In this document: positions 1 to 64,000 of the stretch, one piece after another
Layout: every line of letters begins with the position of its first letter
How positions within the stretch are numbered: the stretch's first letter is position 1
Source: Mermis nigrescens
Taxonomy: Eukaryota; Nematoda; Enoplea; Mermithida; Mermithidae
Length of the DNA stretch: 64,000 nucleotides
Direction: 5' to 3'
NCBI GenBank assembly: GCA_036768485.1
Contig: JAVLUZ010000154.1
Location: 46,189,458 to 46,253,457, forward strand
Notes under the pieces: model-generated
What the model was told of the DNA's origin: nothing
Seen by the model: the letters and a program-made list of their open reading frames with translations, nothing else
Database searches by the model: none
Made by a program: the position numbers and the translations under genes

Positions 1-153
1 TATTACCAAAGGTCTAAAAATCCTGTTTTATCACACCGAAAACGCGATTTTATCATATAAGAGCATCCAAAAATTTGCATGTGCAAAATATAAAAAGACT
101 TCTGGGGACCATCTTAGTACATGTACAAACGGACCTTGTACAAAAAAACACTG
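1..153. mobile_element. Truncated hAT-like MITE, family A (right end)
   Basis: This is the terminal part of the same repeat seen complete at 2728-3485. It carries the TGTACAAAG-type internal repeats and ends in GTACAAAAAAACACTG. The left part lies outside the window. Confidence 0.6.
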
Positions 154-287
154 CGCTCATCTATCGTTTTTGAGACAAAAAAGGCACTTTAAAATTGCAC
201 ACACCCCCAGGATTCCCATGCTGTACAGGTCTGATGCGCGTTATATTCTTATCTGGCATAATGTGATAAACTATTGCTCATTTCTAG

Positions 288-441
288 GACACATTCGGAT
301 CCTGGTATACACGCCAGTGTAACGCATCCGGGTATTGTTGACGCAATAAGTGGCGATCAACAGGCGTTTCTTACTGGATTTTCGAATCATAGCCCTCAAA
401 GCAAGTTATCAGATGTTGAATTCGAATTATTTATCTTTTGT
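288..441 (+). CDS. CRTC: CRTC exon with RTxSD kinase site
   Basis: The acceptor is CATTTCTAG at 279-287. After one carried-in base the frame reads THSDPGIHASVTHPG. With the preceding Arg this matches the RTxSDSALHTS region of CRTC proteins, whose second Ser (codon 295-297 here) is the SIK/AMPK site controlling nuclear import. The 3' end is uncertain. GTTAGT at 442 would give phase 0, as exon 2 requires. GTTATC at 405 and GTTGAA at 415 are poorer donors. A TTCTCAATTACTTTAC-type minisatellite follows at about 455, so the exon ends before it. Confidence 0.85.
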
Positions 442-3400
442 GTTAGTTTGACTTGGACTACTTCTCAATTATTTTACTTTTCAATCGCTTTACTACTTTA
501 TTTCTCGATTACTTTTCTTCTCAATTACTTTACTTCCCAATTACTTTACATTACTTCTTAACACATTCCCATAGGGGTGGTGAGTGGGGTATTACCCCTA
601 CCTCAGTGTCCAAGACTCAAATCACTGTCAAACGATTTAAACTATCAAAATTTTCTGCATGATTTTTGGGTACGAAGGTGGCGAAGATGCTGAAAATTTT
701 TCGGAGCACATTTCTGTATTGTTTACTCATTAAATGCCTTTAAAACTGATTTGAAAATTGAAATTTCCGATGAATTATTATATTTTTACTTACAAAAGTT
801 ACGAAAAATCCATTTTTTTACATTAAACATATTAGGATGTTTCAACAATTTTTCATATTTGACGTGCGGGAAAGGCTTAAATCTAGTAGTCTCAAATTTC
901 GCGACTTCTCCCCCGAACTTTCGACTTCGGGAGCTATGCTCTCAGGTTGGACCGCTGAATGTAAAGAAACATTTTCGAAATTTCATAAAAGTATGATTAA
1001 CATGATTTTAAATCATTTAGATATGTTTCATAGGTGCGAAAGGTCAAACTTTCGGAAAGGGGGAACTAAAAATTGCTAGATAGCTATGTGCTTCGTAAAA
1101 ACGGCTCTTCAGTCCTTTGAGGTCAGAAAATTAGCTATATAACCTTTTTGGTCTCAGAAAACTAGCTATATAACCTTTTTGGATTCACAAACATAGCTAT
1201 AAAGTCTTTTTGGACTATATATAAATAGCTATTAATCCTCTTTTGAGTCAAGGAAATAGCTATATATCCGTTTGAAATTCAGAAAAGACAATTAAATAGC
1301 ATTTCTGAGCTCAAAAAAACTATAAAGGCTATATACCTAATTTTCTAAGCCCAAAAGAGGCTATACAGCAATGGTTTTTCGGCCAAAATCGTTGTATAGC
1401 TATCATATTTTCAAAGCTCAAGTGGGGGGTAGGTAATACCCCCTCACCCCCTATGCTCATGTATGATATGTTTTTTAGATATTTAAATATGTATTGATCT
1501 TTTTAGTGTTATGGGTAAGTATTTGTACCTTAAGATGTATTTAGGCCAATGTTTTTTGTACGCGCCTTGTACGTGTGCAAAGATCTTCGGAAACGTGTGA
1601 AAAATTGTTTTTGCATTGCATATAAACGTGTACACCAATTTTGCCAATAATATATCAAAATTTTGCCAATAATGTATCAGTCTGTAATCTGCGACCCGCT
1701 GCTGTCCAAAAAGTGTTGATAATACTAGTCTGGTGCAAGGCGCCTAAATATTTATGACTTCAGCTAAATTTAAACATAAAATTGAACTTAGAAAGCTGGA
1801 ATTTTTTTGCGGGATCGAAAATGACACTGTAATAACTTCACGCTGATTGAATCTCGTAGTAAATGCCTTAGCGCTTATTTATTTAACGTAATAATAAAAG
1901 AAATAGCCATAGAACTGATCTGAAAATAGTCTGATTTTATTGAAAATAAAGAAGGTTACTTCCTTCGAACGAATGTGTTCGGAGAATATGAAAAACTAGT
2001 TTTTAAGGATTAATTGAACGGAGGAAAATCTCAAATATTTGGAGATACAGCCCTGATTATGGTTGGTGACGTGCCCATTTATTCACTGATTGTTCAGCTT
2101 TTAATTAGATAACGATGTTTAAATAATATTTAAATTGCTAATATTTTAGACGGTTCACCTAGTGGCGACGCTCCTCTTTCAGCTGGATATTTGGACCCAA
2201 AAGTAAATTATAAAAATCAACTTTATCGTTTATTTTTCTGATCGCGCGTTTATGATCAGTCTCGTTAGCATACTTGCATATGGTTTGGGGTTTGGAGACG
2301 AGACCCTCGAGAGAAAAGCGGAAACTTTTGTGGGGAAAATAAGGTAAAAATGTGGACAAAAATAGATGGATACCAAAACTCCTCTGCAAACATGCTTAAA
2401 TCGACCAGAACCATGCATCAACGTTTTACGCCATTTTACTATTTAAGCTAGGTTTAGGCAATCTTAGCTCACTGAAGCTCCTTGGCGGAGCACCAATGCA
2501 TCTGTGGTCGTTACCAGACATGCACAGCATGGGAATTCTGGGGAGGTGAATTTTTAAAGAGCCTTTTCTGGCTCAAAAAAGGTAGATACTGTGTCGTTCC
2601 TAGCACTATACATAGATGTTTTTTGGGAGTATTTTATTATTTTCACCATAAACTACTAATTAAGGAACGAACGACTACTTGCCAATAATCCAATACTTTG
2701 TATAACACGAGACGCTTAACTGTGTATCAGTGTTTTTTTTGTACTCGACAAAGAAAGATTTTTCCCGATGTACAAAGACTTTTCGGGACCGTCCTTGTAC
2801 ATGTACAAAGATTTTTGGGAAGACAAAAATTGCAAAAAAGGTCTAAAATTCGAAAAAATTTCGGCGCTTCGCGCCGAAATGAGTAATTGTGTGTTCTATA
2901 TATCTTTATAATGGCAGAAATTGCAATTCAAAAGTAAAAAAGTCAAATTTTTCGGCGCTTCGCGCCCTTTTAAGACGATTCTTAGTGATTTTTGCCCGTA
3001 GAGACCCAGAAATTAGCTAAAACACACTACGAAAAGTCGAAGAACTCTGTTTTTACCACACTAAAAACGCTGCTGTACCATATTATAGTACCCAAAAATT
3101 TTGTGTGTACAAAATGTACAAAGATTTTTAGGAAGATAAAAACTGTAAAAAGGTGTAAAGTTCCCAAAATTTTCGGCGCTTCGCGCCGAACTGATAAATT
3201 ATTTGTCCTATATATCTTTAAAATGGTAGAATTTGCATTTAGAATGGAAAAATGTCAACATTTTTCGGCGCTTCGCGCCGTTTTCAGATAATTTTTAGTA
3301 ATTTTTAGCGTCAGAAACCCAGAAATTAGCTAAAATACACTACCAAATGTCGAAAACCCTGTTTTACCACACTAAAATCGCTACTGTACTATTAATAGTA

Positions 3401-6400
3401 CACAAAAATTTGCATGTACAAAATGTACAAAGACTTTTGGGGACCATCTTTGTACATGCACAAACGGACCTTGTACAAAAAAATGCTGTGTATTATTCAC
3501 GATGATTCACGAAATGTGGAAACACAGAATTCCAACTCACTCCTACGTTCAATACAAATTTTTCTATACATACGTAAGATTACTGCGAATAATTTGGGGC
3601 GTGATTATTCGATGCTCGTTCTGATTGATTAAGTCATGGACTTTCTTTGCATATTAAGTTATCTTTTATGTGTTAAAATTAGGCAGGCTAGAAATACTTT
3701 ATTGAATGTGTTGCTTGGATTAAAAGTGAAATGTATCAATGAAACGGTAGTTATATACAGGCCCGTATTCAGGGGGCGGGCGGCCCCCCTCGCGAAATGG
3801 GGAAAAAATTTTCTCTCCCAAGGGTTCCATAAAGGGAAAAAGGGAAAAACAAAAAATTGGTGAATGCGTCTAAAACACCGCCAAAACAGGTCTTTATCAT
3901 ACTTTTGAGCTAGTGAACTCGAAATTTTACGGCGCTTAGCGCTAGATTTTTTATTTATCTATACTTTTGTATTCTGAACCACTAAAATTCGCTCATATTT
4001 CATTTGTGCGCCGGATTCATTGACCAGCTATAGTTTTTGCTTTATAGCTCAAGCTCACTCACAACAGCTCAAATTTGAGTTGACAGGGAACAAAATTTTT
4101 TCAGCGCTTCGCACCGAATTTATTGACTATATATGTTTTTTGTTCGTCTTCTAGCCCGCTTAAAACTGCTCAATTTTGAGCTTGACATGCAGAACATGTC
4201 AAATTTTTTCGGAGCTTCGCGGCAAATCATTCACTATCTGTATTGTTTTTCTCTGTGAAGCACAATGATTAAATATAAAGGCAAGAGACAAGAAATAATT
4301 CGTGGATTGAGTGATGAGATATCAGCTTAAATGGTAAATTTGCTCAGGATTGAGTGATGAGATATCAGCTTAAATGGTAAATTTGCTCAATGTGAAATAA
4401 GGTGAAAAATTTTAAAAGATTTTCTTGAAATTTTTCTTCACAATCATATAGAGCTCGCCGAGATACGCTCAAAACTGCCTTTATTTTCGCCTATCTCCTA
4501 ATGATTTTCGAGATATCTGGCCTCAAAAGTTTTCAGCCCCCCACCGTAATAAAATCCTGGATACGGGCCTGGTCATAGATTAGAGATTACGGTAGGTGTA
4601 GGAATATCCCGCATTTTAAGGTGAAGGGCGTACGAGAGCACGGGGGTGAGGGTGTATTGCCTTCCGTGAGCTTTGAAAAATGATAGCTATACAACGATTT
4701 CTGCCGGAGAACCATTGCTGTATAGCCTTTTTTGGGCTCAGAAAATTAGCTATACAGCCTTTTGGGCTCAGAAAACTGGCTATATAGTATTTTTTGAGCT
4801 CAGAAATGCTACTTAGTTATCTTTTTTGAGTTTCAAAAGATATATACCTAGCTATTTTCTCGACTCCAAAAAGGGATTGATACATAGCTATCCTTAGTCC
4901 AAAAAGGCTATTTAGCTAGTTTTCTGAGACCAAAAATGCTATATAGCTAATTTTCTGACCGCAAAAGGACTATAGAGCCGTTTTTACGAAGCACACAGCT
5001 ATCTAGCAATTTTTGGTTTTCACCATCCCGTGAAAGTTAGACCTTGCGCACCTATGGTGAATGGGGATAAGCATGTACCTGTTCTTGGGGGTGATCCGCC
5101 AAAATGGCAACTGACCCCCTCCCCCTACCCTCCGAAAAATTGCTGCGACCTCTCAGAATTGTCGATTTTTCGTAAAAATTTTAAAATTGTGCCTTTTAAG
5201 CATTTTTAGGGCATTTCTGGCTCAAAAGTAAAATTTTCGGCGCTTCGCGCCATATACATATACTCGTACATTTTTTGACTATATTCTGTTCAATGTATTG
5301 AATTTTCTAAATGTTTTTATATTCTAGAAAGAACGAGTATCGTCCTGAATGTCAAAAATTGTTTTTGACGTGTATATACCCATAGTTTTTGAGCCCAAAA
5401 AGGCATGTTTAAAACATTTTTGAGTATGACTCCCCTTCCAAAAATCCCATGCTTTATGTACATGCATGGTGATAAGTACTTCTAAAGTTAATGACTCTAG
5501 ACGATTTGAGATAAGTTCGAATTGATATGCATTTTCGGCTTCCTTTCGCGTGTCTCTTCGTTCTTGAAAGAAATCAATAAAGTTTAATGCTTATTATCAA
5601 CCAGCGCTAAATACTTTTCTATATTTGCACTTTGAAAGAGGATCTATGTTGTGCATTCGATATTAAATTCTATATAACTTCTCAGGGTTTCTTATTTCTT
5701 CATTTGCTTTTAATTAGGGATCGCATCTATGCATTTGATGCAATGTTCTTCAGGGCCATGTGGTTAGCGTCAAAAACATTATTTTTCGGCACCCAATTAT
5801 TAATTTGTCGCATTGCTTTTCTTTACAAAGTCAGAAAATCGATTAGGTACACGAAAATTAAATTACGAATAGAATGTAAAGTAGTGTAAATTTATACATG
5901 CATAGTGTGTACTTTGTTATACATACATAACTTGAGGGTTTATTATAATTGCCTTATTATTTTGATTTCCAAAAAAGCTGTTATCATTTTCAGAAATTTT
6001 ATATATTTCTGACCTTCATGGTCGCTGTATATTAACCATATTTACCAACGTTTTTATTCGCTATGATTTCATGTATTATATATTGGATTTTATGTATTTA
6101 TGGAATTTGTGGAATTTCCTAAACAATTTTTATGTATAAATAATAAATGATAAATAATAAAAAATATTAAATATTTATCATGTAATAATATTAAAAATAA
6201 ATAATTAGTAGTATAAAAAGTATAAATTGTATATTTTTTATTAAATAATCAATAATATCAAGAATAATAGTGTTAAAAATAATTAATTAATAAATAATTT
6301 GATAATAAATATTTTTAAATATAAATAAATTTATTTGTTTATTATGAACTTTATGTATTTCACACTGACATTAAGTAAAGTTTGGAGACAAATTCAAAAA

Positions 6401-9400
6401 ACACTTTATTTTTATGCATGTATATATATGTACAAACAATATGCGCATATTTGCAGGCTTCTTACGGTATGAGCACTTTCAGACCTCCGAATATGCAGAC
6501 GCTAAGGTAAGCATAAACAAAAACTAATTAATTGTTCATAACGTTAAATTTATGCTCACACGATCTTCTATTTGCTGTCTGATTTTCCGGCTAAATAGCA
6601 AAAATACATCATTTCTCGTTTATCCCCACTCGAGTCGATCACTCCAAAAATTGAAAATTTTAAGTTAGCAAAAGATTTTATTTTCTACCAATTTTTTTAC
6701 AATTTGTATCAAGAGTTAGACTATCGAAAATATTTTTAAAAAATAAAAGGCCTAGTGCTTCCTTATCATTTTGAGATATTATATAAATGTGTCTATAGAT
6801 ATGTAAACAATGATGAGTTTTTTCCAAACAGTCCGTGCTTTTTTCAAAGGCTTCTTTGTACTTCGTAAAAAATTTCCAGAAATCCTTTTCGAAGGGCATC
6901 TTTTACGTTATTTATTCACAAATTCCTATTTGCACTGCGCTGGAATCCCCAAAAAATTTTCACGCTCTTTCCTACAGTCATTTCATATCACGTCTCTTTT
7001 TTCCGTTGTTAATTATATTTTTTCTCCATTAGTTCTTGTTCCAGCATCAGTCCTGGTGATTTATCGGCCGGTAGCTCGCAAGGCTCGATCTCAAGTAACA
7101 CAGGATCTCTGCCCGATTTGTCGCAACTACCAAATTCTCCAGGGCAGTCTGTTCCAGGTGCCTATATTCAGTTCATGATACTATAAATTCCTTTCCATCC
7201 GAAATGGTCCTTAAAATACACATGAGTCCAATCCTATTCATTATACATGTATTTTTTATCTATTAAGCATTTTTTAATACTTTTTGCGTTTATTGCTCGC
7301 CCTTCTAGCGTATGTTTTGCTTTGTTTGTTTTTATTTGATTTAGCAAAGCTAAAAAAGTCTTTAGATCGAGTGTAAACGTGTTAATAGCGTTTTGTATAC
7401 GGTTCGAAGAAGTTTCGCGCTTTGTGTACATAAAACTACTTATTTTAACTTTTAGCTCTAAGATCAAAGACGTAATAAAACTAGCGATTTGTGCACAATA
7501 TCCGTTTGCAACTTGTACAGTAAAGTACATTTGCGTGTACATGTGCAGCACATACATACAACGTACCGTGGGCGGATTTAAGAAGGGGGCGGCCGCCTCC
7601 CCATTGGCCAAAAATAATCGGCGTGATTAAGAAAGGATTTGCATTTTGTAATGATTTTTTTGCCGTTATTTGTCATAATTTCCAAGTTTTTCCGGCGCTT
7701 CGCGCCGGATTTTGCCTATTAATAACATTTATTTACTTTTTTGGCGATTTGGAAGCTAAATTTTTGTTCAGGGAATAGGTTTTAGACGATTTTAAGAGCA
7801 GAAATAGCTGTTTTCAGCATAGTTTTCTTCTTTTTTTAAGCATAAGTCTTCAGAATTTTCGCAGATGCTACGAATATAGGAGATCGAGCAGCAATTAAAG
7901 CTTCTAAAGGTTCTTCCGCTTTAACTTCACAAATTTTCCGGCGCTTCGCGCCAGATTTTCGCTAAAATTGTCGAAAATTTCAAAATTTTTCGGAAAAATG
8001 TACGCCAAAAGCAATCCTAAATAAAAGTAGTCAAAGTAAAACGCCGAAAAAACTATTTCGCACGTCCGTTCTTGCAATGTATATACGTATTTATACTACT
8101 ATAATAAAGTATTGCGACCATTAATAATACATCAGCTAATATGTTTATGTATAAGGCGCGGCACATGTACTGTAATTTAAAATCATATACGTTTACACGT
8201 GCTATATAGCCATTAAATTCGGCCTAAGTGATATTTAGCATGAGAAACAATGCAAGTGGCTGCGTTTTTATTCGTCCATCAGGTAATGAGAAAGTGCTAA
8301 ATTTAGCTCGCCGAATAAAAGATAATAAGTTTTCAGGCAAGAGACATTGTAGATTAATCGTCAGATGATGATTAGGTATTTGGCGCGTATCTCACAATAT
8401 TTAAATGGTTTACGCTCAAAAACATGTGTTCTTTGCAAATAAGATTGCAAAATAATGATTTATGACAAAAGCAATAATAATATCAATAAAGCAATGGTCT
8501 AAATGAATAAAAGCAGAAAGTAAATGAAATCGTAGTTGTTATTAGCAATAAGATTAACTTTTATTATTAGATAATAATGTGAAGAAAATAGTGAGTGAGG
8601 TGTAATTTGGTATGCATGTATGCAGGCATGCATCCAGGATTCTATTTTGGGGAGGGCAAAGTTTTTTCCCGATGTACAAAGACTTTTCAGGACCGTCTTT
8701 GTACATGTACAATGATTTTTGGGAAGACAAAAACTTTTAAAAGATGCAAAATTCGAAAAATTTTCGGCGCTTCGCGCCGAAATGCGTAATTGTCTGTCCT
8801 ATATATCTTTAAAATGGCAGAATTTGCATTCAGAATGGGAAAATGTCAAATTTTTCGGTGTTTCGCGCCGTTTTGAGACAATTTTTAGTAACTTTTGGCG
8901 TCAGAAACCCAGAAATTGGCTAAAACATACTACCAAAGGTCGAAATACCCTGTTTTACCACACTTAAATCGCTACTGTACTATATTATAGTTCACAAAAA
9001 TTTGCATGTACAAAATTTACAAAGATTTTTGGGGACCATCTTTCTACGTATACAAACGGAACTTGTACAAAAAAATACTGAAGAGGAGCCGAAAATTTTG
9101 AGATTAGGTCTTTCGAGAACTATTGGGAGATGGACAAAACTAAATGCAGTTTTGAGTATACCTTAACTAGCTGTGAAAAAATTTCAAGAAAAAATTTCAG
9201 AAATTTTTATTTTATTTCATACTCATTACACAAATCTATCCTTCAAATAGTCTGCACAACTTTTTTTTCATCATCCAATCGACGAATAATTTCCTAACTT
9301 CTGCCTTTGTAGTTCTGTGATTTACAATGAGAGACAGTACAGAAAATGAATAATTTGTCGCCAACGACAAGTTCTACATGTCCAACTCAAATTTGAACGG

Positions 9401-12400
9401 TTTTGGGCGAGCTAGAAGACAAAAACTATAGATAAATGAGAAATCCGGCGCGAAGCGCTGGAAAATTTTGAGTCTGCTCTTTAAAAAGCACGCTAAAAAC
9501 CTGTTTTGGTGGTGTTTCAGGTCTACTTCGTGAATCTTTCATTTTTTCTTTGGGGGACCCTTTTGCGTTTCAAAAATTATTCCTCATTCCTGGAGTGATG
9601 CCCCGCCCCTGAGTACGGGCCAGCATGTATCTACATATGTATTTCGGGCAGTTTACGCTTGGAGAATCGACTATGTAATTGTCAATTATTTTGATTTTTC
9701 CGAATCATTAAAAATCATAGTTTGATGTCGAAAATAAAATGTTTACTATCAATCACATAAATAACTGTTGTAAAGGCAAATAAAAAATTTTTGCTTTTTT
9801 TACTTCTAGATATTAGTTGATTCTCATAATTTTTCGGATATTTTGACTACCACTTTTTTATCATGTTTTACGAGGATTACATTTACATAATGATTTAAAA
9901 GTCTTGTCTGAATTATATTATTATTTCGCTTTAATCAATTTTATCAGATGCTTGATGAATTTTTGAAGTTAATATCGATATATTACTTAATGTAGAAATT
10001 CTCAAACACCTTAAAGCTAAAAAGTAGGGTCAATAAAGTTAAATGAGATCAAACCGGACTTTTTATATTAAATGCGTTTCAATGTCGCAAACTACAAAAG
10101 TATACCTAGCAGGCCCTTAGCCGAGATTTTTATTTTGGATGAGGGGACAGAATGTGTTGAAATCAGATATCTCGAGAGCCATTAGAAGGTTGTCAAAAAA
10201 TAATAGCATTTTTGTGCGTTTATCGGCGATATCAGTAACAATGGTGATCAAATATTAAAATAAATTGTGAACATTTTTTCTTTCTATTTCATAGTTACTC
10301 TATATACAGGGAACCTATCGTTCAAATTACACAAATACATATGTCTTTACACAACTGATTTCTCAACATCCAGTCCATAAACCATTTCTTAATCTTTGTC
10401 TTTTTACGAACTCTTTGTAGTTTTCAAAAGAAAAGTTTGGCGAAAATTATACATCTTCTTCATGTCTACATAAATCAAATTTGAGTGGTTAGACGACGGA
10501 AACATAAACTAAATTAAAATTTAAAGTTGATTTAATTCAATCGGTTCTATAATTTAGTTTTTCAATGGTTTTTCTTAATCGGCTGAGGCAACTGCCCTTT
10601 TGCCCCCTGGCTACGAGTGTATGTCGTCTTATTGTCAGATTGCGCTAGCTTTCAGGCTTTTTTGTCGTATTTGATCGAAGATCTGAGGTGCTTTATGTTA
10701 ACACCTGATAATTCCTGGCTACCAGACGTATAACAGCTCAGAATTTTGGTGGGTAGAGGTAGTCGGCCAGTTTCGGGTGGAGGGGTGCGTAAAAAATGAC
10801 CTATAATTTTTGGCCACAAATGGCAAGAAAACGCTTTAAAATGGCCGAAAAAGACAATCTTATGCCGAATATCGGGAGGGTAATTAATAACTTTGGGGAT
10901 GGGGAACGACCGACTTTCAGTGGGGATCCTCCATCCCCCTATTACATGTATGCCGGCTACTCCCACCGTAAATTTCGAGGCCGTTGCACTTATGAGTCAT
11001 AAATTTAATTTCGTTAGCACAATGTGCTATGCATGCGCACAACTATCAACAGCAGCAGCTGCACTATTCCCAAAGCCTGGGATTCGGCAGTCAAATGGGC
11101 CATCAGGCTGGTCAGACGGGCATTCAGGGGGCCAGCGTTGCACATCAGCAGCGGCATAGCATTCAGCTGCCCGTACAATACGCTCAGGCACACTTTGGCG
11201 CCATTGGAGCCATCTGTAGTTACGGTGGTAGTCAGTCGGTAAATCGTCAACATTATCAAACTGTGAAAACTTTTAGCTTTCTAGTAGCGATGTATTTGTA
11301 CATACATGTAAGATGGGGATGGGGGATCCTCCACACAAAGTCGGCCATTCCCTCCCATCCCCCAAAGCCAGAAAAATTTTTGACCCCCCTCCCGATTTTT
11401 TGGAAAAAAATCGAATTTTTTGGCTGTTTTTAGCCTTTTTTTGTCCGTTTTTTGGCCAAAAATTGGAGGTCATTTACCCCCCCCTTCCCCGCCCCTTAGA
11501 ATGACCGACTTCCCCCATTCCAAATTTTGAGCCATTACATGTATGGGTGTGCATGTATCTCCAATTAGTGAAGAGAAAGTAAGCTCGTTGAACAATTTAT
11601 GATCAAAATAAATTAGCTGATTTTTTGTTTTAGTTGAAGGTGTAACGGAAGGGTCGCAGATAAATAAAAGTCTTAAATTTAATTCAATTTAATTTTTTTA
11701 AACACACCTGGGCAATGCCCCATATAGGCCCATCACCAGGACGGGCCGAACCAAAAGTTGGACGGGGAGAAGAGAGTAACTTGGACGGGGCTATGTTTTG
11801 TACAAGAGAAAATGTTTGGAGATAATTTAAGGAAATGCTAGATACAGTATATCATGATGAGTTGGCAAAACATGTTCAGGAACCATCTTATTACACTGTT
11901 CGACACCTTTTTCATGGATGGACCCGCCTATTTTCAGTGACTCACCCATTGATAAAGCTGAACGACCCACCTATTTCAGGCACTGACCCCTTTTTTCAGG
12001 GACAGACCCACCTTTTTCAGGGTCTACGGACCCACCCACCCTTTTGGCTAAAAGTTGGCCGGGGCGAACCGTAGGCCATTGCCCAGGTATGTCTTTAAAT
12101 TAAATAAATTTTTTCCTAAGCAGGAAGTATACTCTGTTTTACGAGGCATGCATGAAAATCAATTTTTCGCACTAACGAAAGCAATTACAGGAAAGATTTC
12201 AGATATGCTACAGTGCAGGCACGTAGCTGGCTCTCCTATTTTAGGGGGACCAACACCAATTTTGGGGTGTCTAAGCCAAAAATAGCACAAAATAACGTGT
12301 AAAAAGTCCTATTTTCCCGGTTTTTCTGAATTGGGGGGGTCCGGACCACCCAGTCTTCCCCATAGCTACGTGCCTGTAACAGTGGGGCTATTTTGCCTAA

Positions 12401-15400
12401 TATAACTTTCTGTACCGCTTGCTTGTGGTGCGTAATATCAGGTATGTGGCTGCAGTCTAATTTGAACCACTTTTCTATTATCTGCAACTGGACCATTATG
12501 TAGCTTAAGCATCACGAGCTCTTCGTCCTTACCGTCGGTGAAAAAGTGACTTGACTTCGATATACATATTTTCCATACGTTTTTGGTGATATTGTAGCGT
12601 TGTCTTCAGACATGTATAGCATCAGAATTCTGGGGGGGGTGAAATTTTAAAGTGCCTTTTCAGGCTCAAAAATCGTGAATACTCACTAAAAGGGTCCCCC
12701 AAAGGAAAAATGAAAAATTCTCAAAGTAGATATGAAACACTACCAAAATAGATTTTCAGCGCACTTTTTGAGCTAGTAAACTCAAAATTTTTCAGGGCTT
12801 CGCGCCGGATATATCGTTTATGTATACTTTTTGTCTTCTAGCCCGCCCAAAACCGCTCAAATTTGAGTTAGACATGTAGAATAATGTCAAATTTTTATTT
12901 ATTTTTCTAAAATTTCAAATTTTTATCAAATTCAAATTATTCATTTTTTGTATTGTTTTTTATAAATTATAAAGATTAATTAGAAAGATTGAAGTTAAGA
13001 AATTATTCGTCGATTGAATGATGATAAATTAGTTGTGTAGATTGTTTAAACGATAGATTTGTGCAATATGAGTATGGAATGAAGTTAAAAATTTTAAAAA
13101 ATTTTTCTCGAAATTTTTTCCACTATTGCATAGAGCTCGTTGAGATACGCTCAAAAATGCCTTTAATTTTACCCATCTCCTAATGGTTCTCGAGATATTG
13201 GACCTCAAAATTTTCAGCCCCCCCCTCAAATAAAATTCTGAGCACGGCCTGCCGACGATGCTCTATCTACCTTGAGCATAAGCAGAAATATGGTAAAGAA
13301 ATGAGTGTATCAGTATAATGGCGCGAAGCGCCGCAAATCTGACACTTTTGAGCAAATAGATGGCTGAAAACGCTCAAAGCAACGCCTTTTCGACGGCGAT
13401 TTGAGAAGTGGTGATGAAATCCCTCAATCAAACCCCCTAAGATAATGTATCGTCTTTTTACTTTTTGTCATGCAAATTTAATACCATACATGTACACGGG
13501 CTTAAGTTCCGGGGAGAATGAATTTGAGTTTCCTTGGGGGAAGTGTAATTCGAGTTTCCTTGAGGGGAATGATAAATTTTTAGGCCAATTATGGCGCTAA
13601 AATAATGAGTTTATGTTGATTTTCTAGACATTTTTGTCATTCCCTACCCCCTCCTCACAACCCGTAAAAACGCTTTAATTCGTTATATTTTACTCATTCG
13701 TGATTAAGTTTGCATGAGAATAAATGATAAAAAGAACGATGGAATGACTTGGACCATCAAATATGCTAAAAATAATGGGTAAGAAGTGTCTGAATGAATG
13801 AATGGACCGAGTACTTCTCGAAAAATACTTCAGATTATACTGCTGGGCATCGTTTGGCGCTGTTTTATAATTCCAAGAATATGTTATGGTCAGAATACGG
13901 GATGAGGAGGGTGTATGCCTTCCGAAAATCCTGTTAGGATCGATACCCCCCGCCTAACGCCCCCCCGCTTCCTGTACCCCCTTCAATGTGCAAGTGTGTT
14001 TAATGCGTATGTAAAAGAAAGTTTGCAATCTGTAGTATTTCGGTAACCACTTTACAATCGTCAGGCACTTTCTGAAAGTGGGCCATTTGCAATGGTGGCT
14101 GCGTGATGACGTTAAGTCCGTAGTAATTGTAGATTTCGTTTGTTATTATGTGCGATTTGCAGTTTTCTTTGTCTAGAAAACCGGAGTTTCGCACGCGAAA
14201 TTTTTAAAAAACCAAAAATCGGAACATCTGTCCGAGCAAAATTTTACAAGTAAAACTCAAGGGGTTCGCCGTTCTATTTGCAGAGTTCGCCCGGCGGTGG
14301 CAACCCGGAATCGCCGCATTCTGGACCCAACAGTCCGGCCACTACAGCCAATTCTGAAAGTCCGGGCGCGTCGCAGCAAGGTCAAAGTTCGCCCGGTTCT
14401 CCGTATTACTCGTTGCCAGCTCAGTTACAAAACATTAACATTGTAAGTTTTTATTTATTTGTAGGCATACGTGTAAGAGGGGATGAGGGGATCCCCCACC
14501 CAAAGTCGGTAGTCCCTTATCCCCCAAAGTCAGAAAATTCCCCCTTCGATTTTTGAAAAAAATCGAATTTTCTGATCGTTTTGGCGTTTTTTGGCTAATA
14601 ATTGGAGGTCATTACCCCCACCTTTAAAAGTGACCGCCCTCCCAAATTTCGAGTCGTTACATGTATGTCAGTAGGTATACAAAAGCCAGATTTCTTTTTC
14701 ATTCAGGACTTATGGCTTGCCTTAAAAAATGCGTGAAAATTGTATTTCTAATGTAACTGCCGACTTTAGGCATTACAAGATCGCCAGCGTACCCTGACGA
14801 AATTTTGGTCGACTAGATTTCTACTTTTTTGATAAACAATGTAATTTTTCGATCCTTCATTTTCTGATGCTTTTGTCGATCTGAAGAATTGTCGGGAGGC
14901 GTTCAGTTGCGCTCGGCTGATGTTCAGGCATGTAGCTGGCCGTCCTATTATGGGGGGACCAACACCAATTTTGAGGTGGACTTAGCCCAAAAGTGCCAAG
15001 CACAAAATAACGTTTAGAAAGTCCTATCTGTCCGATTTTTCTGAATTTTGGGGATCCAGACCACCCCTCCCCCCTCATTCCCCTCAGAGATACGTGCCTG
15101 CTTATGTGTTTATGCATAGACGCACAGCACAGCATGGTCGGTCTGCGGGGTTAGTCGGTCCGGGAGAGTCACTTAATAAGATTTTAGGGTCGATACTTGG
15201 ACGGAATCGAGGAATTTCCCAAATTTTTACGAACGGTTTCTGTAATATTTCAAACGATTTAGTAAAGAGTTAAAATATAAATTCATTTGAATGCACAAAT
15301 ACACATAATTTCAAATCTCCGTTTCTTTTACTCTCAAAATGAATCTTTGCACTGTGTGAGCATGTAGCTTAATTTTGTCGCTTACTTCCAGCATATTTAA

Positions 15401-18400
15401 AGAGCGGGTTGAAATTTTGTGAAATATCCGTCTCTTAATCAAGCATCAAAAATTTGGTCGTCTGTGAGCAAATAATCACTGATGTCATAGATTGTTCATT
15501 CAATTCCGTTGCATGTATGTATGTAGAGCGATTTCAAAACAATTTCACACTCTACAAAGTATCATTCCATTTAATGTCTTTCCGAAAAAATGTTACTTTA
15601 GGTATTTAAAAAGATTATCTTCTAAAAACGGAAAAAATTTGGAAAATCGAAAAGTTTGCATCAGTGCCTGCAATAACTTAAAAAGACACGATGCGTGAAC
15701 CATGAGCTCATTCTATTTACAATAACTTGAGCATTTCAGATATTTTGTCCTCTTCGACCATTCTCTTACTTGCTATATAAACGTTCCTTGCTTTTGAACG
15801 CACTGTTCATCGTGTTCTTGGGGGGGTTAAGGGTTAGACTGCCCCCATAATGACTGCTTAACTTCCCCGCAAAATGGTTGCCATGCGACCCCCCAGAATT
15901 ATCAATTTTTTCGTAAAAATTGTAAAAAGTGCGCCTTGTTAAGCGTTTTTAGCTCATTTTTAGCTCAAAAGTCTCAAATTACGCATTTTTTAACTATATT
16001 TTCTTCAGTTTATTCGATTTTCTCGAAATTTTTTTCTGTTTCTGTATTCTAGAAAGAATGAGCATTGTGTGAAATATCGAAAAAATTGTGTTTTTGACCT
16101 GTACCCATCGTTTTCTAACCCAGAAAAGACTTTAAAGTTTTTTGGCCCGACCCCTAGAATTCTCATGCTGTACATGTATAAGTATGATCTTTACTCTTCT
16201 TCTGAATAAATGGTCAGATTTTTGCAAATTTACTTTAAAACTGTTTTCGCGTGCTTGAGAAATACAAAAATGTCCTTTTTGCGATTAATTTCAATAGGAT
16301 TCGTGTGATGCGCTGAAAAATCAACAGCAGCAACAGCAGAATTTTTTCAATGCGTCCGTTCAGCAGCAACAGCAGTTCAAAGTACCAACTTCGCCTGTGT
16401 TAGCCACTCAATTCGGCCAATACCCGGTGCAGCATAACATATCGTGAGTTTTTATTGATTTTTTTAAAATTTTTTTTCTATTGATTTTTCGGACGACCAA
16501 TAATTAAACCCTATCTTAACGCGCTTATAAAGTTGTAGAAGTGAAAAACGATTGTCAAATATTGCTCGATTTCAGCCTTCTCGCAATACGTCAGATTTTT
16601 TATATACTTTTTCAACGTGTGCAGTATTCAGATCGCTTACATGCTCAATAATAATGCGAATAGTTGTGATATTGTTTAAATATATCGCAATAACTTTCTT
16701 TTATTCTTTTATTAGCGAAAATGCGGCAAGCTTTATTTCAGCTCAAAGTATGTCTCTATACATGTACGTATATGTAGATAAATGGTACAACTTTGAAGAG
16801 GATGGAAATTCAAAATGGTCGTACTCAAATATGATCCTGAGGTGGGTTTGAGGGGGTTTCAGCCAGAAAAGTTTTCACCCTCAGAATTGGTCATTTTCCA
16901 AAAAATTTAAAAAACTCATCAAAAAATTTATGTGTTATGCGTTTTAGCTATTTGGTTTCTCAAAAAAGTGTAAATTTTTCGGCGCTTCGCGCCATATACT
17001 AATTTTTTAAAATGAATATTGTTCAATTTTATCGAATTTTTTTGATGTTTTTTTGAAATTTTCATGTTTTAAGCTGTGGAAGGATAGAACTTCGTCAGAA
17101 ACGCCGAAAAATGATGATTTGGACGCGTATTTACCCTTTTTTAGTTTACAACATCACTTTGAAACTTCACCTCCTTCCTCAGAATTTACATGCTGTGCAC
17201 GTCTGGTCATATTGCACATAGGTACATGCATATATGTAACGGCTCGAAATTTCGGGAGGGGCGTCCCCGGCCATTTTTAGGTGGGGAGGGGTACATGATC
17301 GCCACTTTTTGGCCAAAACGGCCAGAAACACGTAAAATTATGTAAAAACGGTCAAAATTTTAAGTTTTTCCAAAAATTTGGAGGGGGTCAAAAATTTTTG
17401 GCTTTACGGGGATGAAGGGACAGCTAACTTTGGGTGTGGGATCCCTCAGCCCCCTGTTACATGTCTGGGTACGTGTAAATCTTGCGCTGATAATTGATTA
17501 TACTCGTCGTATGTAGTATCTTAGTCCTTGTTTTATTCATTACGATGTATCAATGTGAGTCGCTGTTATATATTTTATTTTTTGAAAAACCAAAATGTAT
17601 ACTTACATATGTACGTGCGCATCAGAAGGAGGATAAAATTCGTCAATTGCTATTTCTTTACATTATTAAAATAGGCCATCAGTAATAATTATAGATTTTT
17701 CCTAATGAAACAGATTGATAGAACACATAGAATAAAAGTAATTTCGTGCTGTGTAATTCGTCACGATTGTACACAGTGTCAAAGCGTCAAATTCCCCATC
17801 AATATTGTGATCGCGTAAGGTGTGCATAATTCCATAAAACGGACCGTAAAAATTAAAAAACCTGATTTCAAATCAAAGTTAAGCTGAAAAAACTTAAAAG
17901 TGTGAATTCAACAAAGCGAGGAGTGGGACTTTAGCTTCTGTCAATTCTTGAATTGAAAACGTAGATTTTCATTTTAAATTGACTCACATTTATATATAAG
18001 TTTGATGCAGTTTGCGCAATAGGAACACGGACCAGTTTACTGAGCTAAGCTTGCATAATATAGATCACTTTTTATTCTGACGAATTCTTACCTGCCTACT
18101 CACTTTGATTTGATATATTTATACGATAGCTGGCATTCTACAGATATACGGTATGCTTGGCAGCGTAAAACAGCATAACATAATTGTTGTAGTGTGTTCC
18201 ATTTCAGACATAGGTCAGATATGTATATAAGGCGCTGTTTTTTTTGTACAAGGTCCATTTGTACATGTACAAAGATGGTCCCAAAAGTCTTTGTACATTT
18301 TATACATGCAAATTGTTGTGTACTAGAATATAGTACAGTAGCGATTATAGTGTGGTAAGACAGGGTTTTCGATCTTTTGGTAGTGTATTTTAGCTAATTT

Positions 18401-21400
18401 CTGGGTTTTTGACGCCAAAAATTACTAAAATTGTTTCTAAAACGGGCCGAAAAATTTGACATTTCTCCATTCTAAATGCAAATTCTGCCATTTTAAAGCT
18501 ATATAGGAGAAACAATTACTAATTTTTGCGATAAAGTTTTTGGGAATTTTACACCTTTTTACAGTTTTTGTCTTCCCAAAAATCTTTGTACATTTTGTAC
18601 ACACAAATTTTTGGGTACTATAATTTGGTACAGTAGCGATTTTACTGTGGCAAAAACAGAGTTGCTCGACTTTCGGCAGTGTATTTTAGCTAATTTTTGG
18701 GTCTCTAAGGGCAAAAATTACTAAGAATCGTCATTTTTCCTTTTGAAATGCAATTTCTGCCATTATAAAGATATAACAAACACACAATTACTTAATTCGG
18801 CGCGAAGCGCCGAAAATTTTCGCCAATTTCAGACCTTTTTTGCAATTTTTCTCTTCCCCAAAAAGCAAAGACGGTCCCGAAATGTCTTAAAAATCATTGC
18901 CGAGTATAAAAAACACTGATATAAGGTATGCATGCACCAGCGTAAATACATAGCAATGGGACTAGGGCGAGGTTGGGCATAAGAGTGCTTAAAGTGAAAC
19001 AGGCTTCCTCTGAATTGAGGGGTGACCCTGAATAGAACTTAAATCAAAATATCATAAGAAAAAGTGGCTCGATTGAACTGAAATTTTTGATATAGGGCAG
19101 ATGTATGCGAAACATTTGATCTTCTTTGCAATGATGCAGTCGGATTACTGTACTTATGCTATAACACGTAAATAAATATCTCGCGAACCAATTGTCCGAT
19201 TGAGCTCAAATTTTGGGTAAATGATTGATATAAGCCAAGTATGTTATGCACTTGATGACTATGCGTCAAGCTTGCTGTAGCTATGTTATAACGCATAAGC
19301 TTTGTATCACATGAACTAGTTTTGACTAGTACTTTTAATTTTGTAATTTATTAATTTTTTATTTTAATAAATCAGCTTTTAACTAATCAAACTTTAATTG
19401 TCGAATTTCAAGAATAACATAATTTGTATAAGGTTTAATTAATTAATTCTTAGATTTCATAATTTTTGGTTAATTTCAATTAATTTTGAAATAATCGATT
19501 TTTGAAAATTATTTCAAGTAATTCTTTTTGTATTTTAATTACCAAAATTCGAAAATCCTTGCCCGTTCTGGCTCTTAATCAGTTAATCAAATGCAAATAA
19601 ATTATTGCATAATTAAACAATATAATTAATTAACTCTTAATAGATAAACTACTTAAATAACTATTAATCAACTTCTTAATAAAGTAATTAATTAGCTAAG
19701 TCTTAGTAATTAATTATTCGAAATCAATTATTTTATTGAACATTACTTAAACCCAGCAAAAATTAATTTCGATTATTCAATTAGATAATCCCAATTATTT
19801 ATTTGTCCAACCTTAATCATTTACTCGTGATTATTTAATCAAAATTATTTAATTAGGTACTCTTTAATCAAAATCATTGTAAAATGTATTCGGCATATTT
19901 CGATCATTTTTTCCGAAATTGGGCTCAATTGAACTATTAGATCGCGAAAGACTCACGTGTTATAACATAGTCTTAGTAACCCAATTGCATGCAAACGAGA
20001 TCACATTTTTAGCATATATCTGTCTTATTTTCAAAATTTCAGCACAGTTGACCCACTGGTTTATGAGATATTTTGATTTTAGCTGTCACCCCCCCTAATT
20101 CAGGGTCACACTTTCTCACCACAGGAATTCTCATGCTCTGCCTCGTCTAACCCCTTACTATGTATGGACGCCATCGCAGACAGTAGATGTATATATACCT
20201 ATCGTCTGGAATGGAATATATTACAATATGCTTCCGTCGCCAAAACGTCCCATTCCCTTTCCTACATTACTGAATATTCAGTATTGTCTGCATACGTCAT
20301 AGTGGAAAGCTGGGCGGATTTATGGGGGACGAGAGGGGCGGCTGCTCCCCCTCCACTGACCAAAAATATTTGGCGAGATTAAGAATGGATATGTAATTTG
20401 CAATGATTTTTGGCCGTCAGTGATTGTAATTTTTAAAATTTTTCCGGCGCTTCGCACTGGATAATACCTATTCTCAATGAATAGCGAAAAACATTTGGCT
20501 AGCCAGGACTCGAACCTGGGTTTCCTGGTTACCGGCCAAGCGTGCTTCCAACTACACCATCTCATGGACGTAACCAGAGGGGGTCATTGGGGTCTTTTGA
20601 CCCCTCCAAAATGGAATCGTCACAAAAAAATTCAAAGGTGGAAGTAAAGGAAAATAAGCCATCTTCAAGTTGAACGTCGTTTTTTTACCATTTGAGACCC
20701 CCCCAAAACTGTTCAGACACCCCCAAAATAACATCCTGGTTACGTCCCTGCATCTAGCCGTAATTCGAGAAACAAACTTTATGCCTGTGATACAAGGAAG
20801 TCGGGGAGAAAGCTCCACCAGCACTAACCTCAACACAGTGTGCTGAATGAATAGCGAAAAACATTTGGCTAGCCAGGACCATAGGTGGGCAGCACCAAAA
20901 TTCTGGGGGGGGTGAAAAAATTTCTGGGGGGGGGGTGAAAAATTTTTAAAGGTCAAAAATGGCCTTAAAAATGCTGGTATGGCGAAAAAAACACCATTTT
21001 TCGACGTTTCTCATCAAGCTCTATCCAATGGCATCAAAAAATTGCTAAAAAAGCATAAAAAAATTTTTTCTGGGGGGTATTCTGATTTCTGGGGGGGGGT
21101 ATTTCAACTTCTGGGGGTGCATACCCCCAAACCCCCCCCACGCCCATGTGTGGCCAGGACTCGAACCTGGGTTTCCTGGTTACCGGCCAAGCGTGCTTCC
21201 AACTACACCATCTAGCCGTAATTCGAGAAACAAACTTTATGCCTGTGATACAAGGAAGTCGGGGAGAAAGCTCCACCAGCACTAACCTCAACACAGTGTG
21301 CTGAATGAATAGCGAAAAACATTTGGCTAGCCAGGACTCGAACCTGGGCTTCCTGGTTACCGGCCAAGTGTGCTTCCAACTACACCATCTAGCCGTAATT

Positions 21401-22185
21401 CGAGAAACAAACTTTATGCCTGTGATACAAGGAAGTCGGGAGAAAGCTCCACCAGCACTAACCTCAACACAGTGTGCTGAATGAATAGCGAAAAACATTT
21501 GGCTAGCCAGGACTCGAACCTGGGCTTCCTGGTTACCGGCCAAGTGTGCTTCCAACTACACCATCTAGCCGTAATTCGAGAAACAAACTTTATGCCTGTG
21601 ATACAAGGAAGTCGGGGAAAAAGCTCCACCAGCACTAACCTCAACACAGTGTGCTGAATGAATAGCGAAAAACATTTATTTTTAAAACAATGACATTTAT
21701 TTACTTTCTTTGTGACATGAAAGCCATTTTTTGCTAATGGAACAGCTTCCAAAACAATTTCACGCAGCAACGGATATTTTAGCATTCCATTTTCGAGCAA
21801 AAAAATTTTCGAAGTTCGGCGTCAAATGCAACAAATACAGGACATCGAGCAGTAAATCAAGCTTCTAAACGTCCTTCAACCTTAATTACATAAAATTTTC
21901 GACGCTTCGCGCCGGATTTTCGCTGAAGTCAAAGAAATGTTAATATTTTTCGTACAATATTGTCAAAAATTTCGAAATTTTCCAAAAAATGATGCGTCAA
22001 AAGTGATTTTAAATAAAAGTAGATAATATGAAACGAGAGGAAAAAACGTCACTTCGCTCGTGAACGGCAAATTTCCGGACCTATTTTTTTATTTTTGACT
22101 GTTTTTGGGAAGGTTGGGGTACCGCCCTCCTTAGAGTTCCTAGGTCCGCTACTGGTGGAGACATTTCTGTAACCTGATATATGTT

Positions 22186-22263
<78 letters not shown>

Positions 22264-25200
22264 TGATTTCAGATCGTCATTTCAGTCAGCATCTAGCCTT
22301 CCAATGGGCCAGAATGCGCAAATGTTGAATAGCCCGGTGCCACAGAGCCAGCAACAACAGTGCGAAGTCTTTTCGCCACCTTTGTATACTCAGCAGCCTT
22401 TGCCTTCGCCAAACAGCGGCAAAATACCCAACATCATTTTGACAGGTTTGTACGCTAACCCGTAACCAGACGTTCACTCCGGGGGTTTGCATCTCGACTA
22501 CCATAAGAAAATTTTCTATAGAAATTAGTTAGACGAACATCAAAATCGATAAAAATTAGACACTTCTCGAAAAAGTGCTTTAAACTGACCAATAGGCCCA
22601 ATCTTAGGCATACGCAAGGAAAAGTTTAGTGGATAATGGGCGGTCGCCATGATCGTCTGAGCTTTCATTTCTTAACGCTCCCTTTCAGCAAATAGACACT
22701 AAGTGAGCTTTATGTTTATGAAAATTCAAAAAATTTTCGGCGCTGCTCACAAATTTCTCGTACCACTTATAGTCTGTTTCGCGTGTGCTTACAATTTTTC
22801 TTAGTTTTTTACAATATACAGTCGAACTTGCTTATTGCGTACACCCAAAGGACCAAGCCCTTCTGTATGGATTATCCGAGTGCACGCATTATCCGAATAC
22901 CCCAGATTTTAGCAAGGAATACACTATTATGCGATAAAATCATTTTTTTAAAGAAAAATCAGCAATACAAGTCTGCTTTAACATATTTTCACGCTCAAAG
23001 TCACATAAATTTTCGATATCATTTATTTCGCTGAATAGATTTATGTCACAATTGTCCTGTGCCATTAAAAACTTTCGTATGTTCGATATACTCAGTTTTA
23101 AATCCTGATAGCTCGGAACCGTTTCTGTTTCTCCTAGATCGTCCAGGTCGCGAAACTAAATATTATGCACATTTAAAAAACAAATAGGCGCAACACTCAT
23201 CTCGGTGTGCCTAAAGTACTCGCATAAACTCAGAACTTGCGGTGATTTGCCAACATTTTTAAATTTGTCCCCAGAGAAACTTTGTTTTTGGAAAAAGCCA
23301 TAACCAATCCACAATAACAATTCGCTTAAGGCTGAATGCCCATAAAAATTTAGAATTCTAAGCTTTTCAAAGAAAGCTAAAGATCCAGACTAAAAATTAT
23401 ACACATTTAAGAAAACAGGCTCACAAAACACAGAAGTCAGTTTGACCAAAGTACTCGTATAAACACGGAACTTTAGTAGAAAATGAAAATGTATCAAAAT
23501 TTAAAATGATGCACATCATCTGAGGTGAAAAAATACACGCTGTATGCATTAAGCCGGAGTAGTTTAACATGCAGGCTTAGGCCCATGGATGAAATCGGCT
23601 GTAGCGCATTACGCATTAACCGAGTACGCATTATCCCATGCTATTGCCTTATGTTTTACATGGCCTTTCGGTCCGGACCTAGCAATACTGTACGCATTAT
23701 GCGAGAAAACGCATTATCCCGTGTACGCATTATCCAAGTTCGACTGTATTCTTATAATAATGACATTTTGTGATAGTCATGCTCCAGAAAAGGTATCATC
23801 AGCAAACTGTCAGTTTGTAAGTCAGAATTTAGTATCTGTGCGAGCGGATCTAGATTCTCCTAATGAGGGCGGTTCCCCTACTTTTTTAATTAAAAACAGT
23901 CAAAATTAGGTCCAAAAGTTTACTATTTACGTGCGAAATATCGTTTTTTCGGCGGTTTACGTTGTCTATTCTTATTTAAATTTTTTTTGACGCAATATTT
24001 TTCGAAAAATTTAAAATTTTCGACAATATTTATGACACCTAGCGCCGCATTATTTATTTTCTGTATTGTTTTTCAATGCAATGACCAGAATTGAGTATAA
24101 AGAAAGTTAGAAAGTTTTTAGCAGAGTCGTGCTTGAATGAATGTTAAAGCGTGGCTATTTTGAACGTCACATTCTCTGCGATCGAAATAAAGTAAATATT
24201 TACTTTTTCTTATTAAGAAATTCTAAATCAACATTTTGGCCTAACTTCTAATAGTTGTCAAGACTATTTGACTTCAAAATTTTCGTCAACTAAATCTAGA
24301 TGGTCTGTGTGGCTCTTTTTTAATATAAATTCTAGAAAATGTTCGGTGCTATGAGCCAAATGTTTCATTGGAAGTGTATAAATTGCTCAGTGGACAAATA
24401 CAGGCAATGAAAACATCCTTCCGCATCATACACTTACATGCATATCTTAGAAATTTTCCGACTCAAAATTTTTGAGAAAGTTGTTTAAAATTTTAGCAGT
24501 TTTCGAATCTTGCACAAGATATAGTTTTGAACAAAAAACAATTTAAAAGGCGAAAACCGCTATTTTGTACTTGAATACCGAAATTTTACCAATTTTTGAC
24601 TCTTCGGGGAAAAGTTGGGATGCTGTGTAGTGTGTACCTACAAAAATTCTGGATTCACCATCTCGGATGAAACATTAATAACTTGTAGTACAATGAAAGC
24701 AGATACTTTTTAAAGTCATGAAACATGGATTAGCCTCATTCTCATACATATTCCTAATTTCCCGCCACCAGACCATACCTGGGCGTGGGAGTTTGAGGGG
24801 GTATGCACCCTCCATAAATTAAAACACCCCCAGAAAGCAAAATGCCCCCAGAATTCGATTTTTGACTTTTTTTTGGTTTTTCCGCAATTTTTTGATGCCA
24901 ATGGATTGTACTTCATGAGAAACGTTGAAAATGGTGTTTTTTCGCCATAACACTATTTTTAAGGCCATTTTTGGACCTTTAAAAACATCTTGCACCCCCC
25001 CCCTAGAACTTTGGTGCCGCCCGCCTATGCACCACACCAAGAAGCTCCTAAATCGTTTCTTCGCACGGGGCCTTCAAAAGCCTAAGACCGGGTCTGCTGA
25101 CTAAAACCGCTGAAAAAATAGTAATTTTTATACTATTTTTTCATTTATGCTAGTTTTGGAGCCACTTTGACTCCAAAAAAGCATCTGGCTTACACTGCTC

Positions 25201-28200
25201 CAGATCGGCTAGCCCCTTAGACCGATCTTGTTGCGCATCTTGCGCGTAACTCGACCTAACTGTAAATAATTTTCAATTTTTTTAAATCACAAATTCGTGT
25301 TTTTTCTATGCTTTCGTCGTTCCTCACTGCGCAGAATCAAGCATTCTATGCGTTTCTTTCTTGCCTATTGAATGGGAGTTAATTTAGTGAAAGAATATTG
25401 TATGGAATACGTGTATTTTTATAATCTGTGGTAGGCGGCAAATCGACCTATTCTCTCTATATTTAATTTATTTCCGAAACTTTGATCTTTTAAATAAATT
25501 TTTTTGTTTAAACCATGACTCACAATGATAGTCAAACTAACGTGCTCTAAGTGACTCGCAAAATTACTTTTTTAACTATTCTTATAATCTTGACCACACA
25601 TCATGGGCGTGAGGGTCTGGGGGCAAAAATCACTTAAGTCCCCGAATCATAGTTTCCCAAGGTCGAAAGTTCAGGGGTGAAATCCCAAAATTAAGGACCA
25701 CTAAATTTAGAGTTTAGCCTTTTTTGCCGGTCAAATATGAAAAATGGCTAAAACATTCTATACAGCATGTGAAAAACTGCATTTTTAACTACTTTTTGTC
25801 CCATTCTGACTAGTTTCGTCATTCTTGTAAGTAAAAAATATAAGAATTCATCGAAAATTTTGACTTTTCGGATTATTTTAAGTTCATTCTAGGTATTTTA
25901 TGGGTAAACAAAACAGAAATAAATTATTCCGGCGCGAAGCGCCGAAAAAATTTTAAATCTTCGCTGCTTTTGTTCCCAAAAATCACGTAGAAAATCTCAC
26001 TCCTTACCCCCTTATGGGAATGTGTGCCCCGAATTGGATCGTTGGCATGTTTTTCTGGTATTTTGCCGTTGCTTGACCCCCAGAATAGGCTGCTGCACAT
26101 GTATGATCGTATCGAGCATACATGCGCAGCATGGTAATTCTGGGGGGGGCTATGGGCGAAATTTTAAAGTGCCTCTTTTGGGCCTAAAAATGGTCGGAAC
26201 GCGTCAAAAACACCGATTTCGGCGTTTCTGACGATGCTCCATCTTTCAAGAGCATGAAAGTATAAAGAAAGTTTTAAAAAATCGAAAAAATCGATTAAAA
26301 TAAACAAAATAAAGTCAAAACATGAATATATGTATGACGCGCTTCGAAAATTTGGCACTCTCAAGCAAATAGATAAAAACCTTTAAAAAGGCAGCTTTTA
26401 TACAAATTTCTAGGAAATTTCCGAAAACTTAAGGGAAATCGCGAATCCTTGCTGAATGAAAAAATTTCTTAGGGGAGAGGTTGAAAATTTTTCAGGGGGT
26501 GAAACCCCAGATCATGTTTATACGATCTTGATTCATAGCACATTTGATTTACGGAGATTTATTTTTTAGGACCGTGCGAAAACATGAATGCACTTCCGAT
26601 TGCGTCAGGATATATGGACCCGGCCGTTGCCATGCTTTCGTCTGATCTAAGGGTAATTGGTATCACACATATCAACTATTAAGAGCGTACAGGTAGTGAC
26701 CCAGAAATCATGCTGGGAAAGTTAATCGGAAATTTTCGGATGATGGCATAGAAAGTCGTCTGCTTCCAATCAAAAAAAGGCTGAAAATTCTCAAATTATG
26801 ATTTCTAATCGCACGTTTTTGGTCCAAATTGGGGTGGGGGTGGAAGTTCTGAACTTTCGACGGAATTGACGACGTATGACTTTAGATAGAGGTTTTTCCC
26901 TATTCCTTTTATTCGTATGCTATTGTAAAAGTTTAATAATTAAAGCAGTTCGTAAGAGAGTTTTCCTAACTCAGATGAAGTCACTCTAATACTGATTAAA
27001 AGGTATCATTGCGGAAAAATCCGTACAGTTCTAGCACTCTTCACGAAATATGAACACTTAACAGTCAGTAAGTTTTGCTAAGGATTGGTGTGCCTTGTAT
27101 AACTTTGGATTTATAAATATGTTCACTATGCGCTGAAGAATTCGTAAGCGTTGATTAGCTTTCAGATTTTTGGCCAAAACCGTCTGTATATGTATCTTGT
27201 AGGTCGCTTTAAAAAGCACCACATGAATTACCAGGCTCGTAGCTCTGAGGGGATGGGGGGTCCGGACCACACCTGGGCGTGTGGGGGGGGTTTGGGGGTA
27301 TGCACCCCCCCAGAAACCAAAATACCCCCCCCCCCGAAATCAATTTTTGAAAATTTTTTCCGTTTTTTCGCAATTTTTTGATGCCAATGGATAGTGCTTG
27401 ATGAGAAACGTCGAAAAATGGTGTTTTTATCGCCATACCACCATTTTTAAGGCCATTTTTGACCTTCAAAAATCTTGCAGCCCCCAGAATTTTCTTACTG
27501 CCCACGTATGGTCCGGACCCCCCAAAATTCAGAAAAATCTGACTTTTTAAACGTTATTTTGTGCTATTTCTGGCCTTTTTGGGCTTGGTCCCCCCGAAAT
27601 TGGTGTTGGTCCCCCCAAAATAGGACGGTCAGCTTAGTGCCTGTGGATTAGCCGTATAAAACGAACAGCATAAATTCAAATTATTGTAATAGAATCTCGG
27701 ATTTCGTCAACCCTGCTTGATTATCTGCGTATTTCACTTTTCTAGGTTCTTGCTATCATGCGCACCTCCTGAAATTCATATTAGTTGAAGCAGAGTAATA
27801 CAAAAATTATTTTTTTCTATATTACATCTGGACTATAGCCAAAACTGCAGCCCCTTCAATATAGATGCACAAGGTCAGGGTCGGCAGAGGGGGGGGTGAA
27901 ATTCCAAAAACCCAAAACAGTAAATTTAACGTTCACGATTTTTTTGCTGTTTTAACGATCAAAATGGTCAAAATAGCCTATAAAACGATTTTTTATGGTA
28001 ATATCGCATTTTCAAAGCATTTTTAGTCCATTTTGACCGCATTATATCACCTTTAACACTAAAAATGCAAAAATTTATCAATTTTGGGTGTTTTGTGAGT
28101 AAAAAGTACTTAAAAGTGCTAATCTAGCGCGAAGCGCCGGAAAATTTTTGACGTTTTTACTGTTTTTGACCTGAAAAATGATGCAAAAAACGTTCCATCA

Positions 28201-29051
28201 GCTCAAAATCGCTGGGCAGTACCTGTCCAACTGACCCTTCAGGGAAGTAATACCCCCTTCACTCCCTATGTGCATGTATGCCCTTCAAACATGATTTTTC
28301 TAGCGTACGTTCGATGCTTTTATCCAATTTTTTTCAAAATCAGTCCATTCAGCTGAACCATTCAGCCCTCCTAGCCATATTTGTACGCGGCCTTATTCTT
28401 CAGGAATATTTTTTATCAAATTTGCATCAAACAAATGGCAACGAGGAAGAAGGAATGAGCTTTAACATTGAATATAATATGCGAAATGATGGAAGGAAAG
28501 TGTCTGAATGAATAAATTGAGCTGTAAACTTCTCAAAAAATGAGTATACGTACTTGAAATTATTCTTTTATACGTCGTTCAACTAGGTACGTATCTCTGG
28601 GGGGAATGTGGGGTCGGACCCCAAAAATCGGAAAATATGACTTTTTGAATGTTATTTTGTGCTATTTTTGGTCTTTTTTGAACTAAGTCCTTCCAAAAAT
28701 TGGTGTTTGTCCCCCCAAAATAGGACGGCCAGCTACGTGCCTGCGTTTGACGCTGTCTCGTGGTTCGAGCAATAGGTTCTGGTCCAAAATGGCCTCAGGG
28801 GGTATGCTTTTCAGAAGTCCTCTTAAGGGAAAACTCCCCTCAGCGTGCATGTGTGCTTCTAGGCTTTGTGGTAGCCCGTTCCTTTGATTGGCTTTGATGG
28901 GCTATTGTTTAGGTATAATCAATATTCTGTGCTTGCCGTTGTTTAGCTCACTTTGGATCCGTCCGACTTGGAAAGCTTGCAGATTTTAAGCAACGAGCAG
29001 GATATGATCGACGCTGATTCGGAGGATGCCCTGAGGCTAGATCGTATCTAA
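288..29051 (+). CDS. CRTC: CRTC gene: CREB-regulated transcription coactivator (gene model, 9 exons; 5' part outside window)
   Basis: CRTC proteins sit in the cytoplasm while phosphorylated by SIK/AMPK kinases. After dephosphorylation they enter the nucleus and coactivate CREB. Seen here: an RTxSD kinase-site motif in exon 1, SNTGSLPDL in exon 3, Gln/Ser/Pro-rich exons 4-7, the IPNIILT motif in exon 7, and a C-terminal acidic block ending SEDALRLDRI, which matches the family's ATEDTFRMDRL-type ending. Exons: 288-about 441, 6457-6506, 7045-7157, 11018-11238, 14284-14442, 16298-16443, 22273-22445, 26570-26652, 28947-29051. Splice phases close at every junction from exon 2 to exon 9, giving about 400 residues. 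The family's N-terminal CREB-binding region is absent, so the gene must begin left of position 1. Introns are 0.5-6 kb and full of small transposons. The exon 1 donor is uncertain and one more exon between 441 and 6457 cannot be excluded. Confidence 0.93.
455..560. repeat. Degenerate TTCTCAATTACTTTAC minisatellite
   Basis: About six imperfect 15-17 bp units rich in TTACTTT lie just inside CRTC intron 1. They create two open frames that are not genes. Confidence 0.6.
1029..1465. mobile_element. hAT-like MITE, family G (8-bp TSD ATATGTTT)
   Basis: The element begins CATAGGTGCGAAAGG and ends CACCCCCTATGCTCATGTATG. An exact duplication ATATGTTT flanks it (1021-1028 and 1466-1473). The interior is a series of imperfect AGCTATATAGCCTTTTTGG-like units. 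An inverted copy lies at 4629-5056 and a third starts at 63669. No coding capacity is visible. Confidence 0.85.
1474..2727. other. CRTC intron 1 segment, no gene seen
   Basis: AT-rich unique-looking sequence. A short fragment of family E (TGCACAGCATGGGAATTCTGG) lies near 2520. The short open frames here have no recognisable protein character. Confidence 0.6.
2728..3485. mobile_element. hAT-like MITE, family A (8-bp TSD CTGTGTAT)
   Basis: Terminal inverted repeats CAGTGTTTTTTTTGTAC and (reverse) CATTTTTTTGTAC are flanked by exact CTGTGTAT duplications (2720-2727 and 3486-3493). The interior has two diverged tandem halves. Each holds the hairpin GGCGCTTCGCGCC, exact at 2863, 2954, 3175 and 3267. 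No transposase is visible. Confidence 0.88.
3758..4571. mobile_element. MITE with CAGGCCCGTATTCAGG ends
   Basis: The ends are CAGGCCCGTATTCAGG and, reversed, CAGGCCCGTATCCAGG. The flanks GTTATATA and GTCATAGA agree at 6 of 8 bases, which suits an old 8-bp duplication. The interior contains degraded GGCGCTTCGCGCC hairpins near 3931 and 4108. Degraded relatives lie at about 9095-9622, 10105-10620 and 12655-13250. Confidence 0.75.
4306..4389 (+). repeat. Perfect tandem duplication, about 42 bp x 2
   Basis: The unit beginning GATTGAGTGATGAGATATC and ending TTTGCTCA occurs twice in direct succession without visible differences, so the duplication is recent. Confidence 0.85.
4629..5056. mobile_element. 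hAT-like MITE, family G, inverted copy (TSD GTGAAGGG/GTGAATGG)
   Basis: This is an inverted relative of 1029-1465. It begins CGTACGAGAGCACGGGGGTG and ends GACCTTGCGCACCTATG. The flanking 8-mers GTGAAGGG and GTGAATGG agree at 7 of 8 positions. Confidence 0.82.
5065..5470. repeat. Dispersed repeat, family E
   Basis: It contains the phrase TTTTCGGCGCTTCGCGCC (hairpin at 5239), the segment around TTCTAGAAAGAACGAG, and an end near CCATGCTTTATGTACATG. Relatives lie at about 15810-16175, 16855-17205, 26123-26520, 32443-32720, 50218-50460 and 63105-63510. I could not fix its exact ends. Confidence 0.55.
5471..6456. other. CRTC intron 1, AT-rich tail
   Basis: Nothing gene-like. From 6090 to 6360 the sequence is almost pure A/T (AATAATAAATG-type low complexity). 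A 23-nt stretch before 6457 leads into the exon 2 acceptor ATATTTGCAG. Confidence 0.6.
6457..6506 (+). CDS. CRTC: CRTC exon 2 (50 nt)
   Basis: Acceptor CATATTTGCAG and a perfect donor AAG|GTAAGC frame a 50-nt exon. It reads ASYGMSTFRPPNMQTL in phase 0 and leaves two bases (AG). These join the C at 7045 to make a Ser codon. No similarity outside this frame fit; the splice signals and phase agreement support it. Confidence 0.75.
7045..7157 (+). CDS. CRTC: CRTC exon 3 with SNTGSLPDL motif
   Basis: Acceptor TTGTTCCAG; the alternative ATCAG at 7050 is possible. Donor CCAG|GTGCCT. The product is ISPGDLSAGSSQGSISS followed by NTGSLPDLSQLPNSPGQ. The (N)TGSLPDL phrase is a strong CRTC signature near a regulatory phosphoserine region. 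The exon ends in phase 1 and joins CA at 11018. Confidence 0.9.
7566..8061. mobile_element. hAT-like element, one end (GGGCGGATTTAAG), right end lost
   Basis: It shares its left end with the element at 20310-22154. Hairpins GGCGCTTCGCGCC occur at 7694 and 7940. The similarity stops near 8061 without a recognisable right terminus. Confidence 0.55.
8667..9080. mobile_element. Partial hAT-like MITE, family A
   Basis: Similar to 2728-3485, including the hairpin at 8766. It ends GTACAAAAAAATACTG at about 9080. The left terminus is missing. Confidence 0.65.
10735..10960. repeat. Dispersed repeat, family F
   Basis: Short repeat with a GGGGATGGGGAACGACCGA-type core, ending at ATTACATGTATG. Related copies lie at 11300-11550, 14470-14675 and 17225-17470. 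Each sits close to a CRTC exon, and all end in ACATGT-type sequence. Confidence 0.5.
11018..11238 (+). CDS. CRTC: CRTC exon 4 (Gln-rich)
   Basis: Acceptor AATTTCGTTAG, donor CAGTCG|GTAAAT. The frame reads QCAMHAHNYQQQQLHYSQ, continues with Gln/Gly/His-rich sequence and ends CSYGGSQS in phase 0. Such Gln-rich linkers are typical of the CRTC middle region. The shadow frames on both strands are not genes. Confidence 0.88.
11706..12088. mobile_element. Small element with ACCTGGGCAATG inverted ends
   Basis: It starts ACCTGGGCAATGCCCCATA and ends TAGGCCATTGCCCAGGT, an inverted pair. The interior has a short GACCCACCTTTTTCAGG-type repeat (about 11920-12035). I saw no convincing target duplication. 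Confidence 0.6.
12216..12376. mobile_element. hAT-like MITE, family D (TSD CTACAGTG/TAACAGTG)
   Basis: The ends are CAGGCACGTAGCTGGC and AGCTACGTGCCTG. The flanking 8-mers agree at 7 of 8. Other copies lie at 14925-15100, 27232-27643, 28584-28743 and 36831-36983. Confidence 0.85.
14284..14442 (+). CDS. CRTC: CRTC exon 5 (Ser/Pro/Gly-rich)
   Basis: Acceptor CTATTTGCAG, donor CATT|GTAAGT. It encodes 53 residues in phase 0, beginning SSPGGGNPESPHSGPNSP and ending LPAQLQNINI. The base composition is markedly GC-richer than the flanking intron, as expected of coding sequence. Confidence 0.88.
14925..15100. mobile_element. hAT-like MITE, family D
   Basis: The ends are CAGGCATGTAGCTGG and GATACGTGCCTG. 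The flanks CTGATGTT and CTTATGTG agree at 6 of 8. The remainder of intron 5 is unassigned, apart from family E at about 15810-16175. Confidence 0.75.
16298..16443 (+). CDS. CRTC: CRTC exon 6 (poly-Gln)
   Basis: Acceptor TTCAATAG, donor ATATC|GTGAGT. The frame begins DSCDALKNQQQQQQ, has a second run of five Gln, and ends FGQYPVQHNI plus two bases. These two bases join the A at 22273 to make Ser. The CAG/CAA runs could vary in length between individuals. Confidence 0.88.
18233..18918. mobile_element. hAT-like MITE, family A, inverted (TSD ATATAAGG)
   Basis: An inverted relative of 2728-3485, with ends CGCTGTTTTTTTTGTAC and AAAAAACACTG. It has an exact 8-bp duplication ATATAAGG (18225-18232 and 18919-18926). 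One hairpin copy is intact at 18799. Confidence 0.87.
19000..20115. mobile_element. Foldback-type element with long inverted arms
   Basis: The left arm (about 19020-19290) has GGGGTGACCCTGAAT, AAATCAAAATATC, ATAACACGT and CTCGCGA in order. The right arm (about 19880-20110) has the same phrases in reverse complement order. The arms flank an AT-rich spacer of TTAATTAA-like low complexity. No target duplication was identified. Confidence 0.65.
20563..20750. mobile_element. Nested MITE with CATGGACGTAACCAG ends
   Basis: The ends CATGGACGTAACCAG and (reversed) CAGGGACGTAACCAG form an inverted pair. It splits a tRNA-like unit, and CATCT is present on both sides (20558-20562 and 20751-20755). Confidence 0.8.
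20880..21152. mobile_element. Nested hAT-like MITE, family C (TSD GCCAGGAC)
   Basis: It starts CATAGGTGGGCAGCACC and ends CACGCCCATGTG(T). An exact 8-bp duplication GCCAGGAC (20872-20879 and 21153-21160) lies within the tRNA-like sequence. Other family C copies are at 24774-25029, 27268-27510, 33186-33387, about 36250-36495 and about 51813-52090. Confidence 0.85.
21325..21394 (-). tRNA. tRNA-like sequence, probably a tRNA-derived repeat
   Basis: On the minus strand it begins GGCTAGATGGTGTAGTTGG (A box) and contains GGTTCGAGTCC (B box). It folds into D, anticodon and T arms. The acceptor stem is only six pairs plus a mismatch. The anticodon loop is CCGGTAA, with C instead of U at position 33, and would give GGT (Thr). 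These defects argue for a tRNA-derived repeat rather than a working tRNA. Confidence 0.55.
21501..21570 (-). tRNA. tRNA-like sequence, second intact copy
   Basis: Essentially identical to 21325-21394, 176 bp away. It has the same A and B boxes, the same CCGGTAA loop and the same acceptor defect. Confidence 0.55.
22188..22260. repeat. TA dinucleotide microsatellite
   Basis: An almost pure (TA)n tract lies immediately before the CRTC exon 7 acceptor (GATTTCAG). Its length may vary and could affect splicing. Confidence 0.95.
22273..22445 (+). CDS. CRTC: CRTC exon 7 with IPNIILT motif
   Basis: Acceptor TTTGATTTCAG, donor ACAG|GTTTGT. It encodes a Ser/Gln/Pro-rich stretch ending PSPNSGKIPNIILT plus one base. 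IPNIILT is the conserved start of the CRTC C-terminal transactivation region. The carried G joins GA at 26570 to make Gly. Confidence 0.92.
22819..23746. mobile_element. pogo/Tigger-like non-autonomous element (TA duplication)
   Basis: The ends are CAGTCGAACTTGCTTATTG and, reversed, CAGTCGAACTTGGATAATG, with TA on both sides (22817-22818 and 23747-23748). ACGCATTATCC-type repeats are concentrated near both termini. No transposase frame is visible, so it was presumably mobilised in trans. Confidence 0.8.
23750..24773. other. CRTC intron 7 segment, no gene seen
   Basis: Degraded repeat sequence related to the 7566 and 21900 regions (inverted) is present at about 23930-24060. The rest shows no recognisable feature. 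Confidence 0.5.
24774..25029. mobile_element. hAT-like MITE, family C (TSD CACCAGAC/CACCACAC)
   Basis: The ends are CATACCTGGGCGTGGG and GCCGCCCGCCTATG. The flanking 8-mers agree at 7 of 8 positions. Confidence 0.82.
25030..26569. other. CRTC intron 7 remainder
   Basis: A degraded repeat with the hairpin GGCGCGAAGCGCC at 25931 occupies about 25600-26010. Family E follows at 26123-26520. Nothing gene-like is visible. Confidence 0.5.
26570..26652 (+). CDS. CRTC: CRTC exon 8
   Basis: Acceptor ATTTTTTAG, donor AAGG|GTAATT. With the carried G it reads GPCENMNALPIASGYMD and then PAVAMLSSDLR, ending in phase 0. The position between IPNIILT and the final LTLDPSDL exon matches the family's order. 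Confidence 0.88.
27232..27643. mobile_element. hAT-like MITE, family D, hosting a nested family C
   Basis: The ends are CAGGCTCGTAGCTC and CAGCTTAGTGCCTG. The flanks TGAATTAC and TGGATTAG agree at 6 of 8. It is split by the 27268-27510 insertion. Confidence 0.75.
27268..27510. mobile_element. Nested hAT-like MITE, family C (TSD GTCCGGAC)
   Basis: It begins CACACCTGGGCGTG and ends CTGCCCACGTATG. An exact 8-bp palindromic duplication GTCCGGAC (27260-27267 and 27511-27518) lies inside the family D element, so this insertion came later. Confidence 0.88.
28584..28743. mobile_element. hAT-like MITE, family D
   Basis: It begins TAGGTACGTATCTCTGG and ends CAGCTACGTGCCTG. The flanks CGTTCAAC and CGTTTGAC agree at 6 of 8. 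Confidence 0.72.
28947..29051 (+). CDS. CRTC: CRTC last exon: C-terminal transactivation domain
   Basis: The acceptor is TTGTTTAG. It encodes 34 residues: LTLDPSDLESLQILSNEQD, then the acidic MIDADSEDALRLDRI, then TAA at 29049-29051. The pattern LxxLxxL followed by acidic residues and a final RxDRhydrophobic matches the C-terminus of CRTC1-3, which contacts CBP/p300 and TAF4. No clear AATAAA is seen before the transposon at 29391. Confidence 0.94.
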   Translation, partial: LTLDPSDLESLQILSNEQDMIDADSEDALRLDRI

Positions 29052-29676
29052 CCCCTCCACAATTAGCGTTTTTCTGCAAGCTGACGCGAATTTTATGATA
29101 ATTATTTGGCGAAAGTCGTCGCTTCTGAACGGCGCGCTTTTTTGTATTTCAATTTTTTGTTTTTGTTTTACCAATGTGTATGCTTCTTGCCGATTTCGTC
29201 AATATTGGAGCGTACTGTAAGTTTGGCTGGGAAATAGCGCATTGTATCCATTGTGCCGTACTTATCAGTGGACCGAGATACTAATTTCGCGCGGAATTCA
29301 AAAATAATACGAAGTCTTCAAGTTGATGTCACCGAAAAATGTTCAGATTTAAAAAATAGACCTGTATAAAACAGATCGGTGGATAGACAATAGGGATCGA
29401 CCGGAGGTCCATTTTTTTCCCTCCGGGCCGGAGCCGGAGCTCCGGCCATCGTCACCTCCGGCTCCGGCCGGAGCCGGAGCCGGAGGCCGGAGGTGAACTT
29501 AGAATTTTCAGTGAACTAGAATTTTAAATATAATTCATATGATGTACAGTATATAGGTTTGTATAAATATATTGCTCATGAATAAGTAAAAGATCTGTAG
29601 AAGTGAATGTTTATTATCTAACCATGCATTTATATGTACTAAACTATTGCGACTATATTAATTATTTTTCAATTAA

Positions 29677-29771
29677 TTGTCATCAGCGATTTCTTCATCT
29701 TCCATTTCCATATCAGACGAAGCGCTGTCACTGTCCGATTTGTAAGGCTCAAAATATATGATATAATATTT
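29677..29771 (-). pseudogene. Acidic C-terminal coding relic inside the hAT-like element
   Basis: The minus strand encodes YFEPYKSDSDSASSDMEMED followed by EEIADDN and a stop. This is a clean acidic tail with coding character. The upstream part is interrupted by the nested element at 29810. It is probably the end of the element's own protein, but the family cannot be proved from so little. Confidence 0.45.
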
Positions 29772-29809
29772 CACCAATGGTGCATTCACAATGCCACATT
29801 AGTGTTCAC

Positions 29810-31013
29810 TAGGGATGCAGCGGATACCCGCACCCCACCGCTATCACCCGCTTCTTTTTTGGTACCCGCACCCGCACCCGCTATTCCAAAATTTTGCTAC
29901 CCGCACCCGCACCCGCTAAAAATATCGTGATAAAACAGCGGGTGGCGGATAATGATATTCAGAATTTACGAAAAGACAAAACGATTCTAAGGCAGTGGCA
30001 CGTAAAATGAAAAAACCAAAATGTATAGCAGTGACATCTAATGTACCAGTACAAATAAGAAAAGCAAACATCTACTTGTAATGAGTCATATTTTTAGATA
30101 CCCACTGGACTGCAGATACGTGTTCAAGCTCTCTTATGGTTAATTCCAGTTATGCGAATTATGCTTTTTAAAAAAGAGGGTCTATGTGTCAGTCTTTAGT
30201 GCATCAGTTTAACCACTCTAGCGTGTGTAGAAAGATTTTGCAGCAATGTATAATTGTACACTGCTTTTTTAAGACGAAATGGGACGTTTAGGCGCCACAC
30301 TCTTTGTAATATTATTGATGATTATTAACATTCATTTATGAATAAAGTATAATACAGATTCCGAAAGCCCATTCAATTCTCAACGTGATGGTACAAATTA
30401 CTTTTAGAATATCTCTGAATTTAGTTGAGATAATTAAACGCATCTAAAAATACACTGGATTTTCTACGGTTTTTCAGTTGTACACAAATGAATACTCATC
30501 GAATCGAAAAGTACAATATGCTATTTTGTAGCTTGTAGAACCTGCTTTCTGAATATATATTTTACTTTAAAATTGCTCCAAAGTTATTCTAATTAATATA
30601 ATTTATAAGTTGCTGGCTCCAAAACGTCGTAGACCCTTTTTAAGAAGAGAATGACAACAAGTGGCTAAACATTTTATTCTGTAAAGTGTGAATATATTAC
30701 TCATTTTGGTCAATGCTTCAATCATTGACAATTTACCTATTTTAATCTGCAAATTTAATCCGACTGAGAGTTAGTCTGCAAATAAAAAGACAATCAGCTT
30801 GACGATTAATATGAATTTTACCCGCAGTAAATAACTGCATTGAGTGGACGAAAAAATTGTGCTTTTTCAGCCCTATTTATTTTATGCTATATCTCACTGC
30901 TAAACCCGCTACCCGTACCCGCTATTTTTAAGGTGCGACACCCGCACCCGCTAAAGCAAAATTTTGGCACCCGCACCCGCTATTCCAAAAAATGTGCACC
31001 CGCTGCATCCCTA
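29810..31013. mobile_element. Nested hAT-like element with ACCCGC-rich ends (TSD GTGTTCAC)
   Basis: The inverted ends are TAGGGATGCAGCGG on both sides, with an exact duplication GTGTTCAC (29802-29809 and 31014-31021). CACCCGCACCCGC arrays lie inside each end. The centre is AT-rich without a transposase frame. It shares the first seven terminal bases (TAGGGAT) with its host element. Confidence 0.9.
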
Positions 31014-31243
31014 GTGTTCACATTTACAGCTTCACTTATTAAACCTGTGTTTGTACAAATTCACAAAATAGGCAATCTGAGTGCTAAGCTTCAAAAGAAA
31101 GAAGAGCGTTAAAGCATTGAATGATTCGGTTTAAAAAACCTCCGGCCTTCCGGCCCTCTTTTTGTACCTCCGCCGCCGGAGGCCGGAGGACCAAAAATGG
31201 AGCGGAGCCGGAGCCGGAGCTCCGGTCGATCCCTAATAGACAA

Positions 31244-33185
31244 ATGAATAAATAAATAAATATAATATAGATAAATAAATAGACGCGTCATAAGGCCTGG
31301 GCTTTATTATACGGTGACTTACTGTCACACTTTCCTTTGAAATCGGTCTGAAGCATAATTGTCACAAGAATACGATTTTTTGGAAGTAAAATGATTCAGA
31401 CAGAAGCAAAAACTTACTCGTACTTTAGCTTTCAATGTAAAGTATCGAGGTAAGTTGGCTTGTGCATGTAAGTAAAAATTGTTTTACGTTAAAATTCCTT
31501 TTTAAATAGTCGCAAATTTCTTATGTAATGAGATTTATTTATCACGAAAATGTAGTTGAGCATATCGACCTTACTAACGCTGTTAGTATTTGGCGATTTT
31601 TCTCTTTGAAAAAGACATGGTTAAACCCGTAATATGCTGTTTACTAAATTGAGTATTCTCGATAGAAACCGCTGCATAATCTTTCATCCACAATTTTATT
31701 CGTAAATAATGGATTTAATCCTCTAAATTTTACTTATAACTAGTATTGTTATACGCAGTATTACGCTAATTAAATATATCAAATCTCGCGTCACTATTTT
31801 CTAATTTTTTCATATTGATTCAAGTGATGTATTCGCCTTTTTTAAAATTTTCCGCATTTTATTCAATGTGTGTGTGTGTACTATTTTTAACAATTCGAAT
31901 CGTAATTGCATAATTTTATAACCGTTTTATCGTGGAAAGTATACAAGCCACTTTATTATCTAATATTGTTTCAGAATGCTAATCTTTCATTAGTAAGCAG
32001 AAGCGAAATTTTCAAATGGATAAAAGCTTATGATTTTTCAACATTTCGCCTACTACTTTTTACATTTCAATGTTTCTAGTGGATGATGGTCGTTTCGGTC
32101 GCCAAATCAAAATTTTTTGTTCCCTACGTTTCGCTCCTAACTGGTGAATATTTTTAAGACGGAACAAAATGCATAGCTTTGGCCACACTGTTGTATGTAG
32201 AGCTAAAACTTTTAGAAATAGGAAGGGAGGGGTCCGAAAACTTGAAGAGGTCTAAAAATGGTTTAAAAAAATCGACAGTTTAGGCAAAACGTATCAATTT
32301 TCGAGTCTTCTCATAAGCTCGTATACTAAATCAAGAAATTGCAGTCCAAAAAAAGTTTTTCCAATGTAGAATTCTGGAGTCTGCTCGATTTTGCAGGGGT
32401 AAAAAAGTCTGCATTTTTCTGCGGGTCTGGCTGAACCCCAACCAGACATGCACAGCTTGGGAATTCTGGTGGGTGGATTTTTAAAGTCTTTCTGGTCTCA
32501 AAAATGGCGGATATGCGTTAAAAAACATCGTTTTCGGCGTTTCTGATGATGCTCTATCTTTCTAGAGCATAAAACCGTATTAAATTTCGAAATAAATGGA
32601 ATAAATTGAACAAAATATGGTCAAGAGATAAGTTTGGAAACTCGAGAAATCACGAATTCTGGGGTGGGGCGAAATTCCCCATTCCCCAGCCAGATCGTGT
32701 ATGCTCTCGCACGCCCATCCACTTTCTAAATTAATTAACTTCAGTGAAGCTATTCTGTTCTCCGTGTAAACACCAAGCTGACTGTATACTGTACCTATTT
32801 TAGGGTTAGAATGGCTTTCATTTTTATTGAATTTTGATTGCTTTCCAGTAGGTTTTTTCTCATAGCGTAATTGTCCGCTGCTTTCCTTGAACGAAGGCAA
32901 TTTTTAGTTCGCAAATTCAGTCTTATTTGTTGAAACCGCTTCAATGTTTTGTTTATCCGAATTTCTCGTCGTTTATTATGCCGTTTTACGCAGTTGGTGG
33001 GTTCTTACTTATTTATGTAAATTACATGCTTTGTTTCTGTACCTTGACGGTTCTTTTTTGTATTTAACAGTCATATGTCATGTTTCTTTATTTCTTTCCG
33101 ATTGCCAAATTCTTGCCTAGTTATTCTGTCTAGCATTGTACTTATGTGATATAATTTATTAAAAGTTTGTTAGTGAACATGTGAC
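31244..33185. other. Intergenic, AT-rich
   Basis: No gene is recognised. Family E remains lie at 32443-32720, and a related degraded piece at about 32215-32440 follows a TGTGTGTG tract near 31868. Confidence 0.5.
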
Positions 33186-33387
33186 CATAGGTGGGCAGCA
33201 TCAAAATACTGGGGGAGTTCGCAAGATTTTTCAAAGGTCGAAAAATGGATTAAAAATAACGATATAGCGAAAAAAACACCATTTTTTAACGTTTCTCCTT
33301 GAGAACTATCCACTGGCATCAGAAAATTGCAACAAAAAAATCAAAAATTTAATTCTGGGGGATGCATACCCCCCACGCCCACGTGTG
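33186..33387. mobile_element. hAT-like MITE, family C (TSD CATGTGAC)
   Basis: It starts CATAGGTGGGCAGCATC and ends CCCACGCCCACGTGTG. The 8-bp duplication is exact (33178-33185 and 33388-33395). Confidence 0.88.
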
Positions 33388-33597
33388 CATGTGACTACCT
33401 ACGTAATATACCCGGTGCACATTATTTAATGAATTAATAAAATACAGTCAGGTGAACAACGAATAGTCGTCCCTTCGTCCCTGTTATAGCCAGCTTGATT
33501 TTAAGCTCGTCAGTTTTGATTATAGTCTGTTACGTTTATTCGAGAGCATTTTAGCAAAGTTTAATCCGAATGAATTGGACAACGGAAGTGGCTTATC

Positions 33598-36230
33598 ATA
33601 GGTAGCGCGTTAGCACGTACCTATAATATACTTGAACCTTCCTCTTTAAAACGTGACTACCCCCTACAGCTATAACGACGCACTTCTGTATTAGGCGGTT
33701 TTTTTAAAGATAGATAATAGAACAATTCGAACTAGATTTTTAACATTTTTTTACTATTCTACCTGTGTTGTAAAGGGCGTGTAGAGATTCACTGTAACAT
33801 GACATAAATCTTTCAAATTTTGGTCTGTCACACGACTTTTTAAACTCAGTATTGCGTTCTGTTTAGTCTCGGTTTTTTAAAATAAAAGAAATTGTGTATT
33901 TTCGAGGGCACGTTCTTTTATTTAAAGTGACTTATTTTCAGAGTGGCAATGTAAAGAATCTTGTTTATGGCTGCCAAATTATCTGCATAAGAGTCCCCCA
34001 CAAACCTATCTATGGAAATGTACTACGGCTCAAGGGCTACCTTGGGCTTATCTGTAACTTTCCCTGACTCAAAGCGGAGTTAGATCTAGGGGTTCAAACT
34101 TTACACTCTAGTGGAAAATGTAAAAACCGGATTTTGTCTAAGGTTTTTCTGCCAACTGTTCCGCTCATAAATCGGGACTAATGGAGTACAATAAAGATAA
34201 AGCTCGATCTGATTGCTACACATCGCAGCAAACTGCGTTAAAAAACTTAATATTGAATTGCTTATGGGGTTGTAAAGTTCGAAATCAGGGGTGTAAAATG
34301 GACGAAAAAAGCATGCTTTTCTCCCTATTTTGATTGGTAAATATCTCAAATATTTTGCGGAACAGAAATCTTGCACGTGCAAATGTACGACGATTATAAG
34401 GCTACAAACTGGTCCAAACCAAATTTCTTTACACTCAATGTTAAGCTTATATTTTTATCGTCAGACCATTGTGAAGACTAAACTTTTTCATAAATGTTGA
34501 TCGTAATATTAGAATTATGGAGCCGACAAAAACCTTCCTTACACTCTGTAGTTGTGCAAAGTTTACACTGCAAATTAACTTTAGATTTAGAGCCTTGCGT
34601 AAGCTGAATTTTTCAAAATGTTTTACGTAACGTCATAATAACGAATCTGACTGTTAGTTTTCTGAACACCCAGTAGTTGTGTAACGTTTGCACTATATAA
34701 TTATTGTTTATGTTCAGATAACACTACGAATTTATTTTACTTCCAGAACGTTGAAAAACGTGAATTTTTTCCAAATATATTACAAAAGTGCAGCATTACG
34801 AATCTGACTACATATTTTATTTACACTTATTAGCAGAAGATTAATTTTTTTCAAAATGAGAAAAGCAACTGCAATTGCATTTAAAGGTGTTTTATTTTGT
34901 TATCATGAGCATTATAGCAAGCAAACGTGGCGTCGATTGATTAGTGCAGGCAAACGTTGCGGGCATGCAAGTGTACCCACATTTAGTCTGTTTCATGTAA
35001 GCTTACGCGTTTTCTACTGCTTTAAACCAACGATTTCTTTGATTGTCTTGAATGCATCGATGCTTGCTATCTCATTCAATTGGCTTGCAATGTCTCACCT
35101 ATAGTCCGTGTCATCTAGCTTTGAGGTTTTTGAAAAAGTTTAAAGTGACTATAAAAGTGCTTTAAACTAATACGGTAAATATGATATTCTACAGTATATT
35201 GAGTCACGTGGATTCATATGCTATTATTAAGCCGCAGTGTAGCCCTATTCTTGCTGAAAAATTCAAAAGAAAACCGCAAAGTTAAATGAAACAGATTATA
35301 GTTTACTAAATCTAATTTCCCATAGCTACTCCATAACTACAGTCTGTTTTACACAACTTCAGTCATAAATATTAAAACTATCTCCGACGATAATATGACA
35401 GATTGCGATTTTAGCATTGATTTGATATATAATTATCGTAACCCTCGGCTTACTGTCAATAAAAATTCTTAAAATTTATGCACGAAGTCATGTGAAACAG
35501 ACTGAACAGACTTGCTGCTTTTTCAATCATTTTTTTTGGTTCAATAGTTTATTTCAATCTGTGCCACAGAATATACTTCGATTTATAGCGTTGCTTAAAG
35601 AAAGTTGATATTTAGCAGATTTTGCGACTTTAGGCATATGCATAGGTAGCTTTTTCCTAGTGCCCTCCTTTTACATCCTTAATAATCCACACTCTCAAGT
35701 ATAATAATCTTTCTTGTTCCATCGGAGCATTTTCCTTTGCTAATATGGTTTTTAACTACCTGATTATTGCGTTTTCTTTGTTGTTAGACTTTGTTTGTTA
35801 CACAATAATTAACTAGTACTTACCTATGTAAGTAATATATTATTTATTGCGAAATTTTTATTTTATTCAATTTGTAATATTTGAATGATTTAAATTTCTT
35901 TCTTTAGATCTTTGGTTATTTATTAGGTACTGTTCTGCTCTATAATTTAACTTTAATTTCAATTATACGAATTAGTTGCTGGTGTTTTTATCTGGATTAG
36001 CAAAGGTAGCGCGTTAGCGTGTACCTGTTATATACATGCGTACCCCTAGCACCTGTGCACCCCTACAGCAACACTGGGGCATTTTTGTATTCTGCAGTTT
36101 TTTTTTGAAAGATAAATAATAAAATAATTCGCTGTCGGTGTTTTTTTGTTTTTTAAAAATCAACACTGGATGTGTAAAGAGCGTGTAAAGTTTCACTGTA
36201 ATGTTATAACAAATAGATTTTTAAAATTAT
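33598..36230. repeat. Long dispersed repeat, family H (two starts)
   Basis: A start-like hairpin (GGTAGCGCGTTAGCACGTACC at 33600; GGTAGCGCGTTAGCGTGTACC at 36005) is followed by CCTACAGC(T)ATAAC-type sequence. A long tract then carries many GTGTAAA and TTTACAC words. The same layout recurs at 58041-60850. I see no coding frame; the element class is unknown. Confidence 0.5.
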
Positions 36231-36249
36231 GGTCAATCGGTAATCATCA

Positions 36250-36495
36250 TCATTCCTGGGTATGGAGAGGAGGTTTAGGGGTATGCATCCCCAGGAACCA
36301 AAATATCCCCTTCCAGAACTCAATGTTTGAAATTTTTTAAAGTTTTTTCGCAATTTTTTGATGCCAATAGATAGTGCTCAATGAGAAATGTTGAAAAATG
36401 GTGATTTTCGCCATACCTCCATTTTAAGGCCATTTTAGACCTTTGAAAAAATCTTGCACCCCCCCCCCCCAAATCTTGGTGCTCGCCCACCTACG
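36250..36495. mobile_element. hAT-like MITE, family C, duplication unclear
   Basis: It is related to 24774-25029 by sequence throughout, from CATTCCTGGGTATGG to GCTCGCCCACCTACG. The flanks no longer show a clear 8-bp duplication. Confidence 0.6.
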
Positions 36496-36614
36496 CATAC
36501 GACTTTTCTAGCTCAGTATTGCATTGTGTTTAGTCTGACTTTTTTAAATGTAGACAATTTAGTAGTCTCTTAATAGTAATGGCTGGCAGTCTAGACTGCA
36601 ACGCTGTAGGATAG

Positions 36615-36674
36615 CCTATGTTATAACATAGGCGATGACGTAAAAATCTGCACCCTGACGTCATCCTAGGGTGC
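36615..36674. other. Two palindromes near the left edge of the virus-like cluster
   Basis: CCTATGTTATAACATAGG (36615-36632) is a perfect 18-bp palindrome. GCACCCT(GACGTCATCCT)AGGGTGC (36650-36674) is a hairpin whose loop contains TGACGTCA, the cAMP response element consensus. They may mark a terminus or control site of the cluster. Confidence 0.4.
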
Positions 36675-36830
36675 AACGTTAAAGTATAAATAAAATTCAG
36701 GACGGCTAGGGGTGCGTTAGGATGGTTCCCACCGCGCCGCCTGTTATAGCATGGTCCATCTTGCAGTGTTGTTCCTCAGGTTGCATGGTCGGTCAGTTGG
36801 TGTGCCAAAAAATACTAAAATGGCATAAAA

Positions 36831-36983
36831 CAGGCACGTGGCTGGCCGTCCTACTTGACCACCATTGATTTGGGAGGATTATGCCCAAAAAGACCAAAAA
36901 TAGCACAAAATAACGTTTTAAAAGTCCGATTTTTCTGAATTTTTGGGGGGTCAGGACCCCATTCCCCCAGATCTACGTGCCTG
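36831..36983. mobile_element. hAT-like MITE, family D
   Basis: It begins CAGGCACGTGGCTGGCC and ends AGATCTACGTGCCTG. GCATAAAA precedes it and CATAAAAA follows. Confidence 0.75.
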
Positions 36984-37241
36984 CATAAAAATTATGTATC
37001 TGGTAAGGATGTACTTTTCGCCCTATTTTATCTAGAAATTTTGCTTGCTGAGATGCCCCCCGTGCATGTCTTGTATGTATTATTTACTGTTCGAAGAAAG
37101 CATATACACAACAAGTCACGAATAAATAAATTGTACATATTAAATTATTAGTCCGTTCGTTATTCAAGCGTCTGATTTTTATCGAATGTTTAAGACATAA
37201 AATAAATCGTGTAACCCGTGAAGAAGATGTTTTAATTTATG

Positions 37242-37249
37242 TATAGATA
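37242..37249 (+). promoter_or_regulatory. TATA-like box (TATAGATA) before the second TBP-like copy
   Basis: It lies 41 bp before the ATG at 37283, the same spacing as the TATA boxes of neighbouring cluster genes. It differs from them by one base. Confidence 0.4.
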
Positions 37250-37282
37250 TTGTTTCAAAACCGAAAAATAGTTGTTTTGAAA

Positions 37283-37620
37283 ATGATAATTTGTAATTTA
37301 ATAGCGTCTCTTGATTCTCAGTGTCCTCTGAATCTTCAAGAAGCAGCCAAAAAATTTCCAGAAATGGTTAAATATAAGCCGGTAAAAGGAAATTTCCCTG
37401 GTCTCAGCTTGAAAATCCTAAATCCAAAAGCTACAATGATACTTTTTCGAAATGGTAAATTTATATGTACAGGGACTAAGTCGGAAGAGGAGGCTAAACA
37501 GGCCTTGAGCGAAATCTTGGCTCTTTGCCATCTCGATTCGGATCTATTGAAAAAATTCGTATAAATAATTACGTAGCTACTGGAAACGCTGGATATACCG
37601 TCAGTAGTAGTTATACCTGG
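37283..37620 (+). pseudogene. Second TBP-like gene, first repeat only, then broken
   Basis: From ATG 37283 to TAA 37564 it encodes 93 residues resembling TBP repeat 1: MIICNLIASLDS, then NFPGLSLKI, then ATMILFRNGKFICTGTKS. It is close to the intact copy at 38952, with both repeat 1 intercalating Phe positions (FPGL and LFRNGK) kept. After the stop, another frame resumes with INNYVATGNAGYT, the start of repeat 2, and then loses similarity. It is therefore a truncated, frameshifted paralogue. A single-repeat protein could still be made, but a working two-repeat saddle could not. Confidence 0.85.
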
Positions 37621-37640
37621 TACCCTAGCGGCAACGCTAT

Positions 37641-37699
37641 AGGATAGGCAATGGTTAAGGATAGGCAATGGTTAAGGATAGACAATGGTTAAGGATAGG
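37641..37699 (+). repeat. 17-bp tandem repeat, about 3.5 units
   Basis: The unit AGGATAGGCAATGGTTA begins at 37641, 37658 and 37675, with one G-to-A change in the third unit and a partial fourth. It directly follows the broken TBP-like copy. Confidence 0.85.
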
Positions 37700-37835
37700 A
37701 CATAGTTGAGGAGTGGAAGGGGTCAAAATTGGCACAGTGCCAGCTCAGGCATAAGATTTAAACTAGGATTAAACCTAAACTAAGTGTAAACTAATTGTGA
37801 GTGTAAACTAAGTTAATTGACGTTCACTTTTTCAG

Positions 37836-37885
37836 GCTGCTGCCGGACTTTACACCGAAGCCGACTTTACACCAGAGCTCCCCAG
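37836..37885 (+). other. Candidate small exon, low confidence
   Basis: A strong acceptor (CACTTTTTCAG) and strong donor (CCCCAG|GTAAGA) bracket 50 nt that are GC-richer than the surroundings. One open frame reads AAAGLYTEADFTPELP. I cannot connect it to a gene. It could be a downstream exon of the broken TBP-like locus. Confidence 0.3.
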
Positions 37886-37970
37886 GTAAGACTGTTCCAC
37901 TGTTGGCGGCCTTGTCGAGGCGGGACAGCTTAAGGCGCCATGTGAGTGGGGCGCCGACCAACGCCGGCGT

Positions 37971-38279
37971 TTAATTTTTATATAAAATTGTGTGTGTTAT
38001 ATGTTCGTCAATAGCTCTTTCTACAAAATCCTCAAAGTATTTTTTCGCCTCAATGCTAAAATTACGCCACAAATTGGCTAGTGCGTAAAAGTTTCGTTGA
38101 AAGAGCCATAGTTTTAGATGGCGGCAAAAAGTGTAAAAAGGATTATTTTCAGTCATTGATTGAATGTAGTCGGGGGCGAGCAATGACCAAAAATATGTAC
38201 CTACAGAAAACTCTGGCACATGATCAACTCGAATCAAGTGCATAAGAATGTGTCTATAATATCGTTCACCGGGTTCCAT
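37971..38279 (-). CDS. Unknown 102-residue protein of the virus-like cluster
   Basis: Not recognised. The frame opens MEPGERYYRHILMHLIRVD and ends HTILYKN. It is rich in aromatic residues (FWSLL, FCRHLKLWLF) with no signal peptide and no clear membrane segment. The start is chosen because TATAAATA (38310-38317 on +) lies 31 bp upstream, the same arrangement as in neighbouring genes. It points away from the TBP gene and ends 350 bp downstream of the broken TBP-like copy. Confidence 0.6.
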   Translation of the reverse strand: MEPGERYYRHILMHLIRVDHVPEFSVGTYFWSLLAPDYIQSMTENNPFYTFCRHLKLWLFQRNFYALANLWRNFSIEAKKYFEDFVERAIDEHITHTILYKN

Positions 38280-38309
38280 TTTTAAAATTAAAAAAAATAC
38301 AAATATTAT

Positions 38310-38317
38310 TATTTATA
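38310..38317 (-). promoter_or_regulatory. TATAAATA box of the 102-residue gene
   Basis: Exact TATAAATA on the minus strand, 31 bp before the ATG at 38279. No palindromic motif is adjacent. Confidence 0.6.
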
Positions 38318-38354
38318 GACGATGTCGCAAATATATCACTCCTGCAAATTTGGT

Positions 38355-38370
38355 GGCCCTTAAAAGGGCC
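38355..38370. terminator. Hairpin GGCCCTTAAAAGGGCC in the 102-aa / 125-aa intergenic gap
   Basis: A perfect 6-bp stem lies 48 bp downstream of the 125-residue gene's stop and upstream of the 102-residue gene's TATA box. It could be an end-of-transcript signal. That is an inference from position only. Confidence 0.35.
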
Positions 38371-38417
38371 ATTGGGATTTAGGGTACAATAAAAAAATCG
38401 CCGCCGCCAATCGCCGT

Positions 38418-38795
38418 CTAGGCCGCCGGATGAACCGTCACCACGTCAAAATGGTCGGCCCATTCGGCCAAAACCACGCGCATGGTGAAGCAATTCGAAT
38501 AATGGCGTTGGCTCCAGCCGATCGGATGGCTGAATTCATTGTCTAACACCCAGCGCAGCGAACCGTCCGGTTGTCGTTCGTGCGAAACCGTTCCATGGTC
38601 CAGCGTTAGCTGAAAATAGGCGATGAGGTCTGGCCGGCTAAGCGTAAAGTAGGTGCAATGTTGGGGGTCCGTTTGCGCCAGCTCTTCGTAGACGCGCCGC
38701 TCCACGTGCTTTATAACGTGCCCAAAATAGCACGCACGCTTGAAAACCACCTCCTTGTCCAGTTGAAAGCTAGAATATTTCCTCCAAAAATTCAT
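38418..38795 (-). CDS. Unknown 125-residue protein of the virus-like cluster
   Basis: Not recognised. It begins MNFWRKYSSFQLDKEVVFKR, includes YFTLSRPDLIAYFQLTLDHG, and ends DVVTVHPAA. It is soluble-looking and markedly GC-richer than its flanks. It is divergent from the TBP gene at 38952. The 156-bp space between them contains four copies of the 15-bp cluster motif and a TATA-like TTTATTTAAAT 39 bp before this ATG. The two genes probably share a bidirectional promoter. Confidence 0.7.
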   Translation of the reverse strand: MNFWRKYSSFQLDKEVVFKRACYFGHVIKHVERRVYEELAQTDPQHCTYFTLSRPDLIAYFQLTLDHGTVSHERQPDGSLRWVLDNEFSHPIGWSQRHYSNCFTMRVVLAEWADHFDVVTVHPAA

Positions 38796-38833
38796 GTTTG
38801 AGACGGAAATACGAAAAAATAGGGCTGTCCCCC

Positions 38834-38845
38834 ATTTAAATAAAA
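38834..38845 (-). promoter_or_regulatory. TATA-like element of the 125-residue gene
   Basis: TTTTATTTAAAT on the minus strand abuts the palindrome at 38847 and lies 39 bp before the ATG, mirroring the TBP-side layout. Confidence 0.5.
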
Positions 38846-38846
38846 C

Positions 38847-38907
38847 GAAGGACCGGGAAGTGACTTCCCGGTCCTTCGAAGGACCGGGGAGTGAAGGACC
38901 GGGAAGT
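38847..38907. promoter_or_regulatory. Four copies of the 15-bp cluster motif, two forming a 31-bp palindrome
   Basis: GAAGGACCGGGAAGT occurs at 38847-38861 (+), inverted at 38863-38877, then directly repeated at 38878-38892 (one change) and 38893-38907. The first pair is a perfect 31-bp palindrome around a central G. The array lies between two divergent TATA elements. The same motif controls the polymerase gene (49747-49825), so it is probably an operator or activator site of this cluster. Confidence 0.85.
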
Positions 38908-38914
38908 GGGTTAG

Positions 38915-38922
38915 TATAAAAG
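38915..38922 (+). promoter_or_regulatory. TATAAAAG box of the TBP-like gene
   Basis: TATAAAAG begins 37 bp before the ATG. With the usual 25-30 bp spacing to the transcript start, the leader would be only a few bases long. Confidence 0.75.
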
Positions 38923-38951
38923 CGAATGTTTAAGTAAAATTTTTCATTATC

Positions 38952-39479
38952 ATGGAAATTTGCAATCTAATTGCTACCGCTGTTTGCGACCGCTCTCTAG
39001 ACCTCAACCTTATTGCTACATTGTGCGCTGAAAACATTAAATATCGCCCTGGCAAATTTCCCGGCTTAAGCGTTAAAATAAAAGAACCAAAAGCGACAAT
39101 TTTAATTTTCCGATCCGGAAAAATTGTGTGCACTGGCACAAAATCGAACGATGACGCGCGGCAAGCTTTTGCGAAAATCACCGAAACGCTACAAGAAAAT
39201 TATCCTCAAATAAAACTGAAAAATTTTCGTGTTCATAATTATGTAGGATCTAATCGCGTTGATCACCGCGTGAATTTATCGAAAGTTTATGAAAAATATC
39301 GTCCAAAATGTATTTACGAACCCGAACTTTTCCCGGGTTTAAAATTTTCATGGAATCGCGTTACGGTTATTATTTTTTCAACTGGAAAATTTTTCATCAC
39401 TGGATCGAAAATATTGTCCGATTTGTACCGCGCAAATATAATTGTTTGTTCAATGTTGAATACTTGTAGAATTGATTAA
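38952..39479 (+). CDS. TATA-binding protein homologue (two-repeat core, 175 residues)
   Basis: TBP binds the TATA box minor groove as a two-repeat saddle and nucleates the transcription initiation complex. Repeat 1 (residues 5-80) has NLIAT, KFPGLSVKIKEPKAT and LIFRSGKIVCTGTKS. Repeat 2 (92-170) has VHNYVGS, YEPELFPGL and IIFSTGKFFITGSK. All four DNA-kinking Phe positions are kept (F36, F53, F127, F142), as is the EPELFPG surface that contacts TFIIB. It is core-only, lacking the variable N-terminal tail of animal TBP, and has no intron. Its position among virus-like genes and beside the palindromic motif suggests it serves the cluster rather than replacing the host TBP. It is intact, unlike the polymerase. 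Confidence 0.95.
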   Translation: MEICNLIATAVCDRSLDLNLIATLCAENIKYRPGKFPGLSVKIKEPKATILIFRSGKIVCTGTKSNDDARQAFAKITETLQENYPQIKLKNFRVHNYVGSNRVDHRVNLSKVYEKYRPKCIYEPELFPGLKFSWNRVTVIIFSTGKFFITGSKILSDLYRANIIVCSMLNTCRID

Positions 39480-39732
39480 ATAACTTTGTTGTGCAAGTAA
39501 AAAAATGCTTCGCGAAACACGCGATGAATTTTCATATTAAGATAATGATTACATAATCTCAGTGAATATCTGATATCCATTATCTCTTTAATATTTATTC
39601 TTATGACTATTTATGTATTTTATTTAATGCTTATAACAAATAATATAATCAAAGAATACTAATGCAGATTTAAAGCTAAAAATTAATCAGAAAAATTCCC
39701 CTCCGGGGAGCATTTATTTTTTGTTTTTTTAA
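39480..39732. other. Spacer after TBP-like gene
   Basis: AT-rich spacer with a TTCGCGAAACACGCGA imperfect hairpin at about 39513, and otherwise nothing recognised. Confidence 0.5.
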
Positions 39733-39903
39733 TCAATCAAGGACCGTAATTAAACACACAAATGCGGCTGCTATTCCTATAAACACAATGCCATTGAATG
39801 CCAAAGTAGCGAAACGCGGCAAATTCAGAATAATTGATATTTTTAAGCAACGAATCAAAAACCAAACAAAAATTGCGACATATGCGAAAAGCCTAAATTG
39901 TAA
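39733..39903 (-). CDS. Possible small membrane protein, no ATG (exon or remnant)
   Basis: The minus-strand frame ending at TGA 39733 encodes AYVAIFVWFLIRCLKISI, then a short loop (LNLPRFA), then a second hydrophobic run TLAFNGIVFIGIAAAFVCLI. This gives two membrane segments. No ATG occurs in frame after the upstream TAG. An acceptor-like CAATTTAG precedes GCTTTTCGC, so it may be a 3' exon spliced from the F-box locus, or a remnant. Confidence 0.4.
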   Translation of the reverse strand, partial: LQFRLFAYVAIFVWFLIRCLKISIILNLPRFATLAFNGIVFIGIAAAFVCLITVLD

Positions 39904-39906
39904 GAG

Positions 39907-41037
39907 CTAAAGTGAACTGATTAGCGAAGTGTTGCTAAAGTTTTCAATAATTTTGCGGAAAAGCACGCGACATGCATCGATATTTGTACAATACTCAAAA
40001 TCGATATATACTTCCTTTAAACGTGGCATGGCACGCAAGATATGCGTTATGGCGCCTGGGTAGTTACCATAAAGGTTAAAGTTCAGTAGGGTCAACCGTT
40101 CGGCGTTAAAAAACGGTACGGTATCAGCCAGATGGGCGATGCTGCCATTGAAAGTGAGATCCTTGATGGGGAAATTTTCGGTCGCATACAGGCCGGCCAC
40201 ATACAATGGCGCGGTCTTGGAGCCAAACGCTTTTGGCTGGGGCGTCACGGTTGAGAAAGCTGCGTAGGATCAGAGGAAATCCTATATGGTTGACAGAGGC
40301 AGCTAAAACATAAACGATGGAAAACATTCAATTTTTCCGGCAATATCTAAAATAGTTATTTTATTTATCGAGTCGAAAAACAGATTTTTCCATTTATTTT
40401 TACCGTTTAATGCGAAATAATTGAAACCATTGCATTTAATTGCCAGAAAACGATATAAACTTCTAGATTTTAAAAATTTCATTTGTTTGCAGCTTAGGAC
40501 AATTCGACATTCAGATTTTATATCTTTAATTAAATGTATAATAAATGATAGACATATGTCAATATTGTTTGTCGATAAAAAGTTCAAAGAAATTAATTCT
40601 AGACGTGTGCCCGCTAAAAGTCGAATATTGTTGTTCAGTTTAACTAGTTTTAGGAATATTTTCAAAGGATTCAATCTGACGACTATATCGGAAAATTTAT
40701 CGTCTAAAAGAAGCCATTTTAACACTAAAGTATCAATTACATATTTATTTTTGAATAAAGGGGAACAGTTTTGTATTGTTAAACATTTATCGCTAGCGCC
40801 TTTTCTCAAAAAAGCATCGATTATATCAATATTGCATTCTAATTTCAAATGTCTTGGGCTAAATGCTCTTAAGAGATTACACTGCACTTGGCCTGAAATT
40901 CGTAAAGAAATATCTGAAACGCAACATTTGAACAAATCTACAATTGTTCTAAACTTCCGACAAACTTTTCGCACATTTAATCGCGTTTCAAGATCCAAAA
41001 ATTTGAAAATTTCTACAAAAAGCTCAACAGGAAACAT
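39907..41037 (-). pseudogene. F-box protein gene, frame broken after residue 244
   Basis: F-box proteins recruit targets to SCF ubiquitin ligases through Skp1. From ATG 41037 the protein opens MFPVELFVEIFKFLDLETRL, followed by NVRKVCRKFRTIVD, a clear F-box. A leucine/isoleucine-rich repeat-like body follows, ending at TAG 40303-40305. Similar-looking sequence continues in other frames: VYVLAASVNHIGFPLILRS near 40320-40250, then LTLLNFNLYGNYPG and LKEVYIDFEYC up to the stop at 39907. Two frame changes near TTTT (about 40318) and CCCC (about 40245) would explain this. Introns could also explain it, but the candidate sites do not close the phase. TATAAATA lies 30 bp before the ATG. The antisense 212-residue frame is a shadow. 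Confidence 0.75.
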
Positions 41038-41066
41038 TTTTAGTATAAAAAACGTATAATATGCAT

Positions 41067-41074
41067 TATTTATA
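41067..41074 (-). promoter_or_regulatory. TATAAATA box of the F-box gene
   Basis: Exact TATAAATA on the minus strand, 30 bp before ATG 41037. It overlaps a possible splice donor (ACG|GTAAGT at about 41084-41089). Confidence 0.6.
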
Positions 41075-41086
41075 AACAACTTACCG

Positions 41087-41284
41087 TCAATTCTCAAGAT
41101 CGAAGGGCATAATTCGTTCATATATTTCGAGAAGCCGTTTTTCGTTGAGCTCAAAATTGTCCGACGGGGTAAAATTGACGGCTCGAAGGCGTTCGCTGGG
41201 GAGGGCGCTCATCTGCGCAGGGGGTGCAAGGCGGGCGGTGCATTTTGGCTGAGCGTGGTGGGTTGGTTCTTCAATATGTAACAT
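41087..41284 (-). CDS. Unknown 65-residue frame upstream of the F-box gene
   Basis: Not recognised. It begins MLHIEEPTHHAQPK and ends RIMPFDLEN. It is GC-rich compared with its neighbours and has a TATAAT-like element (41319-41324) about 35 bp before the ATG. The sequence ATTGACG|GTAAGT at its end could instead make this a 5' exon of the F-box gene in another frame. Confidence 0.4.
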   Translation of the reverse strand: MLHIEEPTHHAQPKCTARLAPPAQMSALPSERLRAVNFTPSDNFELNEKRLLEIYERIMPFDLEN

Positions 41285-41353
41285 AATATCGTTGCAAGGG
41301 GGCCAGTGAAGCGTACGAATTATACATTGCCATCGAGAGCATACTCATTCTAC

Positions 41354-41422
41354 CTTACTCCGCTCAAACGGGTCCATAAAATATAATATGTGCGCAATCA
41401 TTTCGTTAGGTATAGCTTCCAT
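41354..41422 (-). CDS. Second F-box N-terminal fragment
   Basis: ATG 41422 opens MEAIPNEMIAHILYFMDPFE followed by RSK, a recognisable F-box start (PNE-x-hydrophobic, ILxFMDPxER). It then meets AAG|GTAGAA, a possible donor, and a stop two codons later. Either it is the first exon of a second F-box gene or a truncated copy. Confidence 0.55.
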
Positions 41423-41478
41423 CGTCGTAGTTGATTCAAATTGACCCGTTTGGCGCACAGAAAAAAACTTACCTCAAG

Positions 41479-41601
41479 ACTTACCTTGCAGCTGGAAGCG
41501 TAAAATTATTAAACATTTGAAAAATTATACTTACTTTACACCTGAAATGAAGCAATTTAAAATATATATGACTACTTACCTCCTGAACTACACCTGAAAA
41601 C
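41479..41601 (-). other. Chain of abutting acceptor/donor sites (micro-exons or recursive splice sites)
   Basis: On the minus strand three units follow each other. TTTTCAG precedes a 14-nt segment (41580-41593) and GTAAGT. TTTCAG precedes a 7-nt segment (41535-41541) and GTAAGT. CTTCCAG precedes a 7-nt segment (41485-41491) and GTAAGT. The first two begin AG|GTGTA, so each 3' splice site is immediately followed by a donor-like GT, as in recursive splicing. Confidence 0.4.
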
Positions 41602-41618
41602 GATTAAAAAAACATGCA

Positions 41619-41840
41619 ATGAGAAAAAAGAAAAAGCAGCCACTTACGGGGCTGAATTTTGATTATTTTTTTGGCCGATTATTTGCCGAGTTTCTTTTTT
41701 CTCGGCTTTTATATTTTTTAATCGGCACCATCAATATTCGAACGCGCTTAAAAAAAGCCCTAAGGCAAAAAACAAAAAACGATAAACGAAAAAAACGAAT
41801 TAATGCTAAAGCCCGGAGGCAAAATACGAACAAAAATTAA
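41619..41840 (+). CDS. Unknown 73-residue hydrophobic-then-basic protein
   Basis: Not recognised. After MRKKKKQPLTG comes a hydrophobic segment (FFGRLFAEFLFSRLLYFLIG, about residues 18-37). A strongly basic tail follows (RLKKALRQKTKNDKRKKR and onward). Its TAA (41838-41840) overlaps the polymerase stop on the other strand (41837-41839). This tight tail-to-tail packing supports it as a real gene. A basic DNA-packaging or membrane-anchored role is conceivable but not shown. Confidence 0.55.
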   Translation: MRKKKKQPLTGLNFDYFFGRLFAEFLFSRLLYFLIGTINIRTRLKKALRQKTKNDKRKKRINAKARRQNTNKN

Positions 41841-42270
41841 TAACCATATGGTAATGTAACGAAATTTGGGCAAATTACGCGTTTGTCGTACACCATTCAA
41901 TAATCTTTTTTACAAATTTTTGTGATAACGTTTCGTTCATGATCGCGCAAGATTCGTTTCTCAATTATAGTTTTCACGAAACGATTGTCGTTCAAACAAT
42001 ACTCAAAAATCATTTGTCGCAAAATCTCGAAATTAACAGATTTTTGTTTTCGTAATTAAGGCTGATGCCTCGTACCTTGTTGACCTCGTCAACAATCTGG
42101 CCGGTCGCGTTGGCTACCCTGTAGCCGTAGTTTTTCGGACCGCCAGCGGCAAACTCGTCAATGTACGCTCCATCTCCGTATGTTTTTCAGCTCGTTCGTC
42201 ATCTCTCCTAGGAAGCAGCCTGTAGGCACGTGGTAGGTATCGCCGGGTGTCGTCAAATAAATTATAGAGT
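41837..42270 (-). pseudogene. polB: polB exon 11: second half of motif C and C-terminus
   Basis: The acceptor is TTATTTCAG. The exon begins with the DS of motif C, followed by IIYLTTPGDTY and, in a second frame, GGPKNYGYRV. A third frame carries the basic C-terminal part. Two frame changes (AAAAA at 42183-42187; about 42030) and TGA at 41897-41899 interrupt it. The final residues LPYGY precede TAA 41837-41839. Confidence 0.85.
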
Positions 42271-42420
42271 CTGAAATAATAATAAAGCATAAAATGGTGG
42301 AATGCAATTATTTGACGTCACATAAACACAATAATCATGCTAAAAGTTTTTGACAGGGTTCCCCCTCTGACGTCACACAATAATGATAATAAGCATGCTA
42401 TAACTATTTTTAAGACTGAC
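42271..42420. promoter_or_regulatory. polB intron 10 with two CRE-like TGACGTCA sites
   Basis: TGACGTCA occurs at 42313-42320 and 42368-42375. Each is followed by ACA(C/T)AA and an AATNATGC-type block, so the intron holds an imperfect direct repeat of about 55 bp. Confidence 0.5.
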
Positions 42421-42692
42421 CCGTGTCCATGTACAGGACCCGTTCGTCAAGCTTCTCGAGGTACGAGTAAAGCTTCAAGCGAGCTTGCGCCGTGACGAAG
42501 CTCGCGATCACTGGGTTGGTGTTCTTCAAGGGCTGGAGGAATTCGTCCTCCAGCTTGTACCGTGACGCAGGCGAGCGACTCGCCATAAAATCGGATGCAT
42601 CCGATCTCGTTTCTGTCGTTGAAGACGCAGCCATTGAACGCTTCTGGGGTCTTGAAATATTCCGTGTTTGAAAGGTCGTTTTGTTGACCAAA
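42421..42692 (-). pseudogene. polB: polB exon 10: between motif B and motif C
   Basis: Acceptor CGTTTTCAG, donor ACGG|GTCAGT. It opens FGQQNDLSNTEYF and ends YLEKLDERVLYMDT plus one base, in a second frame after a change near 42565. The donor falls inside the catalytic DTDS motif. Confidence 0.85.
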
Positions 42693-42920
42693 CTGAAAAC
42701 GAAAAGTAATTAAAACGAATTTAAAAAATGAAATCACACATTAATAATTAAATAGGATGATGAAACGAATTAAAAAATGAGAGTACGCGCTAATAATTAA
42801 ATAAAAATAGATAAATTGAAAAAACCCAGTAGCATACAATAATAAATGAATAATAATATAAATCGAGTTAAAAATGAGAGTATGCATTAAGAATTAAATA
42901 AAAAACAGATAAATTCTCAC

Positions 42921-43200
42921 TTTGCCCCAGAAGCTGTTCAGCATCAGCTTGGCAAGGGCACGCATGCCAGGGTTTTGTCTCGATTTTGGCCGGATCGAGT
43001 TTGATGCCTTCGACGGTATCATAGTTTTGGACGTATTGGAGCTTCTGCTCGTCTGTGGTAGCCGTGGTCGGGTAGCCGTCAGCTTGCTGCTTCAGGCGAA
43101 GGAACGTGTTGATGTAGAGCGCAAAAAGGCCTCCACGTTTCGTCGCTGGATCATACTGATCCGTCTCGGGATAATGCCACACTTCGTGCAGCTCGACAAT
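42921..43200 (-). pseudogene. polB: polB exon 9: motif B (KLMLNSFWG)
   Basis: Acceptor TTGATTAAG, donor CAAA|GTGAGA. It begins IVELHEVWHYPETDQYD and includes the GGLFALYINTFLRLKQ helix. After a frame change at the AAAACCC run (about 42968-42976) it reads ALAKLMLNSFWGK, the nucleotide-binding motif B. Confidence 0.88.
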
Positions 43201-43425
43201 CTTAATCAATAAAAAACATTCACAGCGTAATAATTAAAATTTATAAAAAGGGGTAAATTGATATAATTAATTTCCGCATACACAGCTTCAATACATTGCA
43301 CAGACACAATAGGTTATATGGGCACACAATTAAATTGTAAATAAATTTTTGCATATTATATTAAATATAAATTTATAAAAAAATCACATTTAATTTATAT
43401 GCACAAATTTTTATAAAATATTCAC

Positions 43426-43878
43426 CTTGTAGCCCATATCCATTGCTTTGTAGAGCTCAATGGTGACCCAGCACCCCTCGAGTTGCCTTTGTTTGTCAGT
43501 GTGATCGCAATGGTCGATCTGTTCGGTTGCACAGGTGCGACACAACGGGAACAACAGTTTGCCGTTGGCGCGCAATGGAAGCACGGGGTGGAACAGGTGC
43601 TTGGGCGGCAAGACGGTGCACTTGACGATGCCCGTGTACGGTCGACTGGCCAAATCGGCAAAGTTTTCGGTAATGATGTCAGGGTGGCCTAATGGGAAAA
43701 CGCCCATTTTGCACACCCACGGGTAAAGCGAGCAAACGTCGACATAGTCGATTCGTTCGCCATCTTGGCACTTGTGGTAAAGCCTGATGGCGTTGGTTTG
43801 GCCGCCGTAAAACGCGTCACGGGGTCCGATTGGCTCGCGAATGACCGTTTGGTCGAAAAAGGCCTTCATCTCGGCACA
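43426..43878 (-). CDS. polB: polB exon 8: motif A (DxxSLYP)
   Basis: An uninterrupted 151-codon exon with acceptor AAATTTTAG and donor CAAG|GTGAAT. It contains GGQTNAIRLYHKC and YVDVCSLYPWVCK, the latter carrying a catalytic Asp of motif A. The entry phase clashes by one base with exon 7. The plus-strand frames here are shadows. Confidence 0.9.
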
Positions 43879-43916
43879 CTAAAATTTAAAAAAGCACCAT
43901 GTACACAACAGCAAAG

Positions 43917-44015
43917 GTTTATTTCATTTATTTATTTATTTATTTATTTAATTATTTCATTTATTTGATATTTATTTAATATTTACTTTTAATATCTATA
44001 TATCTATTTATATTT

Positions 44016-44068
<53 letters not shown>

Positions 44069-44300
44069 TTAATTATTTTATTTTATTTATTTATTTAATT
44101 ATTTATTTTTTATATATCTATTTATTTATTTATTTTATATTTATTTATTCATTTATTTAATTATTTACCATTTTATTTTATTTATTTATTTATATTTATT
44201 TAATATTAATTTACTATCTATTTAATTTTTATTTCAATATCTATATATTTATTATATTTAATTATTTTATTTATTTATTTATTTAATATTTGTGTAAAAA
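43917..44300. repeat. (ATTT)n array in a polB intron
   Basis: Nearly 400 bp of TTTA/ATTT tetranucleotide repeats with minor interruptions, filling most of the intron between exons 8 and 7. Confidence 0.95.
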
Positions 44301-44385
44301 ATAAAGCTCGCGATAAATACACAAAAAATATGGGTCTGACCCACCCCCACCTCTAGACTAAAATGCGTTTAAAAAATATACCCAC

Positions 44386-44558
44386 CTGTCTTGAGCTCGC
44401 GTCGTAAGTCGCACTCCCACTTCTCAACAACAGTGTAGCCGAGGGATCGTAGGTGAGCCGTTCGGGCAAGCATTCGCTGGTATGATTCGTCAGCTGTTCG
44501 GTTCTGGTCTAGCGTGACCTCGGTTCGCTTCGGGATACATTGAGGACACCCGTGCCAC
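44386..44558 (-). pseudogene. polB: polB exon 7 (HGCPQC segment)
   Basis: Acceptor TTTTTCCAG, donor ACAG|GTGGGT. It encodes HGCPQCIPKRTEV and then LRSLGYTVVEKWECDLR, a region preceding motif A in these polymerases. It is open throughout but leaves phase 1 where exon 8 expects phase 0. Confidence 0.85.
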
Positions 44559-44737
44559 CTGGAAAAAATACAACTAGAAATTAAAACATGCAAATTGAAT
44601 GCGTGAATAGCTGAAATAAAAATATTATGAAATATTAAATAAAAATGTTAAATAATGTATAAAAATATTATTAAAGATTTAAAAATACTACATATTAAAT
44701 AAAAAAATATTAAATATTTCATGTAAATTTGACTCAC

Positions 44738-45145
44738 CAGCAACCGTGAAATTCGTAGACCGTCTTCTGGTACAAGCCGTCAACATGGTATGAGCCAATT
44801 TTAATTTCGCCGCCATTGAGTTTATGCCTGATCGGTATTCCGTCGGAGACAGTAAGCCATTTGAGCCATTTCAGCCCAACGATCGACTGCTTCTCCTTGT
44901 TGCGGTAGCCGCCTTGGGGTATGATGCCGATGGCATTGTCGGTGAGGAAGTTTTGCCTGAACACATGGTTGCAGGCCGCGGCGATAGTCAGGCTCGTTAG
45001 GAAAGGGTCGACGCCAGTTTCGGCTAGGAAGATGTCACGGAACTTGAGGGCACATTTAGCGAGTATGTGAACGTCGCTTTCGCAGTACGTCAACAGCTCG
45101 TGCCGAAAATCAAATTCCTTGCCAGACTCTTGCTCGTGGGCGTAC
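44738..45145 (-). CDS. polB: polB exon 6: exonuclease motif III
   Basis: Acceptor AATTTTCAG, donor GCTG|GTGAGT. It contains ELLTYCESDVHILAKC, the Exo III YCxSD motif. Its entry phase matches exon 5 and its exit phase matches exon 7. Confidence 0.9.
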
Positions 45146-45279
45146 CTGAAAATTCGAAAACTAATAAATTTTATGTAATTCGAAAAATAAACCTGAAATC
45201 GCTAATGTTATACAGCAACAAAGTTGATCCAACCTCCCCCTCTGGCCAAAAACGGATTTTTTAAGAATAAGTGACTCAC

Positions 45280-45517
45280 CACTGCAAGAAATCGGCTCGG
45301 GCTTCTTCCTTCATGCCATCAGGGCTGTAATACTTGGCGTCGGGGATCGAACCCTTGTAGTTGGAATTGGCGCGTGTGTTGAACAGGTGGGGGAAGTGCC
45401 CTTTTTTCAGCTCCTGTTCATTGAACGTTTTCGGAAACGCGCTGAGCGCCATCGGTAAGAAATTGAGAGTGTCGATGACGCGAACGCCTGCAGCTTCCAA
45501 CATTATGATTTCGAGCC
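45280..45517 (-). CDS. polB: polB exon 5
   Basis: Acceptor ATTTTTAG, donor AGTG|GTGAGT, with phases closing on both sides. It includes LEAAGVRVIDTLNFLPMALS and ELKKGHFPHLFNT, conserved between Exo II and Exo III in this family. Confidence 0.9.
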
Positions 45518-45552
45518 CTAAAAATCAATAAATCAGATATACGCACACATGT

Positions 45553-45555
45553 CAT

Positions 45556-45587
<32 letters not shown>

Positions 45588-45645
45588 TTTATTTATTTAT
45601 TTATTTATTCATTTATTTTTTAAATATTTATTTATTTAATTATTT

Positions 45646-45681
<36 letters not shown>

Positions 45682-45880
45682 TTATATTTAATTAGTATTT
45701 ATTTATTAGTTTATTTATTTATTTATTTGTTTATTTATTTATTTATTTTTAAAATATTTATCTATTTTATTTTATATTTATTTAATTTTACATTCATTTA
45801 TTTATTTACATTATTTATTTATTTATTTTAATATTTATTTAATTATTCATTTATTTATTATTTAATTATTTATACACTCT
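45553..45880. repeat. (ATTT)n array in a polB intron
   Basis: About 330 bp of TTTA tetranucleotides with interruptions, in the intron between exons 5 and 4. Confidence 0.95.
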
Positions 45881-46063
45881 TCATTAATTGAAGGTTAATT
45901 AATCACAATAGAATTTTGTATCAAAAATCACATGATAAGTTTAATAAAATTTTTTAATACAGCAAAAATAGATGAGATAATGGTAAATAAACGAATTTTA
46001 AAAATGTTAGGCTAACTAGCTCATGCTCTAAATAATTATCATGTCGTGCAATAAAAATATTAC

Positions 46064-46446
46064 CTTTTGTGACCACTTTTGGCACAATGGTCTTTTGCTC
46101 GTGGAGGTACTCGAGCAAAAATTGGACGTCAAAGCTGCAGGCGTTGTGGGCGAGGGCCGTTGCACCTCTGTTCTCTTCGGAGAACAACCATTCCCCAAAT
46201 TCGTGGAGAATGTTGTCTCCGAGGAACTTGTGGCGGTTCGCGCCGCCACACTGGACACAAGACCCAAGTTCATTGTTGTGGCAATGGTCGCAAAGACAAT
46301 AGGCTACGCAGCAATTTGGAACGTGTTTAAGGAGCGGGGCCGTTGTCCGTTTCGCACAGTTCCTGGTCTTGCCGCGTTTCGAAGTCGAAAAAGATGAAGA
46401 CGAGCTTCCTCTTCCTCTTCCTATCGTCTGCCGTCGTGTTAATCGC
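46064..46446 (-). pseudogene. polB: polB exon 4: exonuclease motifs I and II
   Basis: Acceptor TTGATTTTAG, donor AAAG|GTAATA. Frame 1 carries KRKLVFIFFDFETRQ (Exo I). Frame 2, after a change at the CCCC run near 46338, carries HVPNCCVAYCLCDHC and ALAHNACSFDVQFLLEYL (Exo II). The exit phase matches exon 5. Confidence 0.88.
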
Positions 46447-46606
46447 CTAAAATCAAGAAATATTAAGAAAAAACTCGTAATTAAATATCGATTAAGCATA
46501 TGTACCCCAACCAATCTCCATGCATCGAATGATAAGAATATGCACCCCTCCCCCAATATCCATGCATCAAATGAATAAAAAAACACAAAACCCCAAATAT
46601 ACTCAC

Positions 46607-46834
46607 CCTTATCTAACACTGATGAGTGCGGGCATCATCTTTGATGCCGCAAGTTTTGCAATACATCTCGTAGCATCGATGCTCTTTCGTATGTGACGAT
46701 TCAAACGAGGCCGGAGCATGTCAGGCAACACCTAAGATGACTGCAAGCCAAGGCGATTCGTTGAATCTTGCCATTAGAATTGGACAGATTGACCAGTCTT
46801 ATGGTTCTTGAAACAGGTGCGGCTCAGCATCCGC
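46607..46834 (-). pseudogene. polB: polB exon 3: zinc-finger remainder, decayed
   Basis: Acceptor TATTAAACAG, donor AAGG|GTGAGT. Pieces in different frames are RTCFKNHKTGQS, CCLTCSGLV and HTKEHRCYEMYCKTCG followed by a Cys/His end. A TAA near 46774 and further frame changes interrupt them. The Cys/His spacing suits the zinc-binding block before the exonuclease domain. Confidence 0.7.
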
Positions 46835-46861
46835 CTGTTTAATACAATGTATTTATCATAC

Positions 46862-46869
46862 ATGCCTAT

Positions 46870-46900
<31 letters not shown>

Positions 46901-47545
46901 TTTCTTTATTATTTATTAATTTATTATTTTAATTATTTATTCATTTATTTTAATTAACTATTTATCTATTATTTATTATGTATTTATTTATTTATTATTT
47001 ATTTATTTACTATTTAATATTAATTTAATTATATACTTACTACATTAAATTATTTTTTTTAAATTTTATTATTATAAATTTATTTTATTTTATTTTTATT
47101 CATTTATTTTAATATTTATTTAATTATTATCTATCTATTTATTTATTTATTTATTTAATTATTATTTATTAATTTGATTATTTAATGTTTAATATTTATT
47201 TATTATTTTATTTAGTTTGATTATTTAATATTTAATATCTATTTATTATTTTATTATGTTGATTATTTATTAATTATTAGTTTTATTATTTAATATTTAT
47301 TTTTTATTTTAATTATTATTGATTATATTTAATCATTTATTTATTTATTTAATTATTATTATTATTTATTTCTACATTTAAATATTTAATTATTTTTATG
47401 TATTTAATATTTATTTATTTTATTTATTATTTTAATATTTATTTATTTATGTATTTATTTATTTATTTATTTATTATGTTTTCATTTATTAATTCAATTA
47501 TTTAATATTTATTTTTTTATTTAATTATTTATTTATTTATGCATA
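46862..47545. repeat. (ATTT)n-rich array in a polB intron
   Basis: Almost 700 bp of TTTA-type low complexity with irregular TTTAAT interruptions, in the intron between exons 3 and 2. This is the longest of the three arrays. Confidence 0.95.
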
Positions 47546-47606
47546 ATATGGGCATAGGATAATATAATATTCACGGATCAAATAATATTCTTGAATTAAG
47601 ACTCAC

Positions 47607-48108
47607 CTGTTACACTGGTTACAATAGAAATCGCCTCTCTCCATGGTGCACGGCTCCTTGGCGTTGCACGCATGGCACCCGCCGCGGCTGCAATGGTGGT
47701 CCTCCTCGTTGCTGTAGCCTTTATCGCACTTATTGCAATAGTAACTACGACCTACGAACGCCGGCATGCGCGTGATGACATCGTAGTGTCGATCGTGTAG
47801 GTAGAGGTGCAGCATCTGTTCTGCGGGCGGGCCTTTGTAAATGAGGGCGTTAAAGTGCTCCTTTGAATAGATTTTGAGCTGGTAATTGGGCGTGAGGAGC
47901 TGCTGGATGTGCTCGGCTTCCTCGACGCCACACTCGCCGGCGAAATTCTTCAAGCCGGCTTCGCGCATCAGCTGTTGGGCAAGCCGTTCCTGCATAGTCT
48001 GCGCTTTGAATCGCCCAAACGAATGCTTTTTATTCGAGAGTGCTTCTCGATACGGGCACGGGCGACGACGACAGCCCTCGCGAGACACAAATTGTCGTCG
48101 TTGATTAT
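47607..48108 (-). pseudogene. polB: polB exon 2: NDDNLCLARA motif and zinc finger
   Basis: Acceptor TTTTGAATAG, donor ACAG|GTGAGT. It opens IINDDNLCLARAVVVARARI. A one-base change at AAA (about 48003-48008) follows. The exon continues through YQLKIYSKEHFNALIY and HYDVITRMPAF to a Cys-rich finger (YYCNKCDKGYSNEEDHHC). Confidence 0.88.
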
Positions 48109-48830
48109 CTATTCAAAATTTGTATTCTAATTAATATTGAATGAATTTAAAATATTGATAACTTTAGACACAAACTATTTTTATAATTTTTCATTATTTT
48201 TTCTAATAAAAACTATTAACAAAAGCACGTATACTTTACTAAATATTTTTATATTCTCTCATGATTACTGGAATATACGATTAACTCAATAAAATGCACA
48301 TTACATATTTTTTCTAAAGCAGAATAAAAATTTACGCCAAAATACTTGAAGTTTATGCTGCGAAAATATATAAGCTCCTGAATTTTGGATTATATAATCT
48401 AAGAATAACAATAGTTTTTCTCATCACTTAATACAAAACTAGTTTTGATTGATACACACTATCCTTTTTGAAATATATTAAGACAAAAAATTTATTAGAA
48501 CTGACATTCATTCTTATCTAACGTCTAAGGTACGACCAAAAGATTTAAATAAAAAATTATGCAGAAACATCAAAATATGGGCATCTTATGCAAATAGGTA
48601 TATTTCTCATCAACTTAATATTGCAATTTACGCATGCCTAATGTTTTTCTTATCACTATAAAATAATTAGACCGATAAAAAATTAATTAGATTGATAAAA
48701 AATGCAAAGCACATCGTCTTTTAATTATTTTTTAGAAATTAACGTACCATTTTTTATAAAGGTTAAATTTTTATTCTCAAAAATAGAGAACATCCCCTTT
48801 TTTCAAAAATTATTAGTCATCGTCACTCAC
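48109..48830. other. polB intron 1
   Basis: AT-rich intron sequence without ATTT arrays or recognisable repeats, bounded by GTGAGT and GAATAG. Confidence 0.6.
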
Positions 48831-49684
48831 CTGTATGAAGTATCCTCCGTGGCCGCCAATGTTTCATGAAGCACAGGTTCCAGTTGACAACTCTTGAGTT
48901 ACTGTGGCTGCTATTTGGACCGCCGCCTCTAGGGGACTCGACAATAACTATCTTCATCATCATCTCCTCATGGAAGGCGAACGCTCGTTTTGACTGTTGA
49001 ACTTTCTTGATGGCGTTCAAAATGCGGTTGGCGTTCATCGCCTCCACCATGGTAAATGGCACAAGGATGCGGGTGTCCAGGCTGGTGTGTTGGATCTCTA
49101 CTACAACACGGTCGCTGGCGTTGCGATTCGTAAGGAGTGTCGTGAGAATGTTATTTATAATCGCTGGGATCAATGGGCTCGTGATCAATCTCTGCAATAT
49201 GGTTGAAGCGGATGTTATAGCCAATCGCTTTGGCATTGAACCTTCGGACCCTTAGATGCGATTCTTCGCCAACAACATAAAATTCGCCAATGGGGCAATT
49301 GCCGCCACCAATCTGGCACTCGTCAAAATCGCTGCTAAAAATAGTTTCCCAAAATTCAGGCGATCCAAAGTCGCGGGACGCAAGCACGGGTAAGTCGTAG
49401 CCCCAAAAAGCGTGTTGAAAATAAAGTGTCATTATGCAGCTATCGTTTCGCCACAATTCGCTATCAATCGGGAGCTGCAGCGAGTCGACGTTTATTTCGG
49501 GCGCCAACAAGACCTGCGATCCATCTTCAATGGTCATTGCCCACAATTCAGGCGTTATCAGTTGCTCGCGTTGAGCAGCATCATAGCCAATAATATGGTT
49601 CCACAATACGGTGATGAGCCGCTGGTTGGCGACCCAAATTCGAGAATTGATAATGCACTTGAGCGTATCAAATGAAAGTGCCAT
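48831..49684 (-). pseudogene. polB: polB exon 1: N-terminal region
   Basis: ATG 49684 (MALSFDTLKCIINSRIW) is chosen over the upstream GTG because it lies 50 bp below a TATAAATA box. The first frame runs to NAKAIGYNIRFNHIAEIDHE. After a one-base change at CCC (about 49165) a second frame continues with RVVVEIQHTSLDTRILVPF and MMKIVIVESPRGGG. Both stretches are characteristic of the N-terminal region of this polymerase group. Donor ACAG|GTGAGT. Confidence 0.82.
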
Positions 49685-49733
49685 CGTATCACAAAAATTT
49701 TTCACAATGAAGGCGAGACCCTTACGTCGCTCG

Positions 49734-49741
49734 TATTTATA
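49734..49741 (-). promoter_or_regulatory. TATAAATA box of polB
   Basis: Exact TATAAATA on the minus strand, 50 bp before ATG 49684 and 5 bp from the palindrome at 49747. Confidence 0.75.
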
Positions 49742-49746
49742 GACAT

Positions 49747-49825
49747 GAAGGGCCGGGAAGTCACTTCCCGGTCCTTCAATTTATTTGTTTAATGAAAGGA
49801 CCAGTACGTGACTTCCCGGTCCTTC
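49747..49825. promoter_or_regulatory. Two palindromes of the 15-bp cluster motif upstream of polB
   Basis: GAAGGGCCGGGAAGT (49747-49761), a central C, and ACTTCCCGGTCCTTC (49763-49777) form a 31-bp palindrome with one mismatch. A second, with a degraded left arm, ends in an exact ACTTCCCGGTCCTTC at 49811-49825. It is the same motif as at 38847-38907, 11 kb away. Confidence 0.85.
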
Positions 49826-49837
49826 GCCCAACATGCT

Positions 49838-50116
49838 TTAACAATTGGTCTGTACAAGTGATTTACCGCCTAGAATTTCGTGCATTAAATCGCGCTTTGA
49901 CCTGCCTAATGGTTCATACATGTAAAATACATCATCCGAGTCTAAATTTAATTTTTTAGGCGCTTCTCCACCCTTCTGTTCTTTTCTTGGTCTACCTCGT
50001 TTTTTACGCGTTTTTCCTTCACCGCTGATATCAAATTCGAAAGAAGTTTGTTTTTTCTTTGGTCTACCCCGTTTTTTAGTAGTTTGTTGAGCTGTTATTA
50101 CACGAATAGGTTCACG
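49838..50116 (-). CDS. AT-hook protein, C-terminal 92 residues (start lost in the gap)
   Basis: AT-hooks bind the minor groove of AT-rich DNA. The frame has two: KKRGRPKKK and KKRGRPRKE, about 24 residues apart. It then reads LNLDSDDVFYMYEPLGRSKR and ends LVQTNC at TAA 49838-49840. The N-terminal part lies in or beyond the N gap. The stop is only 13 bp from the motif palindrome and 150 bp from the polymerase ATG. Nothing else in the frame is recognised. A transcription or chromatin role in the cluster is an inference from the DNA-binding motifs. Confidence 0.85.
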   Translation of the reverse strand, partial: REPIRVITAQQTTKKRGRPKKKQTSFEFDISGEGKTRKKRGRPRKEQKGGEAPKKLNLDSDDVFYMYEPLGRSKRDLMHEILGGKSLVQTNC

Positions 50117-50117
50117 C

Positions 50118-50217
50118 NNNNNNNNNNNNNNNNNNNNNNNNNNNNNNNNNNNNNNNNNNNNNNNNNNNNNNNNNNNNNNNNNNNNNNNNNNNNNNNNNNN
50201 NNNNNNNNNNNNNNNNN
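50118..50217. other. Assembly gap (100 N)
   Basis: Exactly 100 N, probably a placeholder of unknown true length. It hides the start of the AT-hook gene and probably the right end of the virus-like cluster. Confidence 0.98.
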
Positions 50218-51134
50218 CAATTCACTCCTATATACTCATTTATGACTATATTTTCTTTGATTCCCTCTAATTCTTTGAAGTTTTTCGAAATTTTTTCTTA
50301 TATCTTCAAATTTAAAAAGGAGAGAACATCCAAAGAAACGCCGAAAAATCATATTATTGACGTGTTTTATCTTTTTTTGTGCATATAAAGGCACTTTTAG
50401 AAAGTTATTTTCGGCATCATCTTCTAGAATTTCCACATGCTGTGCGTCTGGCAGTGAGTGATAGAGCAGAAACCATCATAGTTACAAGTTTTCAGATAAT
50501 TCTTCAGCAGTCAATTATTTATTAGTTCTTCGTCAAGATGAACGATCAGGAGGTTTAGGTTCCTGTGCTCAACAACCCTAATCTAGGAGGCACCTACGCT
50601 AAATTTTGTAAGTCAATTTTTTAAGAATATTCATTTGCTTTCAAAACACCATTTGTCATTGATTGCTAGAAGCTTAAGTGGGAACCTCAAACAATAATTT
50701 ACTACCTTTACTCTGTTCTTTATGTGGCCCTTAGAAAAATTTTACTTCCTAAAATCGTGTTCATACATGCAAAGCATAACCCAACCAGTTTGGAGTTAGC
50801 TAGTGAGTTTTTAGACCAAAATGGCCTCAAAAACATGTATAAATATTAAAAGAGCGATAAAACCAGCTTATTCTATAGTATTCAGCCAGTCCCGAACATT
50901 TTTAAAGAAAATTTACAATTTTCATCCTTCTTTTGCCGTCATTTTACCTTATTTTCCCCATATAATCGTATATTTTTCTCTTCCAGGAGGTCTAAATACC
51001 ACGAACCCCTTCTTACCCGTGCATATCTAGTCTTCACATTCGTTCATTTCTGCTCTAGACAGTGATCAAGTTCCAAAATAAATTTAAATTTCCAATGTCC
51101 CTTTCAATTTTTTTAAAAATGTTCTTTTTTTCCT
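50218..51134. other. Repeat fragment and unassigned sequence
   Basis: 50218-50460 is the right part of a family E repeat (ends at CCACATGCTGTGCGTCTGG). The remainder shows no recognisable gene. Confidence 0.5.
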
Positions 51135-51549
51135 TTATATAATTTTTAAATTATATCGAGCGATTGCGTCGCTTACCAAATTATGTCGCATTTCGACGCC
51201 GCAATCGGTTTTAATGACCGGCGAAACGCAGCTCAATACATTTTGTATATCCTGACAATTGGTCGCCCTTTTGGCGTACCTGGCTATAAAATCAACGGAA
51301 ATTGGGTAGCACAGAGTTCCGTTCTCAAATCTGGTCACTACGCCGGCTAGACAGCCGAAATTTCGTTCGATGGTGTCGAAAATTTCTGGCCGACACAAAA
51401 AATTGAACATGGCCCCTCATTTCCGCATGATTGAACGATTGTAAGCAGTCGTCGATCTGATTGGCCGACTGCAAGCCGTGAATTCCATTTAGACACGAGT
51501 TGTATTGGAAGTAACAGTCGCAAGTCTTATTGAGGGACGTGATAAAGGC
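51135..51549 (-). pseudogene. Cysteine-rich secreted-type protein exon, one frame change
   Basis: After an acceptor-like ATAAACAG the frame reads FITSLNKTCDCYFQYNSC, then IDDCLQSFNHAEM. A second frame then gives MFNFLCRPEIFD, FGCLAGVVTRF, CQDIQNVLSC and TDCGVEMRHNLVS before the stop. The frames switch at a GGGG run (about 51411-51414). Spaced Cys residues without other motifs suggest an extracellular disulphide-bonded domain, of a type common in nematode secreted families; I cannot name it. It may be an intact gene with an assembly error, or a pseudogene. Confidence 0.55.
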
Positions 51550-51812
51550 CTGTTTATCGAGTAGCTAACCGACTAGCGATACTTGGTGGATTCAGAAAAT
51601 CGTAGTCGGAAAAATTGGATATGGCGATGCAACGACGCTAGTCTTGCCGAAAGCCGTTATCACACGTCCCTTCGCCAAACGTCTCTGATTGAAATTAGGG
51701 CGGTAAAAAATAAATGGGCGGCAAATATTGGTAAACCATGTCCGGGAGACATTTCATTCATTTAAGCCCCTGGGATTATGCACGAGCACCTGATATTACT
51801 GGATTACGTCAA

Positions 51813-52090
51813 CACCACACCTAGGCATCGATGGGGCGGTTGGTTGTGGAGGTATACAGCCCCCTGGAGCAACCAAAATAATCCCCCCAGAAACCGGGAC
51901 AACTCCTCGTGAATTCAATTTCTTGAATTTGGTGTGTGTTTTTTTCGCTCTTTTATACTCGATGGATAGTGCCCGATGAGAAAACGCTGAAAAATGGTGT
52001 TTTTTCGCCCATACCACCATTTTTTGAGACCCTTTTTTTGACCATTGAAAACCCTTTAACCCCTCTCCCAGAATTTTTGGAGCATGCTAA
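51813..52090. mobile_element. hAT-like MITE, family C, degraded
   Basis: It has the family's internal phrases (CCCGATGAGAAAACGCTGAAA, AATGGTGTTTTTTCGCC) and a left end CACACCTAGGCATCG. The right end is not resolved. Confidence 0.5.
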
Positions 52091-52874
52091 ATACTTTTCA
52101 AAAAAAAGAAAAATGCTTCGCGGGCTATATTGGGTTACGAATATGGAAGTCAGCAAGTCGTACGTATTCCTGGTGGTGAAAAGTTACTAAGATAGCTGGA
52201 ATTTTTGCATTGTTCAATCATTTTGTTGAAGGTGCGCTTCGCTTGACCACAACAGCATTTTCTAACTTTCAACATAAATGTTGGGCGTTTTCTCACTTTG
52301 TACATCAAATTTCGGGGCTTCGATTTTTCCACTCCTTTTATGAAGATACTTCATTTCCCAACAACGACGTCGCCAACCGCACTTTTTGAATATGTACCTA
52401 CTTCTCTCATTTTCTTGTTTCATGCATATTTATTTTGATATTAGGTCGGTAGATGTGGAGTTTCTATGCATTCGTTTCCAATAAGAACAAAAACGAACTT
52501 TTTTGCTAAATTGAGATAGCTGATTACGAATATAATAGCCAAAAAGTCGTTCTTATCTTATTCAAGAACAAACTAGTTGAAATAAGTTAAAATAAGAAAA
52601 ACTAAGTTGATTCCTAGTTTCTGGTCCATTTAAAACAAGTGAGTGGCACACATTTTCTGAAACTTGATCTAGTCGTTGTTAAGAATTAAATTATGTCTAA
52701 AATCGTGAAAAATTGGGCTTGAAATACGATATACAATGCCAGAAAAAAGCCAACTAAGCAAAAACATGCTATAGCTAGATAACCGAAGCGTACTCTATGA
52801 TAAAATAACGCTAAAAATTGTAGTTTTTATTGCGACTTTAGAATAGGAATCTTGACAACTTTTTGACTAATATA
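52091..52874. other. Unassigned sequence
   Basis: No gene, no repeat with recognisable ends, up to the Tc1/mariner terminus. Confidence 0.5.
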
Positions 52875-53054
52875 CAGCGCGGGGCAAAAAAAGTGGTACC
52901 TGAACAATTACACAATAGTTTCACCTTTAAACAATCCCCCAAACTCCTTGCTTACAAAACATGTAGTTGAAGGGTTCGTAAGTCTGTACTTTAACATTTC
53001 ATCGTCATTGCTTGAGTTCTTGGGAAGTTATCGCCGAATTCGCGAGGTTTTGTT

Positions 53055-54053
53055 TTGAAGTTGGTCAACAAGGGCTGCGAAGTGAATTTTTACCCGATTC
53101 AAACAAGCTTCTTGACTTCATTCGCTATTAGAAACTTGATGGAAAAATTCATAAAACTGGTTCGGCCGATTGTGTCAAGGGCAGCGGTCGCCCTAGATCA
53201 GCAACACTTAAGAACATTCGAATGGTTAGAAAATCAATCATCAGTCCAGTAAAAACACGGTTGGTCTGCATCTTTCGCGACGGATAATCAACAGTGAAAT
53301 CGCACATTGCTCGACGTTCTGTGAGGTCGTATCTTGAAGGAGATCAAGGTTAAGGTCTTTAGATGCGTTCCTTTGCGAGAAATTAATCTAAGACTTAAAC
53401 TGAAGCGCCGTTATCGATCGAAACGATTATTGCGTAACATTAGAGCACGTGATTTGGACAAAACTGTCTTTTCCGATGAAAAGGACTTTTCGGTCGGCAC
53501 ACCATCTGTCTGCACGCGAAATAATCGTGTCTACTCCACTGATACTCTAAAACGTAACGTTTCGTCCGGATCGATTAATAAGAGAAACGAAACAATTTTC
53601 GAAAAACATTATGGTATGGGCAGCTGTTTCAAAACGCGGAAAGAGTTGCATTCAATTCATCGATTCAAATTCGAAAGTGGACAGTGCTTAAATACATTTC
53701 CATATTGAAGTCCGCTCGTACAGATTTAGAAAAACTGTATCCCGAAAAGGATTACATACTACAGCAGGATGGGGCGACCGCACAAAGATCGAGGGCTACC
53801 ATTTCCTCGATTTCGATACGAGAAAATCTCTTGCAAATTTTCTGCAACCTGATGGCGATTGCCCCTCCCCTGTTCGCCTGATTTAAATGTGATGGATTTT
53901 TACATTCGGGGCGCTTTGCAGCAAAAGATTTATGAGAAGCCCATTAGGGACCTTGAGGGCTTAAAACGACGCATAAAACGTTGTTGGAACAAACTATCAC
54001 AAGCAAGCATCAACGCTGCTAGTGATAAGTTTCGCGCGTACGGTTGCGATTAG
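53055..54053 (+). pseudogene. Tc1/mariner transposase, several frames
   Basis: Tc1/mariner transposases cut and paste the element with a DDE/D catalytic triad. Visible pieces: VFSDEKDFSVGTPSVCTRNN (first Asp), YILQQDGATAQRSRA (second Asp), and DLNVMDFYIRGALQQKIYEK with LKRRIKRCWNKLSQASINAA (third Asp and C-terminus). They lie in three frames with multiple shifts, so the enzyme is dead. The N-terminal helix-turn-helix part (53055-53250) is poorly preserved. Confidence 0.88.
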
Positions 54054-54165
54054 TCACTCTAGCTTCTAGAGGACATTGTGAAAATTATTTCGTGTGAAAC
54101 CGATAAAAAGTCATTTTGTTAGATTTATTGAGTATTTTGTTCAGAAATGAATTCTCTCCCAAGTG

Positions 54166-54372
54166 CAGGGGCATATTTAGGGGGTGGGGGCGGGAGGAGC
54201 GGCCGTCTTCCACCCCCATTGGCCCAATATCGTGCGCAAAATTAAGCATTTTTGAGCTATTTTTAGCGATTTTCGGGTAAAAACGGCTAATTTTTCCGCC
54301 CAAGTCAGGGTTCCGCCCCCCCATAGGGTTACCAACCCCCCACCCTTAAGGAAAATCCTGGATCCGCCACTG
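54166..54372. mobile_element. Nested hAT-like MITE (TSD CCCAAGTG)
   Basis: It starts CAGGGGCATATTTAGG and ends CTGGATCCGCCACTG. The 8-bp duplication CCCAAGTG is exact (54158-54165 and 54373-54380). It inserted into the Tc1/mariner element downstream of the transposase. Confidence 0.92.
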
Positions 54373-54464
54373 CCCAAGTGTTATGCCCTCTATTTGTTTC
54401 TTTTGCCTTTGTCATAAAACATGTTAGCGAGAACATTGTACCACTTTTTTTGCCCCACCCTGTA

Positions 54465-57400
54465 TTTGTAATTAGCCACTTCGATTTAATCAGAAAAGTT
54501 GTTTTTTGTTAGATTTGGAAAAATATTTTACAAGGTGTTAACTTACTTCAGTGATACCCGAGCGCTTTGGACAGGGGTTCGGACCTCCGAGATTTATAAC
54601 CCTACTTTGACCCCCGAAAACTACCCGCAGACGTGTCAACCTGAATCGACGCAAATTTTTATGATTGTTGACAAATTTTCGATACTTAAACCTCGATTAG
54701 AAACCTCGAAACCCTCAAAAATTATGAGTACTTCCTGTCCCAATCATGAGATGCGAAAATTTCGGCCCTACCACAGATGTTTTCCTCCAGCCAGACAAGC
54801 AAGCGAGATTTGGAGTTAACAGGGTAAGACTCGTCAAAATAAAATTGGAAGATTTTCAAGGAAGCTTAGGGCAAAATGAATGCCAAAGACAGAGAAAATT
54901 CCAAAAAAATTTTTAAGGAAAAGTACTCCAAATTGGGCAGAGATTCCATGTAGCATTTATGCTAGGTTAGCATTTTGAAGCCACTTTTCCTCAAAATCAA
55001 CTCTCCGGCTGACCACGTCTAACACCGGACATGCAGTGCATCTGTGTCAAAATGTCCCTGCAACGTGACAAAGAATCCCATGAGAAAGCAGGTGAGGTTT
55101 AAGCACCTCGACTCTACGTAAAAGACGAAATCGGAAACTTCCGAGTAAGACAAAATCACGCGCTTGAACAGGAACAACTTTTGAAATTTCATGCACTTTA
55201 CAAACTTGTACTAATTATTAGCTGATTCTTGAATCGCTTGATGTTTATCCATTGTTATAGCCAGTTGACTTATAAAAGCTAAAGCTTCTGACTTTTCATA
55301 TGTTTATGAGCTTCTTTCAGATCAAGCTCACTCTTTAGACAAGGTGTTATAGTGTAAACCTTAAATTGCGCTCAATCCAACTAAGGCAGATTTCAGTACA
55401 GACAGCTTTGATTTAGAATTACTTCAGACTATTCTGATTTTTTGAAGATACCATGAATTAGAGAGAGCCTGCACATGAATTGAATTTTAGTATAATGTTT
55501 ACTGATTAATGGATTATACGTATGACTGCTAAGGCGGTTCTGCATTGTAAAGATCTGAAACATTATTTTTTGCCTGGTTTTCACTATATTGTACACAGCA
55601 TGGTTTTCTGGAGATCAAAAAGCACTTTTTTGATTCGAAATTGCTTTTTAATATGCGTATCATGTGTACAAATTTGGGTAAAAACTATGTGAATGCAGAC
55701 CTTTTAAGTAATTTCAGGCAGACATTTTTGCAAAAAACTTCAATTTTTAGCCTTTATTTTAGCCTATTTTGCCTATTTTCTCCAAAATTCCTTTTTATCT
55801 AGAAAAATTCGAAAATTTAGGAATCTGGAATCTGCGCTGGAATCTGGCTTTATGACGATTTCCTGCTGCAAAATAATATGGATTAATTATGATAGGCATC
55901 GCATTATTTTCGCCCTATTCGTGAAAAGATATTGCGACTGATCTTATTAGGAAAAATGACAAGAAACTAAATTAAAGATTATCTGATTACTAAATTCATT
56001 GATTTAAGCCCAACTTTTTTAAAATTCTAATACTGTTAAAACCCACGCGAAAGCGTGGCCAAAAGCTCTAGTCTCTCAAAAATTTTGATAGGTTCAAGAT
56101 AAAGAACGAACTGTTTGAACATAGGTTAGGAACTGTTAAATTTCAGCTTCGATACCTTAGCATTTATACTAGGTGTTCTGGGCCTTTGTAGCTTGCTTCT
56201 CATACAGCATTTTAGAAGTCATGTTGAATAAATCAGGCGAGGAGTTCCTTATTTCAAAAATGATTGCAAAACTTCCATGTAACTAGTCTTAACTTGTCGC
56301 TCTGGTCATATCGGCTAAATAAATTTTCACGAACAGTGTCAGTGATAAGACAACACCAAATAAACACTTCATATTCCGATGATGTTAATCAATGAACATG
56401 ACGCCAATACAAATACTATATTGCATTAAGCGAGGCCATTACCCAGTAAATTTGGTCATGGACACTTGATACCCGGTTTGTTTATTATCCAACAACGCCC
56501 AGTGTCAATTTGAAATGCCAATTTTTTAAGAGCAGCGAATCCATGCGTTAAGGATTTACTTGAAATATACGATGGCCTTATTGTTGCGATTGCCCTGAAA
56601 AAATCTTATTTTAAGACTGGTTGAGCCTATACGTAATATCATAATTACGCATCCTATGAATGCATAATTTGTCATATGGAATTAAGGCCAAGATTTTCTG
56701 ATTTTGCACGCGCTTTAGTAAAAGATTTCACTTTTATCTCACTGTCAGATATTTGGCCGTATTTCATTATTATTTTTTGATTAATTATTTGATCAAACAG
56801 TACTGTGCAGTGGAGAACATGCATGGGCGGCGCCTTAATTTTAATGGATCAAGCGGGACTTGAAAAATTTTCAAAGACAAAAACTTGTGATCAGAGCGAA
56901 ATGAAGGTAACAAAAAAAATTAAAAATTGAATTTCGGGGACTTTGGAACATCATCTTTTGAAACCAGGAGGTCAAGCCAGACCATCCCTACATCCATTAG
57001 CATTCTGGCGGTGGTAAAGGTTCAGATTTTTCTGCAAAAATAATCGATTCCACTCAAATATTTTTGATACGCTCGTCAAGTATGTATATGCTTTTCTGAA
57101 CATATATGTGACGCATTTATGTCAAACTTTATACCTATGCAAATTAATGCATATTTTATGCAAATTTTAGAAAAGTTGCTTTCGTGAATTTGACTGCAAA
57201 TGCGATGGACATCATGCAGTGCAAATTCATATTAGTGTCAGGCATAAGCTAAACCTAAGGTGGCAGGATTTACCTCGCATCGTCTCACAACAAAGCCTGC
57301 CTGCATTATGCTTGGCTTCTGCTCAGGCTATCGACCAATATAAATGCACATACACGTAGTTGTGGGGGGATGGGGGAAGGGTGGACTAGTCCCTTACAAT

Positions 57401-58040
57401 TTTGAAAGTACGAGTTTTTGCAAGGGTCCTCCAGAGGGAAACAATCGCAAAATTCGCTGAAGCGCATTGGAAAGACCGCCAGAATACATTTTAGCATGCT
57501 TTCCAGCTAATAGGCCCGAAATTTCGGGTGCTTTGCATCGAATGTATTGTTTTTGCATAACTATTTGTCTTCTAAAGGGCCCAAGTCCGTATGAATATAC
57601 AGAAGATGTACAAATTTTTGAAACTTCCGAACAGTATTATTTATATTCTCTATTGCTATTCTTAGCAATGTACGAGAATCGAGAATAAAGCAAGCTAAAC
57701 TATTTTTCAACCGGATTGAGCTATGGATAAAACGTTGAGAAATCATTTGTGTGGTCATTTTATAAGACGATTTTTATATGACCAATTCAATTTTTATCAA
57801 TCTTTCAAATATCTTTGAAATTTAGTTCTTTTCCCGTAATTCGAGCTCACACACCATTATTGTTATCTGTCGACAAGTATTTGATGAAATATCCGAATTC
57901 CAAATTTTCAGTTACTCCACATTCATAAGGCCAGCTTCGTGCCCATACATAATTATGCCTGATAAATTAACGAAAATGCGATTTACATAAATTTGTACCC
58001 ATGTATAATTAAAAGTAAGCATCGGGCTTAAAATCGAGTA
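54465..58040. other. Unassigned intergenic sequence
   Basis: No gene, RNA or delimited repeat was recognised in this 3.6 kb. Open frames are short and lack protein character. Confidence 0.5.
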
Positions 58041-60850
58041 TCATAGGTAGCGCATTTGTGCGTACCTATAATATACATGGGCACCTCTAACATATGAGCT
58101 TCCATACAGCTATAACAGGACATATCTGGTAGGTGCGGCTATTTTTAAAGAAAGATAAGGAAGAAATTCGCTACCCATCATTTTTTGTTTTTCTTTACAC
58201 TCAATATCCACTGTGTTAAGGACCTGTAAAGTTTTTGTGTAACGTTGTAATATAAAGCGCGAATTTTGGTAGATTTTTTCACTGCTTGTGGACAACTCAA
58301 TCTTGAAGCCTCAAACAATTTGATGGTTTTGAATTGTAGAAGAATGAGTTTTCTACATAGCCCCATTTTTTATTTTTGAATTTCGCATTACTTATTGAGG
58401 GGAGTGTAAAGAGTGTTTAAATCTGCACGTGTAAAGACAAATTTTGGTTTCGTTTTTAGCTTCTTAATGTCTGCTAACAACTGCAGTAATGAATCCTAAA
58501 AGATTTTTTCAAATAGAAATGAACTACGGCTTACGGGCTACTTTTCTGCTTACGGTCCAACTTTTTTACACTCGATGTAGATTTAGATCTAGCAGTTTAA
58601 ACTTTATACTCTAGTAAGTGGTGTAAAAAACAGATTTTGACAAAGATTTCTCCTTTAACTTCTCCGGTTATAGATCGAAATGAATTAAATAAAAAGAAAA
58701 TAAGGTACGTTTTAAGGGCTACACTTCGCAGCAAACCACGTGTAAAAAACTTATTATTGAGTTACTTATCATGGTGTAAAGGTCGAAATCAGGTGTGTAA
58801 CATAGGGTGAAATACACCTTTTCTTACCTTTTGATTGGTCAATATCTCAAATATTTTGCGGGACAAAAGCCTTCCATGAACAAACGTACTGACGATTTAG
58901 AGGCTACAGACTGGCCAAAACCTTTGCTTTCATTACATTCCAATGGGGATTTGGCGCTGCAATTAACAATTTGGTGTGCAAGCCTTGGACGATTGAATAA
59001 ACATCTAATTATGTATTGAAAAGAAATCGATTTCGATAAGAAACTAGGCCGGGTTATTGACAATCTATCACAGCTTCCACATAATCTCTTTTCTGGAGTT
59101 AGTCAACAATGTATTTGTGATGACTTTTCGTTTTTTTCAGTATGGCCGCAACAATATACTTCTTTTTTTACGTTTTTTTACCAGAAAGCCTAAAATTTTT
59201 GGCAGACTCTTACAAACTTTCACAGCCATAGGGGACTCTTCCCTAGTCCCTTCCTTTTATGCCCTTGATGATGCGCAATTCCCAAGCATATTTGTCGTTT
59301 TTTGTTCCATCGAAGCATTTTACTTTTTCTTGCTAGCACCCTACTTTTAACTGGTGGAGCTTGAGTAAATCAGTCAATAAATGCTTACGGTAACACGCCA
59401 CAGGAATGACAGCATCCAAGAACGTAGAAACAAGATTGTTGGTGAACATCAGCATTTTACCTTTTTTGGACAAAACAATATTACCTAATTTGAACAGATT
59501 AAATGTTTTCAGTGCAAACTTATACGCAAATAATTCGTGTAAAGAAGACTTACGCTCAAATTCAAAATTCTGATCTGATGAAGATTATTCTGAAAAAATT
59601 AAGCTGTTGTGACAGTGAACATTCTTGAAAAAGAATTTTAATCTTCTGCAACGCTCTGGAATTGAAGTTAATTGTCAGTGTAAACTTAATACAAGTACTG
59701 CGTGTAAACAAATTTTAACAGACAGATTTGCAGTTCTGACGTTATGTAGAACATTTTTGAATAAAAATCAACCTTTCTGCAGCGTTCTTGAATCCAAAGT
59801 TCATTTTCTGTGTAAATTTAACAGAAGCATTGACTGTAAAACAAAGCATACACTTGCAGATTCGTATTCCCGCCGCAATGGAGAACATTTTGAAAAAATC
59901 ACGTTTTTTTGTGCGGGGCAGCTGGAAGTAGAATGAATTTTCAGTGTAACTTTAAAGCCGCTTATAACTCAATAATGTAAACTTGAGCATGATCTACTGG
60001 GTGCAGAGAAAAACAACAGTAAGATTTGTAATCCCGGCCTTAAGGAGAATATTTTAAAGAAAAAATTAATCGCTTTGCGCAATGCCCTGGAAGTAAAATA
60101 GACTTCAGTGTAAACTTTACACCTGCAATAATTCATTAATGTCAACTTTAAATGACTAAAGGGCGCATAGAAAAGTTTTCGATTGCAGTCGGATTTGTAA
60201 TCCTGGCGTTGGCGTAGAACATTTTCAAAAAACATTTACATTTTTGCAACGCTTCTAGAAGTCGCACGAATTTTCAGTGAAACCGAACAATCTCTCACAT
60301 TAACTTAATAATTTAAACTTTACTCTAGCTAATGGGTGCAGAGAAAACTGACAGTCAGATTTGTAATCTCTGACGTTACGGAGAACATTTTTGAAAAAAG
60401 TCACGTTTCTGCAACGCTCTTCAGTAAAATGAATTTTTAGTGTCAACTTTACACCTCCGAAATTACTCATCATTTACCGTAATTAAACGCGCTTATGTGA
60501 ATGCGTCAACCTCGATTTTTGTGACATTTTTTACTATTAGTATCATATCCCAACTCATATCGAAATACGGTGACTAAGCACAAATTTGCCAAAAACATTT
60601 TTTTCACCAACAGTTGGAACTTTACACCTCCTAAAATTACTCAGTATTGAGTGTCAAAAAGGCAACAAAGTGCGATATGTAAATATTGACATGTATGTAG
60701 CTCATTTTCAGAGTAGTTCGCACTGTTCAATTCAAAAAGCGCAGTGTTTGACAGACAAAAAACGGTCGAAACGTGTTTTTTTCAATTACAGAGTTTGAAC
60801 TTTACACCATTAAAATTGACTCTGATTAGTAAGTGTCGCCCAGATAGACT
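58041..60850. repeat. Long dispersed repeat, family H
   Basis: It starts with the hairpin GGTAGCGCATTTGTGCGTACC (58046) and shares CCATACAGCTATAAC, GTGTAAAG and 'AATATCTCAAATATTTTGCGG' type phrases with 33598-36230. The second half has repeated units of about 150-200 bp. Each unit has GAACATTTTT-AAAAA-CGCAACGCTCT-GAA and TTTACACC words. No coding frame is seen. Confidence 0.55.
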
Positions 60851-61450
60851 GAGCATGAGCGGCTAGCGCCTGTCTTTTCAACATACTACGTTAGGCATAG
60901 CAGAGAACTTTTTCGGCGACATAAAAAACATTTCGCCGAGCAATCATGACGTCACTTTTACGAAAGGCTTACTTTTTATGCTTCAAAGCCTAAAATGATA
61001 GGAATAAATAACTTTTTATCTATGAACAATAAAGGCAAGCAATTTTCAGATTTAGATTCCTCGTATTACAAAAATGCTAAATTCTAGCCGTTTTTCACGA
61101 TTTATTAATTCCTCAATCTTATTATTTAATTCACATTAAAATTGTAGATCTAATCTTTCGGCAAAGTTGACTACCAAATCAACAGTCACATTCCAAATTG
61201 TGCTGATCACATTCGGTGAATTAACTCCACATTTCACTCGAAAAATGCCACAATCAGCACATCCCGAAAATGTAGCCTTAGAGTACATTCTACGTGTCTC
61301 TTGAGATTATTTATACAATACTTGAAAAATATATATATACAGATAGTCAAACGTCTCAGATAATCATCATTTTAGCGAAATTGTGCTTTTTGAGCTCAAC
61401 TATCTATTCAATATGACGTATTAAATTCCACAGCCCTGAGCTGTATAGCT
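60851..61450. other. Unassigned sequence
   Basis: AT-rich; nothing recognised. A family C fragment (ACACGTGGGCGTGGGGG) follows at 61455-61520. Confidence 0.45.
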
Positions 61451-61595
61451 CTATTGGTCGCACTCACACGTGGGCGTGGGGGAACAGGGGTGGCTTCGGG
61501 GGTATGCAACCCCTCCATTGAGTCGCAAAATAAGCAAAGTTGAATTCGTAATCCTAATTTTACGATGATCACTATGTAACAAAATTGGGATATGG

Positions 61596-61895
61596 ATAAC
61601 TCACCCCTCCATATTCCGCCCCCCCCCCCGCAAATCGCTCCAAACTACAACTTTCCCCCACACAACTCGCCCCCTCCACAACTCATCCCCTCTCCACTTA
61701 ACTTGCACCCACATAACTCGCCCCCCCCAACTCGCCCCTACACAACTCGCCTCTCACAACTCACCCCACACATCTCGCTCCTCACAACTCGCTTAACCCC
61801 CCGCAAGTCGCCCCCAGACAATTCGCCCTCTCCCTCACGAATAAGTCCTTCACAACTTACCTGCCCCGCTCGAACTAGCCCCTTATCAACTGGCC
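61596..61895. repeat. CACAACTCGCCCC minisatellite
   Basis: Imperfect units of about 11-14 bp (ACAACTCGCCCCC and variants), about 20 in number. The proline-rich 112-residue frame through it is a by-product of the repeat. Confidence 0.85.
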
Positions 61896-63104
61896 CTTGG
61901 AACTTCAAGCCGAGGGTTCATGATTGCTAATACAATTATGTATTTCGAAGTCTTATGAGCTTCAGGAAAAATCCTACTTATGATAAACTAGTATTCATGA
62001 TGACAAATTTTTGCGACGTTTTTGCATTGCTGCTACAGCATAACGAGTCTGTCGTTTTTTATGTGCACAATGTTTGCATTATGAATCGTACATAAATTGA
62101 TTAGTACATTTCCATATATTTCTGATGCATTGCTTATGCTGATTTTCTGGAATCGGCATATATCCGGTGGAAGCAGCTGGTCTGTGGGGGGTTCAAATAT
62201 TGAGTTTTCCTGGGCGAAACGCACGCCAAAAACTGGCATAAATGTTGAAATAGTGGGAAAACTGGTTAACCCTCCGTTTACCATCATGTTTTTGCAGTCG
62301 AAGTGCACCATCATGGCATAAACTCCTAGTGCATATTAAGCTATGCCTTCTTAACATTCTCTGACCGATATTACTGTCATTTAGTGCAATTTTTTATGCT
62401 CCTTCTGAATATGTATGTTATTTTCTGTGAAAATTATTTTTGAAAGATGTATAATTAAAAAACTATCACAATACATAAGAATAGGCACCTGTTGGAAATT
62501 ATGCAACAACAAGAAAAAGTAGATTTCTGTTGTGTTAAACACATCCAGGAGATGCATTGAAAGAGCTGGAAAGGAATAAACCACTAAGTTTTCTTATTAG
62601 AACCTTATTTTCCCATCTTGATTTTTTGTTATATCACTGTAAATATACCAAAAAATGCCTATTTCTTACTACTCTAAAACTCCTCTTCGAGCTAAACATT
62701 AAAAACGATGTAACTGAAGCCAAAACGAGGCTAGACAAGGTTTTGGACACATGGATAAGGTAGAACAGAAAAAATGCCACGAAAGTGATTCATTATGCCT
62801 CCGGCATAGGACACGGTAAACGGAGGGTTAATCTACAGTTAGTAGTCAATTTTGAATACATTTGAAACACTTTTTCTCGTTTTCATTGATTTTTTGTCTT
62901 TACTTTTCTCATTTTTCTCAAAAACTTCTTATTTATCCATTCTAAGGGTCTCTAGGTACCCAAAAAGCACACATAAGCGTGAGGGTTCACACATCCCCAG
63001 TCTTTGAAATCCTCCCTCTTAAGTCGATAAACCCCCAGAATGTAATTTTTGGTGCTATTTTTGACAATTTTGCACCATCTAACCCTATAGAATTTAGCCC
63101 CGTA
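61896..63104. other. Unassigned sequence
   Basis: No gene recognised. A CTCCGTTTACCATCATG segment near 62270 and an inverted ACACGGTAAACGGAGGGTTA near 62810 bracket about 550 bp, so a small foldback element is possible. Confidence 0.4.
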
Positions 63105-63510
63105 ACCAGACGTGTTCTTGGGGAGCGTGGTTCGGGGGTTTTGACTTCTCCCGAATGGCAACTGACCCCCGCAAAATTGCTGCGACCCTAAGAATTATCG
63201 AATTTTTCTAAAAGCTGGTAAAAGTTGCAAAGAATGTGCCTTTTTAAGAGTTTTTGGCCCATTTTCGCCTCAAAAATCACAAATTTTCGTAAAACATTTT
63301 TTGACAATAATTTCTTCCATTTACTCAATTTTTTAAAATTTCTCGAGATTTTTTTAAACGTTTTTATGTTCTAGAAAGAACGAGCATTATCCGAAACGTC
63401 AAAAAACAGTGTTTTTGCCGTGCACCTATCGTATTTCAGCCCAGAAAAGGCACTTTTTAAAAAACGTTTGGGCCTGATCCATTTTCAACCCAGCCAGAAT
63501 TTCCATGATG
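63105..63510. repeat. Dispersed repeat, family E
   Basis: The same arrangement as 5065-5470, with TTCTAGAAAGAACGAGCATT and an end near CCATGATGTACTT. The GGCGC hairpin is missing here, replaced by CAAATTTTCGTAAAAC. Confidence 0.5.
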
Positions 63511-63668
63511 TACTTATTTGCCCGTAAGTCCAATCGCATGTCTAATAGTTGTGTGGAGCAATCAAGCATTGGATTATAAGTATACGCATATGTATGCTGG
63601 CTGGGTTTGAATTGATTTGTCAATTGTCAAGCCTTTGGGATTTGATTGAGGCTGAACATCGCAGGCAA

Positions 63669-64000
63669 CATAGGTGTGGAAGGTCGAACTTTCAAGGAGT
63701 GTTGAAGATTATAGTGATGGCTAAGTGGCTTGTAAAAAACGATTATACAGCAAAAAACGACGATATCGCATTGAAACCATTTTTCTACCATTCTACCATT
63801 TGCGGCTAATGCACAGCCTTTTTGAACTCACAAACATAGCTATACAGCCTTTTTGGACTAAAAATAGCTATTTGGCCTTTCTAGAGTCGAAAAATTTGCT
63901 ATTAATCCTTTTGAAACTCAGAAAAAGACAAGTAGTTCTATTGAATTTATGAACTTACACGATATGTTTCTGAGTCTAAAAAAGGTTATATAGCTAATTT
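63669..64000. mobile_element. hAT-like MITE, family G, cut by window end
   Basis: It starts CATAGGTGTGGAAGGTCGAA, preceded by GCAGGCAA, and continues with AGCTATACAGCC-type units as in 1029-1465. The right end is outside the window. Confidence 0.7.

What the first reader, a model, noticed from the sequence alone, without database searches (positions are those of the whole stretch)
36600..50117. Virus-like gene cluster pairing its own TBP homologue with a protein-primed polymerase
Seen: an intact TBP core gene, a second broken TBP-like copy, a family B polymerase with DFET, YCxSD, DxxSLYP, NSFWG and DTDS motifs, F-box genes, an AT-hook protein and small unknown genes within 13 kb. Known: protein-primed polymerases mark Polinton/Maverick-type elements and related DNA viruses, and TBP homologues are rare in viruses. 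Inference: this is an endogenised DNA virus or large transposon that brings its own promoter-recognition factor. I saw no capsid, integrase or packaging ATPase, which may lie beyond the gap.
Basis: partly seen in the sequence, partly recalled or inferred. Interest (0 to 1): 0.88.

Follow-up and report, generated by a model that had tools for sequence, protein, structure and literature searches.

The report
Virus-like transposons carrying their own TBP
The window holds two nested virus-like transposons (Mavericks) of a nematode that carry their own version of TBP, the protein that marks where genes start, next to a DNA polymerase; related elements in the same genome often have a TATA box just before their genes, which suggests, but does not prove, that they bring their own start-signal reader.

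Summary
The genome (524 Mb) is very probably Mermis nigrescens. Two Maverick/Polinton elements are nested: element W begins at 37606 and has inserted into the TBP gene of an older element F, which is why one TBP is broken and the other intact. W carries TBP, PolB, an F-box gene and an AT-hook frame, and ends at an assembly gap that lies at the centre of a palindrome in a relative. No capsid, integrase or ATPase gene was detected in the window. Elsewhere TBP sits in elements with integrase, ATPase, double-jelly-roll capsid, 5'-AG inverted repeats and 6-bp target duplications; 17 of 19 sampled capsid loci without a listed TBP have one at the expected place. Element TBPs, except family C, form a clade apart from host TBP. 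In families B/D/E they evolve under purifying selection. DNA-wedge and TFIIB-contact residues are kept. A TATA box lies upstream of 23 of 32 examined genes. Best reading: an element-coded TBP steers host Pol II to element promoters. Function is inferred, not tested.

The parts
36561..37605 (+). Remnant of the older Maverick element, family F (left end approximate, near 36561-36572)
   Evidence: Query 1-1004 of the DNA search matches 19 other listed places, each ending at window 37603; the left-end sequence resembles the other termini only loosely
37283..37605 (+). TBP1: first TBP repeat and start of the second, then cut off by the insertion
   Evidence: Pfam TBP 69 bits; the family-F copy on C64 runs on through the second repeat in one open frame
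37606..37660 (+). Left terminus of element W
   Evidence: Six listed matches start exactly here and two within 4 bases; aligns with termini of families A and D
37971..38279 (-). Small gene of W, relative of the 112-122 aa Maverick protein found near the integrase
   Evidence: 27% over 77 aa, E 6e-9 to D_122; TCTATAAATA 38 bases before its ATG
38418..38795 (-). Unassigned 125-aa reading frame inside W
   Evidence: no Pfam hit
38915..38922 (+). TATA box TATAAAAG, 37 bases before the TBP2 ATG
38952..39479 (+). TBP2: intact 175-aa element TBP, single reading frame
   Evidence: Pfam 147.1 bits, two repeats; clade apart from host TBP
40306..41208 (-). F-box gene of W
   Evidence: Pfam F-box-like E 4.1e-8 on 40306-41154; lies in stretches shared with other listed W copies at 82-96%
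42413..43233 (-). PolB, C-terminal exon region (NSFWG; YMDTGQS then stop)
43414..43869 (-). PolB exon with DVCSLYP
   Evidence: DNA_pol_B_2 51.6 bits; 158 matches reported in the genome, two others at 98%
44737..45201 (-). PolB exon with YCESD
   Evidence: DNA_pol_B_2 33.7 bits
45957..46634 (-). PolB exon region with DFET
   Evidence: no Pfam hit of its own
47606..48112 (-). PolB N-terminal exon region
   Evidence: 39-44% to the PolB N-part in families B and D
48826..49780 (-). PolB N-terminal region, or partly a gene just before it; TATAAATA at 49734-49741 (-)
   Evidence: 32-34% to the family B PolB N-part; relatives of both frames lie just before the polymerase in the family-F copy L057; TATA 57 bases before the first ATG
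49841..50116 (-). AT-hook frame of W, cut by the gap
   Evidence: two KRGRP repeats; present in the C289 copy
50118..50217 (.). Assembly gap, close to the centre of the palindrome in the C289 copy

Best explanation
These are Maverick/Polinton elements of a nematode (probably a mermithid) that carry a TBP gene of a virus-type clade as a recurring part of their gene set. Shown: TBP lies between terminal repeats and target duplications in two examined copies; it recurs beside capsid and replication genes in several families (A, B, C, D, E, F, W; B, D and E are close kin) with different gene orders; in B, D and E it is under purifying selection; it keeps the residues that kink DNA and hold TFIIB; and a TATA box precedes 23 of 32 examined element genes. 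Inferred: during element activity the TBP binds these TATA boxes, recruits host TFIIB and Pol II, and so switches on element genes. It may do so free of host TFIIA/NC2 control, because the basic helix residues thought to serve those contacts are poorly kept. In the window, element W (TBP2 plus PolB) has inserted into the TBP gene of element F.
For: Context: 16 of 20 fetched TBP-centred loci, chosen by me from families A-D, match at least one of integrase, ATPase, MCP, protease, penton-like or PolB-N; the reference proteins come from some of these same loci. 26 of 97 listed MCPs have a listed TBP within 12 kb against about 0.7 expected; 17 of 19 sampled MCP loci without a listed TBP have one, whole or truncated, at the expected place. 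Termini and TSDs AATAGA and CATGTG. MCP model matches PBCV-1, Sputnik and mavirus capsids. Element TBPs other than family C, plus 13 database proteins of unnamed origin, form a clade at 99/94 apart from host TBP. dN/dS 0.11-0.16 in 14 of 15 B/D/E pairs. Wedge Phe 23, 23, 23 and 21 of 23 (Tyr in 2); both TFIIB Glu 23 of 23. TATAAATA upstream of 17 of 32 genes against shuffle maximum 3 and random-window maximum 5.
Against: No expression, binding or mobility data. TATA boxes also suit host TBP; host promoters were not available as a control. The family A TBP gene itself has no such box, nor do the C ATPase, protease and penton-like genes, and TATAAAAG alone (3 of 32) is not above the shuffle maximum of 5. 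In the window 3 of 12 frames have a box against 1 of 10 elsewhere, which is weak by itself. The one family A pair compared gives dN/dS about 0.72 from few changes, so selection is not shown there. B, D and E have Leu or Met for the second-repeat Asn, and 14 of 23 rows lack the first-repeat Thr, so DNA affinity may differ. By phmmer the closest PDB chains to TBP2 are archaeal, slightly ahead of eukaryotic ones. No PolB core was found in the B/D stretches held, and no capsid, integrase or ATPase gene in the window, so no single element was shown complete. Family C TBP falls nearer cellular eukaryotic TBPs (89/83, 97/92), though one origin is not rejected (AU p 0.32).
Confidence: 0.7

Rival explanations
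1. The element TBP is a decoy or repressor: it occupies TATA boxes or host TFIIB and dampens host genes or rival elements.
For: Helix residues thought to face TFIIA/NC2 are poorly kept, and family A, with giant inverted repeats, keeps little besides TBP and a zinc protein in its centre.
Against: Both TFIIB-contact Glu are kept in 23 of 23 rows, and many element genes carry TATA boxes, which a repressor would also silence.
Confidence: 0.15
2. Passenger gene: a captured TBP carried along without a role.
For: Mavericks can pick up host genes (recalled); some copies have stops or truncations; the one family A pair gives dN/dS about 0.72 from few changes.
Against: dN/dS 0.11-0.16 in 14 of 15 B/D/E pairs, presence at 17 of 19 sampled MCP loci, and retention despite changed gene order between families B/D and C.
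Confidence: 0.06
3. Host TBP paralogues that only happen to sit in repeats, with no tie to the elements.
For: Family C TBP lies near cellular eukaryotic TBPs in the tree.
Against: The host TBP on C73, found as two separate exon matches, is 86% identical to human TBP; whole element TBPs are single frames and 34-43% identical to it. The tree splits them at 99/94. TBP lies between TIRs in the copies examined.
Confidence: 0.02
4. The TBP serves replication or packaging as a DNA-bending protein rather than transcription.
For: TBP is close to PolB in families C, F and W.
Against: TFIIB-contact residues are kept and TATA boxes sit before many genes.
Confidence: 0.07

Closest known systems
Maverick/Polinton elements of animals, including nematode polintons
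   Same: PolB, rve integrase with chromodomain, A32-type ATPase, double-jelly-roll capsid, adenovirus-type protease (weak), 5'-AG termini and 6-bp target duplication
   Different: A recurring TBP gene and TATA boxes before most examined genes; no paper placing TBP in a Maverick appeared in the listings. The main paper on nematode polintons (msad274) was not held and may mention it
Mirusviruses
   Same: DNA viruses with a TBP gene: 59% of mirusvirus genomes against 0% of Nucleocytoviricota in that study (PMC10132985, passages seen)
   Different: Mirusviruses have HK97-fold capsid proteins (passage) and large genomes (431.5 kb in one case) and infect plankton; these are small double-jelly-roll elements of an animal
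Mavirus and endogenous mavirus-like elements
   Same: Small related elements with a promoter motif shared by their genes; mavirus motif TCTA with AT-rich flanks (PMC8547959, passages seen)
   Different: The mavirus motif corresponds to the late promoter of its giant virus, which suggests helper-supplied transcription factors; here the element itself carries a TBP
Cellular eukaryotic TBP
   Same: Two repeats, DNA wedge Phe, TFIIB Glu
   Different: No long N-terminal domain, single reading frame, 34-43% identity to the host TBP for whole copies and 30% for the TBP1 fragment, separate clade except family C

Membership tests
Maverick/Polinton | Protein-primed family B polymerase | tested here: met
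   DNA_pol_B_2 in the window; 158 matches reported in the genome. Protein priming itself was not tested
Maverick/Polinton | Retroviral-type (rve) integrase | tested here: met
   Met in the family B relative: rve 44.3 bits with Chromo domain. Not found in the window
Maverick/Polinton | Double-jelly-roll major capsid protein | tested here: met
   Family B MCP model, mean pLDDT 84.4, Foldseek hits to PBCV-1, Sputnik and mavirus capsid proteins; Pfam itself gave no hit on this MCP. Not found in the window
Maverick/Polinton | FtsK/A32-type packaging ATPase | tested here: met
   Family B relative: Pox_A32 22.8 bits, exactly at the cut-off 22.8. Not found in the window
Maverick/Polinton | Adenovirus-type cysteine protease | tested here: inconclusive
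   Peptidase_C5 20.4 bits, cut-off 21.3
Maverick/Polinton | Penton-type minor capsid protein | tested here: inconclusive
   Named by gene position and recall; Pfam gave only a chance-level hit
Maverick/Polinton | Terminal inverted repeats with 5'-AG and 6-bp target duplication | tested here: met
   C37 copy AATAGA, C667 copy CATGTG. For element W only the left end was seen; its duplication could not be tested
TBP family (PF00352) | TBP repeats over the curated cut-off | tested here: met
   147.1 bits against 22.9, two stretches
TBP family (PF00352) | DNA wedge Phe and TFIIB-contact Glu | tested here: met
   residue roles are recalled
TBP family (PF00352) | Binds TATA DNA and TFIIB | not testable with these tools
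   needs protein

The most novel reading that the evidence does not exclude
A lineage of animal Maverick viruses has its own promoter system: an element TBP of a distinct clade, paired with a common TCTATAAATA-type box before most element genes, lets the element run its own set of genes on host Pol II, free of host TFIID control. Forms with giant inverted repeats that keep the TBP behave like regulatory satellites of full elements.
Probability: 0.45. Interest if true: 0.9.

Novelty: new variant of a known kind. Interest (0 to 1): 0.8.

Why it matters
A small DNA virus-like element that supplies its own core promoter factor would be unusual: in the papers seen here, TBP in viruses was reported for mirusviruses and, sporadically, for putative mirusvirus-derived elements of a green alga (passages), not for Mavericks. 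If the TBP reads the element TATA boxes, Mavericks could decide when their genes run instead of waiting for a helper virus or host control. The many copies with shared TATA boxes make this directly testable, and the nested and palindromic copies give a record of how such elements insert and decay.

Tried and rejected
Host paralogue reading: rejected, except for family C, by trees and by the position of TBP between TIRs. Relatives in the viral contig collection: none confirmed for TBP or MCP. The zinc protein beside TBP as a TFIIB-like ribbon: the model was too poor to use (pLDDT 59.7). Right end of element W: not found; the C289 relative is a palindrome there. TSD of W: left flank GTCAGT against GTCAAC in the F copy on C64, right end unseen, so not shown. 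PADLOC scan of the ATPase gave one weak hit, not pursued. A genome-wide count of GTCTATAAATA did not complete. Contigs around the database TBPs P0001-P0007 could not be reached (metagenome scans capped at 0). No dedicated search for an element RNA polymerase was made.
Full report
What is there. The window is G000:C61:46189458-46253457 of a 523,963,438-base, 860-contig assembly. Size and contig number fit Mermis nigrescens (524,220,005 bases, 867 scaffolds; PMC10989877, passages seen); the name is an inference. The two TBP genes, PolB exons, an F-box gene and an AT-hook frame are present. The one motif not confirmed is DTDS: the frame reads YMDTGQS and then a stop.

Two nested elements. A DNA search with window 36600-42800 (85 matches listed, 40 of 3,703 candidates scored) splits the locus. 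Bases 36600-37603 match 19 other listed places, each match ending at 37603 (family F). Against the first 39 of the 150 listed PolB hits, 8 of these 19 have a PolB within 6 kb, 7 of them on the same strand. From 37606 on the sequence belongs to family W: six listed matches begin exactly there and two within 4 bases. The sequence at 37606 resembles the termini of families A and D. In the F copy on C64 the TBP runs on past the insertion point in one open frame, followed by a 148-aa frame and by the PolB N-terminal region in the same direction. So TBP1 was broken by the insertion of W, and W carries the intact TBP2. The F left end near 36561-36572 is only a loose match.

The gap. In the W relative on C289 the stretch that matches window 49523-50117 is followed by its mirror image; a self-inverted match of 96.9% over 1,244 columns is centred near C289:553619. 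The window's 100-N gap lies close to that centre. On C137, between about 3119489 and 3127025, W segments lie in mirror order with the terminal stretch towards each end. I infer that W exists in palindromic forms that the assembly could not resolve, and that what follows the gap need not belong to W.

TBP in the genome. PF00352 gives 150 scored hits of 2,552 first-look candidates, at 139 places more than 600 bases apart, two of them the host gene's exons. I fetched 20 TBP-centred 10-kb loci chosen from families A-D: 16 of 20 match at least one of integrase, ATPase, MCP, protease, penton-like or PolB-N at E 1e-8; the other 4, all family A, match only a zinc protein and an F-box gene; the one family A integrase match looked at (L019) is a chromodomain tail. 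The reference proteins come from some of these same loci. Identification: rve 44.3 bits with Chromo domain, Pox_A32 exactly at its cut-off, Peptidase_C5 just under its cut-off; the MCP model (pLDDT 84.4) matches PBCV-1, Sputnik and mavirus capsid proteins. The penton label is mine by position. A family D copy on C37 runs 22877-32699 (9,823 bases) with TIRs 88% alike over 449 columns and TSD AATAGA; a family A copy on C667 runs 178117-187496 with giant inverted repeats and TSD CATGTG.

Co-occurrence. The MCP search used a family B protein and scored 97 of 2,614 candidates. 26 of 97 have a listed TBP within 12 kb; about 0.7 would be expected if places were uniform. Of the 71 without a listed TBP, 20 were sampled at even steps; one stretch lay beyond its contig, and 17 of the other 19 have TBP, three of them truncated (L038, L050, L055), and ATPase at the expected place. 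The remaining two have neither there. For PolB, 12 of 150 listed hits have a listed TBP within 15 kb against 1.3 expected; some of these TBPs belong to a neighbouring element (as at C289 and C194), and the other 138 have none listed, since only 150 TBP hits were shown. In families B and D TBP lies between integrase and ATPase on the other strand; in family C it follows the penton-like gene on the same strand. No PolB core was found in the B/D stretches I held.

Origin of the TBP. The host TBP on C73, seen as two exon matches, is canonical (86% to human). Element TBPs of families A, B, D, E, F and W and 13 database proteins of unnamed origin (short contigs) form a clade at 99/94 (also with other row sets). 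Window TBP2 pairs with P0001 (100/96) and F with P0004 (95/90), so the two window TBPs are not recent duplicates of each other. Family C falls near cellular eukaryotic TBPs (89/83 here, 97/92, 96/84), but a single origin is not rejected (AU p 0.32); a clade of element and cellular TBPs without the 13 database proteins is rejected (p 2e-26), which says mostly that those proteins belong with the element TBPs. In PDB the best phmmer matches to TBP2 are archaeal (E 7.6e-35), a little ahead of plant and animal TBPs.

Function. dN/dS among six B/D/E sequences is 0.11-0.16 in 14 of 15 pairs and 0.28 in one very close pair, with dS above 1 in several; B against D gives 0.07 for ATPase, 0.10 for penton-like and 0.07 for MCP; integrase dS was saturated; one close family A pair gives about 0.72 from few changes. 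In 23 rows, near copies included, wedge Phe are kept in 23, 23, 23 and 21 (Tyr in 2), both TFIIB Glu in 23; one helix-2 Lys in 11 and the other in none; second-repeat Asn in 15 and first-repeat Thr in 9 (residue roles recalled). A TATA box TATA[AT]A[AT][AG] lies in the 80 bases before 23 of 32 genes of four representative loci (B 10 of 11, D 8 of 11, C 4 of 8, A 1 of 2); 22 of the 23 are 31-56 bases from the ATG, the B protease box is at 75. Shuffles reach at most 10 and random windows 6; for TATAAATA 17 against 3 and 5; TATAAAAG alone, 3, is within the shuffle range. Genes without a box include the 189-aa gene of B and D, its counterpart in C, the family A TBP, the D integrase and penton-like genes, and the C ATPase, protease and penton-like genes. 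In the window 3 of 12 ATG-started frames of the two elements have one (TBP2, the 122-like gene, the PolB start region) against 1 of 10 elsewhere; several of the 12 are internal exons or chance frames.

Known or new. Seven literature searches listed no paper that puts TBP in a Maverick (only listings were seen, and searches listed part of their matches). Three papers hold both 'TATA-binding protein' and 'polinton': passages of two were seen, the third (PMC7786948) was not opened. Mirusviruses carry TBP (PMC10132985, passages), and TBP is sporadic in elements of putative mirusvirus origin in a green alga (PMC10675990, passages). Mavirus genes share a TCTA motif that corresponds to a promoter of its giant virus (PMC8547959, passages). 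The main nematode polinton paper (msad274) was not held, so it may already mention TBP.

Noticed in passing
G000 C51:3876189, 3884571, 3892956: Three TBP matches with the same score and the same two stops, spaced 8,382 and 8,385 bases apart, as in a tandem array of about 8.4-kb units.
   Followed up: no
L019, L024 (family A): Elements with giant inverted repeats (longest arms 2.9 and 2.65 kb, 98% and 93% alike) whose centre holds little besides TBP and a zinc protein, with F-box genes in the arms.
   Followed up: partly
window 38838-38908 and 49738-49826: Short palindromic repeat built on GGACCGGGAAGTGACTTCCCGGTCC, present twice in W and again in both halves of L056.
   Followed up: no
window 43918-44280, 45523-45813 and further: Long degenerate ATTT arrays between PolB exons.
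   Followed up: no
L025:1568-1888 and relatives: Small Cys-rich (CxxC...CxxC) protein, 66-71% alike across families A, B and D, that accompanies TBP; fold unknown.
   Followed up: partly
window 60001-63000: Negative GC skew of about -0.2, stronger than in the rest of the window.
   Followed up: no
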